64,000 bases of DNA from Mycolicibacterium sp. (GTDB lineage: Bacteria; Actinomycetota; Actinomycetes; Mycobacteriales; Mycobacteriaceae): NCBI GenBank assembly GCA_020637165.1, contig JACJWN010000003.1, forward strand, positions 558,001 to 622,000, in the 5' to 3' direction. A program made the position numbers and the translations under genes. The notes under the pieces are model-generated. The model did no database searches. It had not been told where the DNA came from and saw nothing but the letters and a program-made list of their open reading frames with translations. Shown here piece by piece: positions 1-64,000 of this stretch (its first letter is position 1; every line of letters begins with the position of its first letter).

Positions 1-561
1 GCGCAGGGCGTTCGACGTTCCGGCCTCCGGGTCGTTGGCGAGCACCTTGTCACACGCCTCCTCCGCCTGCTTGGCCGCAAAGCCGAGCCCGACAAGGGCT
101 TCGACCACCGGGCCGCGGATGGCACCGGCACCCGCAACCGCCGCTCCCCCACCTCCCGGTGCGGCCGGGATCTTGTCCCGCAGTTCCAGAACCATCCGCT
201 CGGCACCGCGCTTGCCGATCCCCGGCACCCTGGTCAGCGCAGTCACATCACCTTCGGCCAGCGCACGGCACAGCGCCGCGGCGTCGTACACCGCCAGCGT
301 CGCCAGGGCGATCTTGGGCCCGACACCGGACACCCCGAGCAGGGTGAGGAAAAGGTCGCGGGCCTCGGTGTCGGCGAAACCGTAGAGGGTCTGGGAATCC
401 TCGCGGACGATCATCGCGGTGATCAGCCGGGTCTGCGCCCCCCGCTTCAGCGTGGCCAGTGTCGAAGGGGTGGCCATCACCCTGTATCCCACCCCGGCCG
501 CCTCGATGACGGCATGGTCCAGGGCGATGTCGATCACCTCACCGCGTACCGAGGCGATCAC
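1..561 (-). CDS. ruvA: Holliday junction branch-migration protein RuvA (3' end cut by window)
   Basis: RuvA binds four-way DNA junctions and loads the RuvB motor for branch migration in recombinational repair. The visible 187 residues start at a GTG (MIASVRGEV) and contain the N-terminal OB-fold, the helix-hairpin-helix runs [14 protein letters not shown] and [13 protein letters not shown], and the start of the C-terminal RuvB-binding domain. The family is usually about 195-200 residues, so only a few C-terminal residues lie outside the window. The start codon overlaps the ruvC stop by 4 nt (GTGA, 558-561), indicating a translationally coupled ruvC-ruvA operon as in other mycobacteria. Confidence 0.95.
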
Positions 562-1112
562 CGCAGGGCCTTCAGCCGTGCCTGGTAGCGCTTGCGCTGC
601 TCGGCGGCGGCGGCCTCCGCCTTGGCCATGCGGGCGATCATCGGAGCGCGCCAACAATGACAGATCGCCAGCGCGAGCGCGTCCGCGGCATCAGCGGGTG
701 TCGGTTTCTGTTGCAGCTCAAGAATTTTCGTGACCATCGCCGTCACCTGAGCCTTGTCGGCGCGGCCGTTGCCGGTGACGGCGGCCTTGACTTCGCTGGG
801 CGTGTGGAAATAGACGTCGATATCCCGGCGGGCGGCGGCCAATGCGATGACCCCGCCGGCCTGCGCGGTTCCCATCGCGGTGTTGGCATTGGCATTGGCG
901 AACACCCGTTCAATGGCGATGACGTCGGGAAGATGAGTGTCCATCCAGTGCTCGACCGCCTCGCTGATGGCCAGCAGCCTCTGCGCCAGCGGCTCGCCGG
1001 ACGGGGTGCGCACGACGTCGACGTCAAGCGCGATGACCTGACGGCCCGTCCGACTCTCGATCACCGACAGGCCGCACCGGGTCAGCCCCGGGTCCACACC
1101 CATCACCCGCAC
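558..1112 (-). CDS. ruvC: Crossover junction endodeoxyribonuclease RuvC
   Basis: RuvC resolves Holliday junctions by paired nicking. With the GTG start at 1112 the protein begins [14 protein letters not shown], putting the first catalytic Asp at residue 7 as in E. coli RuvC; IAIERVF and [13 protein letters not shown] carry the remaining acidic residues. This start is preferred over a TTG 21 nt upstream because GAGAGG lies about 8 nt before the GTG and because mycobacterial RuvC proteins begin with this motif. It is the first gene of the ruvC-ruvA operon, sharing GTGA with ruvA. Confidence 0.95.
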
Positions 1113-1276
1113 GCAAACGCCTCTCGTCGCCAAGCTACGAACAATTGTTCGATAGCCTACCGCCCGAGGGTGTCACTCGGCGTCAACCCGCGAGCGCGCG
1201 TGTCGGTAGGCCGACACGCCGCGATGGCATTCCGTGCACGCACGCTCGGCACGACGTCGCGTGCCGCTGGCGGGCG

Positions 1277-2032
1277 TCAGTCCTCGTCGAGTTGGGCCGC
1301 GACGTCGTCCGGGATGTCGATATTGGTGTAGACGTCCTGCACGTCGTCGCTGTCCTCGAGTGCGTCGACGAGCCTGAGCACCTTGCGGGCGGCGTCGATG
1401 TCGACCGGCACCGTCACCGACGGCTGGAAACTGGCCTCGGCGGAGTCGTAGTCGATGCCGGCGTCCTGCAGGGCGCTGCGCACCGCCACCAGGTCGGTCG
1501 GTTCGCAGACGACCTCGAAGCTGTCGCCGAGGTCGTTGACCTCCTCCGCGCCGGCCTCCAGCACGGCCAGCAGCACATCATCCTCGGACAACCCGTTCTT
1601 CTCCAGCGTCACCACGCCCTTGCGGGAGAACAGGTAGGCCACCGAACCGGGGTCGGCCATGTTGCCGCCGTTGCGGGTCATCGCGACCCGCACCTCTCCC
1701 GCGGCGCGATTGCGGTTGTCGGTCAGACACTCGATGAGCACCGCGACACCGTTGGGGCCATAGCCCTCGTAGGTGATGTTCTGCCAGTCCGCGCCGCCGG
1801 CCTCCTCGCCGGCGCCGCGCTTGCGGGCCCGCTCGATGTTGTCATTGGGCACCGAGGACTTCTTGGCCTTCTGGATGGCGTCGTAGAGGGTGGGGTTGCC
1901 GCCCGGGTCACCGCCGCCCACACGGGCCGCGACCTCGATGTTCTTGATCAGCTTGGCGAACATCTTGCCGCGCTTGGCGTCGATGACGGCCTTCTTGTGC
2001 TTGGTGGTAGCCCACTTGGAATGGCCGCTCAT
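1277..2032 (-). CDS. yebC: YebC/PmpR-family protein
   Basis: A 251-residue member of the YebC/TACO1 family. Members have been described as transcriptional regulators and, more recently, as factors easing translation of difficult (for example polyproline) stretches; the sequence does not decide between these. It starts [16 protein letters not shown], the signature N-terminus, followed by [15 protein letters not shown] and an acidic C-terminus. The ATG at 2032 has GGGAG immediately upstream and is preferred over an upstream in-frame start. It lies between pdxT and ruvC, as Rv2603c does in M. tuberculosis, which fits vertical inheritance. Confidence 0.93.
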
Positions 2033-2166
2033 ATCTCCCACATCCTCATACCGGTCGGTGCGCCGATGAGTCTACTGCGGCTCCCACCGGGCCCTGGCCG
2101 AGCTGCCCCCTCTGCGTGAGTGAGCAACCACGCAGGCGAAGTGCGAGTCGCCTGCTGCGAGGTTCC

Positions 2167-2781
2167 TCACTCAACGCGGAGCGAGTCGGCCCGGCCGGTC
2201 AGAATGTCCACGAAAAGCCGGTGCACCCGGCGGTCGCCGGTGACCTCGGGGTGGAAGGCCGTCGCCAACACCGAACCCTGACGCACCGCGACGATGTGCT
2301 CGCCGGCCCGGGCGAGCACCTGCACGTCCGGCCCGACCCGTTCCACCCAGGGGGCCCGGATGAACACCGCGTGCACCGGGCCGTCGAGGCCGCGGAAGTC
2401 GATGTCGTCCTCGAAGGAGTCCACCTGTCGGCCGAAGGCGTTGCGGCGCACCGTCATGTCGATCGCGCCGAGCGCAGCTGCCTGCCGCCCCGGCGCCCCC
2501 GCGTCGAGGATCTCGTCGGCCAGCAGGATCATCCCGGCGCAGGAACCGTAGGCCGGCATTCCGGCGACCAGCCGCTGCCGCAGCGGCTCGAGCAGGCCGA
2601 ACTCACGCAGCAGCAGGCTCATGGTGGTGGACTCACCGCCGGGGATGACCAACGCATCGACGGCATCGAGTTCGGCCCTCCGGCGCACCGTGCAGGCCGC
2701 CGCACCGGCTTCGCGCAGCGCGGCGAGATGCTCGCGGGTGTCGCCCTGCAGGGCGAGCACGCCGACGCTAGGGACGCTCAC
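2167..2781 (-). CDS. pdxT: PLP synthase glutaminase subunit PdxT
   Basis: The class I glutamine amidotransferase of the deoxyxylulose-5-phosphate-independent PLP pathway. It hydrolyses glutamine and channels ammonia to PdxS. The 204-residue protein shows the oxyanion segment PGGEST (47-52), nucleophile Cys81 in YGSCAGM, and the His177/Glu179 pair in FHPEV, so the triad is complete. Its start overlaps the stop of the upstream thioesterase gene (2778-2781). The thioesterase separates it from its partner pdxS, as in other mycobacteria. Confidence 0.96.
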
Positions 2782-3605
2782 CCGGCACCCGGGCCGTACC
2801 CCCGCTTGTAGCGGGTCAGCCCCTCCTGGACGACGGCGGCGACCAGGTCCCCGGACTGGTTGAAGATCTGGCCCTGGGTCAGTGCGCGGCCACCGTTGGC
2901 CGAGGGCGAGAACTGGTCATAGAGCAGCCACTCGTCGGCGCGGAAGGGCCGCATGAACCACATCGCGTGGTCCAGCGAGGCGACCATCAGGTGCGGACGG
3001 TCCTCCTGGTGGGTGACCTGGGCGGAACCGAGCAGGGTCAGATCGCTCATGTACGCCAGCGCGCAGATGTGCAGCAACGGATCGTCGGGCAACCGGTCCC
3101 GGTGTTTGAACCACACCTGCTGCTGGGACACCTTGCCCGGCAGGGCCGTGATGCGGTCGCGGGGCACCCGGCGGATGTCCCACTCGGCGAATTGCGCGAT
3201 ACCGTTTTCGGCGTCCGGGTCAAGGTTGTCCGGTGGCACCACCACGGGCATGGCGTCCTGATGCTCGATACCGGACTGCTCGGTCTGGAATGAGGCGCCC
3301 ATCGAGAAGATCACCTCGCCGTTCTGGACGGCATCGACCCGCCGGGTGCAGAAGGACCCCCCGTCGCGGGGCCTGTTGACCAGGTAGACGGCCGGTTCGG
3401 TGGCGTCACCGGGCCGCAGGAAGTAGCCGTGCAGCGAGTGCACCCGGTAGCGGGGATCGACGGTCCGGACCGCCGAGACCAGGGCCTGACCGGCGATATG
3501 GCCGCCGAATGTCCGTGACAGGTAACCGGACTCGGGATGGTAAACGCCGCCGCGGTAGATGTTGACCTCGAGCTTCTCCAGATCGAGGATCTCTTCGATC
3601 GCCAT
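2778..3605 (-). CDS. tesB2: Acyl-CoA thioesterase II (TesB type)
   Basis: Hydrolyses acyl-CoA to free fatty acid and CoA in the cytoplasm. The 275-residue double-hotdog protein has an N-terminal half with [10 protein letters not shown] and [11 protein letters not shown], and a C-terminal half with [12 protein letters not shown] (catalytic Asp region), [20 protein letters not shown] and the Gln/Thr-bearing [10 protein letters not shown] region typical of TesB. It lies between pdxS (12 nt upstream) and pdxT (4-nt overlap), so it is probably co-transcribed with PLP synthase. No functional link to PLP is evident; the order matches Rv2604c-Rv2606c. Confidence 0.92.
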
Positions 3606-3617
3606 CTACGGGTGTCG

Positions 3618-4538
3618 CTACCAGCCGCGCTGGGCCAGCCGGTGGGGTTGGGGGATGTCGTCGACGTTGATGCCGACCATGGGCTCGCCCAGACCGCGCG
3701 ACACCTTGGCCAGCACGTCGGGGTCGTCGTAGAACGTGGTGGCCTTGACGATCGCCGCCGCCCGCTGCTCGGGGTCACCTGACTTGAAGATCCCGGAGCC
3801 GACGAACACCCCCTCGGCGCCGAGTTGCATCATCATCGCCGCATCCGCGGGAGTGGCGATGCCGCCGGCGGTGAACAGCGTGACCGGCAGCTTTCCGGCG
3901 CGGGCCACCTCGACGACCAACTCGTAAGGCGCCTGCAGCTCCTTGGCCGCAACGTACAACTCGTCCTCGGCCAGTGCGGTCAGACGACGGATCTCCCCGC
4001 CGATGGAACGCATGTGGGTGGTGGCGTTGGACACGTCTCCGGTGCCGGCTTCGCCCTTGGACCGGATCATCGCCGCGCCCTCGGTGATCCGCCTCAGCGC
4101 CTCGCCGAGATTGGTCGCACCGCACACGAACGGGACGGTGAACCGCCACTTGTCGATGTGATGGGTGTAGTCGGCCGGGGTGAGCACCTCGGACTCGTCG
4201 ATGTAGTCCACACCGAGGCTCTGCAGGATCTGCGCCTCGACGAAATGGCCGATCCTTACCTTGGCCATCACCGGGATGCTGACCGCGGCGATGATGCCCT
4301 CGATCAGGTCCGGGTCGCTCATCCGGGCCACGCCGCCCTGGGCGCGGATATCGGCGGGAACGCGCTCGAGTGCCATCACCGCGACCGCGCCGGCGCCCTC
4401 GGCGATGCGCGCCTGCTCGGGGGTGACGACGTCCATGATCACGCCACCCTTGAGCATCTCGGCCATGCCTCGTTTGACCCGCGCCGTCCCGGTCTGGGCA
4501 TGGTTGGCTGAGCCGTTGACTCCCGCTGCGGTTTCCAC
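3618..4538 (-). CDS. pdxS: PLP synthase subunit PdxS
   Basis: The (beta/alpha)8-barrel synthase that makes pyridoxal 5'-phosphate from ribose 5-phosphate, glyceraldehyde 3-phosphate and ammonia supplied by PdxT. The 306-residue protein carries the Schiff-base lysine segments MAKVRIGH and [10 protein letters not shown] and the phosphate-binding [13 protein letters not shown] and [12 protein letters not shown] loops. A GTG start at 4538 is preceded by AAGGAG nine nucleotides upstream. It heads the pdxS-tesB2-pdxT set on the minus strand. Confidence 0.97.
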
Positions 4539-4605
4539 TTGTGCGCTCCTTCACGTCGTGCCGGTCCAGTTTAGAGTGCCTTCGCGGCCGAGATGTATCG
4601 GCTGC

Positions 4606-5112
4606 TCAGCGGATGGTCCGGGGCTCGGATGGCGGGCTCGCGGCGCCGCCTGCCAGCCGATCCGCCTCGCCGATCAGCGCGCTGAGTTGGCGGGGGTAGA
4701 CCCGCTGCCCGCGCGCCACCAGCTCGTCGATGTCGGCGGCGTCGCACCAGCGGTGGCCGTGAATGTAGCCCAGTTCCAGCTGCGTGCGCCCCGCCGTCGA
4801 CGGCTCGAAACGACGAGTGCGATGGACGAAGTAGAACTCGTCGCTGTTCATCACCATTCCGTTGAAGCGAATCACCGACTCCCTACGCCACACCGGCCCG
4901 ATCATCCGTTCCGCGGCCACGTGTAGCCCGGTCTCCTCGGCCAGTTCGCGCGCGGCGGTGCGCGCCAGCGACTCCCCCGGCCGAGCCTCGCCGCCGACGG
5001 TGAACCACCACCGTGGTGCGCTGCCATCGGCTATCGCCGGGTCCGAACCGCAGAACAGCAGCACCGCGCCGGCGTCGTCGAGCAGAATCACCCTCGCCGA
5101 CACCCGACTCAT
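4606..5112 (-). CDS. Nudix hydrolase
   Basis: A 168-residue Nudix-fold pyrophosphohydrolase, substrate unknown. The Nudix box is intact: GEARPGESLARTAARELAEETGL contains the G-x5-E-x7-REUxEExGU pattern that binds the catalytic divalent metal. The upstream RWWFTVGG strand and downstream YIHGHRW are usual for the fold. The ATG at 5112 overlaps the stop of the preceding membrane-protein gene (ATGA, 5109-5112). In M. tuberculosis the corresponding locus (Rv2609c, from memory) is a single longer membrane protein with a mutT signature; here the two parts are separate reading frames. Confidence 0.88.
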   Translation of the reverse strand: MSRVSARVILLDDAGAVLLFCGSDPAIADGSAPRWWFTVGGEARPGESLARTAARELAEETGLHVAAERMIGPVWRRESVIRFNGMVMNSDEFYFVHRTRRFEPSTAGRTQLELGYIHGHRWCDAADIDELVARGQRVYPRQLSALIGEADRLAGGAASPPSEPRTIR

Positions 5113-5615
5113 CGCTGAGCCGGCTCCGCGATCTCGAAATACGTTGGTAGCGGGGCTCTTCCCCCGAGTTTGAGCCAGCGCACCGGACGGCGCTCGCGCA
5201 GTGCCAGCGTGTCGCGCACGGCGTCGTTGTGGAAACGCCGGGCCAGCAGCACCCGCGACTCCGCGTCGGCCAGTTCGGCCACCAGCGCCGGCGGCACCGC
5301 CGACGGGTCCACCAGGCTCAGTTCCGCGGACAGTTCGTTCTCGCAAACCTCGCGCGCCGCCCGAGGGGCCCGTTCGGCGGCGTCGGCCATCGCGGTCAAC
5401 CGTCTGGCCTCGGGCCCGTCGCCGTAGGCGTCGGCGGCGATCGCCCGCGCCACCACCGCACGCCGGGCCAGGGCGGCATCGAGCGCCTGCCAGGACAGGT
5501 CGCAACGCACGTGCAGCCGGTCCAACCGGTTGGCCGTCTGAAACGACCAGACCACGGTCCCGAGCACGGCGACCGCCAGCAGGACGACCAGGGTCCACAT
5601 CAGAACCGCAGCCAT
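5109..5615 (-). CDS. Membrane-anchored coiled-coil-like protein in the PIM operon
   Basis: A 168-residue protein of unknown function. Residues 5-25 form one hydrophobic segment (MWTLVVLLAVAVLGTVVW), followed by an Ala/Arg/Glu-rich, mostly helical cytoplasmic region resembling a LemA-type helical stalk, although I cannot assign it to that family. The start codon shares one nucleotide with the pimA stop (TGATG) and its stop overlaps the Nudix start, so it is translated as part of the pimA operon. It probably anchors or scaffolds at the inner membrane, which is inference from the topology only. Confidence 0.75.
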   Translation of the reverse strand: MAAVLMWTLVVLLAVAVLGTVVWSFQTANRLDRLHVRCDLSWQALDAALARRAVVARAIAADAYGDGPEARRLTAMADAAERAPRAAREVCENELSAELSLVDPSAVPPALVAELADAESRVLLARRFHNDAVRDTLALRERRPVRWLKLGGRAPLPTYFEIAEPAQR

Positions 5616-6739
5616 CAGCCGGCCACCTGAACCCTGGCCCCGGCCACCGCGACCGTTTCGTAGACCCTCATGATCTGGTCGGCGACCACCGACCAGTCAT
5701 ACCGGCCCACCGCAGCGGTCGCCGCCCGAACGTAGCCTGCGCGAAGTTCGGCGTCGCCGAGCACCGCGATCAGTGCCTCGGCCAGCGCGGCGGAATCCCC
5801 CACCGGCACCAGCCGCCCGGCCGTGCCGTCGGCCAGCACCCGACGAAAGGCGTCGAGGTTGCTGGCCACTACCGGGGTGCCGGCCGCCATGGCCTCGACC
5901 AGCACGATCCCGAAGCTCTCCCCGCCGGTGTTGGGCGCGCAGTAGACATCCGCGCTGCGCAGCGCCGAAGCCTTCTCGGCATCGCAGACCTGACCGAGGA
6001 ACCTCAGGTGCCCGGCGTGATCCCCGGCCTCCGCGCGCAGTTCGTCTTCCTCGCCGCGGCCCACGATCAGGATCTCGATATCGGGAAAGCGCGCCACCAG
6101 GGCCGGCAGCGCGCCGAGCAGAACCGCCATTCCCTTGCGCGGCTCGTCGTACCGCCCGAGGAACAGGACGGTCCGGCCCGGTCGGGGGTAGCCCGGCAGC
6201 GGCGGGGCCGATGCGAAGGACCCGACGTCGACACCGTTGGGAATCTCGACGGCGTCGGATCCCAGCGCCTCCATCTGCCAGCGCCGGGCCAGGTCGGAGA
6301 CCGCTATCCGGCCGACGATCTTCTCGTGCCAGGGCCGCAGGATGCCCTGGAAGACCCCCAGCACGAAGGACTTCGTGGTGGAGGTGTGGAACGTGGCGAC
6401 GATCGGTCCCTCGGCGATCATCAGCGCCAGCATCGACAGGCTGGGCGCGTTGGGCTCATGAAGGTGCAGGACGTCGAAGTCGCCCTCGGACAACCATCTC
6501 TTGACCCGGCGGTGGGTGGCCGGGCCGAACCGCAGGCGGGCCACCGAGCCGTTGTACGGAATGGGCACGGCCTTGCCGCCGGAGACCACGTAGTCGGGAA
6601 GCTCGACATGCGGCGAGGCCGGGGCCAGCACGCTGACGTCATGCCCGCGCTCGCGCATCACCTCGGCCAGTTGCAGCACATGGGCCTGCACACCGCCGGG
6701 CACGTCGAAGGAATACGGGCACACCATCCCGATGCGCAT
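5615..6739 (-). CDS. pimA: Phosphatidyl-myo-inositol mannosyltransferase PimA
   Basis: A GT4-family GDP-mannose-dependent transferase that adds the first mannose (2-position) to phosphatidylinositol on the cytoplasmic face of the membrane, initiating PIM/LM/LAM synthesis. The 374-residue protein has the N-terminal MRIGMVCPYSFDVPGGVQ loop, the middle FLGRYDEPRKG linker, and the GESFGIVLVEAMAAGTPV nucleotide-sugar site with the EX7E motif. The ATG at 6739 shares one nucleotide with the stop of the upstream acyltransferase, so thrS-HIT-pgsA-patA-pimA form one overlapping operon that supplies and modifies phosphatidylinositol. Confidence 0.97.
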   Translation of the reverse strand: MRIGMVCPYSFDVPGGVQAHVLQLAEVMRERGHDVSVLAPASPHVELPDYVVSGGKAVPIPYNGSVARLRFGPATHRRVKRWLSEGDFDVLHLHEPNAPSLSMLALMIAEGPIVATFHTSTTKSFVLGVFQGILRPWHEKIVGRIAVSDLARRWQMEALGSDAVEIPNGVDVGSFASAPPLPGYPRPGRTVLFLGRYDEPRKGMAVLLGALPALVARFPDIEILIVGRGEEDELRAEAGDHAGHLRFLGQVCDAEKASALRSADVYCAPNTGGESFGIVLVEAMAAGTPVVASNLDAFRRVLADGTAGRLVPVGDSAALAEALIAVLGDAELRAGYVRAATAAVGRYDWSVVADQIMRVYETVAVAGARVQVAG

Positions 6740-7650
6740 CAGGCTTCCTCGAGGTAGGCGCGACGCTTCGCGGAGAGGTCGGCCAGCCACAGCGGCTGGA
6801 GCATGTGCCAGTCCTGCGGGTGGGCGGCGATGTTGACCGCGAACCGATCGGCCAGCGCCTGGGTGATGGTTCCGACGTCGCCGGAACTGGTGTCCAGGGC
6901 GTCCTCGACGCGGACCACGCAGTCGTCGCCGTCGTAGTAGACGTGCGCCGGGTGCAGCGGCGCGCCGGTCTCGATGGCCAGCTTCGCCGGGCCGGCGGGA
7001 AGCCGCGTCGGTTCGCCGAAGAAGTCCACCGGAACTCCGGAGCGGGTGAGGTCCCGGTCGGACATGAGACACACGAACCGGTTGGCCCGCAACCGTTCGG
7101 CGAGCACCTCCATCGGCGGGCGCTGCCCGCCGGTCAGCGGGAGCACCTCGAACCCCAGGCTCTCGCGGTATTCGATGAAGCGGTCGTACAACGACTCCGG
7201 CTTGAGCCGCTCGGCGACGGTGGTGAAGGTCCCGTACGTCTGGGCCAGCCAGACCCCGGCCATGTCCCAGTTACCGCTGTGCGGGAGCGCCATCACCGCC
7301 CCCCGCCCCGCGCCGTGGGCCCTGGCGAAGTGCTCGGCGCCGACGAACACCGCGTCGAGTCGCGCGGCGAGTGCGGCGTGGTCCATCGACGGCAGCCGGA
7401 AGGCCTCCTTCCAGTACCGCGCGTAGGAAGCCAGCGCCGCCCGCATCAGCGTGTCAGGTACCTCGGCGGGCGTCTGTCCGGTTGCCCGGGCGAGGTTCTT
7501 GCGCAGCTGCTCCGGCCCGCCCCCGCGCGCCGCGTACCGTGCCCCGGCGCCGGCGATGCCGCGCGCCATGAATTCCGGCATCCCGCGCACCACCTGCCAG
7601 CCGGCGGCGTATCCCCAGTCGGTGAGGTTCTCGGTGAACGGCAGCCTCAC
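6739..7650 (-). CDS. patA: PIM acyltransferase PatA (lauroyltransferase-like HtrB/MsbB family)
   Basis: The 303-residue protein belongs to the bacterial lipid A acyltransferase-like family. In mycobacteria the member at this position palmitoylates the 6-position of the mannose added by PimA. The HX4D motif is present as HSGNWD, with FVCLMSDRD and a late TITQALADRF helix that are typical of the family. The GTG start at 7650 overlaps the pgsA stop by 4 nt (GTGA); the longer reading frame upstream is ignored. The product is membrane-associated through its amphipathic N-terminus. Confidence 0.93.
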   Translation of the reverse strand: MRLPFTENLTDWGYAAGWQVVRGMPEFMARGIAGAGARYAARGGGPEQLRKNLARATGQTPAEVPDTLMRAALASYARYWKEAFRLPSMDHAALAARLDAVFVGAEHFARAHGAGRGAVMALPHSGNWDMAGVWLAQTYGTFTTVAERLKPESLYDRFIEYRESLGFEVLPLTGGQRPPMEVLAERLRANRFVCLMSDRDLTRSGVPVDFFGEPTRLPAGPAKLAIETGAPLHPAHVYYDGDDCVVRVEDALDTSSGDVGTITQALADRFAVNIAAHPQDWHMLQPLWLADLSAKRRAYLEEA

Positions 7651-8327
7651 TGCTCTGCCTTTCCCTCGTCGGGATCGTCCGTGTCGGCACCCGGCGCGGC
7701 CAGTGCGTCCATCGCCCCGGGAGAACTGCGTACCGTGTGGAGGCGCTGCCCGACCGTCACCAGGCTGGCCACCGCCAGGACCCACATCGCGACGTGCAGC
7801 GCGATGGGCACCGGAAAGAACGGCAGATCCGACAGTCCCGCGCCGGCCAGCACGATCACCAGACGTTCGGGGCGCTCGATGAGCCCGCCGCCGCCGTCCA
7901 GACCGCTGGCCTCCGCCCTTGCCTTGATGTAGGAGATGACCTGGGAGGTCACCAGGCAGATCAGGGTGGCCACCATCAGCGAGGAGCTGTGCAGGCCGAA
8001 CGCCGCCCACCAGAGCAGCCCGCAGAACACCGCCCCGTCACTGATCCGGTCGCAGGCGGCGTCGAGCACCGCGCCGAAGCGGGTGCCACCGCCGCGTTCA
8101 CGGGCCATCGCCCCATCCAGCATGTCGGCCAGGACGAAGAGCCAGACCACCAGGGTGCCGGCGAACAGGCGGCCCACCGGGAACAGCGTCAACGCACCCA
8201 GAACCGAGGCGGCGGTCCCGATGATGGTCACCGTGTCGGGGGTCAGCCCGGCGCGCAGGGCGGCACGGGCCAACGGTGCGCTGATCTTGACGTAGGCCGC
8301 CCGGGTCATCAGGTAGAAGTCACTCAC
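7647..8327 (-). CDS. pgsA1: Phosphatidylinositol (phosphate) synthase, CDP-alcohol phosphatidyltransferase
   Basis: An integral-membrane enzyme that condenses CDP-diacylglycerol with inositol 3-phosphate to give the phosphatidylinositol phosphate precursor of PIMs. The complete CDP-alcohol phosphotransferase motif D-x2-DG-x2-AR-x8-G-x3-D-x3-D is visible (DMLDGAMARERGGG followed by GAVLDAACD), among about six hydrophobic helices. A GTG at 8327, overlapping the HIT gene stop (GTGA), is chosen over an upstream in-frame start, giving 226 residues. It feeds the adjacent patA and pimA products. Confidence 0.95.
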   Translation of the reverse strand: MSDFYLMTRAAYVKISAPLARAALRAGLTPDTVTIIGTAASVLGALTLFPVGRLFAGTLVVWLFVLADMLDGAMARERGGGTRFGAVLDAACDRISDGAVFCGLLWWAAFGLHSSSLMVATLICLVTSQVISYIKARAEASGLDGGGGLIERPERLVIVLAGAGLSDLPFFPVPIALHVAMWVLAVASLVTVGQRLHTVRSSPGAMDALAAPGADTDDPDEGKAEQ

Positions 8328-8905
8328 GGCTGGGCGGCCCATTCTCGGGCCAATAACGCCCTGGTATCGCGCAGTAATTGTGGGATGACCTTGGTCTGTC
8401 CGACGACGGTGATGAAGTTGGCGTCACCGGACCAGCGCGGCACCACGTGCATGTGCAGATGATCGGCCAGTGAGCCGCCGGCCGAGCGGCCCAGGTTGAG
8501 TCCGACGTTGAACGCGTCGGGCCGCGAGACCGCCTTGATCACCCGGATCGCCATCTGGGTGAACGCCATCAGTTCAGCGCTCTCCGGCTCGGTCAGGTCC
8601 TCCAGTTCGGAGACCTGCCGGTAGGGCACCACCATGAGGTGGCCGGGGTTGTACGGGTAGAGGTTGAGCACCGCGTACACCAGCTCCCCCCGGGCCACCA
8701 CCAGGCCTTCCTCGTCCGGCAGGGTGGGGATCTCGGTGAAGGGCCGGCTGCTGCGCCCGGTGTCCTCGGATCGAGGGGTCTCGACGATGTAGCTCATCCG
8801 ATGCGGAGTCCACAGCCGTTGCAGCCGGTCGGAATCCCCCACACCTCGGTCGACGAGCGGTTCCGGAGGCTGGTCGGGCGCTGCAGCCGGGCCGTGCTCA
8901 GTCAC
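8324..8905 (-). CDS. HIT-domain protein, diadenosine tetraphosphate phosphorylase-like
   Basis: A 193-residue histidine-triad protein. The nucleotide-binding/catalytic motif is [10 protein letters not shown], preceded by [17 protein letters not shown] and NLGRSAGGS. The M. tuberculosis orthologue at this position (Rv2613c) has been reported as an Ap4A phosphorylase; I infer the same role here, namely removal of dinucleoside polyphosphates that aminoacyl-tRNA synthetases can make. The GTG start lies 8 nt inside the end of thrS, so translation is coupled to threonyl-tRNA synthetase. Confidence 0.9.
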
Positions 8906-10949
8906 CGTCTACCTTCACCAATTCCGCTGTGGGACAGGCATTCTCGCGCCGTTCGATCCAGGACCGGATGGCCCTGACGGCCTGCTCGCGGGGCACCCCG
9001 TTGATCTGGCTGCGGTCGCCGAACCGGAACGAGACCGCGCCGGCCTCCACATCGCGGTCACCGGCGAGCAGCATGAACGGCACTCTCTGGTTGGTGTGGT
9101 TGACGATCTTCTTCGCCATCCGATCGTCACTGGCGTCGACTTCAGCGCGCACCCCGGCCGCACGCAGATCGGCGGCCACCTCCTGCAGGTAACCGACGTG
9201 ATCGTCGGCCACCGGCACCCCGACCACCTGTACCGGAGCCAGCCAGGCCGGGAACGCCCCGGCGTAGTGCTCGGTGAGGATGCCGAAGAACCTCTCGATG
9301 GAGCCGAACAGGGCCCGGTGGATGAGCACCGGACGCTGCCGGGTTCCATCGGCGGCGGTGTACTCCAGCCCGAACCGCTCCGGCATGTTGAAGTCCAGCT
9401 GGATCGTCGACATCTGCCAGCTGCGGCCCAGAGCGTCGCGCACCTGAACGGAGATCTTCGGACCGTAGAAGGCCGCACCTCCCGGATCGGGCACCAGCTG
9501 CAGACCGCTGGACTCGGCGACCTCCCGCAGCGTCTCGGTGGCCTCGTCCCACATCTCGTCGGAGCCGACGTACTTGTCCGGGTCCTTGGTGGACAGTTCC
9601 AGATAGAAGTCGTCGAGGCCGTAGTCGCCGAGCAGTTCGAGCACGAAGTTCAGCAGCGAGGCCAGCTCGTCGCGCATCTGCTCGCGGGTGCAGTAGATGT
9701 GCGAATCGTCCTGCGTCATTCCGCGCACCCGGGTCAGTCCGTGAACGACACCGGACTTCTCATAGCGGTACACCGTGCCGAACTCGAAGAGCCGTAACGG
9801 CAGTTCCCGATAGGAACGGCCACGGGCCCGGTAGATCAGATGGTGCATCGGACAGTTCATCGGCTTGAGGTAGTAGTCCTGCCCGGGCTTGCGCACGGCA
9901 CCGTCCTCGCCGTACTCGGCGTCGATGTGCATCGGGGGGAACATGCCCTCGGCGTACCACTCCAGGTGACCGGAGGTGATGTAGAGCTGCTCCTTGGTGA
10001 TGTGCGGGGTGTTGACGAACTGGTAGCCGGCCTCGATGTGCTTGCGCCGCGAGTACTCCTCCATCTCGTGGCGCACGATGCCCCCCTTGGGGTGGAAAAC
10101 CACCAGTCCGGAGCCGATTTCATCGGGGAAGCTGAACAGGTCGAGCTCCACGCCGAGCTTGCGGTGGTCGCGCCGCTGGGCCTCGTCGAGCAACTCGAGG
10201 TGGCGGTCGAGGGCCTCCTGGGACTCCCAGGCCGTGCCGTAGATGCGTTGCAGGCTGGCGTTGCGCTGATCGCCACGCCAGTAGGCGGCCGAGCTGCGGG
10301 TCAGTTTGAACGCGGGGATGTACCGGGTGGTGGGGATGTGCGGACCGCGGCACAGGTCTCCCCAGATCCGCTCCCGGGTGCGCGGGTTGAGGTTGTCGTA
10401 GGCGGTCAGCTCGTCCCCGCCGACCTCCATGACATCCGGATCCCCGGACTTGTCGTCGACCAGTTCCAGCTTGTAGGGCTCATCGGCCAACTCCGCGCGG
10501 GCCTGGTCCTTGGACTCGTAGACGCGCCGGGAGAACAGCTGTCCCTCCTTGACGATGGCGCGCATCCGCTTTTCCAGCGCCTCAAGGTCCTCGGGGGTGA
10601 AGGCTTGCGGGACCTCGAAGTCGTAGTAAAACCCGTCGGCGATGGGCGGGCCGATGCCCAGCCTGGCACTGGGGAATCGCTCCTGCACGGCCTGGGCCAG
10701 AACATGGGCGGCGGAGTGCCGGATGACGCTTCGCCCATCCTCGGTGTCGGCGCCGACCGGCGTGACCTCGACGTCCTGGTCCGGAATCCAGCTCAGATCG
10801 CGCAGCGTTCCGCCGGCGTCGCGAACCACCACGACGGCGCCGGGCTCACCCCGGCCGGGCAGGCCCGCGTCGCGCACCGCCGCGCCCGCACTGGTGCCGG
10901 CCGCAACCCGAAGTAGTTCGGCCGGCACGGGGTGGGCGGGGGCGCTCAT
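8898..10949 (-). CDS. thrS: Threonyl-tRNA synthetase
   Basis: A class II aminoacyl-tRNA synthetase of 683 residues that charges tRNA-Thr. Domains in order: N-terminal TGS; second additional (editing) domain with [10 protein letters not shown] and the C/H cluster around RGPHIPTT; the catalytic core with motif 2 ([16 protein letters not shown]) and the zinc-binding Cys in MNCPMHH; motif 3 around [16 protein letters not shown]; and an anticodon-binding domain. The ATG at 10949 has GGAAAGAGA upstream. It is the first gene of the HIT-pgsA-patA-pimA operon. No T-box leader was recognised upstream. Confidence 0.97.
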
Positions 10950-11111
10950 CGACGATCTCTTTCCATTGGCGGGCGGCCCGTTCACGGGCGGCATCGGGCA
11001 CGATTCGGGGACGCGCCGGCAGGCGCGGTCGCGCTAATGCTATCCAGAGCCCCCGCTGTCCAGAGCCCAGCCGACCGGGACTTGCTCATCCGGTGAGGAC
11101 TCACGCAGAGA

Positions 11112-11582
11112 TCATGCGAGAGGCGGGGCGCCTGGTTCCTCACTCAATGGGTGGTCGAGGAAGCGCAGGCACACCCTGGTGCCCGGGGCGGTGGTGTCGA
11201 TGACAACGTCGTCGGCCAGGGTCCGCATCAGCGGAATGCCGCGGCCCCTGCTGCGTCGGCGCCGCAACGGGTCCACCTCGCGCCAGAGCCCATGGTCGGT
11301 GATCGTCACGGTCAGCGTGCCGCAACCCTCGTCACGGACCGCCGTCATCGCGACGGTGCCTGCGGGACCGCGCCGATAGGCGAACTCGGCGGCGTTGGCC
11401 AGGGCCTCGTTGACGGCGAGCACCACATCGCAGATCCGCGTCTCGCCGAAAGGGGTGTTACACCGGAGCCAGCGGGCGAACTCCTCGCGGATCCGGGCCG
11501 CGGTCAGCCCGTCGGCTGCCGCGTCGCTGCGGGTGAACCGGTCGGCATCGGTGTCGCGGCATGGCAGGCATGGTGTCGTCAT
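11112..11582 (-). CDS. RsbW-like anti-sigma factor / serine kinase (HATPase_c_2)
   Basis: A 156-residue GHKL-ATPase protein of the anti-sigma type. The N box is VNEALANAAEFA, the G1 box TDHGLWR and the G2 box RGRGIPLM. Such proteins sequester alternative sigma factors (SigF-like in mycobacteria) and phosphorylate a STAS-domain antagonist. A STAS gene is encoded immediately upstream on the same strand with a 44-nt gap, so the two probably form a partner-switching pair. No sigma factor gene is adjacent, and the sigma target cannot be read from the sequence. Confidence 0.85.
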   Translation of the reverse strand: MTTPCLPCRDTDADRFTRSDAAADGLTAARIREEFARWLRCNTPFGETRICDVVLAVNEALANAAEFAYRRGPAGTVAMTAVRDEGCGTLTVTITDHGLWREVDPLRRRRSRGRGIPLMRTLADDVVIDTTAPGTRVCLRFLDHPLSEEPGAPPLA

Positions 11583-11626
11583 CGCGGGCCAGGTCTACCC
11601 GCCCGGCGTGGGTTTCATGCACCGGA

Positions 11627-11998
11627 TCAGGCCCCGATGACGAGGCGGGCCCGCTCGACGCTCGGCTGCAATCCGAGCGCGTCGGCAAGACCCACCAGCG
11701 TCAGCGGCCGACTGGTGGCCGGCCCGTCCGCGACGACTGCGAACTTGAGCTTTCCATCGGCCCGGTCACTCGCGGCAACCAGCACACCCATCCCCGCCGA
11801 GGCCAGGAATTCCACGTCACTCAAGTCGATGATCATCGCCGACGGGTTCTTCAGAAACGCGCTGGCGATGGCCTCGGCCAACCGCGGTGAGGTCATCATG
11901 TCGAGAGTGCCGGAGACGGAGATCACCAGAGTCCGGCCGGTCCACTCCTCGCCGATCCCGCAACCGGCGGGGGCGGTGGCTGGAATTCGTGAATCCAC
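11627..11998 (-). CDS. STAS-domain anti-anti-sigma factor
   Basis: A 123-residue STAS protein. The core LVISVSGTLDMMTSPRLAEAI and IIDLSDVEFLASAGMGVLV match the anti-anti-sigma family, and a Ser in LASAGMG is at the usual phosphorylation position. In its unphosphorylated state it would bind the downstream RsbW-like kinase and free the sigma factor. A GTG start at 11998 follows a weak upstream purine stretch. It is the first gene of a two-gene minus-strand unit, oriented away from the plus-strand dioxygenase cluster. Confidence 0.85.
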   Translation of the reverse strand: MDSRIPATAPAGCGIGEEWTGRTLVISVSGTLDMMTSPRLAEAIASAFLKNPSAMIIDLSDVEFLASAGMGVLVAASDRADGKLKFAVVADGPATSRPLTLVGLADALGLQPSVERARLVIGA

Positions 11999-12467
11999 GA
12001 TTCACACCTCACTGATGTGCGCTTGTAGCGCCTGTCGAACTGCCTGCCTGTTCACACGAACTCGGCAGGGACTGCATGAACGGCGCCGATTTTGCTCGCG
12101 ACGCGGGCCACGCCCCAGAGCTTGAAGACGGGGTTGCCCAACCCTAACGCAGTCGCGTTGCCGGGGAAAGGCGAATGCCAGTTCCCGGCCCTATCCCGAA
12201 ATTGCCGGAGCCGGCCCCGCCGACGGGCCCCGGTAAATTTGCCGAATCCGGACGCCGCGAAGTACACCACGTGAAAAATCGCTGATTTTGCGCCCTGAAG
12301 GTTTCTGCCCGCGCACCCGCCGTGCGTTGCCGAGCCGGACGGACCGCCGCGCCCACGAAACATGCAGACACGAATCGTTGGCGATAATCGTGCGAATCAC
12401 CGGCCACACCTCATACGATCGGCGCGACGATCGCGCAACGTACGCGACGAGCATGAGGAGGAAATGG
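11999..12467. other. Divergent intergenic region before the alpha-dioxygenase cluster
   Basis: A 469-bp gap between the minus-strand STAS gene and the plus-strand dioxygenase operon must hold both promoters. I see a TANNNT-type -10 candidate (TACGAT, 12414-12419) on the plus strand but no convincing -35 at the right distance. I see no sigma-F-type GTTT/GGGTA pair on the minus strand. No recognisable gene or RNA is present. Confidence 0.35.
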
Positions 12468-13115
12468 ATGGCCAACGACGGCGATACCGTCACTTCGGGC
12501 GTTGTCAGCAAGCTGGAGTGGTTGCGCGCCTCGGTGAGCGCACACCCGGAGGGCGCCGCCGACTCGACGTGGGCATGGATCGACGAGCTGTCCAAGCGGG
12601 CCAAGACCGACGCCGCCGGGGCTGACGCCGACCTCAACGAGCTGTTCCGGCTCGGTACAGCCCCGACCGACCTGCACGGCGCCACCGAGGGCATGCTGGT
12701 GATGACCACCACCAATGAGCGGTTTGACGCCGTGGTGCGGCTCATCACCTCGATGTGGATGCCCTGGCAGGGCAAGCGCTTCGACAAGGACGCCGCCAAG
12801 GGCGACAACCGCCTGACCAAAAGCACTGGACTGGTGGGCAAGCTGCTGTGGCCCCTGTACAAGATGACCGATCACGTCGACGGCAAGCTGGCCTTCGACT
12901 TCGAGACCTACGTGGAGGCCGGCAAGGAGGATCCCGACGTCGACGTGATGGTGATCGACTACGCCGAGATCGAGAAGAACCCCAAGCTCGTCATCCGCAA
13001 AATCCGCGACGAGCTCGTCGAACTGGTCTCAGGTGTCTACCTCGGCAAAATCCTCTACAACACCGGCTCGGGCTACTACAAGCTCGGTTACTTCGCCCTG
13101 CGCATCCCGCGCTAG
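12468..13115 (+). CDS. Unknown protein, first gene of the alpha-dioxygenase cluster
   Basis: A 215-residue protein I do not recognise. It has no signal peptide. The acidic N-terminal helix region is followed by a C-terminal part with GKLLWPLYKMTDHVDGKL, VDVMVIDYAEIEKNP, IRDELVELVSGVYLGKILY and GYYKLGYFALR, which reads like a small beta-rich ligand-binding fold; that is a guess from composition. The ATG at 12468 has GAGGAG 6-7 nt upstream, which fixes the start and removes an N-terminal extension. It ends 54 nt before the dioxygenase gene and is probably co-transcribed, so it could bind or deliver the lipid substrate or product. Confidence 0.75.
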   Translation: MANDGDTVTSGVVSKLEWLRASVSAHPEGAADSTWAWIDELSKRAKTDAAGADADLNELFRLGTAPTDLHGATEGMLVMTTTNERFDAVVRLITSMWMPWQGKRFDKDAAKGDNRLTKSTGLVGKLLWPLYKMTDHVDGKLAFDFETYVEAGKEDPDVDVMVIDYAEIEKNPKLVIRKIRDELVELVSGVYLGKILYNTGSGYYKLGYFALRIPR

Positions 13116-13169
13116 GCCTCCGTCGACCCCGCCAATCCACCCCGAGACCAGATAGGGAACCAGGAAACA

Positions 13170-14984
13170 ATGTCCGACCGTCAGTGGTATGAAAACCCAT
13201 CCCTGATCCTGCAAGTTCACGCGCTGGCCAGCCTGCGCGACCAGCTTCGTGAGGAGAACCTCTTCGAGGGCGAGGGCATCCGGCCCACGACCGACCTGGG
13301 CGAGCCGTCCGAGGAGGCCAAACGGGCCCGTACCCCGGACGGCACGTTCAACGACCTCTCCGACCCGTGGATGGGGGCGGCCGGAACCGGCTTCGGGCGC
13401 AATGCTCCGCCGTCGATGACGATCACGCACACCAAGAAGCTGCTCGATCCGGATCCCCGCCTGATCAGCCGCAAGCTGATGGCGCGCGACTCGTTCAAGC
13501 CGGCCGGGATCATCAACACCATCGCCGCGGCGTGGATCCAGTTCGAGAACCACAACTGGTTCTTCCACGGCAACGGCGAACCGGACAAGGTCATCGACAT
13601 CCCACTGGGCGACAACGACGACTTCCCGCAGAACCCGATGCAGATCCGTCGCACGATCCCGATGAATGGCAAGGAGATCGTCGACGGTCAGCCCGCCCCA
13701 GTGTTCGCCAACACCGAGACGCACTGGTGGGACGGCTCGCAGATCTACGGCACCGGCAAAGAGAAGCAGTCCGACGTCCGCACCTTCAAGGACGGCAAGA
13801 TCAAGGTCCAGGATGACGGCCGGCTGCCCAAGAGCAGCACCACCGAGGGCATCGACCTGACCGGCTTCGAAGAGAACTACTGGGCCGGGGTCGGCATTCT
13901 GCACACCCTGTTCGCCCGCGAGCACAATGCGGTCTGTGATGCCTTGAAGAAGGCGTACCCGAGCATGGACGACCAGCGTCTCTACGAGACTGCCGTGCTG
14001 GTGGTCTCGGCGCTGATCGCCAAGATTCACACCGTCGAATGGACGACCTGCATCCTGCGCCACCCGGCGCTGCAAATCGGTATGAACGCTAACTGGTACG
14101 GCGCCCTCGGCGAGACCTTCAGGGACCGGATCGGCCGCGTGGGCGACAGCGAGGCCCTCTCCGGCATCGTCGGCTCGCCTGTCGACCACCACTCCGCGCC
14201 GTTCTCGCTGACCGAGGAGTTCGTCACCGTCTACCGGCTGCACCCGCTGATCCCGGACGACTGGAACTGGTTCTCGCTGGAGTCCGGTGAGCACCTGCGC
14301 AACACCAACTTCACCGAGATCCAAGGCAAGTACACCCGCGACTTCATGCATAGCATGGAGATGAGCGACATTTGGTACTCGATGGCTCAGGCCAGCGCCG
14401 GTGCGGTCTGCCTGCACAACTACCCGGCGGCGCTGCGCAAGCTGGAGCGCATCGACGGTCAGGTCACCGACCTTGCGACGCTGGACCTGGTTCGTGACCG
14501 CGAACGTGGTGTGCCGCGGTACAACGATTTCCGCGAGATGCTGCATATGCCCCGTCGTAAGAGCATCGACGAGATCACTCCCAACAAGCAGTGGGCCAAG
14601 GAGATCAACGAGATCTACGGCGGCGACGTCGACCTGGTCGACACCCAGATCGGCATGCAGGCCGAGCAGCCGCCGAAGGGCTTCGGCTTCTCCGACACCG
14701 CGTTCCGCATCTTCATCCTGATGGCCTCGCGCCGCCTGAAGAGCGATCGTTTCTTCACCGACGATTTCCGGCCCGAGGTCTACACCCAGGTCGGCTTCGA
14801 CTGGGTGAACGGCACCTCGATGAAGGACGTCATCATGCGCCACTACCCGGAGTTGGAGCCGGCCCTGGAGGGTGTCGACCGGATCTTCGCGCCGTGGCCG
14901 AAGCTGGGCGCGCCGGTCCCGGGCAGGCCGAACCGTATCGTCCAGCTGGCCGATACCGTTCGCGCCTACATGCCCTGGGGCTGA
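13170..14984 (+). CDS. Alpha-dioxygenase / haem peroxidase-family fatty acid oxygenase
   Basis: A 604-residue animal-type haem peroxidase superfamily protein, most like plant fatty acid alpha-dioxygenases, which add O2 at C2 to give 2(R)-hydroperoxy acids. The haem-side motifs are present: distal His128 in FENHNWFFHG, FAREHNAVCD, and YRLH at 355-358, corresponding to the catalytic Tyr and proximal His of alpha-DOX and cyclooxygenase. LYETAVLVVSALIAKIHTVEW and SLTEEFVTVYRLHPLIPD follow plant alpha-DOX from memory. No signal peptide is visible. It is 7 nt upstream of a P450 gene, which recalls fungal Ppo enzymes where dioxygenase and P450 are fused. The substrate is inferred, not shown. Confidence 0.85.
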   Translation: MSDRQWYENPSLILQVHALASLRDQLREENLFEGEGIRPTTDLGEPSEEAKRARTPDGTFNDLSDPWMGAAGTGFGRNAPPSMTITHTKKLLDPDPRLISRKLMARDSFKPAGIINTIAAAWIQFENHNWFFHGNGEPDKVIDIPLGDNDDFPQNPMQIRRTIPMNGKEIVDGQPAPVFANTETHWWDGSQIYGTGKEKQSDVRTFKDGKIKVQDDGRLPKSSTTEGIDLTGFEENYWAGVGILHTLFAREHNAVCDALKKAYPSMDDQRLYETAVLVVSALIAKIHTVEWTTCILRHPALQIGMNANWYGALGETFRDRIGRVGDSEALSGIVGSPVDHHSAPFSLTEEFVTVYRLHPLIPDDWNWFSLESGEHLRNTNFTEIQGKYTRDFMHSMEMSDIWYSMAQASAGAVCLHNYPAALRKLERIDGQVTDLATLDLVRDRERGVPRYNDFREMLHMPRRKSIDEITPNKQWAKEINEIYGGDVDLVDTQIGMQAEQPPKGFGFSDTAFRIFILMASRRLKSDRFFTDDFRPEVYTQVGFDWVNGTSMKDVIMRHYPELEPALEGVDRIFAPWPKLGAPVPGRPNRIVQLADTVRAYMPWG

Positions 14985-14991
14985 ATCGACC

Positions 14992-16311
14992 GTGACTAAC
15001 GATTTCCCGCACGCATCGGCACTGGAAGGCATCCGGTTCACCGCCCGGATCGGCGTGCCCAACGTCCTCCAGGGATTGTTCAACAAGCGGGAGCTGCCGA
15101 CCAAGGTGGCGTCCGCCGTGGGTGCCGACTATCTGGGCTATCGGCTGGTCGAAGGTCTGGTCAAGACCTACGGCCCGGGTCCGTTCTATGTACGGATCGC
15201 CAAGGACGAGGCGCTTCTGGTTCATCACCCCGATGACCTGAAGTTCGTCCTCGGCGGCTCCCCGGATCCCTTCGCCTCCGACCCGGAGCCGAAGAAGAAC
15301 GGAATGTCCGCCTTCCAGCCGGACGCCCTGACCATCTCGCGGGGCGATCTCTGGGCACAGCGTCGGCAGTTCGCCGACGCTGTGCTCGAGCCCGGCAAGC
15401 CGCTGCACAGTATGGCCAAGTCGTTCCTGGTGGTGGCCGCCGAGACCGCCGCCGAACTCATCGGCAAGCCGGTGGACTACCACGTCATCGACGCCGCGTT
15501 CCAGCGGATGACGCGGCGCATCGTGCTGGGAGATCAGGCCGCTGATGACACCCGGCTGACCGAGGTCCTCACCGACCTGATGTCGCAGGGCAACAAGATG
15601 CCCGGCGAGCCCGGACCGCAGTACCCCGAGCTCATCGGCATGATCGAGGGCCATCTCGCCAAGGCCGAACCGGGCAGCCTCGCCGCGGAGATCGCCAAGG
15701 CCCCGGAGCCCCCGGGCGGTGCCGCCGGCCAGGTGATCCACTGGCTGATGGCCATGGGCGACACCCTCTCGGCGAACACGCTGCGTGCGCTGGCGGCCCT
15801 GGCCTCGCACCCCGAACAGCAGGCCGAGGTCCGGCGGGAGATCGCTGCGGCCGACATCGGGACTCCCAAGGGAGTGGCATCGCTGACCTACCTGGCCGGC
15901 TGCCTGCTGGAGGCCATGCGACTGTGGCCGACCACCGGGATGTTCGCTCGCGTGACGACCCGCGACGTCGAGTTCCCCAACGGGTCAGTGCTGCCGGAGG
16001 GCACCCAGGTGGTGATCTACAACGTGTTCAACCACCGCAACCGGAAGCTCATCCCCTACGCCGACCGGTTCTCGCCGGGCGAGTGGGTGACCGGAACCGC
16101 CAGTGAGGACTGGTCGTTCAACTTCATGAGCCACGGGCCGCAGGTCTGCCCGGGGTACGGGATGTCGGTATTCCTCGGCCAGGCGGTGATGGCGAACATG
16201 ATCAGCGCCGGGGAGCTGTCGCTCAGCGGAGCCCGGCTGGAAGCCGGCAAGCCGATGCCGCACAGTCTGGATCTGTTCGGGTTTCGGGTCAGCGTCACTC
16301 CGACAACGTGA
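14992..16311 (+). CDS. Cytochrome P450 partner of the alpha-dioxygenase
   Basis: A 439-residue P450. The haem-thiolate loop FMSHGPQVCPGYGM places the ligand at Cys386; ExxR is EAMR (307-310); the I-helix segment is LMAMGDTLSANTLR, unusual in having GDT rather than AGxDT. A variant I-helix is seen in P450s that rearrange hydroperoxides rather than activate O2, so it could act on the dioxygenase product; this is inference. The GTG start at 14992 is 7 nt after the dioxygenase stop. No ferredoxin or reductase gene is adjacent. Confidence 0.85.
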   Translation: MTNDFPHASALEGIRFTARIGVPNVLQGLFNKRELPTKVASAVGADYLGYRLVEGLVKTYGPGPFYVRIAKDEALLVHHPDDLKFVLGGSPDPFASDPEPKKNGMSAFQPDALTISRGDLWAQRRQFADAVLEPGKPLHSMAKSFLVVAAETAAELIGKPVDYHVIDAAFQRMTRRIVLGDQAADDTRLTEVLTDLMSQGNKMPGEPGPQYPELIGMIEGHLAKAEPGSLAAEIAKAPEPPGGAAGQVIHWLMAMGDTLSANTLRALAALASHPEQQAEVRREIAAADIGTPKGVASLTYLAGCLLEAMRLWPTTGMFARVTTRDVEFPNGSVLPEGTQVVIYNVFNHRNRKLIPYADRFSPGEWVTGTASEDWSFNFMSHGPQVCPGYGMSVFLGQAVMANMISAGELSLSGARLEAGKPMPHSLDLFGFRVSVTPTT

Positions 16312-16390
16312 GCCCCGACCACGCGAGTTGGGGCCACCTGAGTTGCCCGAAACGGCTGTCCGGGATTCGACCGTGGGCTATTAACTGGGT

Positions 16391-18316
16391 ATGACGACCA
16401 CAACCGAGCACCTTCAGCGGGCACTCGACGGCCGCTGGCGCGATACCAAGAACATGATCCGCCAGAAGCTGTCCTTGGAGATATTCCGCCCGCACTTCAC
16501 CCCGACCAAGTCCGTCGCCCGGACCCGGGTGAACGAACAGCTGAAGATCATCGCCGCCGCCGGCGCGGCCGAGGACGCCTTCCAGAAGGGCCACGGTGGC
16601 ACCGGCGACGTCGGTGCGGCGGTCACCAAGATCGAGATGCTGGCCATGTCGGACTTGTCCCTGATGGTCAAGGCCGGGGTCTTGTGGGGGCTGTTCGGCG
16701 GGGCGGTCGAGAACCTGGGTACCGAACGCCACCACGAGACCTACGTCCGCCCGCTCATCACGCTGGACCTGCTGGGTTGCTTCGCGATGACCGAGACCGG
16801 CCACGGTAGCGACGTCCAGAATCTGGAGACCACCGCGATCTACGACCAGGACACCGAGGAGTTCGTCATCAACTCCCCGACCCCGGCCTCGCGCAAGGAC
16901 TATCTCGGCGGCGCCGCCGAGAGCGCCACGGTCGCAGCAGTGTTCGCCCAGCTCATCACACTGGGTCACAACCACGGGGTGCACTGCATCATGGTTCCGA
17001 TCCGGGATGCCGACGGCAACGACCTGCCCGGCGTGACCACCTCGGACTGCGACTACAAGGGCGGTCTGCCCGGCGTCGACAACGGCCGGATCATGTTCGA
17101 CCAGGTGCGCGTACCGCGGGAGAACCTGCTCAACAAGTTCGCCGACGTTGCTCCCGACGGCACCTACACATCGCCGATCGAGAACCCCAACCGGCGCTTC
17201 TTCACCATGCTCGGAACGCTGGTGCGGGGTCGTGTCACGGTCGGCGGAAGCGCCGCTCAGGCCGCGCGGGTGGCGCTTGATATCGCGGTCCGCTACGCCT
17301 TGCAGCGCACCCAGTTCAAGGCTCCCGGCGAGGACCGCGAGGTGCCGATCATGGACTATCTGGTGCACCAGCGACGGCTGCTGCCCTACATCGCACAGTC
17401 CTACGCGTTGCAGTTCGCCCAGAACCAGTTGGTCGCCACGCTGCACGATCAGGAGACGGCCGCGGTCCGCGACATGGAGGCCCAGCGGGAGCTCGAGGCG
17501 CATGCCGCCGGGTTGAAGGTGGTAAGCACCTGGCATGCCAGCGCGGCCATCCAGGAGGCTCGGGAGGCCTGTGGCGGCGCCGGGTATCTCGCCGAGAACC
17601 GGCTGGTCGAGCTGCGCGCCGACACCGACGTGTTCACCACCTTCGAGGGCGACAACCATGTCCTGCTGCAACTGGTGGCCAAACACCTCCTCACCAGCTA
17701 CAACGACGACATCAAGAGCATGAGCCCGTTCGAGTGGGTGCGGTTTGCCACCAACTACGCCGGCGGCCGGGTTTCCAGGCGCACCGCAGCCGGGCAGATC
17801 ATGCAGCGCATCCTCGACAACCGCGAGGACAACGATGTCGAAGGCAGCCTGTTCAACCGGGGCACCCAAGCCAAGATGTTCGAGGACCGCGAAGAGTACC
17901 TGCTGTCCTCCCTGGCCCGGCGGCTGCAGCGAAGGGCGAAGACGATGTCGCCGTTCGACGCCTTCAACTCCGTTCAGGACCACGTGATGCACCTGGCCCG
18001 GGCACACACCGACCGGGTGGTGCTCGAGGCCTTCATCGCCGGCGTGGAGTCCTGCGAGGACCCGGAGGCTCGGCGCATCCTGGAAATGGTGTGCGACCTG
18101 TACGCGCTGAGCGTAATCGAGGCGGACAAAGCCTTCTTCCTGGAACACCGGCTGCTCTCGACCGAGCGGGCGCGGGCGGTGAACAACGGGATCAACGAGC
18201 GTTGCCGCAATCTGCGCCCCTACGCGGAAATCCTGGTGGATGCGTTCGCCATCCCCGAGCAGCTGCGTTACGCGGAGATGCTGCATCCCGAGCTCATCCC
18301 GGCAGCCGGCTCGTGA
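16391..18316 (+). CDS. Acyl-CoA oxidase / dehydrogenase-family flavoprotein
   Basis: A 641-residue acyl-CoA oxidase-like enzyme catalysing alpha,beta-desaturation of acyl-CoA. Core motifs are LLGCFAMTETGHGSDVQNL (FAD/substrate binding), AREACGGAGYLAENRL and DTDVFTTFEGDNHVLL, with the presumed catalytic Glu419 in TFEGDN, and a long C-terminal helical domain (to residue 641) typical of ACOX rather than short ACADs. It starts 79 nt after the P450, and its stop overlaps the next gene (GTGA, 18313-18316). It probably degrades or processes fatty acyl chains in the same pathway. Confidence 0.9.
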   Translation: MTTTTEHLQRALDGRWRDTKNMIRQKLSLEIFRPHFTPTKSVARTRVNEQLKIIAAAGAAEDAFQKGHGGTGDVGAAVTKIEMLAMSDLSLMVKAGVLWGLFGGAVENLGTERHHETYVRPLITLDLLGCFAMTETGHGSDVQNLETTAIYDQDTEEFVINSPTPASRKDYLGGAAESATVAAVFAQLITLGHNHGVHCIMVPIRDADGNDLPGVTTSDCDYKGGLPGVDNGRIMFDQVRVPRENLLNKFADVAPDGTYTSPIENPNRRFFTMLGTLVRGRVTVGGSAAQAARVALDIAVRYALQRTQFKAPGEDREVPIMDYLVHQRRLLPYIAQSYALQFAQNQLVATLHDQETAAVRDMEAQRELEAHAAGLKVVSTWHASAAIQEAREACGGAGYLAENRLVELRADTDVFTTFEGDNHVLLQLVAKHLLTSYNDDIKSMSPFEWVRFATNYAGGRVSRRTAAGQIMQRILDNREDNDVEGSLFNRGTQAKMFEDREEYLLSSLARRLQRRAKTMSPFDAFNSVQDHVMHLARAHTDRVVLEAFIAGVESCEDPEARRILEMVCDLYALSVIEADKAFFLEHRLLSTERARAVNNGINERCRNLRPYAEILVDAFAIPEQLRYAEMLHPELIPAAGS

Positions 18317-19410
18317 ACCTCGTCGAGGAGATCATCGACTGGCTCTACACCGAGCAACTCCGGGTCGACGAGCAGTGGTCCTATCTGCTGCCGACCGGAT
18401 TCAGCTGGTGGGCAGACCAGTACGCGCAGACCGTCGAGATGGTCCGCGAGGAGAAGGGACCCGCCGGAGAGACCGGGTACCTGCTCTGTGTGCGAACCGA
18501 GTTGTTGCGGGACCTGGACCTGACCGATGCGGCGCTGGCCGAGATCAACGGGCTGCCCATGCGCTGCGCCTCATTGTCCGGGCCGGTCTACGACGCCGAG
18601 GCCCGCAGGCTGGATCTGTGGTCGCTGATCCGGCTGACCGACGACAACGGCGGCTGGATACGTTTCCTGGTCGCGGCCGCTGCCATCACCCAACTCGCCG
18701 AGGCCCGGGTCCTGGCCCCGGTACTAGCCGACGCCGTCGGCGCCGCCCCGGCGACCAGCGACCACCCGGAAAGCGGGCGTCGGTCAGCCCCCGACGAGAT
18801 GGCTTTCGCCGCAGCGGATTTCGCCAACTCCGGTGATCAACCGTGCGCCTGGAGCGAGGCGGAGTTTCGCGAGACCGTCGCCGAGTACATGAACCGGCCG
18901 CCCGCGCGGGCGGGCACCGCCGGCCCGACAGGCTTCACCGTCGAGTTCCCGTTCGGGAAACAGAACTCGCTGTGCCGGGTCTCAGGGGATCAGCCGCACC
19001 CGCTGTACGGCAACGGCCTGCTGGTGCTGCAGCGTTTCCCCGTCCCGGTCGAATCCGAGACCGAGGGCATCAAACTGGCGCTGTCACTCAACGCCGCCGA
19101 CCTGACCCACCGGATGACCGGCTACGGCCTGGGCAGCTACGTCTACGCCGACGGGACGATCCACTTCACCGCGTTCATACCCAACGCCCTTCACAAGCCC
19201 GGGCTGCTGGCCAACCTGTACTTCTCCTGCGCTGCCCGCGCACAGGCGATGGAGTCGAGGTTCGCCGAGGGGGACTGGGACCCCGACGCCTACTCCCTGG
19301 ATCCCGACGTCCTCGCCCGCCGCCGCCGGCAGCGGCAGGCGACCGCACCGGCCGTCGAGCGCCCCATGCGGGGCTGCCCGATGGCACGCGCCCAATCAGG
19401 AGGTGGCTGA
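18313..19410 (+). CDS. Unknown conserved protein downstream of the acyl-CoA oxidase
   Basis: A 365-residue protein that I do not recognise. The GTG start overlaps the acyl-CoA oxidase stop by 4 nt, which selects this start over the much longer open frame. It contains the run YLLPTGFSWWADQYAQTVEM near the N-terminus, a mixed middle with an acidic, low-complexity linker (about 150-170), and a C-terminal segment with FPFGKQNSLC, MTGYGLGSYV and FIPNALHKPGLLANLYFSCA. No signal peptide or clear membrane segment is visible. Translational coupling suggests a role with the oxidase. The end overlaps the ribosome-binding site of the SDR gene. Confidence 0.7.
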   Translation: MNLVEEIIDWLYTEQLRVDEQWSYLLPTGFSWWADQYAQTVEMVREEKGPAGETGYLLCVRTELLRDLDLTDAALAEINGLPMRCASLSGPVYDAEARRLDLWSLIRLTDDNGGWIRFLVAAAAITQLAEARVLAPVLADAVGAAPATSDHPESGRRSAPDEMAFAAADFANSGDQPCAWSEAEFRETVAEYMNRPPARAGTAGPTGFTVEFPFGKQNSLCRVSGDQPHPLYGNGLLVLQRFPVPVESETEGIKLALSLNAADLTHRMTGYGLGSYVYADGTIHFTAFIPNALHKPGLLANLYFSCAARAQAMESRFAEGDWDPDAYSLDPDVLARRRRQRQATAPAVERPMRGCPMARAQSGGG

Positions 19411-19411
19411 C

Positions 19412-20257
19412 GTGCCCAAACCCATCGATCTCAAGGGATCCGCGGTCGCGATCACCGGAGCCGCCCGGGGAATCGGTTATGCGACCGCGCGGGCTTTCGT
19501 CGCCGAGGGCGCGCGAGTGTACATCGGCGACCTTGACGCCGATCTGGCCAAGGCCTCCGCGAAGGAGCTCGGCTGCACCGGCGCCGGAGTCGACGTGCGG
19601 TCGCGGGAGTCCTTCGCCGACTTCCTGGCCGGCATCGACTCGCCGCTGGAGGTCCTGGTGAACAACGCCGGCATCATGCCCGCCGGCCGTTTCGTCGACG
19701 AGCCGGACGCGGTCACCGACGCGATCGTGGACGTCAACCTCAACGGCGTGCTGCGTGGGACCAAGCTGGTGCTGCCGGGGATGCTCGAACGCGGATCGGG
19801 ACACATCGTCAACGTGGCCTCCTATCTCGGCGAGGTCCCAGCCGCCGGGCTGGCTACCTACTGCGCCAGCAAGCACGCCGTCGTCGGCTTCAGCGAGGCG
19901 TTGCGCGACGAACTGGCCGATACCGGGGTCACGATCACCACTGTGCTGCCCTCGGCGGTGCGCACCGATCTGGTTTCCGGGGTCAAGCTCGGCGGGATGC
20001 TGCCGACCGTCGATCCCGAGGACATCGCCAAGGCCATCGTCGCGACCTGCAAGGGCCGACCCGCGGTGGTCGCGGTACCGGGCTGGATGCGCAGCTACGA
20101 GGCCGTCGCGGCCCTGGTGCCCGACAAGATGGTAGGAGCCATCCGCGGACGGCTGACCCGCGACCGGGTGCTGCGCTCCCTCGACACGGCCGCACGAGCG
20201 GGCTACGACGAGCGAATCCGGCGCGACGCCGAGTCCGGGCAGCCGAGGAAATCCTGA
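19412..20257 (+). CDS. Short-chain dehydrogenase/reductase
   Basis: A classical SDR of 281 residues. The cofactor loop TGAARGIG (15-22), NNAG motif, and the catalytic triad Ser137, Tyr150 and Lys154 (YCASK) are intact. Asp in IGDLDAD at the end of beta-2 favours NAD(H). The GTG at 19412 is chosen because AGGAGG (19398-19403) lies 8 nt upstream; a GTG at 19403 would sit inside that site. It probably oxidises or reduces a hydroxy/keto group on the lipid product of the neighbouring enzymes, which is an inference from position. Confidence 0.88.
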   Translation: MPKPIDLKGSAVAITGAARGIGYATARAFVAEGARVYIGDLDADLAKASAKELGCTGAGVDVRSRESFADFLAGIDSPLEVLVNNAGIMPAGRFVDEPDAVTDAIVDVNLNGVLRGTKLVLPGMLERGSGHIVNVASYLGEVPAAGLATYCASKHAVVGFSEALRDELADTGVTITTVLPSAVRTDLVSGVKLGGMLPTVDPEDIAKAIVATCKGRPAVVAVPGWMRSYEAVAALVPDKMVGAIRGRLTRDRVLRSLDTAARAGYDERIRRDAESGQPRKS

Positions 20258-20264
20258 ACCGCCC

Positions 20265-20906
20265 GTGACCGCAGCGCACCTGCTCTCGGTCAATGTGACC
20301 GCCGACCTTCACGAGGGGGCGGCCTGGACCGGCGCGCAGGGCCGCAGCGGTATCGACAAGCGGCCTTTCGACGGCCCCCGCCTGCTGGCCGGCGACGCGG
20401 TCCAGGGCGACTCGGTGATCAATCGCAAGCACCACGGCGGACCCTGGCAGGCCGTCTACGCCTACGCCCGCGAAGACGCCGACTGGTGGGAGACCCGGTT
20501 GGGCATCGACATCCCCCCGGGCGGTTTCGGGGAGAACCTGACCACCGCCGGAGCGGACCTCACCAACGCTGTCATCGGCGAGACCTGGCGCGTCGGGAGC
20601 GCGACACTGCGTGTCACCGTGCCCCGCATTCCGTGCCGAACGTTCGCCGGTTTCTGGGGGCGGTCCGATTTGGTGAAGCTTTTCACCGCCGCCCGCCGTC
20701 CCGGCGCTTATCTGCGCATCATCGACGAGGGCGAGGTGAGCGCGGGCGATGCCATCGACATCGTCGAGCGCCCCTCCGACTCCCCCACTCTCGCCCAGGC
20801 GTTTGCCTGCCGGACCGGAGACCGTAGTCACCTCGAATTTCTCAGGCGCGCAACGGATCTTCCGCCGGACTGGCAGAAGTGGCTCGCCGCTGCGGCGCCG
20901 AAGTGA
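20265..20906 (+). CDS. MOSC-domain protein (YiiM-like)
   Basis: A 213-residue MOSC protein, 7 nt downstream of the SDR. NRKHHGG and Cys124 in PRIPCRTFAGF are the usual molybdenum-cofactor-sulfurase C-terminal/YiiM features; the Cys probably coordinates molybdenum cofactor. YiiM-type proteins reduce N-hydroxylated compounds, but the substrate here is unknown. Its presence in a lipid-oxidation cluster may be coincidental. The GTG start at 20265 gives the expected N-terminal LLSVNV strand. Confidence 0.85.
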   Translation: MTAAHLLSVNVTADLHEGAAWTGAQGRSGIDKRPFDGPRLLAGDAVQGDSVINRKHHGGPWQAVYAYAREDADWWETRLGIDIPPGGFGENLTTAGADLTNAVIGETWRVGSATLRVTVPRIPCRTFAGFWGRSDLVKLFTAARRPGAYLRIIDEGEVSAGDAIDIVERPSDSPTLAQAFACRTGDRSHLEFLRRATDLPPDWQKWLAAAAPK

Positions 20907-21387
20907 CACCCAGGGGCCGTGGAGAGCAAGACCGTCGGAGTCCTCGCCTTGCAGCTGTCCCCGCTCAGCGTGGGGAACACTGAACTTGCCCAGCGCCGGA
21001 CCGTCTTTCAACCAGGGCGCACTCGAGGATCGACCTCCTCAGTGGCCAGCAAGTGACGCTGGACGAGTTCAAGACCCTCTGCACCGGGAGTGTCGCAACA
21101 GGATGCCGATCGCTGGACAACCTGTTCGCCGAACGGGTGATGCTGAGCCACGAGAGCTCAGTCGAAGAGGTGATTGTTCGCTCCCACGGATCAGATTCGA
21201 CCGGGAATAAACGACTTTAGAACGCTCTGGGCCGTCCGACGATGGGCCTGTCGGCGAGAACGCATCCAGAGCGCTCATTCCACTGCTATCCGGTGTCCAC
21301 AGCAACTTCACTGCGCCAGCGCCGTTGTCCGAAATTCCCGGGGGTGCAAACTAGGTGTCAGCAAATCCTGCCACCGTGCGCGATCGA
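20907..21387. other. Intergenic region without a confident gene
   Basis: A 481-bp stretch between the MOSC gene and the DUF732 gene. Open frames here have no family resemblance. One short plus-strand frame (GTG 21053 to TAG 21220, 55 residues, VTLDEFKTLCTGSVATGC at its start) has protein-like composition and might be a gene remnant, but it has no convincing ribosome-binding site. Confidence 0.4.
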
Positions 21388-21684
21388 CTACTGCACCGGG
21401 CAGGCGTACTGCATCGCCACGTTCATCAACCGTTGCTGCGCGCCAGGACCGATGACCCCCTGAGCCGCCAATTCCAACCCGATGTAACCCGGTATCCCAC
21501 CCACGCACGCCTGGTGAGCGACGCGCCACGCCGTGTCCGGATTGAGGTTGTACCCGTTGCGCTGCAAAGCCTGCAGGTAGTTGTCGAACTCAGGTGTGCC
21601 CTGATCCGGGATGGCGCCGGCCGTACCGGCGAGAGCGACTGCACTGATCACCGCTGCGATGAGTGGTGCGATAAAACGCCTCAC
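21388..21684 (-). CDS. DUF732-family small secreted protein
   Basis: A 98-residue exported protein. Residues 1-24 form a Sec signal peptide (MRRFIAPLIAAVISAVALAG, cleavage after GTAGA). The mature part is the mycobacterial DUF732 module: DNYLQALQRNGY, AWRVAHQACVGGIPGY and a C-terminal MQYACPVQ, with two cysteines likely to form a disulfide. DUF732 proteins are abundant in mycobacteria and their function is unknown. The gene stands alone, next to the tRNA cluster. Confidence 0.85.
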   Translation of the reverse strand: MRRFIAPLIAAVISAVALAGTAGAIPDQGTPEFDNYLQALQRNGYNLNPDTAWRVAHQACVGGIPGYIGLELAAQGVIGPGAQQRLMNVAMQYACPVQ

Positions 21685-21943
21685 GAGCCCTCCCCCTAGG
21701 CACCTCCGTCTACCTCTACAGATTCACACAACTCGCCGAGCGCACAGTGCGATTTGGGGAATTGCTGGCGTGTTACACGCGCTGAACGGCGTTCAGGCGG
21801 CTCCTCTAGCAGCCAGCTCCGCCGGCTGCGCACATCTACACGGCCAGGAAGGAAAACCGCTTCGCTTCCTTAGCGGACTCGCACCGGGGTGAACGGATCT
21901 CGGACTGCCGGAAGAGCGCCGCTGAGCACGCGCTCTGACCTGG

Positions 21944-22015
21944 TGGTCCCGGCTGGGATCGAACCAGCGACCTTCCGCGTGTGAAGCGGACGCTCTCCCA
22001 CTGAGCCACGGGACC
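21944..22015 (-). tRNA. tRNA-Val (anticodon CAC)
   Basis: The 72-nt minus-strand sequence folds with a 7-bp acceptor (GGTCCCG/CGGGACC), D stem GCTC/GAGC, anticodon stem TCCGC/GCGGA with loop TTCACAC (anticodon CAC), T stem GCTGG/CCAGC and discriminator A. It reads GTG valine codons. It is divergent from the other three tRNAs. Confidence 0.95.
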
Positions 22016-22169
22016 GGATGGGCGCCACCACGGGGTGAAGCCGCGGTGGGAACCCTAGCACGAGGCTGCTTTTGCCTTGACAACGCGCCTTCCGGCAGCG
22101 GATTTGTTTGCGTCGAGACGGTCGGCTAATGTCGTCTCTCGCAGCAGGCGACGACCTCGCCTGAGGCTT

Positions 22170-22242
22170 GCGGATGTAGCGCAGTTGGTAGCGCATCACC
22201 TTGCCAAGGTGAGGGTCGCGGGTTCGAATCCCGTCATCCGCT
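22170..22242 (+). tRNA. tRNA-Gly (anticodon GCC)
   Basis: 73 nt with acceptor GCGGATG/CATCCGC, anticodon stem TCACC/GGTGA and loop TTGCCAA (anticodon GCC), T stem GCGGG/CCCGT with one G-T pair, discriminator T. It is first of a plus-strand trio with Cys and Val. Confidence 0.96.
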
Positions 22243-22271
22243 CGAAGGTGCAACTGGCATCAGACCCCAAC

Positions 22272-22342
22272 GGTGGAGTGGCCGAGTGGTGAGGCAACGG
22301 CCTGCAAAGCCGTGCACACGGGTTCGATTCCCGTCTCCACCT
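22272..22342 (+). tRNA. tRNA-Cys (anticodon GCA)
   Basis: 71 nt with acceptor GGTGGAG/CTCCACC, anticodon stem ACGGC/GCCGT and loop CTGCAAA (anticodon GCA), T arm CGGGTTCGATTCCCG, discriminator T, the usual identity base for Cys. It lies 29 nt after tRNA-Gly. Confidence 0.96.
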
Positions 22343-22356
22343 CCGATTTGCCGCCC

Positions 22357-22428
22357 GCGCGATTAGCTCAGCGGGAGAGCGCTTCCCTGACACGGAAGAG
22401 GTCACTGGTTCAATCCCAGTATCGCGCA
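22357..22428 (+). tRNA. tRNA-Val (anticodon GAC), integration target of the phage-like element
   Basis: 72 nt: acceptor GCGCGAT/ATCGCGC, D stem GCTC/GAGC, anticodon stem CTTCC/GGAAG with loop CTGACAC (anticodon GAC), T stem ACTGG/CCAGT, discriminator A. The last 24 bases belong to a 25-bp direct repeat that recurs at 32615-32639, so the element recombined into the 3' half and left the tRNA intact. At this end the bases after the discriminator read CCA. Confidence 0.97.
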
Positions 22429-22429
22429 C
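22405..22429 (+). repeat. attL core (25-bp direct repeat)
   Basis: Starts CTGGTTCAATCCC and ends ATCGCGCAC; identical to 32615-32639 in the same orientation. It covers the T arm, acceptor 3' strand and discriminator of tRNA-Val(GAC). Confidence 0.93.
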
Positions 22430-22476
22430 CAGCATCACCGCAGGTCAGGACAGGTTTTACTCCCCCAGACCGGGGC

Positions 22477-22499
22477 GCGTGAACTAAACGTGAACTACC
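22477..22499 (+). promoter_or_regulatory. Probable integrase arm-type site, left end
   Basis: A 23-bp sequence containing two copies of GTGAACTA (GTGAACTAAAC then GTGAACTACC), repeated exactly at 32476-32498 in the same orientation. It lies 48 bp inside the attL core. Tandem short repeats at both ends of an integrated element are typical of arm-type integrase binding sites; binding is inferred. Confidence 0.65.
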
Positions 22500-22546
22500 A
22501 GCAGCAATCGGCGCGCTAGCACTCACCCGAGAGGTAGCTAGCCACC

Positions 22547-22687
22547 ATGACCACCACACCGACCGCCATCGAGCAATGGCGAGAACTCACCGCCACCATC
22601 ACCGCCGACGATCTCAGCACCGCCGACGTGCTGGCGATGCTTGATCTCGTCCAGGCGGCCCTGGCGCGCCGGGAGGCCCGGCGATGA
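22547..22687 (+). CDS. Small element protein (46 aa)
   Basis: ATG at 22547 to TGA at 22687 encodes MTTTPTAIEQWRELTATI followed by a helical tail ending QAALARREARR. GAGAGG is upstream at a rather long spacing. The stop overlaps the next start (ATGA, 22684-22687). Together with the next gene it is one of only two plus-strand genes inside the element. No family was recognised. Confidence 0.55.
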   Translation: MTTTPTAIEQWRELTATITADDLSTADVLAMLDLVQAALARREARR

Positions 22688-22836
22688 TCACCGCCGCCGA
22701 CTTCCGCATCCGCAAGACCACCCGCGGGTTCATCATCAGCCAGCGGGTCGGCAACGGCTGGGAACGGCTCGCGGATCTCCACCCAACGAGGGAGGCGGCC
22801 CGGGCGTTCATCACGGCGGCCATCGGCCGCAGCTAG
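22684..22836 (+). CDS. Small element protein (50 aa)
   Basis: ATG at 22684 to TAG at 22836 encodes a protein starting MITAADFRIRKTTRGF and containing GNGWERLADLHPTREAARAF. This pattern of a short beta strand pair followed by a helix resembles small phage DNA- or protein-binding modules, but I cannot name a family. Translation is coupled by a 4-nt overlap to the preceding 46-residue gene. Confidence 0.55.
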   Translation: MITAADFRIRKTTRGFIISQRVGNGWERLADLHPTREAARAFITAAIGRS

Positions 22837-22911
22837 CCCACCGACCGCACGGCGGCCCGCTCCGAGATTCGGGGCGGGCCGCTCTGCGTTGCTGCTGGCG
22901 TAGCCCGCGCC

Positions 22912-23043
22912 CTACTCGTCGTCGGCTGAATCCCGCGCCGGCGGCACTTCGCCTCTTGCGCGCGCGAACTCTTCAGCCACGCGACGCCGATGCCTGTAGA
23001 GCGCGTTCTCCTCATCACGAACAACTTGGACGTATTCGGTCAT
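22912..23043 (-). CDS. Small acidic element protein (43 aa)
   Basis: ATG at 23043 to TAG at 22912 encodes MTEYVQVVRDEENALYRH followed by a charged tail ending PPARDSADDE. GAAGGGG lies about 8 nt before the ATG, a good ribosome-binding site. The product is a charged, probably helical protein with no recognised family. It stands 276 bp downstream of the capsid-side terminators and may have its own promoter. Confidence 0.55.
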   Translation of the reverse strand: MTEYVQVVRDEENALYRHRRRVAEEFARARGEVPPARDSADDE

Positions 23044-23319
23044 GGCAATACCCCTTCTCGGTTACCTACGGTCACGATTTCCGTGCCTGCCGAGCCGCGC
23101 CATGCCATGCCGTGAACCGAGCAGAAGCTCGGTAGCAGAGACGCTAGCAGCAGACTGCGACAGGCCACAATGGCTCCTGCCCGCCGTCGAGGCCGGCCCG
23201 CTAGCCGTCACCGCTGAGCTGTCACGGGACTCAGGTTGGTCCCAGGATGCAAATAGTGACTGGGCGCGGGGATGGACAAGTAGGTCAGGGGCGTAATGCC
23301 GACCCCGCCCCCCGGTGGT

Positions 23320-23358
23320 CCCGGCGGCCGCCCTAACCGCGGAGGGCGGGCCGCCGGG
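23320..23358 (-). terminator. GC-rich hairpin, candidate terminator
   Basis: CCCGGCGGCCGCCC (23320-23333) pairs with GGGCGGGCCGCCGGG (23344-23358) with one bulged base and a 10-nt loop. There is no U tract, which is common for mycobacterial terminator hairpins. It lies downstream of the capsid gene and may back up the hairpin at 23415. Confidence 0.45.
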
Positions 23359-23414
23359 ATGGCGGCGGCGGCGGTGTCTGAAAGGGGCGAAAGCCACACC
23401 GCCACCGCGCCCGG

Positions 23415-23453
23415 CCCCGGCAGCGGACGAAACCAACCATGACGCTGCCGGGG
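23415..23453 (-). terminator. Hairpin directly after the capsid gene
   Basis: CCCCGGCAGCG (23415-23425) and CGCTGCCGGGG (23443-23453) form a perfect 11-bp stem with a 17-nt loop, 11 nt beyond the capsid stop codon. The position fits a terminator of the protease-capsid unit; no U tract follows. Confidence 0.6.
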
Positions 23454-23464
23454 TGGCCTAGGGG

Positions 23465-24901
23465 CTAGGCGGTGGTGGGCACGTCCAACATGGCGAACGC
23501 CGAATCAATCAGGGAGTCGGCACCGTAGCGGCCCCACAGCCATGCACCGCGCTGGCCGGTGGGGCGGCGGTTGGCCCCGACGATGTGGGGAATCAGCTCG
23601 ATCTGGGAGCCCACGCGCATCGTGACCACGTACTGCGAGAAGTCGCCGTAAATCGCGAGGTAATTTGCTTCAGTCGCGGCGGCGTTGACGGCGGAGTCCA
23701 TCACCGAATTCTCGTAGACGTTGCGGCCGAGCAGGGTCGGCGGGCTGGTGTGCAGGCCGGGGAATAATAGGCTCCCGTTGGCCGATTCGAACTGCCGGGC
23801 GGCGTTGATGGTGGGTAGCGCCGCCATCCACGATGCGTTCGGCTGCCAACGCGGCGCCAGGGCGTTCTGGACCTTGTAGAAGTCGCTGGCGGCCAGTGCC
23901 TCGGAGCCGTCGCCGGTGACCACCGAGCCGGCGCCGGTCAGCGCGGTCACGATGCCGGTCGGCTGGCCACTTCCGCTGCCGGTGGTTAGGGCCGTGGCCA
24001 GCAGTTGCTCGGCGGCGTCACCCAGCACGGTGCCGAGCTGGGTGACCAGCTGGTTGGCGTCACCTTCCAGCTCCACCGAGAACGGCGTGAAACAGCTCAT
24101 TTTGCAGGCGGGGATCTGCGGTGCGGCCAGGGTCGGGGACGCGTCGGCGGCCTCGGCGGCCTCGGCCAACCACTCCGCCGTCGTGCCGGCGGAGGTCACC
24201 CCCGACCACACGTCAGAGGTGGTCGGGATGACGCGGGCGATGTTCAACAACGGCACGGTGGATCCGCCGTTGGTCAGCCGGATGGTCAAGTCGGCCTCCA
24301 GCGGCACCAGATAGCCGCCGGCGTTGTCGGTCAGGGACATGGCCCGTTCGGACTGGAGAGCGGCCACGGAGCGCCAGGCGGCGGCCTCCGGTTCGGTCCA
24401 ATTAAGGTGCCCGTGGTCGGGGTCGACGGCGCGTTTGGCGAACGCGGCCCGGTAGTGCGCCGAGCCGGTTTCGGTGGCCCAGCGGGCCGCCCAGGAGCGG
24501 GAGCGGGCCGGGCCGTGCTCGACCAGCGACTCGACCGTTTCGGCGGCCGTCGCGGGCAGGGTGCCGGCGGAGACGTGGCGCTCCAGGGTCCGCAGCGCGG
24601 TATCGCGGTGCTGGTCGCGGGGGTCGCGGTCGAGGTCGGCGGGCCGTTCGGCGCCGGGCAGGGGGCGGCCCTCACCCTCGGTCTTGTACCGCCCGGATCG
24701 CACGCCGTCGAGCAGGTCGGCGCGGGTGGCGTCGCGGGCCTGGGACTCGGCGCGGATCTGCTCCACCCGGGCGGTGATCGCGGCGAAGCGTTCGGCGTCC
24801 GGGCCGGTGAGGTCGCCGTCGGTGCTGTCGAGGATCTCGGCGGCGGCGGCGCGGGCCTGGGTGATGGTCATGCGGTCGATGGGGAGTTCGTTACGGGACA
24901 T
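23465..24901 (-). CDS. HK97-fold phage major capsid protein
   Basis: A 478-residue capsid protein of the HK97 type, homologous to Rv1576c/Rv2650c of phiRv1/phiRv2. The N-terminal scaffold-like domain (about 1-140, with Arg/Glu-rich helices) would be removed by the protease encoded immediately upstream. The shell domain includes AMSLTDNAGGYLVPLEADL, TTAEWLAEAAEA, SGSGQPTGIVTAL and YLAIYGDFSQYVV, which are classic for the family. The ATG at 24901 is preferred over a TTG 12 nt upstream. No portal or terminase gene accompanies it. Confidence 0.92.
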   Translation of the reverse strand: MSRNELPIDRMTITQARAAAAEILDSTDGDLTGPDAERFAAITARVEQIRAESQARDATRADLLDGVRSGRYKTEGEGRPLPGAERPADLDRDPRDQHRDTALRTLERHVSAGTLPATAAETVESLVEHGPARSRSWAARWATETGSAHYRAAFAKRAVDPDHGHLNWTEPEAAAWRSVAALQSERAMSLTDNAGGYLVPLEADLTIRLTNGGSTVPLLNIARVIPTTSDVWSGVTSAGTTAEWLAEAAEAADASPTLAAPQIPACKMSCFTPFSVELEGDANQLVTQLGTVLGDAAEQLLATALTTGSGSGQPTGIVTALTGAGSVVTGDGSEALAASDFYKVQNALAPRWQPNASWMAALPTINAARQFESANGSLLFPGLHTSPPTLLGRNVYENSVMDSAVNAAATEANYLAIYGDFSQYVVTMRVGSQIELIPHIVGANRRPTGQRGAWLWGRYGADSLIDSAFAMLDVPTTA

Positions 24902-24906
24902 CGTGG

Positions 24907-25431
24907 TTACCAATCCATGAGGGTCAGCCGCGCCTGGGCGACCGACCGGGGAATGTGCAGGGACTGCGAGCGAACGCCGGCGATGGCCGCGCCCGCATAG
25001 GCGGGCAGACCGACCAAAGAGACCTCCATCAGCGCCGCCTCGTCGCGCACGGTCACGTCACCCTCGGCGTGCTCGCGGATCCCGCGAAAGCCGATGGAGA
25101 ACGCGTCCACGGTCCCGGAGCGGACCAGCTCCAGGGCGTCGTCGCCATCTCTGGTCGCGGCAATCTCGAACGCGACATGCAGGCCGTCGGACGCCTCGCG
25201 CAACTCGACCGCGCGGCCGATGGGCAGCCGGCGGGTCTGATGGGAGTCGAATAGCCGGACCTTGCTGCCACGCTCGGCGATGCTGCGGGCGAACGCTCCC
25301 GGAGCGAACCTTTCCCGGTATGGGCGGCCGCCATCGGACACCTCGGCGACGACGCCGTAGGGAACGCCGATGCCGTGAACGGTGCGGCCGGAGCCGGGAG
25401 TCAGGTCGGCGGAGCGGAACAGGATGGTCAT
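24907..25431 (-). CDS. HK97-type prohead protease
   Basis: A 174-residue peptidase U35-family protein that matures the capsid. It starts MTILFRSADLTPGSGRT at 25431, and the upstream open-frame extension is rejected because it lacks family similarity. The catalytic segment is FDSHQTRRLPIGR (His) with VDAFSIGFRG (Ser) and the downstream MEVSLVGLPAY strand. It ends 5 nt before the capsid ATG, so the two are one transcriptional unit. Confidence 0.92.
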   Translation of the reverse strand: MTILFRSADLTPGSGRTVHGIGVPYGVVAEVSDGGRPYRERFAPGAFARSIAERGSKVRLFDSHQTRRLPIGRAVELREASDGLHVAFEIAATRDGDDALELVRSGTVDAFSIGFRGIREHAEGDVTVRDEAALMEVSLVGLPAYAGAAIAGVRSQSLHIPRSVAQARLTLMDW

Positions 25432-25570
25432 AGCGGGCACCTTGAATGGACGGGCGTATTCGCTTGCGTCGCATGGCGACCCGCGTGGCCGGGGTGGCAT
25501 CCCCTGATGCTTCCGGCGCCGGCGTGGATACCGAGCTCTGGGACAAGCGTACAACAATGCGGCGGCGACA

Positions 25571-25846
25571 TCACGGCTGGATCGGGCCGACGTCGGTGGC
25601 CGGGTCAATGCCGTCCCGGGTGGCGTGCCACGCCAGCCAGTCCCTCGTCGTGTGCACGATCTGGCGGCCGTCGGCGTCGAGGTACACGTCGGTGGCGTCG
25701 CCGCGCAACGTCACGGCCATCCCGTCGAGGGCGGCGGCGGCCGCCTCCGGGTGACAACCCAGCTGGCCGGCCACCACGTCGACCGCCAGCCGCAGCAGCA
25801 ACTGGCGTTCGTCGTCGGTCAGCGGCCGGTTGATCGGGGTGCTCAC
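25571..25846 (-). CDS. Element protein of unknown function (91 aa)
   Basis: A GTG start at 25846 overlaps the stop of the preceding gene (GTGA, 25843-25846). The 91-residue product begins VSTPINRPLTDDERQLLLR and contains LDADGRQIVHTTRDWLAWHA. It may correspond in position to the small head-packaging gene of phiRv2, but I see no terminase signature. It ends 139 bp upstream of the protease ATG. Confidence 0.6.
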   Translation of the reverse strand: MSTPINRPLTDDERQLLLRLAVDVVAGQLGCHPEAAAAALDGMAVTLRGDATDVYLDADGRQIVHTTRDWLAWHATRDGIDPATDVGPIQP

Positions 25847-26133
25847 TGGCCGGTCCAATCGCCGGGCACGGTGTCGGGCGTCTCGTCGGCCACGAAGTCG
25901 GCGGCCAGCGGGGCGCCGGCGGCCAGGTCGGCGGCGGCCACCAGCGCCAGCCGGCGGCCGCCCCATCGGAACTCCAGGATCCCGTCGTCGCCAGGGTGCA
26001 TCCGGATGCCGTGGGCGTCGTTGGCCTGGCACCACGCGATGCGCTCGGCGCGGTCGGCCGGGTCCAGGGCGGCGACGGCGTGGGTCAGCAGCAGGCCGAT
26101 GCGGTCGTGGAGCGGGTCATCGTTGGCGGTCAT
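25843..26133 (-). CDS. Element protein of unknown function (96 aa)
   Basis: The 96-residue product MTANDDPLHDRIGLLLTH shows an N-terminal helix, then AERIAWCQANDAHGI and LEFRWGGRRLALVAAADLA, and an acidic end. No family was recognised. It is the first gene of the left transcription unit (this gene, 91-aa gene, protease, capsid), following a 164-bp gap that probably holds the unit's promoter. Confidence 0.6.
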   Translation of the reverse strand: MTANDDPLHDRIGLLLTHAVAALDPADRAERIAWCQANDAHGIRMHPGDDGILEFRWGGRRLALVAAADLAAGAPLAADFVADETPDTVPGDWTGQ

Positions 26134-26281
26134 CGGTGGGTGTCCTTTCGGGTGAGTGATTGCGTGACTTTTCGTTTTGGGTGCGGGAGGGATATGGCTG
26201 GGCCTCCGCGGGGTCAGGGTTCTGGCTAATTTCTCACCGGCACCCCTACCCCTCTACCTGCGGTTATGTGATTGCCAGCTA

Positions 26282-26304
26282 ACCGTGAAGCTGCCGTTCA
26301 CGGT
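26282..26304 (-). terminator. Inverted repeat at the end of the early operon
   Basis: ACCGTGAA (26282-26289) and TTCACGGT (26297-26304) form a perfect 8-bp stem with a 7-nt loop, overlapping the stop codon of the zinc-ribbon gene. It could end the integrase-to-zinc-ribbon transcript or act as an operator for the following late unit. No U tract. Confidence 0.45.
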
Positions 26305-26498
26305 GCCTCGGCCTCGGTCTCGGCCTCGTCGGTCTCCTCGGCGTCGCCGAGCTGCTCGGCCGGGGTCGGGCGTGGCCGGCGTCGGGGCGGTGGGGTGGTT
26401 CCGTGGATCCGGCCGGCACCGCAGTCGCAGCAGCGGGGCGAGCCGGGTTCGCGGTGCCGGCGGTGGCAGGTGACGCACAACGGCCTTGCGACGGTCAT
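26298..26498 (-). CDS. Small zinc-ribbon protein of the element
   Basis: A 66-residue protein starting MTVARPLCVTCHRRHREPG, with CVTC and CCDCG pairs forming a Cys4 zinc ribbon, followed by a Pro/Arg-rich then Glu-rich tail. The ATG at 26498 overlaps the stop of the WhiB-like gene (26495-26498). A nucleic-acid-binding role is likely but unproven. It is the last gene of the long overlapping early operon. Confidence 0.65.
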   Translation of the reverse strand: MTVARPLCVTCHRRHREPGSPRCCDCGAGRIHGTTPPPRRRPRPTPAEQLGDAEETDEAETEAEAP

Positions 26499-26779
26499 GC
26501 TGCGGTCCTCCGTCCGCGTCGGCCGTCGTTGACCTGTCCAGCGATGACGCCGAGGGGCCGCTGGCGTGGCTCCAGGCTGGCGATCCATGCGCCGCAGGGT
26601 GTCAGTGCCGGGCAGCTCTCACAGAGCGCCAGGGCGGCGCGGTGGCGGTAGCGCACGTCCTCGGGGTCCTCACCGGACTCGGGCGGGTCGAACGCGGCCC
26701 ACAGGTTGCGGCACCGGGCGCCGTCGAGTTTCGGTGTGGCGGCGGCCAGGGCGTCGAGGAGTTGATCGAGGGTCGTCAC
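26495..26779 (-). CDS. WhiB-family iron-sulfur regulator of the element
   Basis: A 94-residue WhiB-like protein. Four cysteines (Cys23, Cys53, Cys56, Cys62; spacing CX2CX5C for the last three) match the [4Fe-4S] ligand set, and LGVIAGQ followed by a basic RRGRR tail matches the turn and DNA-binding end. Phage WhiB proteins such as that of TM4 can repress host whiB genes and cause superinfection effects; a similar role is inferred. The GTG start at 26779 is 37 nt after the preceding stop, and its end overlaps the zinc-ribbon gene. Confidence 0.82.
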   Translation of the reverse strand: MTTLDQLLDALAAATPKLDGARCRNLWAAFDPPESGEDPEDVRYRHRAALALCESCPALTPCGAWIASLEPRQRPLGVIAGQVNDGRRGRRTAA

Positions 26780-26816
26780 GTCAGTTCGCCTGTCTCCCGT
26801 GCGGTGTAGGCCACGG

Positions 26817-26957
26817 CTACCGCCCTTCCAGGTGGTCGGCGATGCGGCCGAGTTGGTGCAGGATGCCTTCGACGGCCTGCATGGTGCGGTACTTGATGAC
26901 GGTGTCGTTGACGTATCCGGCGTCGATGAGGTCCTCGATGTCTTTTTGGTTGGTCAC
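26817..26957 (-). CDS. Small element protein (46 aa)
   Basis: GTG 26957 to TAG 26817 encodes VTNQKDIEDLIDAGYVND followed by a helical segment ending LGRIADHLEGR. Its start overlaps the stop of the upstream gene (GTGA, 26954-26957). The product is entirely helical by composition, with no recognised family. It is probably genuine because of the overlap chain in this operon. Confidence 0.6.
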   Translation of the reverse strand: MTNQKDIEDLIDAGYVNDTVIKYRTMQAVEGILHQLGRIADHLEGR

Positions 26958-27211
26958 GGTCGGTTCTCCTTGATGGTGTCGAGCAGGAATCGGGCAGCGT
27001 CGGCGTGCAAAGCGGTCAGCACGTCGAGGTCGTCGACGCGGGGCCAGTACCAGAAGTAGATGCCGCGTTCGGCGGTGCCTGGCGGGTTGCCGAGGCGGCG
27101 GTCGATCTGGGCGGCCAGTTCGGTGATCTCGGCCCGCAGGATCTCTGAGGGCTCGGGCGCGATCCGCAGGTGCGGGTGTGCGCGCCAGCGGGCCGGGGCG
27201 GTGGCGGTCAT
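26954..27211 (-). CDS. Element protein of unknown function (85 aa)
   Basis: ATG at 27211 overlaps the primase stop (ATGA, 27208-27211). The product starts MTATAPARWRAHPHLRIAPE and includes EITELAAQIDRRLGNPPG and YFWYWPRVDDLD, suggesting a helical small protein. I do not recognise it. It is translationally coupled on both sides. Confidence 0.6.
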   Translation of the reverse strand: MTATAPARWRAHPHLRIAPEPSEILRAEITELAAQIDRRLGNPPGTAERGIYFWYWPRVDDLDVLTALHADAARFLLDTIKENRP

Positions 27212-29832
27212 GCGTTGACCGCCGTGCTGCTGGCGGCGCCGAGTTGGGATGCGCACTCAGGGTGCAGACCGTTCACCGCCAGTGCCGGGGTGAGCGGGAG
27301 GTGGCACCGGGGGCAGTCGGGGGCACTAGGGGCAGTTGGGGCAGCGGTTGTACCTTTTTCCCCCGTGTGTAGGGGGGAAAGTAAGGGCGGCCGCCCCAAC
27401 TGCCCCTTCTGCCCCGGTTGGTCGTCATCGTCGACGTCGTCCCACGATGCGCGCAGCCGGATCCCCGCCCACCCGCGATTGCCGGCGCGCTTGGACTCCG
27501 AGGCGGGGTAACCGAATATCTCAGCGTGGACCTCGCGCACCTTCTCGGCGAACCGGCTGGCCGACAGGACGCCGATGTTGTTGTCGGCCGCCCAGGTTTT
27601 GAATCCGGCGTGCAGCTCGGCGCGGCTGACCCACTGGCCACGGTCGGCGATCACCTCGGCGGCCAGGAACCCGCGAACCGGGTCGGCGTGGCGGCGGAAC
27701 TCGGCCTCGGCGGCGTCGACCGCCTGGGCGCGGGAGAACCGGCCGGCGTCCATGACGCGGCGCAGACCTTCCACCGCCAGCACGAGGAACCCTTCGAGTT
27801 CGGCGGCGGTGGTGACCTTCCCGGCAAGGTCGGGATCCTTGGGTAGGCAGCCGGGGGGCAGGGTGCCGTCGTCGCGGTAGTCGGCGAACCGGAACGGGAA
27901 CGGGACCACCAGCCAGCGGGAGAAGAATCCCTCGGTGGTGTCCACCGAGCGGGGCAGGCTGTTGAACGCGGCCACGATGAGCGCCCGGGAGGTGAACGTG
28001 AACGGGGCACCGTACTTGTGCTCGCCTTGCAGGAGATCCTGCCCGGTGGCCTGCTTGAAGGTGGCGGTCTCCTTGAAGGTGCGCGGGTCCACGTCGCCGA
28101 CGAGGTTGGCCAGCTTGCCGTACAGCTGGGCGACGGCCCACCGGTCTGTGTCGAGGCGTTGCGGCGGGGCTGCGGCGATGTTGGCCTCGCCGAGCAGGGC
28201 GGTGAGGATGCGCAGGAAGGTGCCTTTGCCGTTGCGGCCGTTGCCGTCGAGCATGACCGCCTTGTGCAGCGGCTGGTCGGGGTAGAGGGCGTATCCGGCG
28301 ACTTCCTCGAGGATGGGGGCGCAGTCGGGGCCGACGACCATCGTGAGGAAGCGGTCGATGTTGGGGCATGTGGCGTCGGGGTTCCAGGCCACCGGGATGC
28401 GGGTGGTCGACGGCACCGTGGGCGTGTGCGGCTTGAGTTCGCCTGTGCGCCAGTGCAGCAGCCCGTTGGTGACGTTGATATAGTCGCGGGCTGGTTGGTC
28501 GTTGATGAAGGGTTCGCGGGCCAGGACCATCGACTCGACAGTGTCGGCGTGGGCGCGGCGGTAGCGTTCGCCGAGTAGATCGACCACCCGTTTGCGCAGG
28601 ATGCGCTCGCCGTGAATCCACACCCCGTCGACGTAGGCCCAGACCTTGCCGTCGATGCCGGAGGCCAGGGGTCCGAGGCGTTCGCAGTCCAGGGCCAGGG
28701 TGCGGGCGCGTAGTCCGGCCTGGTTGAAGTATCGGGCGCCGCCGACGATCACCTCACCGCCGTCGGTGGTGGCCTCGGCGACGTCGTCGTGGGTGTGCCC
28801 GCCGAGTTCGGCGCGGGCTTCGTCGTAGGTTTTCGCGGCGGCCCGTTTCACGCCGTGCCGCATCGTGTCGCGGTGTTCGTACTTCTTGACCGGCCGGGGA
28901 GTGTCGAACGTCGGGTCGGCGAGTATCTCGGCGAACCGTTTCTCGAGGTTGGCCTCGGCCTGTTTGTAGTCGACCTCGGTGATGCAGCCGAGGCGTTTGG
29001 CGCAGTTGAGCCGCACCTTGCAGGAGATGAGCCACGGGGATCGGCCGGCGCCCATTTTCGGGGAGTCGGTGGCGAACCCGGCGATCATGGCGGCGACGTA
29101 GGGGCATGTCCGGTCGGCCCACCGCCAGTCGGCCGGTGTCGGCACCTCGGTGTGATCGGTGGTGGTGGTGTCGTCGGGAATCTCGTAGATGCCCATCTCG
29201 TCGAGGCGTTCGGCGATCTCGGCCAGTTCCAGCGGCCCGCCGGGGTGTTCCTCGGCGGTGACGGGGCGGGGCTGGCCGGGGATCTTGTTGTTGACCGAGC
29301 CAGGGATGCGCAGCATCCGCGACATGTCGTAGACGTTGTCGACGTCGGCGCCGAACTTGTCGGCCACCGCCGCGACGAGGCGGCCCCACCGTTTGAGGAT
29401 CGGTTTGGCCGCCGCGATGTCGTCGCCGTCGGAGACCGGCCAGTAGGCGTGCACACCGCCGCCGGAGTAAACCAGTGCCGACGGCCGGGTGCCGAGGATG
29501 ATCGCCAGTTCGGCGATGACCTCCCGGGCGACGTCGAGGCTGGGGAACGCGCCGGGTTTGACGTCGAGCTCGCAGAACAGTGCCGCCAGCCGGGTGACGT
29601 CGTCCTCGGTGCCCCTCCCGGCGGCTTTACGGGCCGGTCCCGCAACGGGATTCACACCGAAATAGCAGTCGGCGTTGTCGGACAGTTTCGCGGCGGCGGC
29701 CACGGCGTCACCCGGCGCCATAACAGCGGTGTGCGGTGTGCCATCGCCGTTGATGTAGAGCAGCGACGTGTGGTCGCCGTCGGCGTGGCCGAGGGTGCCC
29801 AGCAGCAGCGCGGAGAAGTCGAGGGTGCTCAC
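27208..29832 (-). CDS. Primase-helicase (RepB/AEP-like primase, D5_N and SF3 helicase)
   Basis: An 874-residue replication protein. N-terminal primase-like domain (about 1-230) has ELDVKPGAFPSLDV and ALVYSGGGVHAYWPV; a D5_N-type linker follows; the SF3 helicase Walker A is GNGRNGKGT with Lys536, followed by LVGDVDPRTFKETATFKQ and FFSRWLVVPFPF. The C-terminus has a low-complexity linker and a zinc-ribbon-like CPRCHLPL with a matching distal Cys near residue 860. The GTG at 29832 overlaps the DUF6011 stop, removing a spurious extension. It would support replication of the excised element. Confidence 0.9.
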   Translation of the reverse strand: MSTLDFSALLLGTLGHADGDHTSLLYINGDGTPHTAVMAPGDAVAAAAKLSDNADCYFGVNPVAGPARKAAGRGTEDDVTRLAALFCELDVKPGAFPSLDVAREVIAELAIILGTRPSALVYSGGGVHAYWPVSDGDDIAAAKPILKRWGRLVAAVADKFGADVDNVYDMSRMLRIPGSVNNKIPGQPRPVTAEEHPGGPLELAEIAERLDEMGIYEIPDDTTTTDHTEVPTPADWRWADRTCPYVAAMIAGFATDSPKMGAGRSPWLISCKVRLNCAKRLGCITEVDYKQAEANLEKRFAEILADPTFDTPRPVKKYEHRDTMRHGVKRAAAKTYDEARAELGGHTHDDVAEATTDGGEVIVGGARYFNQAGLRARTLALDCERLGPLASGIDGKVWAYVDGVWIHGERILRKRVVDLLGERYRRAHADTVESMVLAREPFINDQPARDYINVTNGLLHWRTGELKPHTPTVPSTTRIPVAWNPDATCPNIDRFLTMVVGPDCAPILEEVAGYALYPDQPLHKAVMLDGNGRNGKGTFLRILTALLGEANIAAAPPQRLDTDRWAVAQLYGKLANLVGDVDPRTFKETATFKQATGQDLLQGEHKYGAPFTFTSRALIVAAFNSLPRSVDTTEGFFSRWLVVPFPFRFADYRDDGTLPPGCLPKDPDLAGKVTTAAELEGFLVLAVEGLRRVMDAGRFSRAQAVDAAEAEFRRHADPVRGFLAAEVIADRGQWVSRAELHAGFKTWAADNNIGVLSASRFAEKVREVHAEIFGYPASESKRAGNRGWAGIRLRASWDDVDDDDQPGQKGQLGRPPLLSPLHTGEKGTTAAPTAPSAPDCPRCHLPLTPALAVNGLHPECASQLGAASSTAVNA

Positions 29833-30089
29833 CGGGCCGCCTCCCGTGCCGCGCAGTGCGCGCCGATACCGCGGCGCTTCGATTTGCCGGTCAGCCAGCG
29901 CCCGCAACGGCGGCACTTGACCGCGAGCCGGAACCGGCCGTCGAACAGCAGCGCCCACAGATCAGCGTCGGGGCCGACGAGAGCCAGGTCGATCTGACGG
30001 TCAGCGCAGCTAGACTGATCAGTAGCACTTGGCGGTGTCGAGGTGGCCCGGGCCTCTGATCCCGGGCCGCTTCGTGTCTGGGTCATCAT
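29829..30089 (-). CDS. DUF6011-like small zinc-binding protein
   Basis: An 86-residue protein with a disordered N-terminus and the C-terminal module KCRRCGRWLTGKSKRRGIGAH plus a final Cys, the pattern of the DUF6011 family found in actinophages. It probably binds zinc; function unknown. It overlaps the HNH gene stop at its start and the primase start at its end, so it is fixed in the operon. Confidence 0.72.
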   Translation of the reverse strand: MMTQTRSGPGSEARATSTPPSATDQSSCADRQIDLALVGPDADLWALLFDGRFRLAVKCRRCGRWLTGKSKRRGIGAHCAAREAAR

Positions 30090-30541
30090 TCACCGCCCGC
30101 GGTGTCGGCGTTGCGGGCCTGCTGGAGCTCGGCGCGCATGGCCTCGTACCCACCCGGCCAGCGCTTGATCCAGCCGTGCACGTCCTCGCCCACGCTCTCG
30201 GGGGTGATGCCGTGGCGGTTGAGGAAGCCGGCCAGGCGGGCGTTGAAGTGAGGAACGGGCCAGGGGCGTCCGTTGGCCCGCCGCCACGCGGCCCACTCGG
30301 TGACGGTACGGTCCCGCTTCTCAGCGTTGCAGTCGATGCAGGCCGGGGCCAGGTTGGCCAGCGCTACGCCGCCGCCGCGGGACACCGGCACTATGTGGTC
30401 GACCTCTCCAGCCGGGAAGCCGCAGTAGTGGCAGAACGCGCCGCCATCGTTCTCGCCGAGGATGAACGCGCGCAGCTTCGGGGTGATGCCGCGGCGCAGT
30501 TGGCGCAGCCGGATCTCGTCGTAGCGCTCGGCTGTTTTCAC
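30086..30541 (-). CDS. HNH endonuclease
   Basis: A 151-residue nuclease. The ββα-metal signature is complete: zinc pair Cys37/Cys40 (CHYCG), Asp48-His49 in EVDHIVPVSRGG, Asn63, and Cys68/Cys71 in CIDCNAEK. HNH proteins in phages often assist packaging or resolve DNA; here, with no terminase seen, its role is open. It overlaps the excisionase-like gene by 4 nt. Confidence 0.88.
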   Translation of the reverse strand: MKTAERYDEIRLRQLRRGITPKLRAFILGENDGGAFCHYCGFPAGEVDHIVPVSRGGGVALANLAPACIDCNAEKRDRTVTEWAAWRRANGRPWPVPHFNARLAGFLNRHGITPESVGEDVHGWIKRWPGGYEAMRAELQQARNADTAGGE

Positions 30542-30759
30542 GCGGCACCGCCGAACGGCTGCATTGCGGCGTCGAGCTCGTCGAGGTTAACGCGCACGAC
30601 GCGAGCGCCGAGCCGGTAGCCGACGAGGCGGCCGTCGGCGATCATCTGCCGGATGGTGCGTGCGGTGACGCCGAGGTATTCGGCGGCCTCGGCTTGGGTG
30701 ACGTACTTGCGGCGGCGCTCGGCGCGCTTGGCGGTTGGGGCTGTTCTCGGATTCGCCAT
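30538..30759 (-). CDS. xis: Excisionase-like MerR/HTH_17 DNA-binding protein
   Basis: A 73-residue protein with a winged-helix excisionase domain: YVTQAEAAEYLGVTARTIRQM followed by ADGRLVGYRLGARVVRV. Proteins of this kind direct integrase toward excision and occur at the same place in phiRv2 (Rv2657c, recalled). It sits two genes from the integrase, so assignment as Xis is reasonable, although it could also be a repressor-like regulator. Confidence 0.78.
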   Translation of the reverse strand: MANPRTAPTAKRAERRRKYVTQAEAAEYLGVTARTIRQMIADGRLVGYRLGARVVRVNLDELDAAMQPFGGAA

Positions 30760-30874
30760 CGGGGTGTCCTTCGGGCATCGAAAGTGATGCCGTCAGACCC
30801 GGGGTGCCGGAGACGAGCAGGAATTACGTTACATGACGCGGCGACAATGCCGCTGTGACACAGCTACGCGGAAC

Positions 30875-31309
30875 CTAGGAACGTCTGCGGTCGCGCAGAC
30901 CAGTGACCAACGTGCACAACACATTCAGCGGTAGCACCAGCCGCCGCCGCTCCCCCACTACGACCCATTGCGGTCGGCCGCCGGTCAGCACGTCGGCCAG
31001 GTCGTCGGGGTCGACCACCGGCACCTCGGCGGGCACCATCTCGGCGGCCAGAAGTTGCTCGCGCATCGGGGCCAGCTTGTCGAGCAGCTCGGCCACGGTG
31101 GTGTCGGCCAGCGGCGGCGACGTCAGTTGGCAAGTGTCGCAGGCAAACACGATGAGACGCCGGGAACCGAGCCGGTTGCGCGGGGTGACCGGGGTGCCGC
31201 GGCTTAGGAAGTCCTCGACCTCGACCCCGCCGGCCGGCCGCCGGTCGGTGATGTTGGCGACGTGCTCGCGGCCGTCGGAGTGCTCGCACACCACGATGTA
31301 GTCGGTCAC
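30875..31309 (-). CDS. Unknown protein coupled to integrase (144 aa)
   Basis: A 144-residue protein starting MTDYIVVCEHSDGREHVAN with a CDTCQ pair, an acidic middle and a basic C-terminus (VTGLRDRRRS). The ATG overlaps the integrase stop (31306-31309). No family recognised; it sits where phiRv2 carries Rv2658c. A 115-bp gap follows before the excisionase-like gene, which may hold a separate promoter. Confidence 0.65.
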   Translation of the reverse strand: MTDYIVVCEHSDGREHVANITDRRPAGGVEVEDFLSRGTPVTPRNRLGSRRLIVFACDTCQLTSPPLADTTVAELLDKLAPMREQLLAAEMVPAEVPVVDPDDLADVLTGGRPQWVVVGERRRLVLPLNVLCTLVTGLRDRRRS

Positions 31310-32463
31310 TGGCCGGCCAGCTTCGACAGCTTGGCGGCCAGCTCGCGGTCGCGGGCCTGCGAGGCGTGCTGGTAGCGCATCGCGGCGGCCGGGGTCGAGT
31401 GACCGAGGCGGCCCATCAGGTCGGCCAGGGTGGCGCCGGTGACCGCCGCGAGGTCGGCGCCGGTGTGCCGCAGGTCGTGCCAGCGTAGGTCGGGGCGGCC
31501 CACCCGGTCGCGGGCCTTGTAGAAGTGCCGGTAGAGGGTGGCCGGTGCCATGTGCCCGCCGTGGTCGGCCGGGAACAGCAGCGCCGAGGGGGTGTCGTCG
31601 ACGAACTGCTCTAGGTGGCCGCGCAGCACCGGCACGATATGGGGTGGCACGGACACGTCGCGGATTCCGGCGTCAGACTTCGGGGTCGTCGACTTGAACC
31701 CGTCCTCGGTGCGCACGACACCGCGCACGATGCGCACCACCCCCTCGGGGTCGTCGTCGGGTGCCGAGAGCAGCACGTCGCGGCGGCGCAGCTCGGTCAG
31801 CTCCCCGAACCTCAGTGCGCACCAGGCGGCCAGCATCACCATGGCGCGGTAGCGCCGCGGCATCTCCCAGGCGATAGCTTGCACTTCGTAGACGCTGGCC
31901 GGGCGCGGGGTGTGCACCCGCTTGACCGAGCCGGCGCCGGTGATGGTGGCCGGGTTCGCGGCTATCTTGCCGTTGGCGGCGGCGGTGCCCAGGATGGTGC
32001 GCAGCAGCCCGTAGCAGTGCGCTCGCAGCGTCGGGGTGTCGGGGTCGAGGCGCTGATACCAGTCGCGCACGTCGTCGCCGGTGATGGATGCCAGCGGTAG
32101 GGCGCCGAACGTCGGCAGGATGTGGTCGTCGAGCAGGTCGCGGTAGTGCTCACGGGTCCGGTCCTTCAGCGGTCGGCCCTTGACCTGGCGGTGCCGGAGC
32201 CAGTCGTCGGCGTACCCCTTGAACGTGAGCGCCTTGCGGGCCGGGGCGGTCTCGGCGGCCAGCGCCTCGGGCGGGGTCCAGACTTTCTTGATGATGTCGG
32301 CCTGCTGTAGAGCCAGCCAGCCGCGGGCGTCCTTCTCGGTGAGGAACAGCGTCGGCGCTTTGTAGCGGCGGCCGTCGGGGCCGTGGTACATGGCGCGGTA
32401 GCGGCCCGAGGGCAGTTTGTGGGCGGTGCCGAACGCTCCCCGCTTGCGTGCTTTGCGCGTCAC
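31306..32463 (-). CDS. int: Tyrosine recombinase (integrase)
   Basis: A 385-residue phage integrase. The N-terminal arm-binding domain (with a YRAMYHGPDGRRYKAPTLF strand motif) is followed by a core-binding SAM-like domain and a catalytic domain with Arg218 (CALRFGEL), His329 and Arg332 (HDLRH), His355 (GHST) and nucleophile Tyr364 (MRYQH). It catalyses recombination at the tRNA-Val core. The GTG start is 13 nt from the right arm-type repeat, so integrase binding could repress its own transcription. It lies 152 bp from the attR core. Confidence 0.95.
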   Translation of the reverse strand: MTRKARKRGAFGTAHKLPSGRYRAMYHGPDGRRYKAPTLFLTEKDARGWLALQQADIIKKVWTPPEALAAETAPARKALTFKGYADDWLRHRQVKGRPLKDRTREHYRDLLDDHILPTFGALPLASITGDDVRDWYQRLDPDTPTLRAHCYGLLRTILGTAAANGKIAANPATITGAGSVKRVHTPRPASVYEVQAIAWEMPRRYRAMVMLAAWCALRFGELTELRRRDVLLSAPDDDPEGVVRIVRGVVRTEDGFKSTTPKSDAGIRDVSVPPHIVPVLRGHLEQFVDDTPSALLFPADHGGHMAPATLYRHFYKARDRVGRPDLRWHDLRHTGADLAAVTGATLADLMGRLGHSTPAAAMRYQHASQARDRELAAKLSKLAGQ

Positions 32464-32475
32464 TGATTCCCCTCG

Positions 32476-32498
32476 GCGTGAACTAAACGTGAACTACC
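32476..32498 (+). promoter_or_regulatory. Probable integrase arm-type site, right end
   Basis: An exact copy of 22477-22499, same orientation, containing two GTGAACTA units. It is 117 bp from the attR core and just upstream of the integrase start, so it may double as an operator for int. Confidence 0.65.
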
Positions 32499-32614
32499 GA
32501 GACCGTATCAAGCTTCCGCGTGGTTCCGCATGATGCGCTACACTGAATCGTGTCAGCGCAGGTAGAACACCGATTCGCGCTGGTCAACCAACCCCCGCTA
32601 GCAACCCGATTGAG

Positions 32615-32639
32615 CTGGTTCAATCCCAGTATCGCGCAC
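32615..32639 (+). repeat. attR core (25-bp direct repeat)
   Basis: Second copy of the tRNA-Val(GAC) 3'-end sequence; it is followed by chromosomal AGCG, whereas the left copy is followed by CA. No full tRNA is present at this end. Confidence 0.93.
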
Positions 32640-32707
32640 AGCGTTTTAGCAGTTCAGAAGGCATTTTTTTGCCACCCCACTCGTGCCCCATTTGCGCCCG
32701 ACTCGGT

Positions 32708-33003
32708 CTAGTACGCGTAGACGACGTCGATCCATTCTGAGAGATCCCCGGTCTCGGCCTTTTCACAGAGTGGCCGCGCGCCGTGAGTTCCGCGGCGATG
32801 GCGTCGGCCGCACCTTCCGGGAAGAACAGTTGGTCATAGTTCGGCCGCATGGTGTCGATGGTGCCGTTGCACTCCTCGATCAGGTCTTTGGGAAACCAGC
32901 CCAACTCGTCCTCGGTGGGCCACCCGCCGAGGAACCGGCCGTCGTCGCTTCCGTGCCGGAAGTCCTCTCGCGGAAAGGGTTCGTCGTCGTCGGGGAACGG
33001 CAC
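32708..33003 (-). pseudogene. Small acidic protein gene, probably frameshifted near its 3' end
   Basis: From a GTG at 33003 the frame reads VPFPDDDEPFPREDFRHG, LGWFPKDLIEECNGTIDTM and FPEGAADAIAAELTARG, clearly protein-like. After about 32772 that frame turns Arg/Ser/Thr-rich and runs through the attR core to 32620. A neighbouring frame instead continues LCEKAETGDLSEWIDVVYAY and stops at 32708. A one-base loss near 32770-32780 would explain this. It follows the DUF2237 gene after 9 nt, so both were one operon. A sequencing error is possible. Confidence 0.45.
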
Positions 33004-33012
33004 GCGACAGAG

Positions 33013-33399
33013 TTACAGGTCAGCGATGTCGTCGGGAACATCCACCGCGCATTCCTGCAGCGCGGCCAGGGGCACCGCCTCAAGGGTGCGCTCATGGGTA
33101 GATGCCAGAACCACCGGAGCGGCGCAGCCATCCCGGTAGGCGAGCAGCCAGTTGCGGGCGGTCACGCACCACCGGTCACCGGGTACCAGGCCGGGGAATC
33201 GGTACTGCGGCATCGGGGTGACGAGGTCGTTGCCGATGGACTTCTGGTGGTTGAGGAACTCAGCGGTGACCACCGCGCAGACGGTGTGCAGTCCGCGATC
33301 TTGGGGGCCGGTGGAGCAGCAGCCGTCACGGTAGAAGCCGGTCATCGGCTCGGTGCCGCACGGCATCAGCGGCCCACCCAGCACGTTGCGCTCAGACAC
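33013..33399 (-). CDS. DUF2237-family protein
   Basis: A 128-residue protein starting at GTG 33399 (VSERNVLGGPLMPCGTEPM). The family core MTGFYRDGCCSTGPQDRGLH and RFPGLVPGDRWCVTARNWLL is intact, with conserved cysteines. DUF2237 proteins are widespread and of unknown biochemical function. It precedes the small acidic gene at 33003. Confidence 0.85.
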   Translation of the reverse strand: MSERNVLGGPLMPCGTEPMTGFYRDGCCSTGPQDRGLHTVCAVVTAEFLNHQKSIGNDLVTPMPQYRFPGLVPGDRWCVTARNWLLAYRDGCAAPVVLASTHERTLEAVPLAALQECAVDVPDDIADL

Positions 33400-33720
33400 A
33401 AACCCAGTATCCGGGCGCTGGGCGAGGGGCGGTAATCCCACTGGATTCGAGCCAGAAACCCGACAACCCCGGTCAGGAGTCAGAGTGGTCGAACACGTGG
33501 CCGACACCTCGCCAATCGGGCGCGGTGGACACCGCCGCCGACCCGTCCGCCGCCGGCTCAGGCAAACCACCGTCCACAACAGGCACTGCGTGGACCCTGC
33601 TGCCAGGGACCGTCCACCCCGGCTTCGTGACGACTCGCCGCACCCGACCAGCTGATTTTGTTGCAAGCCCTTCAGGCACTTAGTTTATTTGACAAAGAAT
33701 CCGGACCTGGAGTGGCAGTG
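33400..33720. other. Intergenic region without a recognised gene
   Basis: 321 bp between divergent genes. TTGACA occurs at 33689-33694 on the plus strand but is not followed by a good -10. A T-arm-like CTGGATTCGAGCCAG is present near 33441 without the rest of a tRNA. I see no gene. Confidence 0.4.
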
Positions 33721-34263
33721 GTGGCTGACAACAATCTGCAGGAGCGGTCGGGCGCATTGCGTCAGGCCGCTGCCGAGGAGTTGGCGACTCGCCTGAAGGG
33801 GCTGGCCGACGCGCTGGCCGAGTCCGGAGCACGCCCCAAACGGTTCTGGTACGGCAATGGACGCATAAAACGCCGCTCGCCGAGCGGCTTCCTCCTCGAT
33901 ACTTTCGGACCGCACCTGCTGCTGCCCGACGGACGTCTCTGGCATCACCACTCCCGGCGCAACCCCGAGGGAATCTATTTCGATGCCCGGGTCGACCACA
34001 CCCGCGCTGCGCATGGCCCGATTTCGCTGGGCGCCGAGCGTTTCGCCTTCCTCGGGGCCGTCGTGCACAAGTACAGCTTCGGATATCTCGACCACGACGA
34101 CGAACGCGAGGACGGCCGCGGCGCATCCGGTGCCGCCGCCGGCACGTTGTGCGCCATCTCCGGCAAGGCCAACTCGCCCCAGTACGTGGACGCCGACGCC
34201 GCCTTCACCGATATCGCGCGCACCCTTTCGGCCGAGTCGCCGGCACGCACCGCGAACGCCTGA
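33721..34263 (+). CDS. Unknown protein, paralogue 1 of a tandem pair
   Basis: A 180-residue protein without signal peptide. An N-terminal Ala/Leu-rich helix (coiled-coil-like, about 10-40) is followed by IKRRSPSGFLLDTFG, LLLPDGRLWHHHS, YFDARVDHT, RFAFLGAVVHKYSFGYL and LCAISGK, which are shared with the gene at 34443. I do not recognise the family. GTG at 33721 (preceded by TGGAG) is preferred; GTG 33718 in the same frame is an alternative. It is probably a cytoplasmic mycobacterial protein. Confidence 0.7.
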   Translation: MADNNLQERSGALRQAAAEELATRLKGLADALAESGARPKRFWYGNGRIKRRSPSGFLLDTFGPHLLLPDGRLWHHHSRRNPEGIYFDARVDHTRAAHGPISLGAERFAFLGAVVHKYSFGYLDHDDEREDGRGASGAAAGTLCAISGKANSPQYVDADAAFTDIARTLSAESPARTANA

Positions 34264-34442
34264 TACGGGCCTACCCGTCCGCGCACCTCGGCCCCGAACC
34301 GGCGCCGGGCCTGGTTCCGTCGCCGCCCAGCCTTACCGAGCCGTCCCCGGAAATCCGCCGTATCGTGACCCCGCAGGGCTACTCTGATTGCCGATATTCC
34401 CCAGCCAGGGAATTCCCACAAACCGATCCCGGGGGGGATGGG

Positions 34443-35024
34443 ATGAACGGCGAAGACATGCCTGCCAAGCACGCCAAACGCACCGAACTCGAGGACACCG
34501 CGACCGTCGCCGAAGCCGCTGCGGCGGCCGCCGACGACCTTGCCGATCGGCTGGAGGCGCTTGCCCGGCAACTCGCCAGCGAAGTGAAGCCAAGCCGGGT
34601 CCGGTACGGCAAAGGACACCTGGGCGGAGCGCTCAAGCGACGGTCGCCGGCTGGTTTCGTCATCGACGCCGGCAACGTGCAGATGCTGCTGCCCGACGGG
34701 CGGCTATGGAGTTACAACGGTAGCGACGCTGCGCGCTACCCGGCCGGCCGCTACTTCGACGTCCGGGCCGACCACGCGAATTTCGCACGTGGGCGCAGTT
34801 TCTTCGGCGGCCAGGGATTCATCTTTCTCGGCGCCGTGGTGGGCAACTACACCTTCGGACTCGCCGATCCCGCCGGTGGGTGTCCGCACCCGGGGGCCTT
34901 GTGTGCAATCAGCGGAGAGGGCAGATCGCTTCGGTACGTTGATCCCGACGAGGCCTTCATCGACATCGTCAAGGCCATCCTGGCCAGGGCCGACCAGGAA
35001 ACCGCTGAACGCGGTCGGGCATGA
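34443..35024 (+). CDS. Unknown protein, paralogue 2 of a tandem pair
   Basis: 193 residues. Shares with the preceding gene the N-terminal helix and the motifs LKRRSPAGFVID, MLLPDGRLW, YFDVRADHA, FIFLGAVVGNYTFGLA, LCAISGEG and YVDPDEAFIDIV, so the pair arose by tandem duplication. It starts MNGEDMPAKHAKRTELED with a G-rich site just upstream; the longer upstream frame is rejected because the paralogy begins here. No functional assignment is possible. Confidence 0.7.
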   Translation: MNGEDMPAKHAKRTELEDTATVAEAAAAAADDLADRLEALARQLASEVKPSRVRYGKGHLGGALKRRSPAGFVIDAGNVQMLLPDGRLWSYNGSDAARYPAGRYFDVRADHANFARGRSFFGGQGFIFLGAVVGNYTFGLADPAGGCPHPGALCAISGEGRSLRYVDPDEAFIDIVKAILARADQETAERGRA

Positions 35025-35126
35025 TGGAGCAGAGGCCCGACGACTTTCGGCCCTAGGCGGACGTCGGGACGGGGGTTTCGATGGTGACAACGCGCCGCGA
35101 CGAGCGGCGAAAGGAAGGACTCTTCG

Positions 35127-35441
35127 ATGAGCTCACGTGAGATGTCACGTCGGATCGGCCTGCTGCTGGGCGGGGCCGCGATTGTCGGCATGGCCGCCAC
35201 CAGCGCCGGCTGCAGCAAGGAGGAGGAGAAGCCGACCAAGACGCCGGAGCCCACCAAGAGTTCCGTCGCGCCCTCGCCGTCGGCCAGTTCGCCTGCACCG
35301 CCCCCCAGCGGCGCGCCGGTCTCCCCGACCGAGAAGGCTCCGACCCTCACGCCGGGAGGCCCCAACTCGTTCACGCCGTCGGTCCTCGCGCCGAAGGCGC
35401 CGACCGCGCTGCCCGGCAACGTCATCACCGGCGGCGGATAA
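35127..35441 (+). CDS. Small proline-rich lipoprotein
   Basis: A 104-residue protein with a signal sequence (IGLLLGGAAIVGMAATSAGC) and a lipobox Cys29 (TSAGC), followed by a Lys/Glu then Pro/Ser/Thr-rich extended segment. It would be lipid-anchored at the outer face of the membrane. GGAAGGA precedes the ATG. No catalytic domain. It follows the paralogue pair by 102 bp but has its own clear start region. Confidence 0.78.
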   Translation: MSSREMSRRIGLLLGGAAIVGMAATSAGCSKEEEKPTKTPEPTKSSVAPSPSASSPAPPPSGAPVSPTEKAPTLTPGGPNSFTPSVLAPKAPTALPGNVITGGG

Positions 35442-35487
35442 CTCGACAGGGCAGGCTGCCAGCCAGGGCCGGAAGCGGCGCGGGGCG

Positions 35488-35510
35488 CGTCACCGATCTA
35501 CTCGGTGACG
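35488..35510 (+). terminator. Terminator hairpin after the lipoprotein gene
   Basis: CGTCACCGA (35488-35496) and TCGGTGACG (35502-35510) form a perfect 9-bp stem with a 5-nt loop, followed by a short pyrimidine run (GGTCCTTTCC). It lies 46 bp after the lipoprotein stop. Confidence 0.6.
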
Positions 35511-35540
35511 GGTCCTTTCCATTACCGCGGCTACCGAGCC

Positions 35541-35584
35541 GACACGATCGACACGATCGACACGATCGACACGATCGACACGAC
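35541..35584. repeat. 9-bp tandem repeat (GACACGATC)
   Basis: Four exact copies of GACACGATC (35541-35576) followed by a partial fifth. The copy number may vary between strains. It lies in the gap between the lipoprotein and a convergent secreted-protein gene and overlaps no gene. Confidence 0.85.
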
Positions 35585-35721
35585 AAAGAAAATCCCCAAT
35601 TCGTAGCCCGTTTGGCTGACAATTGATCGGTCGGCCCGTCGAGCCAACCCCCCCGTGCCCGGCGGGCCGACCCTTGAATTCCCGAGACGGTGAATTCCCG
35701 CGACAGCTGGCCGCAGCGCAG

Positions 35722-36213
35722 TCAGTCCTTCACCCATAGGCAGTCGCCGGCGAGTTCGGCGTAGAACAGCCTCGGCAGCATCAGCACCGACAGCGGCTCT
35801 CCCGGCTCCCCCTCGGAAACCACCGGCTGGGCCAGGACGCCCGCCTCAACGACCGTGGTCTGGGTGACACTGCACACCGTTTCCGGGTCCAGCGGGGTGG
35901 CCGTCCACTGCCCGGAGGACAGGTTCGGATTACGCATACCCTGACCGTGCAGGGTGATGGCGGGCCCGTAGCTCAGCCAGACGTCATTCGGCTCGAACGG
36001 GGTCTGCACCGCCACCCAGGAGAATGCCGAGCCGAACTGCTCCTGGCAGCGAACGTAGGTCTGCTCGTCGGGCAACAGCGTCATGGCGTCCACCTGGTCG
36101 GCCGGACATGCCGAACCCACCTCGGGCGGCGCCGGCTCGGCGTGGGCCACCGCCGGAGCCAGGACCATTGCGCCAACGGCCATGGCGCAACCGGCCAGGC
36201 GGTACCGCGTCAT
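35722..36213 (-). CDS. Secreted protein of unknown function
   Basis: A 163-residue exported protein. The signal peptide is MTRYRLAGCAMAVGAMVLAP with cleavage near AHAEP. The mature part contains several cysteines (CPAD, RCQEQFG, VCSV, DCLWV) that probably form disulfides and an all-beta-like sequence including WLSYGPAITLHGQGM. The ATG at 36213 has GGGAGG 6 nt upstream, selecting it over a long upstream extension. Family not recognised; it would act outside the inner membrane. Confidence 0.75.
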   Translation of the reverse strand: MTRYRLAGCAMAVGAMVLAPAVAHAEPAPPEVGSACPADQVDAMTLLPDEQTYVRCQEQFGSAFSWVAVQTPFEPNDVWLSYGPAITLHGQGMRNPNLSSGQWTATPLDPETVCSVTQTTVVEAGVLAQPVVSEGEPGEPLSVLMLPRLFYAELAGDCLWVKD

Positions 36214-36311
36214 GTTTGCCTCCCGATCCATTCCGGCCTGATCCCGTTTCGACGCTATAGCGCCGTCATCAAGGATGTCGTCACCGGGTGCCGGAATGTT
36301 GCAGACCCCGT

Positions 36312-37145
36312 TCAGCCGACGATCGGCAGGCGCCGGCGCCGTGCCAACCGGTCCAACTCGGACTGCATGAGACGGCGCACCCGGCCGTCCACCTTCTCGG
36401 CGTCCGGCTCGTTTCCCCACTGCCCAACCACGTCTATCGGCTCGAGCACCTGACACCGGATCTTCGAGGGCAGCGGCATGTTGACCGGAATCAGCACGCT
36501 CAGCCCGAACGGGAAACCGAACGACACCGGCAGGATGTCGGTGCGCAGCAGACGCCGTTCCAGCTTGTCCAGACGAAGCGCCCGCGCCAGCCAGGTGCCC
36601 CGACTCAGATACAGCTGAGTTTCCTGCCCGCCGATCGACACCACCGGTACGATCGGCGCCCCAGCCTGCGCCGCACTGGTGACGTAGCCGGTGTGCCCGG
36701 CGAAGTCGATAGTGTTCTCCACCAGCGTCGGCCGGTAGACCTCCATGTCCCCGCCTGGAAAGACCAGCACCGCGGTCTCGGTGGCCAGTGCGGCGGCCGC
36801 GTTGGCCGGACTCGCCCGGATGATCCCCAGATGCGGCAGGAAGCCCGCGGCCGGGCCGTGGAACAGCGAGTCGTGGCCCAGCACGTACAGCGGCTTCTCG
36901 TAGCCGAACCGCTCGTAGTAGTCCACCGCGAAGATCGCGAAATCGGGGGTGGTCGTCCCGCCCGAGTGGTTTCCCACCAGCAGGCAGCGGCCGCGCGGGA
37001 TCCGCTCCAGCCCGCGCACCTCAGAGCGGTGGTACACCTTGACGATCGGCCGCAGCAGATTGACGACGTGCCGGGTCAGGTCACGATCCCACCGGCCGAC
37101 CTGCGCCGGGCCGGCCGCCTCGTCATCGGCCTCGTCGTGATTCAT
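36312..37145 (-). CDS. PlsC-like lysophospholipid/diacylglycerol acyltransferase-family protein
   Basis: A 277-residue LPLAT-superfamily protein. The acceptor region is LVGNHSGGTTTPDF, a variant of the usual HX4D motif closer to the MGAT-like subgroup, and the phosphate-binding region is VFPGGDMEVYRP (FPEG-like). IVPVVSIGGQE and the C-terminal basic stretch are usual. It probably acylates a glycerolipid at the membrane; substrate unknown. It is 54 nt downstream of an acyl-CoA ligase gene on the same strand, which could provide its acyl donor. Confidence 0.82.
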   Translation of the reverse strand: MNHDEADDEAAGPAQVGRWDRDLTRHVVNLLRPIVKVYHRSEVRGLERIPRGRCLLVGNHSGGTTTPDFAIFAVDYYERFGYEKPLYVLGHDSLFHGPAAGFLPHLGIIRASPANAAAALATETAVLVFPGGDMEVYRPTLVENTIDFAGHTGYVTSAAQAGAPIVPVVSIGGQETQLYLSRGTWLARALRLDKLERRLLRTDILPVSFGFPFGLSVLIPVNMPLPSKIRCQVLEPIDVVGQWGNEPDAEKVDGRVRRLMQSELDRLARRRRLPIVG

Positions 37146-37199
37146 GGTCTGCGTTATTTCACTGCCTGGCCACTCACTTCACGACGTTACGCCCGTGGC

Positions 37200-39038
37200 C
37201 TAGCCGTAGAGGTGGTCGATCTTGTCGTGGAAGTTGTTCACGACCACCTTGCGCTTGAGCTTCAGGCTCGGGGTCAGGTCGCCGGCCTCCACGGTGAGCT
37301 CCCGGTCGATGATGGCGAACCGCTTGACCTGCTCCCACCGGTTGAGTTGCTTGTTGAGTTCCTCCACGTAGCCGGCGACGGCTTCCCGGGTCTTCTCGTC
37401 GCGGGCGATCTCGCTGAAGGACTTATCGCCCAAGCCATTGTCGACGGCCCAGTCGCGGATCGCCTCGCCGTCCAGGCTGACCAGCGCCACGCAGTACGGC
37501 TTGCCCTCGCCGTAGACGATGATCTCGCTGGCGAATGGGCAGATGCCCTTGAAGTGGGACGAAATCGCCGACGGTGCGACGTACTTGCCCTGGGAGGTCT
37601 TGAACATGTCTTTCTTGCGGTCAGTGATCCGCAGGAAGCCGTCGGCGTCGATTTCGCCGATATCACCGGTGTGGAACCAGCCGTCGGGTTCGATCGCCTC
37701 GGCGGTGGCCTCCGGCATGTCGTGGTAGCCGTTCATGATGCCGGGCCCCTTGAGCAGGATCTCCCCGTCGGCGGCGATCTTGACGTCGGTCTGCGGGAAT
37801 GTCCAGCCCACGGTGCCGAAGCGGTAGGCCTGCGGGCGGTTCAGCGACGACGCCGCAGACGTCTCGGTGAGCCCGTAGCCCTCCAGGACGACAACCCCGA
37901 TCGCGTCGAACCACTGGGCGATATCGCGATCCAGCGCCGCCGACCCGGAGATGAAGAACCGCAGCCGCCCGCCGAAGCGGTCCCGGATCTTGCTGAGCAC
38001 GAGTTTGTCGGCCAGCTTGTACTGCGCGGCGACCAGCGCCGACGGGCGATCACCGACCTGCCTGGCCCGGGATACCTGCAAACCGACACCGATCGCCCAG
38101 TCGAACAGCGCCTTCTTGACCCCGCCCTCCCTGACCATCATCTCGTTGATCCGGCTGTGCACCTTCTCGAAAATGCGGGGCACGGCGCCCATGATCGTGG
38201 GCTTGATGATCGCAAGGTTCTCCACGATCTTGTCCACCCGCCCGTCGATGACGGTGGGGAACCCGATCGCCAGCGGCAGCGCCAGCATGACCTTGCCGAA
38301 CGCGTGGGACAGCGGCAGCCAGAGGTAGTTCAGATCCTTCTCGCTGAGCACACCCAGCGCGTCGAGGGCCGCGGCGGTATAGGTCCACGACTGCTGCAGG
38401 AGCCGTACGCCCTTGGGCTTGCCGGTGGTTCCCGAGGTGTAGATCAGCGTTGCCAGCTGGTCGGGCCGGATCGCGTCGATGCGGTCGGTGACCGCCGCCG
38501 GCGAGTCGGCCAGCAACTGTTTGCCGAGTTGCTCCAACTCTTCGAGGCTGATCACCCAGTCCCCGTCACCGGACCCCTCGATGAGCACTACCTTCTCCAC
38601 CGCCGGGATCTCCGCGCGTCGCTCCAGCAACTTGTCGAGCTGCGTCGGGTCCTCGGCGATGACGATGCGGCTGCCCGAGTTGGCCACGATGTAGGCGACG
38701 TCCTCGGCGTTGGTGGTGGGGTACACCGTGGTGGTGGCCGCCCCGGCGGCCAGGATGGCGAAGTCGACGACGACCCATTCGTATCGTGTGCCCGACGCCA
38801 GCGCGACCCGGTCCTCGGGGTTGATGCCCAGCGCGATGAGGCCCGCGGCGATGAGTTCCACTCGGTCACCGACCTGCCGCCAGTTGACGCTGGCCCAGCC
38901 GCCGCCGTCCGGGTAGCGGAACGCCTCGGCGGTCGGGGTGGCGGCGACGCGGTCGAGGAACATCCGGGGCACCGACGGTGCCCGGTTCTCGATCTTGCTG
39001 GTGTCGAGCCGCTCTTGGGATTTCTGCAGGCCTGCCAT
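37200..39038 (-). CDS. fadD15: Long-chain fatty-acid-CoA ligase (FadD15-like)
   Basis: A 612-residue ANL-superfamily ligase that activates fatty acids with ATP and CoA. The P-loop-like motif TLIYTSGTTGKPKGVRL, the A5 motif VVLEGYGLTETSAAS, GWFHTGDIGEIDADGFLRI and the linker/C-domain DRKKDMFKTSQGKYVAP are all intact. It resembles FadD15 of M. tuberculosis (Rv2187) in length and sequence. It probably supplies acyl-CoA to the downstream acyltransferase; no membrane segment is visible. Confidence 0.92.
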   Translation of the reverse strand: MAGLQKSQERLDTSKIENRAPSVPRMFLDRVAATPTAEAFRYPDGGGWASVNWRQVGDRVELIAAGLIALGINPEDRVALASGTRYEWVVVDFAILAAGAATTTVYPTTNAEDVAYIVANSGSRIVIAEDPTQLDKLLERRAEIPAVEKVVLIEGSGDGDWVISLEELEQLGKQLLADSPAAVTDRIDAIRPDQLATLIYTSGTTGKPKGVRLLQQSWTYTAAALDALGVLSEKDLNYLWLPLSHAFGKVMLALPLAIGFPTVIDGRVDKIVENLAIIKPTIMGAVPRIFEKVHSRINEMMVREGGVKKALFDWAIGVGLQVSRARQVGDRPSALVAAQYKLADKLVLSKIRDRFGGRLRFFISGSAALDRDIAQWFDAIGVVVLEGYGLTETSAASSLNRPQAYRFGTVGWTFPQTDVKIAADGEILLKGPGIMNGYHDMPEATAEAIEPDGWFHTGDIGEIDADGFLRITDRKKDMFKTSQGKYVAPSAISSHFKGICPFASEIIVYGEGKPYCVALVSLDGEAIRDWAVDNGLGDKSFSEIARDEKTREAVAGYVEELNKQLNRWEQVKRFAIIDRELTVEAGDLTPSLKLKRKVVVNNFHDKIDHLYG

Positions 39039-39124
39039 AGCCCGAGTCTATGAAACGCCGACCTGGGCGACGAAAGGGGTGGCCAAAGACACCCCGCAGG
39101 CCCCGGGCTATACCGGCCCCCAGG

Positions 39125-39391
39125 TCAGGGCAGCGGCGGGGGTGGCACGCCGGGGGCTGCGACGCAGGAGTTGGACACCCGGTCCAGCAACATTCCCCAC
39201 GGGCAGCCCGTCACGCACTGGAAGCCAGGGGTCGCGGTGTCCTCCACCTGGCCCGGGGGGCAACTCTGCACGGGAGGCGGCGGCGCTGCGGGAATGCCAG
39301 GGACGACCGCGCCGACACTGAGTGCCGCGGCCGCAGATGCCAGCGCCAGCCGGTGGCTGGCGTTACCCCGCACGCCCCTGTCAGCACTCAT
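39125..39391 (-). CDS. Small cysteine- and proline-rich secreted protein
   Basis: An 88-residue protein starting MSADRGVRGNASHRLALASA, with a hydrophobic signal segment (LALASAAAALSVGAVVPG) and a short mature part holding four cysteines (SCPPG, QCVTGC, SCVAAP) and a Pro-rich C-terminus (GVPPPPLP). It is likely exported and disulfide-bonded. No family recognised; it stands between divergent/convergent neighbours. Confidence 0.65.
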   Translation of the reverse strand: MSADRGVRGNASHRLALASAAAALSVGAVVPGIPAAPPPPVQSCPPGQVEDTATPGFQCVTGCPWGMLLDRVSNSCVAAPGVPPPPLP

Positions 39392-39586
39392 TGCCACCTC
39401 CACTCCGCCTTCGGTACACGCCAGCCTAATGTTTGCTCGGACAACTTTCGGTCAGCCGCTGCGGCGTGTTCGGGCCGCCCGCCGGGATTCCCCTGAACTG
39501 GCACAATGTCGGACGACAGCTGTTGGACCACAGCGAGGGCCGGATGGCGCAGGATCGCGTCGGACTACCAACGGTGGGGGGAGCCT

Positions 39587-40387
39587 GTGACGCGGAATCG
39601 AACGCACCGTCGGCATATCGCGGCACTCCTTGCAGCTGTAGCGCTCGTCGCTGCACCTGCGGTGGTAGCACCGGACCCGCCGGCCCGGGCCGAGCCCACC
39701 GATCTCGGCTGCCGCCAGTCGATGGGAGTCCTGGCCGACCTGCGCGCCGGCCTGAGCTTTCCGCCCTACTTCTCCCACGAGAATCCGGTCAAGCGGGGCG
39801 GCGAATTCGACCCGAACAAGTACTTCGAAGCGTTTCCCGCCCTGTCGATGCGCAGCGGCTACACCCTGGACTGGGTCTACCGCCAGGACGGCATCGGCGG
39901 GTATCCGATTCTCTACGCCAGACCGATCAGCCAGCGACCGTACGCCGACGAGAAGGACTACCGGGCCGCCGGGGAGCATCCCAACTACCTGCAGTTCGTC
40001 GAGGTGCAGGACAGCCCTCGCGGCTTCTTCGAATACGCCGTCCTGGCCATGACGGCCAATCAGTTTTACCAGGACTGGCATGCGCGCTACAACGATTGGC
40101 AGGTCGTTTGCGACGGCCCGGGCATCGAAGCGGTCATCGACGCACTGACCACCGGGAACCCGCCGGCGCGGCCGATGACCGCCGCCCAACAGCTGGCTGC
40201 CCGGGCGATCGCCGATCCCGCGCCCACCGTCACCCTCGATGACCGGACCGCGACGGTGTCCATGCTGGTCTTCACCAAGTGGGGTGGCTTCTACCGCCGC
40301 ACTCTCACTATCGACCGGACCAGCCATTCGATCCTCGACGAGCAGGACCGCCCGCTGGTCGACTACGACTGCGGAATCGCGTTCTAG
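39587..40387 (+). CDS. Secreted protein of unknown function (266 aa)
   Basis: An exported protein: VTRNRTHRRHIAALLAAVAL at the N-terminus is a basic region plus hydrophobic core, with cleavage near ARAEP. The mature region includes FPPYFSHENPVKRGGEFD, YPILYARPISQRPY and TVSMLVFTKWGGFYRRTLTID. The GTG at 39587 (after a G-rich site) is preferred over an ATG 81 nt upstream because it gives a normal signal peptide. It is 7 nt upstream of the GNAT gene. Function not recognised. Confidence 0.75.
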   Translation: MTRNRTHRRHIAALLAAVALVAAPAVVAPDPPARAEPTDLGCRQSMGVLADLRAGLSFPPYFSHENPVKRGGEFDPNKYFEAFPALSMRSGYTLDWVYRQDGIGGYPILYARPISQRPYADEKDYRAAGEHPNYLQFVEVQDSPRGFFEYAVLAMTANQFYQDWHARYNDWQVVCDGPGIEAVIDALTTGNPPARPMTAAQQLAARAIADPAPTVTLDDRTATVSMLVFTKWGGFYRRTLTIDRTSHSILDEQDRPLVDYDCGIAF

Positions 40388-40394
40388 GGGCCCG

Positions 40395-40976
40395 GTGACC
40401 GAGGACAGTGCAGACGAGGCGGCGGTGCGGGTCACCGTTGCGGACGGCGGCGCCGCCGAGGATCTGGCGGCCGTGGCCGCGGCGACCTTCCCGCTGGCCT
40501 GCCCACCGTCGGCCGCGCCGCAGAACATCGCCGACTTCATCGCGGCCCACCTGTCCGCTCGCCGCTTCTCCGACTATCTCGCCGACCCCCACCGCGTGGT
40601 GCTGACCGCGACCGCCTCGGGACGCATCATCGGCTACGCCATGCTGGTCCGCGGGATCGGCGCGGACCCTGACGTCGCCGCCGCGGTCTCACCCCCCGAT
40701 GCTGTGGAACTGTCGAAGATGTACGTCCTGCCGAGCCACCACGGCACGGGCGCGGCGGACGCGCTGATCCAGGCCGGGATCACCTGGGCGAGTCGGCGCG
40801 GGGCTCCGGCGGTGTGGCTGGGCGTGAACCGGAACAACGAACGGGCGCAACGCTTTTACCGCAAGCACGGCTTCGAGGTGACCGGCGCCCGGAACTTCCG
40901 GCTGGGCTCGGCGATGGAGAGCGACTTCGTCATGGTGCGCCGTGACCGTCGCCCAGAGCCGCACCGTCCTCGGTGA
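40395..40976 (+). CDS. GNAT-family N-acetyltransferase
   Basis: A 193-residue acetyltransferase of the Rv2669 type. The acetyl-CoA core is ELSKMYVLPSHHGTGAADALI (V/I-x-x-x-x-G-x-G/A region) followed by APAVWLGVNRNNERAQRFY and KHGFEVTGARNF. Substrate unknown. The GTG at 40395 follows the upstream secreted-protein stop by 7 nt. Its end overlaps the convergent zapE gene by 47 bp. Confidence 0.85.
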   Translation: MTEDSADEAAVRVTVADGGAAEDLAAVAAATFPLACPPSAAPQNIADFIAAHLSARRFSDYLADPHRVVLTATASGRIIGYAMLVRGIGADPDVAAAVSPPDAVELSKMYVLPSHHGTGAADALIQAGITWASRRGAPAVWLGVNRNNERAQRFYRKHGFEVTGARNFRLGSAMESDFVMVRRDRRPEPHRPR

Positions 40977-41973
40977 GCGCCAGCAGACGCGACATCGCCC
41001 GCAGGTACTTCTTGCGGTAGCCGCCGTCGAGCATCTCCGCGGAGAAAATGGTGTCGAGTTTGGCCCCCGACGAAACGACCGGGATACCGGCGTCGTACAG
41101 CCGGTCGGTCAGTGAAACCAGCCGCAGCGCGACACTCTGGTCCTCCAACGGGTGCACCCCGGTGATGTACACCGCCGAGACCCCCTCGATCAGCGCAAGG
41201 TAGCGGGAGGGGTGCATGGTGGCCAGATGGGCGCACAGCGCGTCGAAGTCGTCGAGGGTGGCCCCCGGAACCCGCTCAGCGCGGGCCCGGACCTCGTCGT
41301 CGGACAGCGGCTGCGGCGCCGGCGGCAGCCCACGGTGGCGGTAGTCGGGCCCCTCTATCCGCACGGTGGTGAAAATGGATGCCAGCGTGTTGATCTCGCG
41401 TAGGAAGTCCTGGGCGGCGAACCGGCCCTCCCCCAGTTGCTCGGGCAGGGTGTTCGAGGTGGCGGCGATCGAGACGCCACGTTCGACCAGCTGGGAGAGC
41501 ATCCGGGAGATCAGCGTGGTGTTGCCGGGGTCGTCGAGTTCGAATTCGTCGATGCACACCACGGTGTACTCGCCGAGCAGGTCGATGCACTCGACGAAAC
41601 CGAAGACGCCGGCCAGCTGGGTCAGCTCGCCGAACGTGGCGAAGGCCTTGGGGTGCTGGGCCGACTCGGGCAGGCGCCGGTAGGCCGAGGCGAGCAGGTG
41701 GGTCTTGCCCACCCCGAACCCGCCGTCGAGGTAGAGCCCGACACCGGGCAGCGGCTCGCGTTTTCCGAACAGCTTCTTGCGGCCCGCGCGACGGCGCACC
41801 GCCTCGTCGCAGAAACCCAGACACGAACTGACGGCCGCGGCCTGGGTTGGTTCGGCGGGATCGGGCCGGTAGGTGTCGAAACTGACCCCGGAGAACGTCG
41901 GTGGCGGCACCAATTGGGCGATCAGCCGCTGCGGGGACACCGCGGGGTTGCGGTCCACCAGATGCCCGACCAT
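40930..41973 (-). CDS. zapE: ZapE/AFG1-like ATPase
   Basis: A 347-residue AFG1/ZapE-type P-loop ATPase, linked in other bacteria to cell division under stress and in mitochondria to protein quality control. Walker A is YLDGGFGVGKTHLLAS, Walker B VVCIDEFELDDPGNT, then SIAATSNTLPEQLGEG (sensor-1). The ATG at 41973 (MVGHLVDRNPAVSPQRL) is chosen over an upstream in-frame start. It is divergent from the ribD-like gene with a 50-bp shared promoter region. Confidence 0.9.
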   Translation of the reverse strand: MVGHLVDRNPAVSPQRLIAQLVPPPTFSGVSFDTYRPDPAEPTQAAAVSSCLGFCDEAVRRRAGRKKLFGKREPLPGVGLYLDGGFGVGKTHLLASAYRRLPESAQHPKAFATFGELTQLAGVFGFVECIDLLGEYTVVCIDEFELDDPGNTTLISRMLSQLVERGVSIAATSNTLPEQLGEGRFAAQDFLREINTLASIFTTVRIEGPDYRHRGLPPAPQPLSDDEVRARAERVPGATLDDFDALCAHLATMHPSRYLALIEGVSAVYITGVHPLEDQSVALRLVSLTDRLYDAGIPVVSSGAKLDTIFSAEMLDGGYRKKYLRAMSRLLALTEDGAALGDGHGAP

Positions 41974-42023
41974 GGCAGGCACTGTATCGACGGGCGGTGG
42001 CACTCCGTGCTGCAATCGTTGGC

Positions 42024-42821
42024 ATGCACCCGGGCCGCGACGCTGGCGAGGACGTTCGGTTCACCCTCGTCGGCGGCGGCGAGGCGCTCGACGATGACGG
42101 GTTGCGCCGGCTCTATGCCTATCCGGACGCCGCCGATCCCGATCCTCCGGCGCGGCACGTGCTTCGCGGCAACGCCATCACCAGCCTCGACGGCGGCGCC
42201 ACCACCGGCGGCACCTCCGGAGGCCTGGGCGGCGCCGGGGACCGGCGGCTCTTCGCCGTGCTGCGGGAACTGACCGACGTGATCGTCGTGGGGGCCGGCA
42301 CCGCCAGGGCCGAGGGTTACCGCGGCGCGCGGCTCAGCGCCGCCGCGCGCCAGCGCCGCCGGCAGCGCGGCCAGAACGAGGTTCCGCCCATCGCCCTGGT
42401 GACCCGCTCCGGGGTGCTCGAACATGACCTTCCGGTCCTGGCCGACAGCGAAGTGGCCCCGATGGTGTTGACGTGTTCGGAGGCCGTCGACGCCACCCGC
42501 AGGCGCCTCGGCGGGGCGGCCGAGGCCATCGATTGTTCCGGTGCGGACCCCACCGAGGTGGATCTCGCCGTGGCGCTGCGACGCGTGGCCGAGCGGGGCC
42601 TGACGCGGGCGCTCACCGAGGGCGGACCGAGCCTGCTCGGCAGCTTCGTCGCCCGCGGCCTGCTCGACGAGTTGTGTCTGACCTCGGCGCCGGTCCTGGT
42701 GGCCGGACCGGCCGTGCGTATCGCCGCCGGTTCCGAGGAGGTGCTCAGCCGGATGCGGCGGGCCCACATCATGGCCGATGACGACGGCTACATCTACGCG
42801 CGCTACGTCCGCGAGCGCTGA
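42024..42821 (+). CDS. RibD C-terminal-domain reductase (Rv2671-like)
   Basis: A 265-residue protein with the RibD_C/dihydrofolate-reductase-like fold. NAITSLDGGATTGGTSGGLG, DVIVVGAGTARAEGYRGARL, and LTEGGPSLLGSFVARGLLDEL (nucleotide-binding TEGG) are typical. In M. tuberculosis the orthologue is annotated ribD and has been implicated in antifolate resistance as a DHFR-like activity; here the deaminase domain is absent. The ATG start at 42024 is divergent from zapE. Confidence 0.88.
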   Translation: MHPGRDAGEDVRFTLVGGGEALDDDGLRRLYAYPDAADPDPPARHVLRGNAITSLDGGATTGGTSGGLGGAGDRRLFAVLRELTDVIVVGAGTARAEGYRGARLSAAARQRRRQRGQNEVPPIALVTRSGVLEHDLPVLADSEVAPMVLTCSEAVDATRRRLGGAAEAIDCSGADPTEVDLAVALRRVAERGLTRALTEGGPSLLGSFVARGLLDELCLTSAPVLVAGPAVRIAAGSEEVLSRMRRAHIMADDDGYIYARYVRER

Positions 42822-42845
42822 GCACCGGGTCGCTACTGTGGTGCC

Positions 42846-44414
42846 ATGCGTCAACTCCGGCGGGTGCTCACCGCGGTCAGCGCCGGCAGCGTGATGGTGA
42901 CGTTGTTCAGCGGCTGCGCGCCCTGGCTGGCAGCCAATCCCCAGTTCGCCACCGATGGGGCGAGCAACCCGGGCGCCGTCCCCGTCACCAGCGCCGCCCC
43001 CGGCGGCCCGCCGGCGATCGCCGCACCGAAGAACGACCTGGTGTGGAAGGACTGCACCGGCAAAGTCTTCGGTGATGCCGGAACCTCACCGATCCCGGGC
43101 GTGGTACTCGATTGCGCGGACTATGACGCCGACCTCGACCCAGTGGCCGGCGCGACCGGCACGTTGACCATCGGGGCGGTACGGGCCCGCTCAGTGCAGA
43201 CTCCGGCGGACGCCGGCCCGGTGGTCTTCACCACCGGATCGGATCTTCCGTCCTCGCTGCAACTGCCCGTCTGGTTGTCCCGGTCGGGCGCCGACGTCCT
43301 GAAGAACCACCCGATCGTCGCGGTCGATCGCCGCGGTATGGGCTTGTCGAGCCCGATCTACTGCCGGGACGACTACGACCGCCAGGAGATGCGCGAACAA
43401 GCCCAGTTCCAGTCTGGCGACGACCCGGTGGCCAGCCTCGGCGCCATCACGATGACGGCCACCACCGACTGCACCGACGCCATCGCCCCCGGCTCCTCGG
43501 CCTACGACAACGCCCGCGCCGCCGAGGATCTGGAGAGATTGCGCAGCACCTGGGACGTACCCGCGCTGGCGTTGATCGGTATCGGCAACGGCGCGCAGGT
43601 GGCGCTGGCCTACGCCGGCTCGCACCCGGAGAAGGTCGCGCGGCTGGTGCTTGACTCCCCGGTGCCGCCCGGCGTCGGCGCCGAGGCCGCCGCCGACGAG
43701 CAGGTCAAGGCCCAGCAGTCCGCCCTTGAGGCGTTCGCGACCCAGTGCCTGACCGTCGACTGCGCGCTGGGCCCCGACCCGAAGGGCGCTGTCGACGCGC
43801 TGATGGCCGGCGCCCGGGCAGGGCGCGGGCCGGGCGGCATCTCCGCGTCGGTGCTGGCCAACGCCATCATCACCGCACTGGGCTACCCGTCCGGTGATCG
43901 CATCGGCAGTACCGTCAAGCTCGCCGACGCGCTGGCCGCCGCCCGCACGGGCGACATCAACCAGCTGAACAGCCTGGTCAACCAGGCCGAAGCCGTTCGC
44001 GGCACGGACGGGCAGTTCGTCAACGACTGCAGTGACGCGCTCAATCGCCCCACTCCCGACCGGGTACGCGAACTGGTCGTCGCCTGGGGCAAGCAGTACC
44101 CGCAGTTTGGCACCGTCGGCGCCCTGAACCTGGTCAAGTGCCTCAACTGGCCCAGCGGCGCAGCCCCCAAGGACCCCGCCGACCTCGGGGTGGACGTGCT
44201 GCTGCTTGGTGTGCAGAACGACCCGATCGCGGGCGGTCAGGGGGTGGCCGCCATGGCCGCCACCGTCATCAACGCCGGCGCCACCAGCCGCCGGGTGATG
44301 TGGCAGGGAACCGGACACGGCGCCGTCATCTACTCGGCCTGTGCGCTGCCGCCGGTGCTGGGCTATCTCGAGACCGGCGAGGTTCCGCCGACCGACACCT
44401 TCTGCCCCGCCTGA
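42846..44414 (+). CDS. Secreted lipoprotein of the alpha/beta-hydrolase (tripeptidyl peptidase-like) family, Ser nucleophile replaced
   Basis: A 522-residue exported protein with a lipobox at Cys24 (TLFSGC). The hydrolase core resembles mycobacterial CaeA/Hip1 and Rv2672: VAVDRRGMGLSSPIYC, the elbow LIGIGNGAQVALAY, LVLDSPVPPG, LLLGVQNDPIAG (Asp) and GTGHGAVIYSAC (His). The elbow residue is Asn248 where GxSxG proteins carry Ser, so catalysis as a serine protease is doubtful; it may be a binding protein. It precedes aftC on the same strand. Confidence 0.85.
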   Translation: MRQLRRVLTAVSAGSVMVTLFSGCAPWLAANPQFATDGASNPGAVPVTSAAPGGPPAIAAPKNDLVWKDCTGKVFGDAGTSPIPGVVLDCADYDADLDPVAGATGTLTIGAVRARSVQTPADAGPVVFTTGSDLPSSLQLPVWLSRSGADVLKNHPIVAVDRRGMGLSSPIYCRDDYDRQEMREQAQFQSGDDPVASLGAITMTATTDCTDAIAPGSSAYDNARAAEDLERLRSTWDVPALALIGIGNGAQVALAYAGSHPEKVARLVLDSPVPPGVGAEAAADEQVKAQQSALEAFATQCLTVDCALGPDPKGAVDALMAGARAGRGPGGISASVLANAIITALGYPSGDRIGSTVKLADALAAARTGDINQLNSLVNQAEAVRGTDGQFVNDCSDALNRPTPDRVRELVVAWGKQYPQFGTVGALNLVKCLNWPSGAAPKDPADLGVDVLLLGVQNDPIAGGQGVAAMAATVINAGATSRRVMWQGTGHGAVIYSACALPPVLGYLETGEVPPTDTFCPA

Positions 44415-44434
44415 GCGCCTGGGGCACCCGGCCG

Positions 44435-45763
44435 GTGTACGGTGCGGTCGTGGCAGCCGTCGACTCGATACGAACCGGGCTACTCAACGCGTTTCGGCCG
44501 CGAACCAGCGCCCCGAGCACCGCGACGGTTCTACGTTCGGTGCTCTGGCCGATCGCGATCATGTCGATCGTCCACCGCAGTTACGTCCTGACCTCCAACG
44601 GTTACATCACCGACGACTGGGCGCCTGTCTACCGTGCGGCCCGTAACTTCCGCGCCGGCGTCGACATCTACAACGAGCACTTCGACCAGGTGGATCCGCA
44701 TTACCTGTATCCGCCGGGCGGCACGCTGCTGATGGCCCCGTTCGGCTACATCGACAGTGAGTTCGCCGCGCGCAACTGGTTCATCCTGGTCAACACCCTT
44801 GCCGTCATCGTCGCTGGCGTCCTGCTGGTCCGACTCCTGCGATTCCCGCTGTCCTCGGTGGCACTTCCCGCGCTGTTGGCGGCGATGTTCGTCACCGAGT
44901 CGGTGACCAACACATTGGTGTTCACCAACATCAACGGGATCATCCTGCTGCTGGAAGTGCTGTTCTTCCGATGGCTGCTGGACGGGCGCACCGACCGGGA
45001 ATGGCTGGCCGGTGCCGCGATAGGACTTTCGCTGGTGGTCAAACCGGTGCTGGGGGTTCTGCTGCTGCTCCCCCTGCTGAACCGGCAGTGGCGCGCCCTG
45101 GGCGCCGCCCTCGCGGTGCCGTTGGCGTTCAACGCGGTGGCCTGGCCGCTGGTGGCCGACCGGATGAACTTCGTCAACCGGACGCTGCCCTACATCTTCT
45201 CCACCCGCGACTACTTCAATTCCTCGGTGCTGGGCAACGGCGTGTACTACGGGCTGCCGATGTGGCTGATCATCGCGCTGCGGGTGCTGTTCCTGGCACT
45301 GGCCGCGGCAAGCCTGTGGCTGCTCACCCGCTACTACCGCACCCGCGACCCGCTGATGTGGATGCTCACCTCCTCGGGAGTGCTGCTGATCGCCTCCTGG
45401 CTGGTGCTCTCGCTGGCGCAGGGTTACTACTCGATGATGCTCTTCCCGTTCCTGATGACGGTGGTGCTGCCCAACTCGGTGCTGCGCAACTGGCCGGCCT
45501 GGCTGGCGGTCTACGGATTCCTGACCCTGGACCGCTGGCTGATGTGGCGCTGGCCCACGACCGGCCGTTTCCTGGAGTACATGAAGATCACCTACGGGTG
45601 GTCGCTGATGCTTGTCGTGGTCTTCTGTGTGCTGTATTTCCGCTACCGCGACGCCAAGGAGAGCGGCCGGCTCGACGCCCACCCGGAGGACGGTATCGAC
45701 CCGCCCTGGATGGCCGAGGCCACCCGCCGGCGCAACGACATCCTGGCCACTGCGCCGGCGTAG
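44435..45763 (+). CDS. aftC: Alpha-(1->3)-arabinofuranosyltransferase AftC
   Basis: A polytopic membrane glycosyltransferase (GT-C type, DUF2029-like) of 442 residues that uses decaprenyl-phosphoryl-arabinose to add alpha-1,3 branches in arabinogalactan and LAM. NGYITDDWAPVYRAARNF and DPHYLYPPGGTLLMAPFGY carry the acidic residues of the first periplasmic loop; about nine to ten membrane helices follow, with ILLLEVLFFRWLL and SLAQGYYSMMLFPFLMTVVL. GTG at 44435 (VYGAVVAAVDSIRTG) matches the M. tuberculosis start MYGALVTAADSIRTG. Confidence 0.94.
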   Translation: MYGAVVAAVDSIRTGLLNAFRPRTSAPSTATVLRSVLWPIAIMSIVHRSYVLTSNGYITDDWAPVYRAARNFRAGVDIYNEHFDQVDPHYLYPPGGTLLMAPFGYIDSEFAARNWFILVNTLAVIVAGVLLVRLLRFPLSSVALPALLAAMFVTESVTNTLVFTNINGIILLLEVLFFRWLLDGRTDREWLAGAAIGLSLVVKPVLGVLLLLPLLNRQWRALGAALAVPLAFNAVAWPLVADRMNFVNRTLPYIFSTRDYFNSSVLGNGVYYGLPMWLIIALRVLFLALAAASLWLLTRYYRTRDPLMWMLTSSGVLLIASWLVLSLAQGYYSMMLFPFLMTVVLPNSVLRNWPAWLAVYGFLTLDRWLMWRWPTTGRFLEYMKITYGWSLMLVVVFCVLYFRYRDAKESGRLDAHPEDGIDPPWMAEATRRRNDILATAPA

Positions 45764-45785
45764 CACCGGCGGGTAACCTGGGGTG

Positions 45786-46181
45786 ATGCTCGAACTCACC
45801 GACGACGAGTGGCGCAAGCGGCTCTCCCCCGCGGAGTTCCAGGTCCTGCGCCGGGCCGGCACCGAACGCCCGTTCACCGGCGAGTACACCGACACTACGA
45901 CCGAGGGCGTCTACCAGTGCCGGGCCTGCGGCGCCGAATTGTTCCGCAGCACAGAGAAATTCGCGTCACACTGCGGGTGGCCGTCGTTCTTCGACCCGGC
46001 CAAATCCGAGGCGGTGGTACTGCGTGCCGATGACTCACTGGGAATGCGCCGGGTCGAGGTGGTGTGCGCCAACTGCGAGAGCCACCTGGGGCATGTGTTC
46101 ACCGGGGAGGGATACCCCACTCCCACCGACCAGCGTTACTGCATCAACTCGATCTCGCTGAGGCTGGTGCCGGCCAGGTAG
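45786..46181 (+). CDS. msrB: Peptide methionine (R)-S-oxide reductase
   Basis: A 131-residue MsrB that reduces methionine-R-sulfoxide in oxidised proteins. Structural zinc cysteines (CRACG and [10 protein letters not shown]), the substrate motif [10 protein letters not shown], and catalytic Cys in RYCINSISL are intact. ATG 45786 is chosen; an in-frame GTG directly precedes it. It lies downstream of aftC, the order of Rv2673-Rv2674. Confidence 0.94.
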
Positions 46182-48076
46182 GCGCCTGCGGTGGAAGGCC
46201 CTGGATCTCCTCGGCGGTCAACGGGAGGCTGAACAGGTAGCCCTGTACGACGTCGCTGGGTATTGACGAAGTCGCGACACCGTTTCCTCGTCCTCCACAC
46301 CCTCGGCGACCGTGGTCAGGTCCAGTTCGTGGGCCAGGTCCAGCACGGCCCGGACGACCGCTGCCGCGCGGGCGTCCCCGCTGATCGGTGCGATGAGACC
46401 ACGGTCCAACTTGATCTCGTCGATGGCCGGTTCGCGCAGATAGGACAGCGCGGAATAGCCACTGCCGATATCGTCGACCGCGATCCGGATTCCGCTCTGG
46501 CGGAGTTCGTTCAGAACGGTCTTGGTGCTCTCGAAGCTCGCAAGTAGTACGTCCTCGGTGATCTCTGTCGGATCGAGGCCCCGCTCGTCGAGAGCGCGGA
46601 TCAGCCGGGACGGGAACCTCGGATCCGCCAGCATGGGCGCCCAGACGTTGACTGCAAGCGGGACGGCGCCGCCGGCCGACCGCCATCTGGCGAGGGGTGC
46701 TGCCAGCGCAGCAGGGCCTCCACCCCCACCAACTGCCCGGTGCGAAGGTTGAACTTGGGCTGGTAACGCAGTTCCAGTGCGGAGTTGGTGATTCCTTCCC
46801 GCAGTTCGGCGAGGGTGCGCACCGCCGCCGCGCCGGCCGCCGAATCCTGCGGACCGCCGGCCAACAGTCGCTCGGCGATCAGGCCGTTAACCGGGTCTTC
46901 GGCCTCGGAAAGGACATGGACACCGGCGAACCCGGACCGCTTTCCCACGTACATCGCCGAATCGGCCCGCTTGAGCAACTCCTCGGCGGATTGCCCGGCG
47001 GTATCGGGCTCCGCAACGGCCAGTCCGACGCTGGGACGGATCAGCAGTTCCTGACCCTCGACGAGGAAAGGCTGGTCGAAGGAACCCGCGATACGCTCGG
47101 CGACCCCGCCGGGCGTCATCGGAAACTCCCTCGACGGGGACGGCGAACTCGTCGCCACCCAGTCGGGCGATCGCGTCGTCATCACCGACGCAGCCGCGCA
47201 ACCGATCGGCGACGGCGATCAGCAACTCGTCGCCGGCCGAATGCCCGAGCGCGTCGTTGACCAACTTGAAGTCGTTGAGGTCGATGGCGAGCACCCCCAC
47301 CTGCCGGCCGGGCCGTCCCGGCATCCGGAGGGCCTGCCGCAGACGCTCATCGAACCGGACCCGGTTGGCCAGGCCGGTCAGCGGGTCGTGCCGGGATTGT
47401 TCGGACAGCTGTGCAAGCAGTTGGCGATCCTCGTTGACCGCCAGGTACTGCCGGGCCAGCACCGCGAGAAGCAGCACCAGCCCGACGACGAGCACCGGGC
47501 CCGACTTGAGCGTGGGGCTGCTCGGCCGCGATGGCCAACCCGGCGAGCACCAGCGGTACGAACGGCAACCAGACCGACACCTATCCCGACGTCTCGTCGC
47601 CGATCTGCTCATCGAAGGACGCCCGGGCACCCTCGGCGACGCCGATGGTGACCAACCGACTCTGCGAGCGGCGGCTGCGCCCCACCGGAAACACCAGGAG
47701 CGCCACACACAGCGCGACCGGGAACATGAGATAGGCCGGACCGGCAAGCGTCGGCCACGAGCCTTGCCGAAGCCACAGCTTTTGGTAGGACCACAGCGAC
47801 TCCCCCACCGTCGCCCCGGCAAAAAAGGATCGCCAATACCACCCAGGCGGCCCGCACCCTGCCCCGGGCCGACCGCGCCGCGAGAACGGCGAGGACTCCG
47901 CCGACCGCCACGACGAGAATTGACTCGATGCCGATGACCACCTTGACCGTCCACGGATCCGAGAAGTGAACAGTAGCCAGCCCGCGTAGCCGACGAAAAG
48001 CATCACCGCGCAATGCCAGACATAGGCCGGTCTGGGCATCGCGACCGCCCCCTGCCCGGCGCTCCCGCCGACGCAC
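46144..48076 (-). pseudogene. Decayed membrane GGDEF-EAL (c-di-GMP) protein gene
   Basis: Homology to one protein is scattered over several frames. N-terminal membrane segments (AYVWHCAVMLFVGYAGWLL; VVIGIESILVVAVGGVLAVL) change frame. A frame ending GDETSG stops at TAG (47581) and resumes in the same frame with VSVWLPFVPLVLAGLA. A GGDEF domain (RHDPLTGLANRVRFDERL; RLGGDEF near 47145-47165) then shifts frame into ELRYQPKFNLRTGQ and GVEALLRWQHP. A further shift leads to DDIGSGYSALSYL and KLDRGLI, and a last one to QGYLFSLPLTAEEI. At least six frameshifts and one stop make a functional product unlikely. Confidence 0.85.
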
Positions 48077-48116
48077 CGGTGTTTGCCGAAATCGGCGCCA
48101 GTCTAACGCCAGAACG

Positions 48117-48821
48117 CTAGGGCAGCCGGGTAACGAGTTCCTCGACGCTGACCCGGGGACCGGTGTGGAACGGGATCTCCTCGCGAACGTGGAGTCGCGC
48201 CTCGGTGGCGCGCAGATCCCGCATCAGATCGACGATCCGGTGCAGTTCGGGCGCCTCGAAGGCCAGGATCCACTCGTAGTCGCCGAGGGCGAAGGCCGGA
48301 ACGGTGTTGGCCCGCACGTCCTTGTACCCGCGGGCCGCAGCGCCGTGGTCGGCGAGCATCTTGCGTCGCTGCTCGTCAGGGAGCAGGTACCAATCCAGGG
48401 AACGCACGAACGGGTAGACACAGATGTAGTCGCCCGGAGCCTCGCCGGCCAGGAATGCCGGCACATGGCTCTTGTTGAATTCGGCCGGGCGGTGCAGACC
48501 CACGCTGCTCCACACCGGCGTGCACGCCCGCCCCAGAGTGGTGGTGCGCCGGAAGTCGCTGTAGGCGGCCTGCAGTGTCTCGATCCGTTCGGCGTGCATC
48601 CAGATCATGAAGTCGGCGTCGGCCCGCATCCCGGCCACGTCGTAGATCCCGCGGATCACCACGCCGTTGTCCTCCTGCTGCTTGAGGAACATCGCGGTCT
48701 CGTCGCTGACGGCCGCACGGGACTGCTCGTCGTAACCCAACTCGCCCGGTCGCACCGCGAACGAGGAAAACATCACGTAGCGGATGGTGGCGTTGAGAGC
48801 GTTGTAATCCAGGCGCGCCAT
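48117..48821 (-). CDS. hemQ: Coproheme decarboxylase HemQ (chlorite dismutase-like)
   Basis: A 234-residue Cld-family protein that converts coproheme III to haem b in the coproporphyrin-dependent pathway of actinobacteria. [19 protein letters not shown] bears the conserved Tyr for radical decarboxylation, and [12 protein letters not shown] bears the proximal His. It lies 22 nt downstream of hemY, with hemE next, so the three haem enzymes form one minus-strand operon. Confidence 0.95.
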
Positions 48822-48842
48822 GAACCCTATGGTGCCACGGGG

Positions 48843-50207
48843 CTAACCCGAGCCGGCGGCCACCGCCGCCACGGCCGCCCGCCCCGCCGCGGCCAGACAG
48901 GCGGGCACCCCGACACCGTCGAGGAAGTTGCCGGCGACCGCCAGCCCGGGCGGCACCCCGGCGCGAACCTCGGCGGCCAGATCGGCGTGGCCAGGGCCGT
49001 ACTGCGGCAGCGCGTCGATCCAGCGGTGTACCAGAACCTCCAGTGGGTCGACGGAGATGCCGAACACCTTCTCGAGGTCCTGCAAAGCCCAGGCGATCAA
49101 CCGCTCGTCCGGGGTCGTGCGAGCGATATCGTCGCCGAACCTGCCGAACGAGAGCCGCAGCAGTTCGGCACCGCCGCGCCTGCCCCACTTGCGGCTGGAC
49201 AGGGTGATCGCCTTCGAGTGCAGACGCTCTCCCCCGGCCACCAGCACACCGGACTGCGGAGGAAAAGGGGTGCCCGGCGTGACGGCCATGGCCAGTACCG
49301 CCGCCGAGGCGACCGGCACCCGGGCGGCCGCCGCCCCGGCCCGGGGAGCGACCTCGCTGAGCAGCGCGGCGGCGCGGGGGGCCGGAAGAGCCAGTACCAC
49401 GGCGTCGGCTCGGGACACCGCGCCGGTTCCGTCCCGCAACGCCCAGCCCCTGCCCTCCCGCGCGATGCCGAGAATCTGCGCATCGACCCAGCGCGCCCGG
49501 CTTCGCGCGAGCAGTGCGTCCAGCAGCACCCGGTAGCCGCCTTCCACCGCGCCGAAGACCGGGCCGCCGGTGCTGCCCGAGAGAACTCGCTGAACCGCCG
49601 CGGTGAGGCTCTGCGCGCCGGCGTCCAGAGCGGCCGCCACGGCCGGGACGGCCGAGCGGATTCCGATGGTGGCGGCCGAGCCCGCGTAGACCCCCGACAG
49701 CATCGGGTCCACCGAACGGGTCACCACCTGTGCGCCGAAACGATCGGCAACCACCGCACCGACGGCGGGGTCCGATCCGGCCCGCCAGTGCAGGGGGCGG
49801 TCGGGCTCGGCGGCGATACGCGCGATGGTGGCGGCGTCGACCAGACCGGACATCGACTGCGCCGAGGAGGGTATTCCGTTGACCGCCCCCGCGGGCAGCG
49901 GGTGCAAGCGACCGCCGCTGAAAATCGTGGTGGCCACTCCGGTGGGCGTGATCTGCCGGTCGGCCAGACCGAGTTCACGCAGCAGCGCGGGGACCTCGGG
50001 CCGGCGCGAGATGAAGGCCTCGGCGCCGATGTCCATCGGCCGGCCGCCGAGCGTCTCGGTCCGCAGCACCCCGCCGAGCCGGTCGGCCGGGTCGAAGATG
50101 ACGATCGCCGCCTCCGGTCCTGCGGCGGCGCGGATCCGGTAGGCCGCCGCCAGACCCGAGATACCGCCGCCCACGACCGCGTAGGTGCGCGCGTGAGCCG
50201 ACGTCAC
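48843..50207 (-). CDS. hemY: Coproporphyrinogen III / protoporphyrinogen oxidase HemY
   Basis: A 454-residue FAD-dependent oxidase of the HemY type; in actinobacteria it oxidises coproporphyrinogen III to coproporphyrin III. The N-terminal dinucleotide fold [37 protein letters not shown] and the C-terminal [23 protein letters not shown] motif are intact. A GTG start at 50207 overlaps the hemE stop (GTGA, 50204-50207); the longer frame is rejected. Confidence 0.94.
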
Positions 50208-51262
50208 AGCGAATGCACCAGGGCCACCAGGTCGGTGATCAGTTGCGGGTCGGTGGCCGGCAGGACGCCGTGTCCGAGATTGAAGATATGACCGGCGGCC
50301 CCGGCGGCCATGGCCCGCCGGGCGTCCTCGACGACGGCCCTGGCGGCGGTCTCGACGGCCGGCCAGCCCGCCAGCAGGACAACCGGATCGAGGTTGCCCT
50401 GCAACGCCTTCCCTGGTCCGACCCGCTTGGCCGCGTCGGCCAGCGAGGTGCGCCAGTCGACGCCGACCACGGTTGCCCCCGCCTCCCCCATGGCGCCGAG
50501 CAACTCCGCGGTACCGACCCCGAAGTGGGTCATCGGGACCCCCCGGCCGGCCAGTTCCGCGAATACCCGGCAGCTGTGCGGCAGCACATAGGTGCGGTAG
50601 TCGGCCAGCGACAGCGTCCCCGCCCACGAGTCGAACAGCTGGATGGCGTCCACCCCGGCGTCGAGCTGCGCCCGCAGGAAGTCGATCGTCAGGTCAGTCA
50701 GCACCTCCATCAGCGAGTGCCAGGTGGACGGCTCGGCGAACATCATGGTCTTGGTGCGTTCGTGGAGTTTGCTGGGACCGCCCTCGACCAGGTACGAGGC
50801 CAGGGTGAAGGGGGCACCGGCAAAGCCGATCAGCGGGACATCGCCCAGCGCGCCGACCAGCAGGCCGACCGCCTCGATGACGGCGTCAACCCGTTGGAGC
50901 TCAAGGCCTTTCATGGCCGCCACGTCGGCCTCGGCCCGCACCGGTCGGGCGATCACCGGCCCGACGTCGGCCACGATGTCCACATCGACCCCGGCGGCGC
51001 GCAACGGCACCACGATGTCGGAGAACAGGATCGCCGCGTCGACGCCGTGCCGGCGGACGGGCTGCAGTGTGATCTCGCAGACCAACTCGGGGTCGAAACA
51101 GGCCTGCATCATGGTGTTCCGGGCACGCAACTCACGATATTCCGGCAGCGAACGGCCGGCCTGGCGCATGAACCACACCGGAATCCGACCGGGTTCGCGA
51201 CCGGTGGCGGCGGCCAGATAAGGCGCCTCGGGCAGATGACGGCGGGTGTTCACGGCGACCAT
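50204..51262 (-). CDS. hemE: Uroporphyrinogen decarboxylase
   Basis: A 352-residue HemE that decarboxylates the four acetate side chains of uroporphyrinogen [23 protein letters not shown] (catalytic loop) and [10 protein letters not shown] with the key Asp are present, with the C-terminal GNLDPVVLL and [12 protein letters not shown] barrel strands. ATG 51262 is used; a GTG at 51253 ([14 protein letters not shown]) resembles the M. tuberculosis start more closely, so the first three residues are uncertain. It is the first gene of the hemE-hemY-hemQ operon. Confidence 0.95.
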
Positions 51263-51355
51263 GCTGCCACGGCCCCCGGCCGGCACAGGGCCCGGCAGCA
51301 CCTCCCGCGGCGCGCCTGCCTGCACGGCTCGCGGCTTGAGGCTACCGTCGAACGA

Positions 51356-51937
51356 GTGACCAGCGCGGAGCCGACGCAGTTCGGCGAGGCCGTGGCGGCG
51401 ATGAACGCCGCCAGGGTCCGGCCGGAGATCGAACTCGGCCCGATCCGCCCACCTCAACGCCTCGCCCCGTACAGCTATGCGCTGGGCGCCGAGGTGCGCC
51501 GCCCGGAACCGGAGGTCGTGCCGGAACGCTCGGAAGGCGATGCCTTCGGCCGGCTCATCCTGCTGCACGATCCCGACGGGGCCGATGCCTGGGACGGCAC
51601 CATGCGGCTCGTCGCCTTCATTCAGGCCGACCTCGACGCCAGTGAGGCGGTGGATCCGTTGCTGCCCGAGGTCGCCTGGAGCTGGCTGGTCGACGCCCTG
51701 GAGTCGCGGGCCGGGCAGGCCACCGCGCTGGGCGGAACCGTCACCGCCACCACCTCGGTGCGCTACGGCGACATCTCCGGCCCGCCGCGCGCCCACCAGT
51801 TGGAGCTGCGCGCCTCGTGGACGGCCACGAGCCTGGACCTGGGTGCCCATGTGCAAGCGTTCTGCGAGGTGCTCGAACACGCCGCCGGGCTGCCGCCGGC
51901 CGGTGTCACCGACCTGAGCTCGCGCTCCCGCGCCTGA
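51356..51937 (+). CDS. DUF3000-family protein
   Basis: A 193-residue actinobacterial DUF3000 protein (Rv2680 type) of unknown function. It starts [20 protein letters not shown] at GTG 51356; [21 protein letters not shown] and [14 protein letters not shown] are typical. It is divergent from hemE and ends 1 nt before the RNase D gene ATG, an arrangement constant in mycobacteria, suggesting a link to RNA metabolism that is not demonstrated. Confidence 0.85.
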
Positions 51938-51938
51938 G

Positions 51939-53231
51939 ATGTCCGACGCCGAGGCGCTTCCGGACGAAGCCGAGCCGACCCCGCTGCTGCGGCCCGCCGA
52001 GGGCGTGCCGGAGGTCTGCGTCAGCGTCGCCGAGATCGCCCGGGCCGCCGACACCCTGGCCGCCGGCACCGGCTCATTCGCGGTGGACGCCGAGCGGGCC
52101 TCAGGCTTCCGCTACTCCAACCGCGCCTACCTCATCCAGATCCGTCGCAGCGGGGCCGGGACGGTGCTCATCGACCCGGCCCACCACGGCGACAGCCCGA
52201 TTGACGCGCTCAGACCGGTCGCCGAGGTGCTTGCCACCGACGAGTGGATCCTGCACGCCGCCGATCAGGACCTGCCCTGTCTGGCCGAGGTTGGCCTGCG
52301 TCCGCCCCGGCTGTACGACACCGAACTGGCCGGCCGGCTGGCCGGCTTCGAGCGGGTCAACCTGGCCGCCATGGTCCAGCGCCTGCTGGGCCTCGGCCTG
52401 GCCAAAGGCCACGGCGCGGCCGACTGGTCCAAACGCCCGCTGCCCGCGGACTGGCTGAACTACGCCGCACTCGACGTCGAGGTGTTGATCGAGTTGCGCG
52501 ACGCGGTCGGCGAGGCGCTCGCCGAGCAGGGCAAGACCGGCTGGGCCGCAGAGGAATTCGAGTACCTCCGTTGCGCCGAGAGCGGCCCTACCCGGCGTGA
52601 CCGCTGGCGGCGCACCTCGGGAATCCACAAGGTCAAGACCGCTCGCGGGCTGGCCGCGGTGCGCGAGATGTGGACGGTGCGGGATCGCATCGCCCGTGGC
52701 CGCGATATCGCGCCCGGGCGGATCCTGCCGGATGCGGCGATCGTGGCCGCGGCCCTCGCGGACCCCGGGACGGTCGACGAACTGACCGCGCTGCCGGTGT
52801 TCGGCGGTCAGAAGCAGCGCCGTTCGGCCCGGGTGTGGCTCGAGGCGCTGGCGACGGCGCGCACCACCGAGGACCTACCGGAGATCTCCGAGCCGCTCAG
52901 CGGGCCTCCCCCCGCCGCGCGGTGGGGGCGGCGCAACCCCGAGGCTGCCGCACGCCTGGAGGCCGCGCGCTCGGCGATGGCGGGGCTGTCCAAACGGGTG
53001 GCGGTCCCCGCGGAAAACCTGCTGACCCCGGACCTGCTGCGGCGACTGTGCTGGGACTGGCAGGGCGCCGACGACGTCGCCGCGGCCGTGGAGGACTATC
53101 TGAGGGATAACGGCGCGCGGACCTGGCAGCGCAACCTGGCCGTTCCGGAACTGGCCGACGCGCTGGCCCCCTCCCCCCAGCGCGAGTCCTCCCCCCAGCG
53201 CGAGTCCTCCCCCCAGCGCGAGCAGACGTAA
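51939..53231 (+). CDS. rnd: RNase D-like 3'-5' exoribonuclease with HRDC domain
   Basis: A 430-residue DEDD-superfamily exonuclease. Exo [20 protein letters not shown], Exo [14 protein letters not shown], and Exo [18 protein letters not shown] (Y-x3-D) are intact, followed by an HRDC domain ([17 protein letters not shown]). The C-terminus ends in three tandem SPQRES-type units encoded by an 18-bp DNA repeat (53174-53226). The stop codon lies inside a long terminator hairpin. It probably matures stable RNAs. Confidence 0.9.
53171..53226 (+). repeat. 18-bp tandem repeat in the 3' end of the RNase D gene
   Basis: Three units of CCCCCCAGCGCGAGTCCT type (the third diverging into the terminator arm) encode SPQRES repeats. 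The GCGCGAG part of each unit matches the first arm of the terminator hairpin. Confidence 0.8.
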
Positions 53232-53279
53232 AAGTCCCCGACACGCCGAGGTTTCGGGGACTTTTGCGTCTGCTCGCGC
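53216..53279. terminator. Bidirectional terminator with 26-bp stem between RNase D and dxs
   Basis: The 26-nt arm 53216-53241 (begins GCGCGAGCAGACG, ends AAAAGTCCCCGA) is complementary to 53254-53279 with a single mismatch and a 12-nt loop. Runs of A on the left and T on the right arm give a U-rich segment for both transcripts. It covers the RNase D stop codon and ends 16 nt before the dxs stop. Confidence 0.85.
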
Positions 53280-53294
53280 CGGGAGGCGACTAAG

Positions 53295-55202
53295 TCAGTC
53301 GACCTGGCCGGACACCGTCTCGTGCTGCGCCCCGAGCGCGGCCACCCACCCGGTGATCTGACGGGCCACATTCTGTTCGGTGAGCCCGACGTCGCTGAGC
53401 ACCTCGGAACGCGTGGCATGGTCGAGGAACCGTTGCGGCACACCGACATCGCGGCACGGCACGTCGATGTCCGCAGCCCGCAGCGCCGCCGACACGGCCG
53501 ATCCAACGCCACCGCGCACACCGTTGTCCTCGCAGGTGACCACCAGCTTGTGAGCGCGGGCCAGCCCACCGAGTACCTCGGGCACCGGCAGCACCCACCG
53601 GGGATCGACCACCGTCACGCCGATGCCCTGATTGCGCAACCGGGCGGCCACCGCGAGCGCCATCGCCGCGAAGGAACCAATCGCCACCAGCAGCACGTCC
53701 TCGCCGAGTCCGGCGGCCGGACGGGCCAGAATGTCGACACCGGATACCCGCTCCAGTGCCGGGACGTCCTCACCCACGTCGCCTTTGGGGAAGCGGATCG
53801 CGGTCGGCCCGTCCTGGATGTCGAGGGCCTCGCCGAGTTCCTCCCGCAACCGCTCGCCGTCACGCGGCGCCGCCACCCGGATCCCGGGGACGATGCCCAG
53901 GACCGACAGATCCCACATCCCGTTGTGGCTGGCGCCGTCGTTGCCGGTGATCCCGGCGCGGTCGAGCACCAGCGTGACCGGAAGCCGGTGCAGGGCGACG
54001 TCCATGAGGACCTGATCGAAGGCCCGATTGAGGAAGGTCGAGTAGATCGCCACCACCGGGTGCATGCCACCCATCGCCAGCCCGGCCGCCGAGGTGACGG
54101 CGTGCTGCTCGGCGATACCGACGTCGAAGAGCCGGTCGGGGTATCGCTCGCCGAAAGCGGCCAGACCGGTCGGTCCAGGCATGGCAGCGGTGATCGCCAC
54201 GACATCGCGGCGCGCGCTCGCGTAAGCAATCAGCGCGTCGGAGAACACCGAGGTCCATCCCGGGGCGGCGATCTTTGTGGCCAGACCGGTCTCCGGGTCG
54301 ATCACCCCGCAGGCGTGCATCTGCTCGGCCTCGTCGTTCTCGGCGGGCGCGTACCCCATTCCCTTGCGGGTGACGACGTGCACGATCACGGGGCGGTTGT
54401 AGCCGCGCGCGTGGCGCAACGCGGTCTCCACCGCATGCTCGTCATGCCCGTCGATGGGGCCGACGTACTTCAGCCCGAGGTCGGAGAACATCGTCTGCGG
54501 CGACACCGCATCCTTGATGCCCGCCTTGACGCTGTGCATCGCCTGGAAGCAGACCTCGCCGATCAGCGGGATCGCCCGCACGGCGCTGCGGCCCCTTTCC
54601 AGCATCCGTTCGTAGGCCGGCTGCAGACGCAGCCCGGCGAGGTGCTCCGCCAGTCCCCCGATGGTCGGCGCGTAACTGCGGCCGTTGTCGTTGACGACGA
54701 TCACCACCGGCCGCCTGGCCGCCGCGATGTTGTTGAGCGCCTCCCAGCACATCCCGCCGGTCAGCGCGCCGTCGCCGACGACGGCCACCACGTGCCTGTT
54801 GCGCTGGCCGCTGAGTTCGAAGGCCTTGGCCAGACCGTCGGCGTAGGACAGCGCCGCCGAGGCGTGGCTCGACTCGACCCAATCGTGGTCACTCTCCGCG
54901 CGCGAGGGATAGCCGGAGAGCCCGCCCTTGATCCGCAGGTTGTCGAAACCCGCGGTGCGCCCGGTCAGCATCTTGTGCACGTAGGCCTGGTGGCCGGTGT
55001 CGAAGATGATCGGGTCGTGCGGGGAGTCGAACACCCGATGCAGGGCGAGGGTGAGTTCGACCACACCGAGATTGGGCCCCAGATGACCGCCAGTGGCGGC
55101 CACCTTGTGCACCAGGAACTGCCGGATCTCCCGCGCCAGGTCGGTCAATTGCTCCTGAGACAGGCGCTGCAGATCAGCGGGGCCGCGGATCTGTTCGAGC
55201 AT
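53295..55202 (-). CDS. dxs: 1-deoxy-D-xylulose-5-phosphate synthase
   Basis: A 635-residue thiamine-diphosphate transketolase-like enzyme catalysing the first step of the MEP isoprenoid pathway (pyruvate plus glyceraldehyde 3-phosphate). The TPP motif [55 protein letters not shown] (catalytic Glu) and the C-terminal transketolase domain are complete. It is convergent with the RNase D gene and separated from nhaA by 9 nt on the same strand. Confidence 0.97.
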
Positions 55203-55211
55203 CCGCTCAGT

Positions 55212-56588
55212 CTACGCAGGATTGCCGCCCCGCTGCGGCGCGGCGGCGTACACGTCCGGCACGCCGTCGTGGTCGGCGTCGGCGGTCTCCAGTTCGAAGA
55301 CCGACCGGTAATGCCGGTTGCGGGCCCGCAGCACGATGGCGGCCAGCAGCGCGGCCAGCAACGAACCGGCGAGGACGGCGACCTTGACGATGTCCTGCCG
55401 GGCCGGGTCCGATCCGTACGCCAATTCGCCGATCAACAGGGATACCGTGAACCCGATGCCGGCGAGCATGGCCACGCCGAAAACGTCGATCCAGCGCAGC
55501 GATGCGTCCAGGGCCGCACGGGTCGCCGCGGCCATCAACCGGGTGGTGCCGAACACTCCGAGCGTCTTGCCGACGACCAGGCCGCCGACGATTCCCAGGG
55601 CGATCGGATCACGCAGAGCGGTCACCAAACCGTCATAGCCGCCGAAACTCACCCCGGCGGCGAAGAAGGCGAACACCGGGATGGCCAGGCCCGCCGACAC
55701 CGGCCGGATGACATGTTCGAAATGCTCGGCCAGACCTGGGCCGTCGGTCGGGTCGACCGGGTCTGTCGGGTCGGATTCGGTCACGGGTCCGTGCGAGTCC
55801 CGCTTGCTGCGCAGCACCGGCACAGTGAACCCCAGCAGCACACCGGCGACGGTGGCGTGCACCCCGGACTCGTGGACGAAGGCCCAGGTCAGCAATGCCA
55901 GCGGGATGAGCAGCCACCCGCTGCGCACGCGTCGCTGGACCAGCACGGCGAACACGGTCAGCGGGATCAGCGCCAGCAGCAGCGCACCAACGTTGATCTT
56001 GGCGGTGTAGAACACCGCAATCACCGTGATCGCGAGCAGGTCGTCGACGACGGCCAGGGTGAGCAGGAAGGTGCGCAGCGCCGAGGGAAGATGGGTGGAG
56101 ATGACGGCCAGCACCGCGACCGCGAAGGCGATATCGGTGGCTGTCGGGACGGCCCATCCGCGCAGCGCGCCGTCGCCCGCGCCCGCCGTCCACGCGACGA
56201 AGATCAGCGCGGGGACGACCATGCCCCCCACCGCGGCCGCGATCGGCAACGCGGCGCGTCGCGGGTCGCGCAGGTCCCCGGCGACGAACTCGCGCTTGAG
56301 CTCGAGACCGACGACGAAGAAGAAGATCGCCAGCAACCCGTCGGCCGCCCAGCTTCCCAGACTCAGATTCAGGTGCAGGCCGAAGTCATCGGTGCCCAGC
56401 CGCGCGGCCGTCAGGGAGTGATAGGAGGCCGACCACGGCGAGTTGGCCCAGATCAACGCTGCTGCGGCGGCGGCCAGCAGCACCGCGCCGCCGACGGTCT
56501 CCTTGTGGAAGATCTCGATGACGCGGCGGGTTTCCGACCAGGAGCCGCGGCTGAGGATTCCAGGACGCCGGGTATCAGGTTGAGCCAA
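55212..56588 (-). CDS. nhaA: Na+/H+ antiporter NhaA
   Basis: A 458-residue polytopic antiporter. The transport-site helix [17 protein letters not shown] contains the paired Asp residues, [14 protein letters not shown] the essential Asp of the preceding helix, and [20 protein letters not shown] the conserved early segment; around 11-12 helices are apparent. An acidic cytoplasmic tail follows. It maintains Na+ and pH homeostasis at the inner membrane. It is directly upstream of dxs, with which it may be co-transcribed. Confidence 0.95.
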
Positions 56589-56670
56589 GGTTCACCTCGC
56601 GGGTAGGACGGCCATTGCCGACCAGACTTCCCGGCACACCATGTGCCAGCAGTCTAGGGGTCCGCGGCGA

Positions 56671-57852
56671 TCACCGCATGAGCAGGGCGACGCATTCCAG
56701 GTGATGGGTCAACGGGAAGGCGTCGAAGGCGGTGATCCGCTCCACCCGGTATCCGTGCCCCCGGTACAGGCCGATATCACGAGCGAATGCCGCGGCCTCG
56801 CAACCGATGTGGATCACCCGCGGCACCCCGGCACCGGCCACCTGGTCGATGACCGCACGCCCGGCCCCGGCCCGGGGCGGGTCGAGCACCGCGATGTCGG
56901 CTCCCCGTGACTGACCGGCCAGGAACCCCCGCACCGATCCGGAGACGACCTTGACCCCGGGCAGGTCGGCGAGCGCGGCACGGGCCGATGCCGAGGCCGA
57001 GCGCACGGTGTCGACGGTGTACACCCGACCGCGCTCCCCCATCGCCTCGGCCAGTGCGGACGCGAACAATCCCGCCCCACCGTAGAGATCCCAGGCACGG
57101 CGCGCCCCCGATCCCTCTGCCCACTGCCGCACCAGGTCGCTGTAGGTCTGCGCCGCGTCGCGGTGCGACTGCCAGAACCCGGTCACCGGAATCCGCCACT
57201 CGCGCCCCCCGACCCGCTGCACCGAAGCCCGGGCGCCCTGGACCACCTCCCGCCGATCCGGGCCGACGGCGGTCACGTGTCGCCGCCCGGTGTCGTCGAG
57301 GACGACGTGGAGGTGGTCCCCGGGACGCCACCGTGGCCCGTCCAAGCCGGCCATCATCGCGTCGGGCCATTGCGCGCAGCGCAGATCGGCGACCAACTCG
57401 GGGCTGTGGTAGCGGTGCAGCCCGGCCCGGCCGTCACCGCCGACGTCCAGCCGGGCACGGGTTCGCCAGCCGACGGCCGTCCCCGGCCCGACCGGTTCGG
57501 CCGGCGCTTCCCAGGTGAATCCGCCCAGCCGGGCGAGCTGATTGCCCACCACCTGTCCCTTGATCCGGCGCAGGGCGGCGGGTTCGGCGAAGGACAGGTC
57601 GCAGCAGCCCGCACCGTCCGGACCCGCGATCGGACACAGCGGCTCGATCCGCTCTGGGGAGGCCTCGAGCACTTCGACGGCATCGGCGTGCCAGTACGCC
57701 CCGCGCTCGGAGGTCACCCGCACCCGCACCAATTCCCCGGGCAGCGCGTAGCGCACGAACACCACCCGACCCTCGTGGCGGGCCACGCAACTTCCCCCGT
57801 TGGCCGCCGGACCGGTGGACAGCACCAGCCCTGCGGGCTCGCTCGCGCTCAA
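56671..57852 (-). CDS. TrmA/RlmCD-type 23S rRNA or tRNA uracil-5-methyltransferase
   Basis: A 393-residue class I SAM methyltransferase (Rv2689c type) with an N-terminal TRAM-like segment (GGSCVARHEGRVVFVRYALPG), Fe-S-like cysteines (CPIAGPDGAGCCDL), the SAM motif AWDLYGGAGLFASALAEAMG and the catalytic PPRAGAG...IGCEAAAF region. It probably methylates uracil C5 in rRNA. A TTG at 57852 overlapping the permease stop (TTGA) is the apparent start and fits the N-terminal length of the orthologue. Confidence 0.86.
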   Translation of the reverse strand: MSASEPAGLVLSTGPAANGGSCVARHEGRVVFVRYALPGELVRVRVTSERGAYWHADAVEVLEASPERIEPLCPIAGPDGAGCCDLSFAEPAALRRIKGQVVGNQLARLGGFTWEAPAEPVGPGTAVGWRTRARLDVGGDGRAGLHRYHSPELVADLRCAQWPDAMMAGLDGPRWRPGDHLHVVLDDTGRRHVTAVGPDRREVVQGARASVQRVGGREWRIPVTGFWQSHRDAAQTYSDLVRQWAEGSGARRAWDLYGGAGLFASALAEAMGERGRVYTVDTVRSASASARAALADLPGVKVVSGSVRGFLAGQSRGADIAVLDPPRAGAGRAVIDQVAGAGVPRVIHIGCEAAAFARDIGLYRGHGYRVERITAFDAFPLTHHLECVALLMR

Positions 57853-59843
57853 TCCGGGAAGCCGCGACGGACGGCGCCGGGCGCGCTCTGATCCTCGACC
57901 TGCTGCACCCGCGCGGAGGAATCGAGCTGCCAGGGAACGGACGTCATCATGACGTTGGGGATGAACAGCAACCTGGCCTTGAGACGTAGCGCGCTCTGGT
58001 TGTGCAACAGCCCCTCCCACCAGTGCCCGACGACGTACTCGGGGATGAACACCGTCACCACCGTTCGGGGAGCTTCCCTGCTGATCCGTTTGATGTAGTC
58101 CAGCACCGGACGGGTCACCTCGCGGTACGGCGAGGCGACCACTTTGAGCGGAACGCTGACCTCGCTGTCCTCCCAGGCCGCCGTCAGCCTCCGGGTCTCC
58201 CCGTCGTCGACGTTGACCGTCAGCGCCTCCAGCACGTCGGGCCGGGTCGCCCGCGCGTAGGCCAGCGCCCGCAGCGTGGGCAGCTGCAGATTGGACACCA
58301 GGACGACGGCGTGATTGCGGCTGGGGAGGACGATCTCGCCGCGTTCCTCCTCGTTGGGGGTGAGCTCGCGCGACACCCGCTCGTAGTGCCGGTCGATGGC
58401 CTTCATCAAGATGAACAACCCGCCCATCGCCAGGATGGCGATCCAGGCACCGGCCAGGAACTTGGTCACCAGCACGATGACGAGCACCGTGCCGGTGGCG
58501 ATGAAACCGACGGTGTTGATCACCCGCGACCGCATCATCCGGCGCCGTTCGGCCGGGTCGTCCTCACCGCCCAGCAGCCGCGTCCAGTGCCGCACCATTC
58601 CGATCTGGCTGAGCGTGAACGAGATGAACACGCCGACGATGTAAAGCTGAATCAGCGCGGTCACCTCCGCCCGGAAGGCTACGACGAAGGCGATGGCGGC
58701 AAGTGCCAGGAAAACAATGCCGTTGGAGAAAGCCAGCCGGTCGCCGCGGGTGTGCAGCTGCCGCGGCAGGTACCGGTCCTGGGCCAGGATGGACCCCAGC
58801 ACCGGAAAACCGTTGAAGGCCGTGTTGGCGGCCAGGACCAGGATCAGGGCGGTGACCCCGGTGATCAGGTAGAGGCCCGGCGCGAAGTCGTGGAACACCG
58901 CATCCGCCAGCTGTGCGACCAAAGTCTTCTGGTGATATCCGGGGGGCGCCCCGACCAGCTGTTCGGCCGGGCGCTCGGCCACCTTGGCGCCGGTGTCGAT
59001 GGCCAGCAGGATCATGCCGATGAACAGCGTGATCGCGATACCGCCGAGCATCGCCAGCGTGGTGGCGGCGTTGCGCGACTTCGGCTTGCGGAACGCCGGC
59101 ACGCCGTTGCTGATGGCCTCCACACCGGTCAGCGCCGCGCACCCGGACGAGAACGCCCGCGCCACCAGGAACACCAGCGCCAAACCCGCGATGTCACCGT
59201 GCTCGGCATGCAGATCGAACCCGGCCGACTCGGCCTGCAGCGGGCGCCCCAGCACGTGGATCTGGACGAAGCCCCAGGACAGCATCACCAGCATGCCGGC
59301 CATGAACGCGTAGGTGGGGATGGCGAAGGCGGATCCGGACTCCCGGATGCCGCGGAGATTAACCGCGGTGAGCAGCAGGATCGCGGTGACGGCGAAGGCC
59401 ACCTTGTGGTGGGCGACGAACGGCAGGGCAGATCCGATATTCGACATCGCCGATGCCATCGACACCGCCACGGTCAGCACGTAGTCGACGAGCAGGGCGC
59501 TGGCCACCGTCAACCCCGCGGTGGGGCCCAGATTGGTGGTGACCACCTCGTAGTCGCCGCCGCCGGACGGGTAGGCCCGGACGTTCTGCCGGTAGGAGGC
59601 GACCACCACGAGCAACACGAAGGCGACCGCCACACCCGTCCACGGCGCCATCGCATAAGCGGACAGTCCGGCCACCGAGAGAACCAGAAAGATCTCCTCG
59701 GGCGCGTAGGCCACCGACGACATCGCATCGGAGGCGAACACCGGCAAGGCGATGCGCTTGGGAAGCAGCGTGTGGCTGAGCCGGTCGCTGCGGAAGGGCT
59801 GCCCGATGAGCAGTCGGCGCACACCCTTCGAAAGGTTGGACAC
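57849..59843 (-). CDS. APC-superfamily amino acid permease with C-terminal soluble domain
   Basis: A 664-residue membrane transporter (Rv2690c-like) with about 12 hydrophobic helices, starting with LSHTLLPKRIALPVFASDAM and the conserved SVAYAPEEIFLVLS. A C-terminal cytosolic region (about 520-664) includes NHAVVLVSNLQLPTLRALAY, resembling a universal-stress-like domain. The solute cannot be deduced. GTG at 59843 is preferred over the upstream frame because family members start here. It is divergent from ceoB. Confidence 0.85.
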   Translation of the reverse strand: MSNLSKGVRRLLIGQPFRSDRLSHTLLPKRIALPVFASDAMSSVAYAPEEIFLVLSVAGLSAYAMAPWTGVAVAFVLLVVVASYRQNVRAYPSGGGDYEVVTTNLGPTAGLTVASALLVDYVLTVAVSMASAMSNIGSALPFVAHHKVAFAVTAILLLTAVNLRGIRESGSAFAIPTYAFMAGMLVMLSWGFVQIHVLGRPLQAESAGFDLHAEHGDIAGLALVFLVARAFSSGCAALTGVEAISNGVPAFRKPKSRNAATTLAMLGGIAITLFIGMILLAIDTGAKVAERPAEQLVGAPPGYHQKTLVAQLADAVFHDFAPGLYLITGVTALILVLAANTAFNGFPVLGSILAQDRYLPRQLHTRGDRLAFSNGIVFLALAAIAFVVAFRAEVTALIQLYIVGVFISFTLSQIGMVRHWTRLLGGEDDPAERRRMMRSRVINTVGFIATGTVLVIVLVTKFLAGAWIAILAMGGLFILMKAIDRHYERVSRELTPNEEERGEIVLPSRNHAVVLVSNLQLPTLRALAYARATRPDVLEALTVNVDDGETRRLTAAWEDSEVSVPLKVVASPYREVTRPVLDYIKRISREAPRTVVTVFIPEYVVGHWWEGLLHNQSALRLKARLLFIPNVMMTSVPWQLDSSARVQQVEDQSAPGAVRRGFPD

Positions 59844-59941
59844 GAGAGCCAAGAGTAAGCCTTGGACGCCGGGGCGGTAGCGTTCCCGGTACCGCACGGC
59901 CCGGCGGCGGGCCGACGCACGAGTTGCCGAGAGGACGTCAG

Positions 59942-60613
59942 GTGCGGGTAGTGGTGATGGGCTGCGGCCGCGTCGGTGCCTCGCTGGCCGAGGCATTGGC
60001 CCGGCTCGGGCACGAGGTGGCGGTCATCGACCGCGACGAGACCGCTTTTCACCGGCTCACCCCGGGTTTCCCCGGCGAGCGGATCCTGGGCATGGGCTTC
60101 GACCGGGAGGTGCTGCTGCGGGCCGGGATCGAGCGCTGCGACGCCTTCGCCGCGGTGTCCTCCGGGGACAACTCCAACATCATCTCGGCGCGGGTGGCGC
60201 GGGAGATGTTCAGCGTCAAACGGGTGGTCGCGCGAATCTACGACGCCAAACGGGCCGCCGTCTACGAGCGGCTGGGCATCCCGACCGTCGCCACGGTGCC
60301 GTGGACCACCGACCGGCTGCTCAACGTACTCACCTACGGGGACGCGACCACCCGCTGGCGCGACCCGACCGGAACCGTCGCCGTCGCCGAAGCCGTCCTG
60401 CACGAGAATTGGGTCGGTCGCCCGGCGACCGACCTGGAGACCGCCACCGGGGCACGGGTGGCGTTTCTGATCCGATTCGGCTCGGGGGTGCTGCCCGACC
60501 GCAAGACCGTCATCCAGGCCGGCGACCAGGTCTACCTGGCGGCGGTGTCCGGCCAATGCGCCGAAGCGCTCGCGATCGCCGCGCGGCCACCCGGGGAAGG
60601 GATCGGAGAATGA
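59942..60613 (+). CDS. ceoB: TrkA-family potassium uptake regulatory protein CeoB
   Basis: A 223-residue RCK protein. The N-terminal Rossmann motif VVVMGCGRVGASLAEALARL binds NAD(H)/nucleotide, and a C-terminal RCK_C domain follows (GVLPDRKTVIQAGDQVYLAA). It regulates a Trk/Ktr K+ channel at the membrane. The GTG at 59942 has GAGAGGA upstream. It overlaps ceoC by 4 nt (ATGA), so the two are one coupled unit and may assemble together. Confidence 0.93.
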   Translation: MRVVVMGCGRVGASLAEALARLGHEVAVIDRDETAFHRLTPGFPGERILGMGFDREVLLRAGIERCDAFAAVSSGDNSNIISARVAREMFSVKRVVARIYDAKRAAVYERLGIPTVATVPWTTDRLLNVLTYGDATTRWRDPTGTVAVAEAVLHENWVGRPATDLETATGARVAFLIRFGSGVLPDRKTVIQAGDQVYLAAVSGQCAEALAIAARPPGEGIGE

Positions 60614-61269
60614 AAGTCGCGATCGCCGGGGCGGGCGCGGTCGGCCGCTCCATCGCCCGCGAACTGGTGGACAATCAGCACGAGGTGCTGCTCATCGAAC
60701 GCAACCCCGGGCACTTCGACGTCGATGCGATACCGGCCGCCGATTGGCGGTTCGGCGACGCGTGCGAGTTGAGCCTGCTCGAGGAGGTACATCTCGAGGA
60801 GTTCGACGTGGTGATCGCCGCGACCGGCGACGACAAGGCCAACGTCGTGCTGTCTCTGCTGGCCAAGACCGAGTTCGCCTCGCCGCGTGTCGTCGCCCGC
60901 GTCAACGATCCCCGTAACGAATGGCTGTTCGACCAAGCCTGGGGAGTCGACGTGGCCGTCTCGACCCCGCGCATGCTGGCCTCGCTGGTCGAGGAGGCCT
61001 TCGCGGTCGGCGACATCGTGCGGTTGATGCAGTTCCGGCAGGGCAACGCCAATCTGGTCGAGATCACCCTTCCCGACACCACCCCGTGGGGCGGTCGGCC
61101 GGTGCGCAAACTGTCCCTGCCCCGGGACACTGCGCTGGTGACGATCCTGCGCGGTCAGCGGGTGATCGTGCCCGAACCCGACCAGCCGCTGGAAGGCGGG
61201 GACGAACTGCTCTTCGTCGCCGCGCCGGAGGTCGAGGACGAGTTGCGCAACCTGCTCGCCCAGAGCTGA
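60610..61269 (+). CDS. ceoC: TrkA-family potassium uptake regulatory protein CeoC
   Basis: A 219-residue RCK protein similar to CeoB: MKVAIAGAGAVGRSIARELV (dinucleotide-binding), DDKANVVLSLLAKTEF and an RCK_C domain with GQRVIVPEPDQPLEGGDEL. ATG at 60610 overlaps the ceoB stop. The pair corresponds to Rv2691-Rv2692. No Trk channel gene is in this window. Confidence 0.93.
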   Translation: MKVAIAGAGAVGRSIARELVDNQHEVLLIERNPGHFDVDAIPAADWRFGDACELSLLEEVHLEEFDVVIAATGDDKANVVLSLLAKTEFASPRVVARVNDPRNEWLFDQAWGVDVAVSTPRMLASLVEEAFAVGDIVRLMQFRQGNANLVEITLPDTTPWGGRPVRKLSLPRDTALVTILRGQRVIVPEPDQPLEGGDELLFVAAPEVEDELRNLLAQS

Positions 61270-61299
61270 GCCCGCAGGTCGCCGCCGCGGCGTACCGGA

Positions 61300-61980
61300 T
61301 CAGTCCGTTGCTGCGGAGCGCTCGGCGGCGGCCGCCGGCGGTGCCGACGGATGGCCGGCGGCGTGCTCGGCGTGCAGCGCCCGCTGGGCGGCCCGGATCG
61401 CCAGGTAGGTGACCAACGCGGCGATCGCGGTCAGCGGCCAGCCCATCGCGATGCGCGCGACGCCGAGCCAGCCGGTCTGATCGGATTCGTAGAGATGCTG
61501 CTGGACGGCGAACCTCGCGCCGAACACCAGCACCCACGTCAGGGTGGCTGCGTCGAAGGCCAGCACCGCGCGGCGCGAGGCCCGCCAGGACCGGTCGTGT
61601 CCGTTGACCCAACTCCAGACGTAGCCCACCACGGGGCGGCGGAACAGGACCGACAGCGCGAAGACCGTCGCCCAGATCAGCGAGGTCCAGATACCCAGCA
61701 GGAAATAGCCTTTGGAGGCGCCCACCACCCAGGCGATCAGCGCACTGATTCCGACGCCGAAGAACCCTGCGACCGCCGGCTGGACCGAATCCCGCCGGAT
61801 CAGCCGCCAGAGCAGGATCGCCGCGGCCACACCGAGGGCGGAAAGAATGGCCGGCAGCAGACCGAACGCGGTGGACACCGGGACGAATACGGCCACCGGC
61901 AGAGCCGAATAGATCAGGCCGCTGACCCCGCCCAGCTGACCCAGCAGGGCCTGCCCGGGGGTGCGCTTGGCTTCGGTCAT
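61300..61980 (-). CDS. DUF3159 membrane protein
   Basis: A 226-residue protein with five to six hydrophobic helices: LIYSALPVAVFVPVSTAF, AILSALGVAAAILLW, AVAGFFGVGISALIAWVVGA, YFLLGIWTSLIWATVFALSV and two later. The family (DUF3159, Rv2693c-like) is restricted to actinobacteria and has no assigned function. ATG 61980 is chosen; the upstream frame extension lacks similarity. It is convergent with ceoC and downstream of the OB-fold gene. Confidence 0.85.
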   Translation of the reverse strand: MTEAKRTPGQALLGQLGGVSGLIYSALPVAVFVPVSTAFGLLPAILSALGVAAAILLWRLIRRDSVQPAVAGFFGVGISALIAWVVGASKGYFLLGIWTSLIWATVFALSVLFRRPVVGYVWSWVNGHDRSWRASRRAVLAFDAATLTWVLVFGARFAVQQHLYESDQTGWLGVARIAMGWPLTAIAALVTYLAIRAAQRALHAEHAAGHPSAPPAAAAERSAATD

Positions 61981-62026
61981 CGCACGGACCTGGCGGCCGG
62001 GCCCAGGGGCATCAACCCGAAAGGTA

Positions 62027-62398
62027 TCAACGCTGAATCTCGTAGTGCGGGTTGTAGATCGCCTTATTCCCGTTGTCGAGCATGCCCACCCGACCATGCA
62101 CCCGCAGGTTCCGTCCGCACTCGATCCCGGGAATCCGCCGCTGACCGAGCCAGACCAGCGTCACGGTGTCGGTACCGTCGAAGAGCTCCGCACGGACGCC
62201 ACTCGCGCAGTCCTTCGCGTTGGTCTCGACGCTGCGCAACGTGCCCACCATGGTGACCTCCTGGCCACGCCGGCAGTCGATGGCACGCTGTGCGCCGGTG
62301 TCGGCGGCCTGACCCGTGAGCTGCTGGGCGTCTCGCTGTTCGGGATTCTCCGTCAGCCGGCGGGTCAGACGTCGTACAAAACTCTCGGCCGTAGCCAT
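62027..62398 (-). CDS. OB-fold nucleic acid-binding protein
   Basis: A 123-residue protein (Rv2694c-like). The N-terminal Arg-rich helix (ESFVRRLTRRL) is followed by an OB-fold strand set VTMVGTLRSVETNAK, VRAELFDGTDTVTLVWLG, IPGIECGRNLRVHGRVG. It is likely a single-stranded nucleic-acid or tRNA-anticodon-type OB domain; ligand unknown. It precedes DUF3159 with 46 nt between. Confidence 0.82.
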   Translation of the reverse strand: MATAESFVRRLTRRLTENPEQRDAQQLTGQAADTGAQRAIDCRRGQEVTMVGTLRSVETNAKDCASGVRAELFDGTDTVTLVWLGQRRIPGIECGRNLRVHGRVGMLDNGNKAIYNPHYEIQR

Positions 62399-62560
62399 GC
62401 CCTTCTCCCGGAGTTCGTTCCCTGACGCTCGGTCAGCACCGACAAATCGACAACCTCGGCGCCGGAGAGCGCCCCCGTCACGGTAGACCTCCTCCTCAGG
62501 CTACGCCATACGGGCCTACCCCTGGCCGGACCCGAGCAGAGCACCGGGCACGATCATCCG

Positions 62561-63262
62561 GTGACGATCAGCATCCGGGGCGTCCTCACCGTCCTGTTGC
62601 CCGGGACCGGCTCTGACGAGGACTACCTGCAGCGGGCCTTCGGCGGGCCGATCGGGGAGGCCGGCGCGATCCTGCGCGCTGTGGCCCCCGAGCCGGACGG
62701 TCTGGTCGCCGGGTATCTGCGGGCGTTGCACGCCGCAGCCGGGGACGGGCCGATCGCGGTGGGAGGGGTATCGCTGGGGGCGGCGGTGGCCGCTCGCTGG
62801 GCGCTGGACCATCCCCGCGACACCGTGGCGGTCCTGGCCGCGCTGCCCGCATGGACCGGGCCCCCCGGCGACGCTCCGGCCGCCGTTTCGGCCCGGCACA
62901 CCGCCACTGCTCTCCGCCGCGACGGCCTGGCCGCGACGACCGCCGCCATGCGGTCCTCGAGTCCTGCCTGGCTGGGCGACGAACTGGCCCGGTCCTGGCG
63001 GCGGCAGTGGCCGGCCCTCCCCCACGCGATGGAGGAGGCCGCCGCCTACGCGGCCCCGACGATCTCCGAACTGGGCCGGATCCACACCCCGATGGCCGTC
63101 GTGGCCGCAACCGACGACCCGATCCACCCCACCGACGTCGCAGAGGAATGGGTTTCCGCCGCTCCGCGGGCCGCGCTCCGAGCGGTCAGCCTCGCCGAGT
63201 TCGGACCGCGGCCCGCGGCTCTCGGCGCCGCGTGCCTCGCTGCTCTGGCGCGGATCGACTGA
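62561..63262 (+). CDS. Alpha/beta-hydrolase fold protein
   Basis: A 233-residue hydrolase (Rv2695-like). The nucleophile elbow is GGVSLGAAVAARWAL (GxSxG), with VAATDDPIHPTD as the probable acid region. A catalytic His late in the chain is not obvious, so activity should be treated as probable only. GTG start at 62561. It is divergent from the OB-fold gene and convergent with DUF3710. Confidence 0.78.
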   Translation: MTISIRGVLTVLLPGTGSDEDYLQRAFGGPIGEAGAILRAVAPEPDGLVAGYLRALHAAAGDGPIAVGGVSLGAAVAARWALDHPRDTVAVLAALPAWTGPPGDAPAAVSARHTATALRRDGLAATTAAMRSSSPAWLGDELARSWRRQWPALPHAMEEAAAYAAPTISELGRIHTPMAVVAATDDPIHPTDVAEEWVSAAPRAALRAVSLAEFGPRPAALGAACLAALARID

Positions 63263-63291
63263 GCAGCGATCGACCGGGCACCTCCCGCCGG

Positions 63292-64000
63292 TCAGCCGCC
63301 GGTGCTGGAACTGGTGCCGCGCAACTGCTGCATCGCCGAACCGGAGGCGTTGCGGCGTTCTGCTTCAAGATCGCCCTGCTGCAGCGGCAGAGGTTGCGGC
63401 TGGGGCTGGGGCTGCGGTTGAGGTTGCGGTTGAGGTTGGGGCTGGGGTTGCGGCTGGGGCTGCTGGCGCTGCTGCTGGGCCAGTATCGACTGCTGCGCGG
63501 CGAGCATCGCCTGCTGAGCCTGCATCTGCTTGGCCTGCTGGGCCTGAGCAGCGCGCAGCTGTTCGGCCAACTGTTGGGGCAGCTGGACCGGCAGCGGCGT
63601 GCGAACCGGCAACGGCGTGTCGCCCCGGCGAACGACGGTGTCGGCCAGCGCCTCGCGGGCCTGGGCCAGCAGCGCGGGCATCGACTGGGGGGTGCCGTTG
63701 ACCACGCAGCGGATCATCCAGCGGGGGCCGTCGACGCCGATGAAGCGGACCGCGCCGGCACCGAGGCCGATCACCTCGCGCCCCCATGGGCCGTCCTCGA
63801 TCGACACCGCGGCGTTGTCGTTGCGCAACGCCTCGGCCAGCTCGGCGGCGACTTCGCGCCACAGTCCGGGGGATTTGGGCGCGGCGTAGGCGGCGACGGT
63901 GAATCGACCGTTGGGTGTGACCACCCAGATCGCGCTGGGAACTCCGGTCTGGTTGAACTCCACCTGAAGCTGGGAGCCCCCCGGCATCGGAATCAGCACC
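63292..64000 (-). CDS. DUF3710 protein (5' end beyond window)
   Basis: The C-terminal 235 residues of a DUF3710 protein (Rv2696c type). Conserved core: PNGRFTVAAYAAPKSPGLWREV and VIGLGAGAVRFIGVDGPRWM. The C-terminus is unusual: Gln-rich (QAQQAKQMQAQQAML) followed by about a dozen PQ dipeptides encoded by a degenerate DNA repeat at 63393-63470. The reading frame continues past the window, so no start is given. Function unknown; dut is expected next by synteny. Confidence 0.88.
   Translation of the reverse strand, partial: VLIPMPGGSQLQVEFNQTGVPSAIWVVTPNGRFTVAAYAAPKSPGLWREVAAELAEALRNDNAAVSIEDGPWGREVIGLGAGAVRFIGVDGPRWMIRCVVNGTPQSMPALLAQAREALADTVVRRGDTPLPVRTPLPVQLPQQLAEQLRAAQAQQAKQMQAQQAMLAAQQSILAQQQRQQPQPQPQPQPQPQPQPQPQPQPQPLPLQQGDLEAERRNASGSAMQQLRGTSSSTGG

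Follow-up and report, generated by a model that had tools for sequence, protein, structure and literature searches.

A mycobacterial alpha-dioxygenase in a shared locus with a cytochrome P450: a possible two-haem oxylipin pathway starting at C2

Introduction

Animals make prostanoids, and fungi oxylipins, through cascades of a haem dioxygenase and a cytochrome P450. A locus of Mycolicibacterium sp. raises the question of whether bacteria possess a comparable pairing, and at which carbon of the fatty acid it would begin. The locus lies in the window, the 64,000-nucleotide stretch of contig JACJWN010000003.1 that was analysed here, and places a putative alpha-dioxygenase (aDOX) next to a P450. 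Bacterial aDOX have already been published and are treated, in the portions of that work available to us, as stand-alone aldehyde-forming biocatalysts; a full-text search of the open-licence PMC literature returned no description of aDOX-P450 or aDOX-catalase-related pairings. A conserved bacterial module of this kind suggests that mycobacteria and their relatives make a defined oxygenated lipid.

Gene Organization

The three open reading frames proposed in an initial sequence-only reading are all present, and the ORF coordinates bear out its spacing for the central pair, the GTG start of the P450 lying 7 nt past the aDOX stop codon (Table 1). A scan of the locus for promoters and terminators gave no informative signal.

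Table 1. The module and its downstream neighbours, in window coordinates.
Product	Length (aa)	Position	Strand	Remarks
P0001	215	ORF 12468-13112, stop to 13115	+	first gene of module; no Pfam or NCBIfam match
aDOX (alpha-dioxygenase)	604	13170..14984	+	PF03098; plant aDOX are the nearest solved relatives
Cytochrome P450	439	14992..16311	+	PF00067, 83 bits; GTG start
Acyl-CoA oxidase/dehydrogenase-type protein	641	16391..18316	+	PF22924, PF01756, PF02770; possible accessory
365-aa protein	365	18313..19410	+	no Pfam match; 4-nt overlap with the acyl-CoA oxidase-type gene
Short-chain dehydrogenase		19403..20257	+	PF00106; possible accessory

The Alpha-Dioxygenase

The 604-residue protein is, by homology, a fatty-acid alpha-dioxygenase, as had been claimed from its residue pattern; H128 and Y355-R-L-H358 are indeed found at these positions. 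It matches PF03098 with E 1.8e-99, and among solved structures the enzymes from rice (4kvj, E 3.2e-116) and Arabidopsis (4hhr, E 3.5e-115) rank best, with lactoperoxidase (7.3e-19) and COX-2 (6.7e-17) behind them. Compared with the protein of Calothrix sp. PCC 6303 that fits CalDOX, 287 of 573 aligned residues are identical (50%), and H128, Y355/H358, H287, R522 and T292 align to CalDOX H131, Y358/H361, H290, R529 and T295. When residue roles and channel residues are taken from the accessible part of the CalDOX report (PMC8720084), both haem ligands and eight of the nine channel residues named there are identical in the window aDOX, as are the catalytic Tyr, His290 and Trp294; the lone changed channel residue is CalDOX T304, which is Leu in the window enzyme. 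The alignment thereby predicts H128 (distal) and H358 as haem ligands, Y355 as the tyrosyl-radical residue, H287 and R522 as the carboxylate-binding pair, and T292 as the threonine close to C2. A lacto- or haloperoxidase identity was rejected on the structure ranking together with the CalDOX alignment, the nearest solved relatives being plant aDOX and not generic peroxidases devoid of Tyr-x-x-His.

The window aDOX resembles rice OsaDOX, the Arabidopsis enzyme, CalDOX and LepDOX in fold family, both haem histidines, catalytic Tyr and carboxylate-binding His and Arg, and differs from them in the one channel residue and in the genetic tie of its gene to a P450 and to P0001. That the homologue is a mere peroxidase, or no longer oxygenates C2, is very improbable: we met no activity data for any actinobacterial member, and the T304 exchange could be read in the same direction, but Y355, H128, H358, H287, T292 and R522 are invariant in all 21 aDOX rows of alignment A3, and half of the aligned residues are shared with a proven aDOX.

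Linkage of the Three Genes

A P450 of the same family accompanies aDOX in 56 of 61 related loci and a P0001 homologue does so in 39, with gene order and strand shuffled among the loci; the figure of 61 counts loci and not genomes, L038/L060, L007/L014 and L025/L061 each being two loci of one genome. Loci with aDOX and P450 include one of Nocardioides sp. Root240 (L028), and a plasmid of Streptomyces sp. NBC_00069 also bears the pair (L189). The suggested neighbourhood survey found the trio's members together well beyond the window, which had been named as a point on which the oxylipin-like reading could fail. Across 298 genomes of the order, a close P450 occurs in five of the six genomes with a close aDOX versus 3 of the 292 others (P 1.8e-8; 5e-7 once the own genome is left out), where close means more than 380 bits for the P450 and more than 900 bits for aDOX, cut-offs that were chosen after the scores were seen. 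In genomes G187 and G242 the P450 is present but a search at E 1e-100 found no aDOX. After exclusion of short sequences, 39 of 40 P0001, 59 of 62 aDOX and 53 of 57 P450 sequences were aligned, including the window copy (L001), and of these, 34 P450, 25 P0001 and 21 aDOX sequences entered alignments A1, A2 and A3, respectively.

P0001, the third protein of the earlier reading, is borne out as a member of the trio. The window protein has no Pfam match at 0.1, its relatives gave chance-level ones only, and a search for solved relatives brought up none that is convincing. Its W.GK.F and tail pattern led us to consider a kinship with GXWXG/DUF4334, which was rejected at hhalign probabilities of just 0.7% and 3.3%. 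The residues invariant in all 19 rows of alignment A5 include W100, G102, K103, N114, Y165, D181, E182, G189, L192 and G193.

The P450 and Its I-Helix

Canonical P450 monooxygenases carry AGx[D/E]T in the I-helix, ExxR, and a haem Cys loop with R or H two residues ahead of the Cys (C-2), and the CYP152 peroxygenases have Arg-Pro instead of the acid-alcohol pair. The window P450 reads A254-M-G-D-T258 in the I-helix, E307-A-M-R310, and GPQVCPG around the haem ligand C386; measured against the canonical pattern, Asp-Thr, ExxR and Cys are present, Met replaces Gly, and Gln384 occupies C-2. The sequence-only reading had taken the I-helix as MGDT in place of AGxDT and had seen in this a possible fit to a hydroperoxide-rearranging role. 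This was a misreading: AMGDT retains the pair D257-T258, as the alignment of 53 family members also attests, and only Gly has become Met, so the I-helix argument fails in the window protein. Support for the proposed role comes from two other observations described below: the sister clade, in which the pair reads Ala-Asn, and the catalase-related proteins that accompany some aDOX elsewhere.

Within the 53 aligned members the Gly-site residue is Met in 49 and Leu in four, and never Gly, and Gln stands at C-2 in 52, HxC being confined to L044. The acid-alcohol pair is less uniform, with Asp in 47 members and Thr in 49, the variants being Asp-Thr, Gly-Thr or Ala-Asn, which rules out membership in CYP152. 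Neither oddity recurs in 14 other P450s of the own genome (0/14 with Met or Leu at the Gly site, 0/14 with Gln at C-2), a comparison that does not include L066 and in which L072 and L078 stand for a single protein.

The main rival explanation, rather unlikely in our estimation, makes this P450 an ordinary redox-partner-dependent monooxygenase downstream of aDOX, acting on the Cn-1 aldehyde (to the acid, or by deformylation to the alkane) or on the product chain. The intact Asp257-Thr258 and ExxR are compatible with it, as is the profile search, in which, among the best 60 of 171 matches, ordinary monooxygenases lead the solved structures, the best of these aligning mainly over the C-terminal half. 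The aDOX product is moreover described, in the part of PMC9305512 available, as decaying spontaneously to the aldehyde. Against the monooxygenase stand the Met or Leu for Gly in all 53 P450s, the five loci that keep aDOX although their P450 has naturally lost Asp-Thr, and the neighbouring genes: no aldehyde dehydrogenase was recognized by eye in the partial sequences of the 30 neighbour clusters listed, and the P450-type 3Fe-4S ferredoxin motif occurs in 0/61 module loci versus 2/16 loci of other own-genome P450s. These last counts refer to a specific motif (a looser regex gave noise), the control-locus flanks were shorter than those of most module loci, and the missing motif is weak evidence because a ferredoxin can be encoded away from the module.

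A Sister Clade with Ala-Asn

Five P450s (L004, L005, L009, L010 and L027), all from metagenome bins, two named Mycobacterium and three 'uncultured actinobacterium', read A-L-K-A-N where the window P450 has A-M-G-D-T. In a tree that omitted 9 of the 53 P450s (near-duplicates and L046), kept 5 of 11 extra rows and added L203, the four of full length group together as sister (support 100/100) to the seven-row clade containing the window protein. A dN/dS of 0.13-0.20 among these four indicates purifying selection on the P450s with Ala-Asn, and their aDOX, 85-90% identical to that of the window, are just as conserved. Fifteen fixed differences separate the two P450 clades, of which six fall at I-helix residues 248-258 and four at 315-323; the chance of 6/15 within a given 11-residue stretch is 2e-7, or 9e-5 after multiplication by 429 windows, the stretch having been chosen post hoc. 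Nature thus supplies P450 pairs that differ at just those I-helix positions whose part in cleaving the O-O bond is under debate, and what determines O2 activation versus hydroperoxide isomerization is therefore directly testable.

Comparison with Fungal DOX-CYP Enzymes

The fungal DOX-CYP enzymes (LDS, EAS and AOS, of Ppo type) likewise pair a haem dioxygenase of the peroxidase-COX superfamily with a P450, but they do so in one polypeptide; in the window the two are separate genes, and the 57 extracted P450 ORFs measure at most 461 aa. In the available part of PMC13049297, Table 3 gives the I-helix motifs of fungal CYP partners that convert hydroperoxides as AMxxNQxQ (10R-EAS), GMxxNQxQ (5,8-LDS), SMxxNQxQ (6,8-LDS) and ASxxTQxQ (8R-AOS), so that the helix ends in [N/T/I]-Q-x-Q in LDS, EAS and 8-AOS. 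Among the eight enzymes tabulated there, Met is at the Gly site in three, as in the window P450, and another residue in five; the axial site holds Asn or Thr in six (Thr, again as in the window, in two) and Ile or Val in two. As far as these tabulated motifs go, only their first part is common to the A-M-G-D-T-L-S-A of the window P450, which is without the QxQ tail, whereas the sister-clade A-L-K-A-N-[Q/E]-A-A shares A-x-x-x-N-Q and misses the last Q. The haem loop also differs, the LDS CYP keeping HxC according to the same partial source and the window family having QxC in 52/53.

The module had been described as a split version of the fungal Ppo pair. Among solved relatives, a comparison outside which the Ppo sequences lie, the window dioxygenase is nearest to the C2-oxidizing alpha type. 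The module is therefore probably no divided Ppo enzyme, and the resemblance would be one of analogous pairing at most.

Alternative Partners of aDOX

A P450 is not the only haem protein found with aDOX. In an order-wide sample of 28 loci, drawn from 29 aDOX matches with G159 left out at a contig start, aDOX is fused to a catalase-related domain in seven and adjoins a gene for it in three; nine have neither a P450 nor a catalase-related partner, and two have a catalase-like gene only in the flank. Ten further loci of a phylum sample include six with neither partner and two that are cut, and aDOX thus often stands without either. On the aDOX tree, loci with a P450 partner fall at three distinct points and those with a catalase partner at two, with a minimum of five changes, when L140 and L148 (catalase-like gene in the flank, not adjacent) are scored as having none and L054 is left unscored.

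In L102 the domain that precedes aDOX in the fusion has as its best solved match the catalase-related haem protein 3e4w (E 7.5e-13), which we take to be MAP-2744c of M. avium subsp. paratuberculosis and which has no counterpart in the window module; for the C-terminal domain of L087 no solved match was found. A bacterial parallel exists in the cyanobacterium Nostoc, where a catalase-related lyase cleaves the hydroperoxide made by a 10S-DOX (Brash et al. 2014, cited in the accessible part of PMC13049297). As described there, it too combines a COX-superfamily dioxygenase with a second haem protein, of the kind that partners some other actinobacterial aDOX; the window, unlike it, has a P450 as the partner and an aDOX as the dioxygenase.

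Proposed Pathway

By homology, aDOX would abstract hydrogen from fatty acid C2 through its tyrosyl radical and add O2 to give the (R)-2-hydroperoxy fatty acid. The P450 might then use this hydroperoxide directly as both substrate and oxidant, splitting O-O at the haem thiolate and rearranging it, and would thereby keep it, without ferredoxin, from decaying spontaneously to an aldehyde one carbon shorter. The product may be guessed to be a dihydroxy acid, formed by heterolysis and intramolecular hydroxylation, or otherwise a lyase or dehydration product. An oxylipin-type module of three genes, in which aDOX makes 2-hydroperoxy acids that the P450 converts without a redox partner, is the reading we prefer, at even odds. 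The Ala-Asn clade, the Met or Leu at the Gly site, the Gln at C-2, the lack of a ferredoxin motif in the module loci, the fungal motifs with Met, Asn or Thr and the catalase-related partners speak for it. Against it count the Asp-Thr pair kept by the window P450 and most of its family, the missing QxQ tail, the fungal enzymes that deviate at the Gly or axial site, the QxC haem loop, the monooxygenases among the profile matches, the aDOX loci with neither partner, and genomes G187 and G242. P0001, linked through gene context, may act on, bind or deliver the same lipid.

A broader proposal, to which we give somewhat less than an even chance, is that Actinobacteria run a C2-starting two-haem oxylipin pathway, in which 2-hydroperoxy acids from aDOX are rearranged by a dedicated self-sufficient P450 or, interchangeably, by a catalase-related haem protein, and in which two sister clades of the P450 family represent the two mechanistic states, one with Asp-Thr and one with Ala-Asn. 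Fungi and animals produce oxygenated fatty-acid signals with two-haem systems, of which the module may be the unfused bacterial equivalent; if the proposal holds, the P450 family would be an independent or an ancestral counterpart of those dioxygenase-CYP cascades.

Downstream Genes and Distribution

In part of the species, the acyl-CoA oxidase-type enzyme and the short-chain dehydrogenase could process the product of this pathway further. The same genes invite a catabolic explanation, improbable in our view, by which aDOX shortens acids resistant to beta-oxidation (3-methyl-branched ones, for example), the P450 does no more than remove hydroperoxide or aldehyde, and the two enzymes take the product on. 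In the window and some relatives the module is followed by the acyl-CoA oxidase-type gene, which in L037 and L059 even separates aDOX from the P450, and distant P0001 relatives stand before short-chain dehydrogenases in other genomes. However, a strong homologue (at least 49%) of the acyl-CoA oxidase-type gene is present in only 18 of the 61 aDOX loci, although some contigs stop short of its site, and there is no pointer to such a substrate. A homologue of the 365-aa protein occurs in 8 of the 61. aDOX is also present on 19 plasmid records, four of which were inspected.

The dioxygenase and its gene cluster

The three open reading frames proposed in a sequence-only reading, encoding a 215-residue protein (P0001), an alpha-dioxygenase (aDOX) and a cytochrome P450, are all present as described (see table). 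The alpha-dioxygenase identity claimed there is borne out by comparison with solved sequences, among which the rice (E 3.2e-116) and Arabidopsis (E 3.5e-115) enzymes are the closest, with lactoperoxidase (E 7.3e-19) and COX-2 (E 6.7e-17) far behind; PF03098 is the only Pfam match. The closest characterised relative met, a Calothrix sp. PCC 6303 protein with 287 of 573 aligned residues identical, was taken, from organism and residue numbering, as the CalDOX of PMC8720084 (excerpts). Both CalDOX haem histidines (H131, H361) are kept in the window enzyme, as are the residues aligned with Tyr358, His290 and Trp294; of the nine channel residues named in the excerpts, T295, A310, F354, F519, F522, I523, A526 and R529 are kept, and T304, the sole change, is Leu. 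The catalytic residues are invariant across a 21-row aDOX alignment, and by homology the enzyme very likely catalyses C2-dioxygenation. It is known in kind, since the aDOX-bearing phyla listed in the excerpts of PMC8720084 include Actinobacteria.

In its own genome (94% complete) this aDOX is the single match to the animal-haem-peroxidase family, and there are 17 P450 matches. The genome is taken as mycobacterial from the names of the loci most similar to that of the window. Just 5' of the module lie two divergent genes (11112-11998, minus strand) that by eye resemble an anti-sigma kinase and a STAS antagonist. In L006, L008 and L053 the module also has relatives of the STAS-type gene nearby.

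Coordinates of the module, its downstream genes (window) and the fusions of aDOX to a catalase-related haem domain (listed as aDOX-catalase fusions; within their loci)
Feature	Position	Strand	Remark
P0001, 215 aa	12468-13115	+	gene 1 of module
aDOX, 604 aa	13170-14984	+	starts 54 nt after P0001
P450, 439 aa	14992-16311	+	GTG start; 7 nt after aDOX
Acyl-CoA oxidase-type gene	16391-18316	+	3' of P450
365-aa protein, no Pfam match	18313-19410	+	4-nt overlap with acyl-CoA oxidase-type gene
Short-chain dehydrogenase	19403-20257	+	same strand as module
aDOX-catalase fusion, L087	1420-4335
aDOX-catalase fusion, L091	1438-4347
aDOX-catalase fusion, L102	367-3297
aDOX-catalase fusion, L103	235-3174
aDOX-catalase fusion, L104	241-3252
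aDOX-catalase fusion, L191	4879-7707
aDOX-catalase fusion, L209

Conservation of the module

A GTDB genome scan with one protein query, which detects close relatives only, yielded 61 related loci. Surveying these neighbourhoods, as the first reading had advised, found the trio together elsewhere: a P450 homologue stands beside aDOX in 56 loci and a P0001 homologue in 39, and in three of the five loci lacking the P450 the contig ends within aDOX. Named hosts include Mycobacterium, Mycolicibacterium, Nocardioides, Aeromicrobium, Gordonia, Williamsia, Smaragdicoccus, Antrihabitans, Skermania, Amycolatopsis and Thermoleophilaceae bins. The P450 lies on the strand opposite aDOX in L028, L058 and L062, and the gene order is P0001-P450-aDOX in L034, L035, L038 and L060, aDOX-P450-P0001 in L040, and P0001-aDOX-acyl-CoA oxidase-P450 in L037 and L059; in all, 18 of the 61 loci have an acyl-CoA oxidase-type gene together with the module. 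That the genes are reshuffled yet retained together argues for one function. Each part of the module is known in itself, but the way they are combined is unusual and conserved, and no description of this combination was found in the open-licence full-text literature searched.

In Amycolatopsis saalfeldensis (L046, L085, L156) an in-frame stop breaks the aDOX frame, with the P450 and P0001 frames open. L028, L029, L034, L037, L047, L059 and L060 share a gene of ~390-440 aa on the opposite strand upstream of aDOX, by eye a PucR-type regulator.

The role of the P450

A bold interpretation takes the module as an unfused bacterial counterpart of the fungal and animal dioxygenase-P450 cascades, starting at C2; that its P450 is hydroperoxide-driven we rate at even chances. 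The I-helix string MGDT, from which such a role had first been proposed, is there as the tail of A-M-G-D-T, but Asp257 and Thr258 are present; ExxR lies at 307-310 and the haem ligand is Cys386. At the Gly site of AGxDT all 53 aligned family members carry Met (49) or Leu (4), and position C-2 of the haem Cys is Gln in 52; the 14 other parsed P450s of the own genome have Gly (13) or Ala (one) at the former site and His or Arg at C-2 throughout. The more sober alternative, an aDOX accompanied by an ordinary monooxygenase P450, is favoured by retention of the I-helix Asp in 47 of 53 members and by ordinary monooxygenases among the best profile hits (best 60 of 171), in which mainly the C-terminal half aligned. 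A P450-type 3Fe-4S ferredoxin motif occurs at none of the 61 module loci and at two of 16 other own-genome P450 loci; as a sign that the P450 works without a redox partner this counts for little, since the ferredoxin gene may lie elsewhere in the genome.

The six members missing Asp carry Gly-Thr (L046, L049) or, in four cases, Ala-Asn, and these latter provide the most telling result on the P450's role. The P450s of L004, L009, L010 and L027 read A-L-K-A-N-[Q/E]-A-A, as does truncated L005; all five loci are from metagenome bins, two named Mycobacterium. In the tree, L004, L009, L010 and L027 group together (100/100) as the sister clade of the window's seven-row clade, and 15 fixed differences separate the two, six in I-helix 248-258 and four at 315-323, which we take by P450 convention to be substrate-recognition site 5; outgroups agree with the Ala-Asn clade at two of the 15. 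With dN/dS of 0.13-0.20 among the four full sequences, the genes look working, and the aDOX of the five loci is 85-90% identical to that of the window. Exchange of the O2-activating pair with aDOX kept would be easier to understand if O2 activation were not the job of this P450. Distant family members whose flanks were read and lack aDOX show FAF-DAAG.

Among fungal hydroperoxide-converting CYP partners, Table 3 of PMC13049297 (excerpts) includes AMxxNQxQ, GMxxNQxQ, SMxxNQxQ and ASxxTQxQ, and the excerpted text states that the axial Asn may help and can be dispensable. The fit of the module family to these motifs is partial: in that table Met at the I-helix site is absent from five of eight enzymes and the axial site is Ile or Val in two of eight, and in the haem loop the CYP of the fungal fusion enzyme LDS has HxC and the module family QxC.

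Exchange of haem partners

In an order-level sample of 298 genomes, 26 carry 29 aDOX genes, 28 of which were examined. Seven have a P450 of the module family, five close and two distant (G125, G138); both distant P450s have FALGDT in the I-helix, and in G125 the gene is split over two frames. Another seven aDOX carry a fused catalase-related domain, which lies at the C-terminus in G273, G226 and G109 and at the N-terminus in G202, G146, G292 and G198. A catalase-related gene is adjacent in three (G262, G222, G088) and in the flank only in two (G284, G170), as well as in the flanks of P450-bearing G125 and G138; nine loci have neither partner. The fused domain matched Pfam catalase weakly in four of five proteins scanned (E 6.5e-5 to 4.7e-7); against the PDB, the L102 domain matched 3e4w best (E 7.5e-13) and also catalases, and the L087 domain gave no match. 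Ten new loci came from a phylum-level sample (346 genomes, 12 of them holding 13 aDOX loci): one with P450, one catalase fusion, six with neither and two cut. Further afield, Rhizobium phaseoli carries an N-terminal catalase-related/aDOX fusion on a plasmid, Streptomyces sp. NBC_00069 combines a module-family P450, an alpha/beta hydrolase and aDOX, and the Calothrix and Qingshengfaniella records showed neither partner. In an aDOX tree of 58 rows, whose deep branches are weakly supported, the P450 partner appears at three places and the catalase partner at two, requiring a minimum of 5 changes.

Coral catalase-related proteins are hydroperoxide lyases and allene oxide synthases (PMC5617202, excerpts), and a catalase-related lyase partners Nostoc 10S-DOX (PMC13049297, excerpts). 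That two unrelated kinds of haem protein, both known elsewhere as fatty-acid hydroperoxide converters, recur as partners of aDOX is the second main argument for a hydroperoxide-driven P450, limited because many aDOX have neither partner.

Fusions from the window's genus have the catalase-related domain at the C-terminus, those from other actinobacteria at the N-terminus; L142 encodes aDOX and the catalase-related protein separately, in genes that overlap by 4 nt. A gene near the distant aDOX of L143, L145 and L146 looks, by eye, like a wax-ester synthase/diacylglycerol acyltransferase.

P0001 and its relatives

P0001 has no Pfam or NCBIfam match, and the searches gave no convincing solved relative. 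Weak relatives lie 3' of distant aDOX genes in L134, L135, L143 and L145 (E 2e-7 to 2e-6). In genomes G207, G281 and G052 (L129, L130, L131) relatives are 71-74% identical to the nearest module homologue; in G207 and G281 they are unlinked to aDOX, and in G052 no aDOX was found. More distant relatives stand 5' of short-chain dehydrogenases. As a guess, a general lipid-handling role would fit.

The G207, G281 and G052 relatives adjoin genes read by eye as hsaACDB (steroid breakdown). A second kind of P0001 module, with no aDOX in view, is seen in L170, L172, L173, L174 and L176, where a distant P0001-like gene adjoins a short-chain dehydrogenase gene, which comes directly after it in the last four; L172 also has a P450.

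Elsewhere in the window, an integrated element (23465-32463) lies near four tRNA genes (21941-22431); the five proteins searched matched a phage integrase, a primase-polymerase, an HNH endonuclease, a head maturation protease and a major head protein, and they could belong to a capsid-carrying phage satellite or to a remnant.
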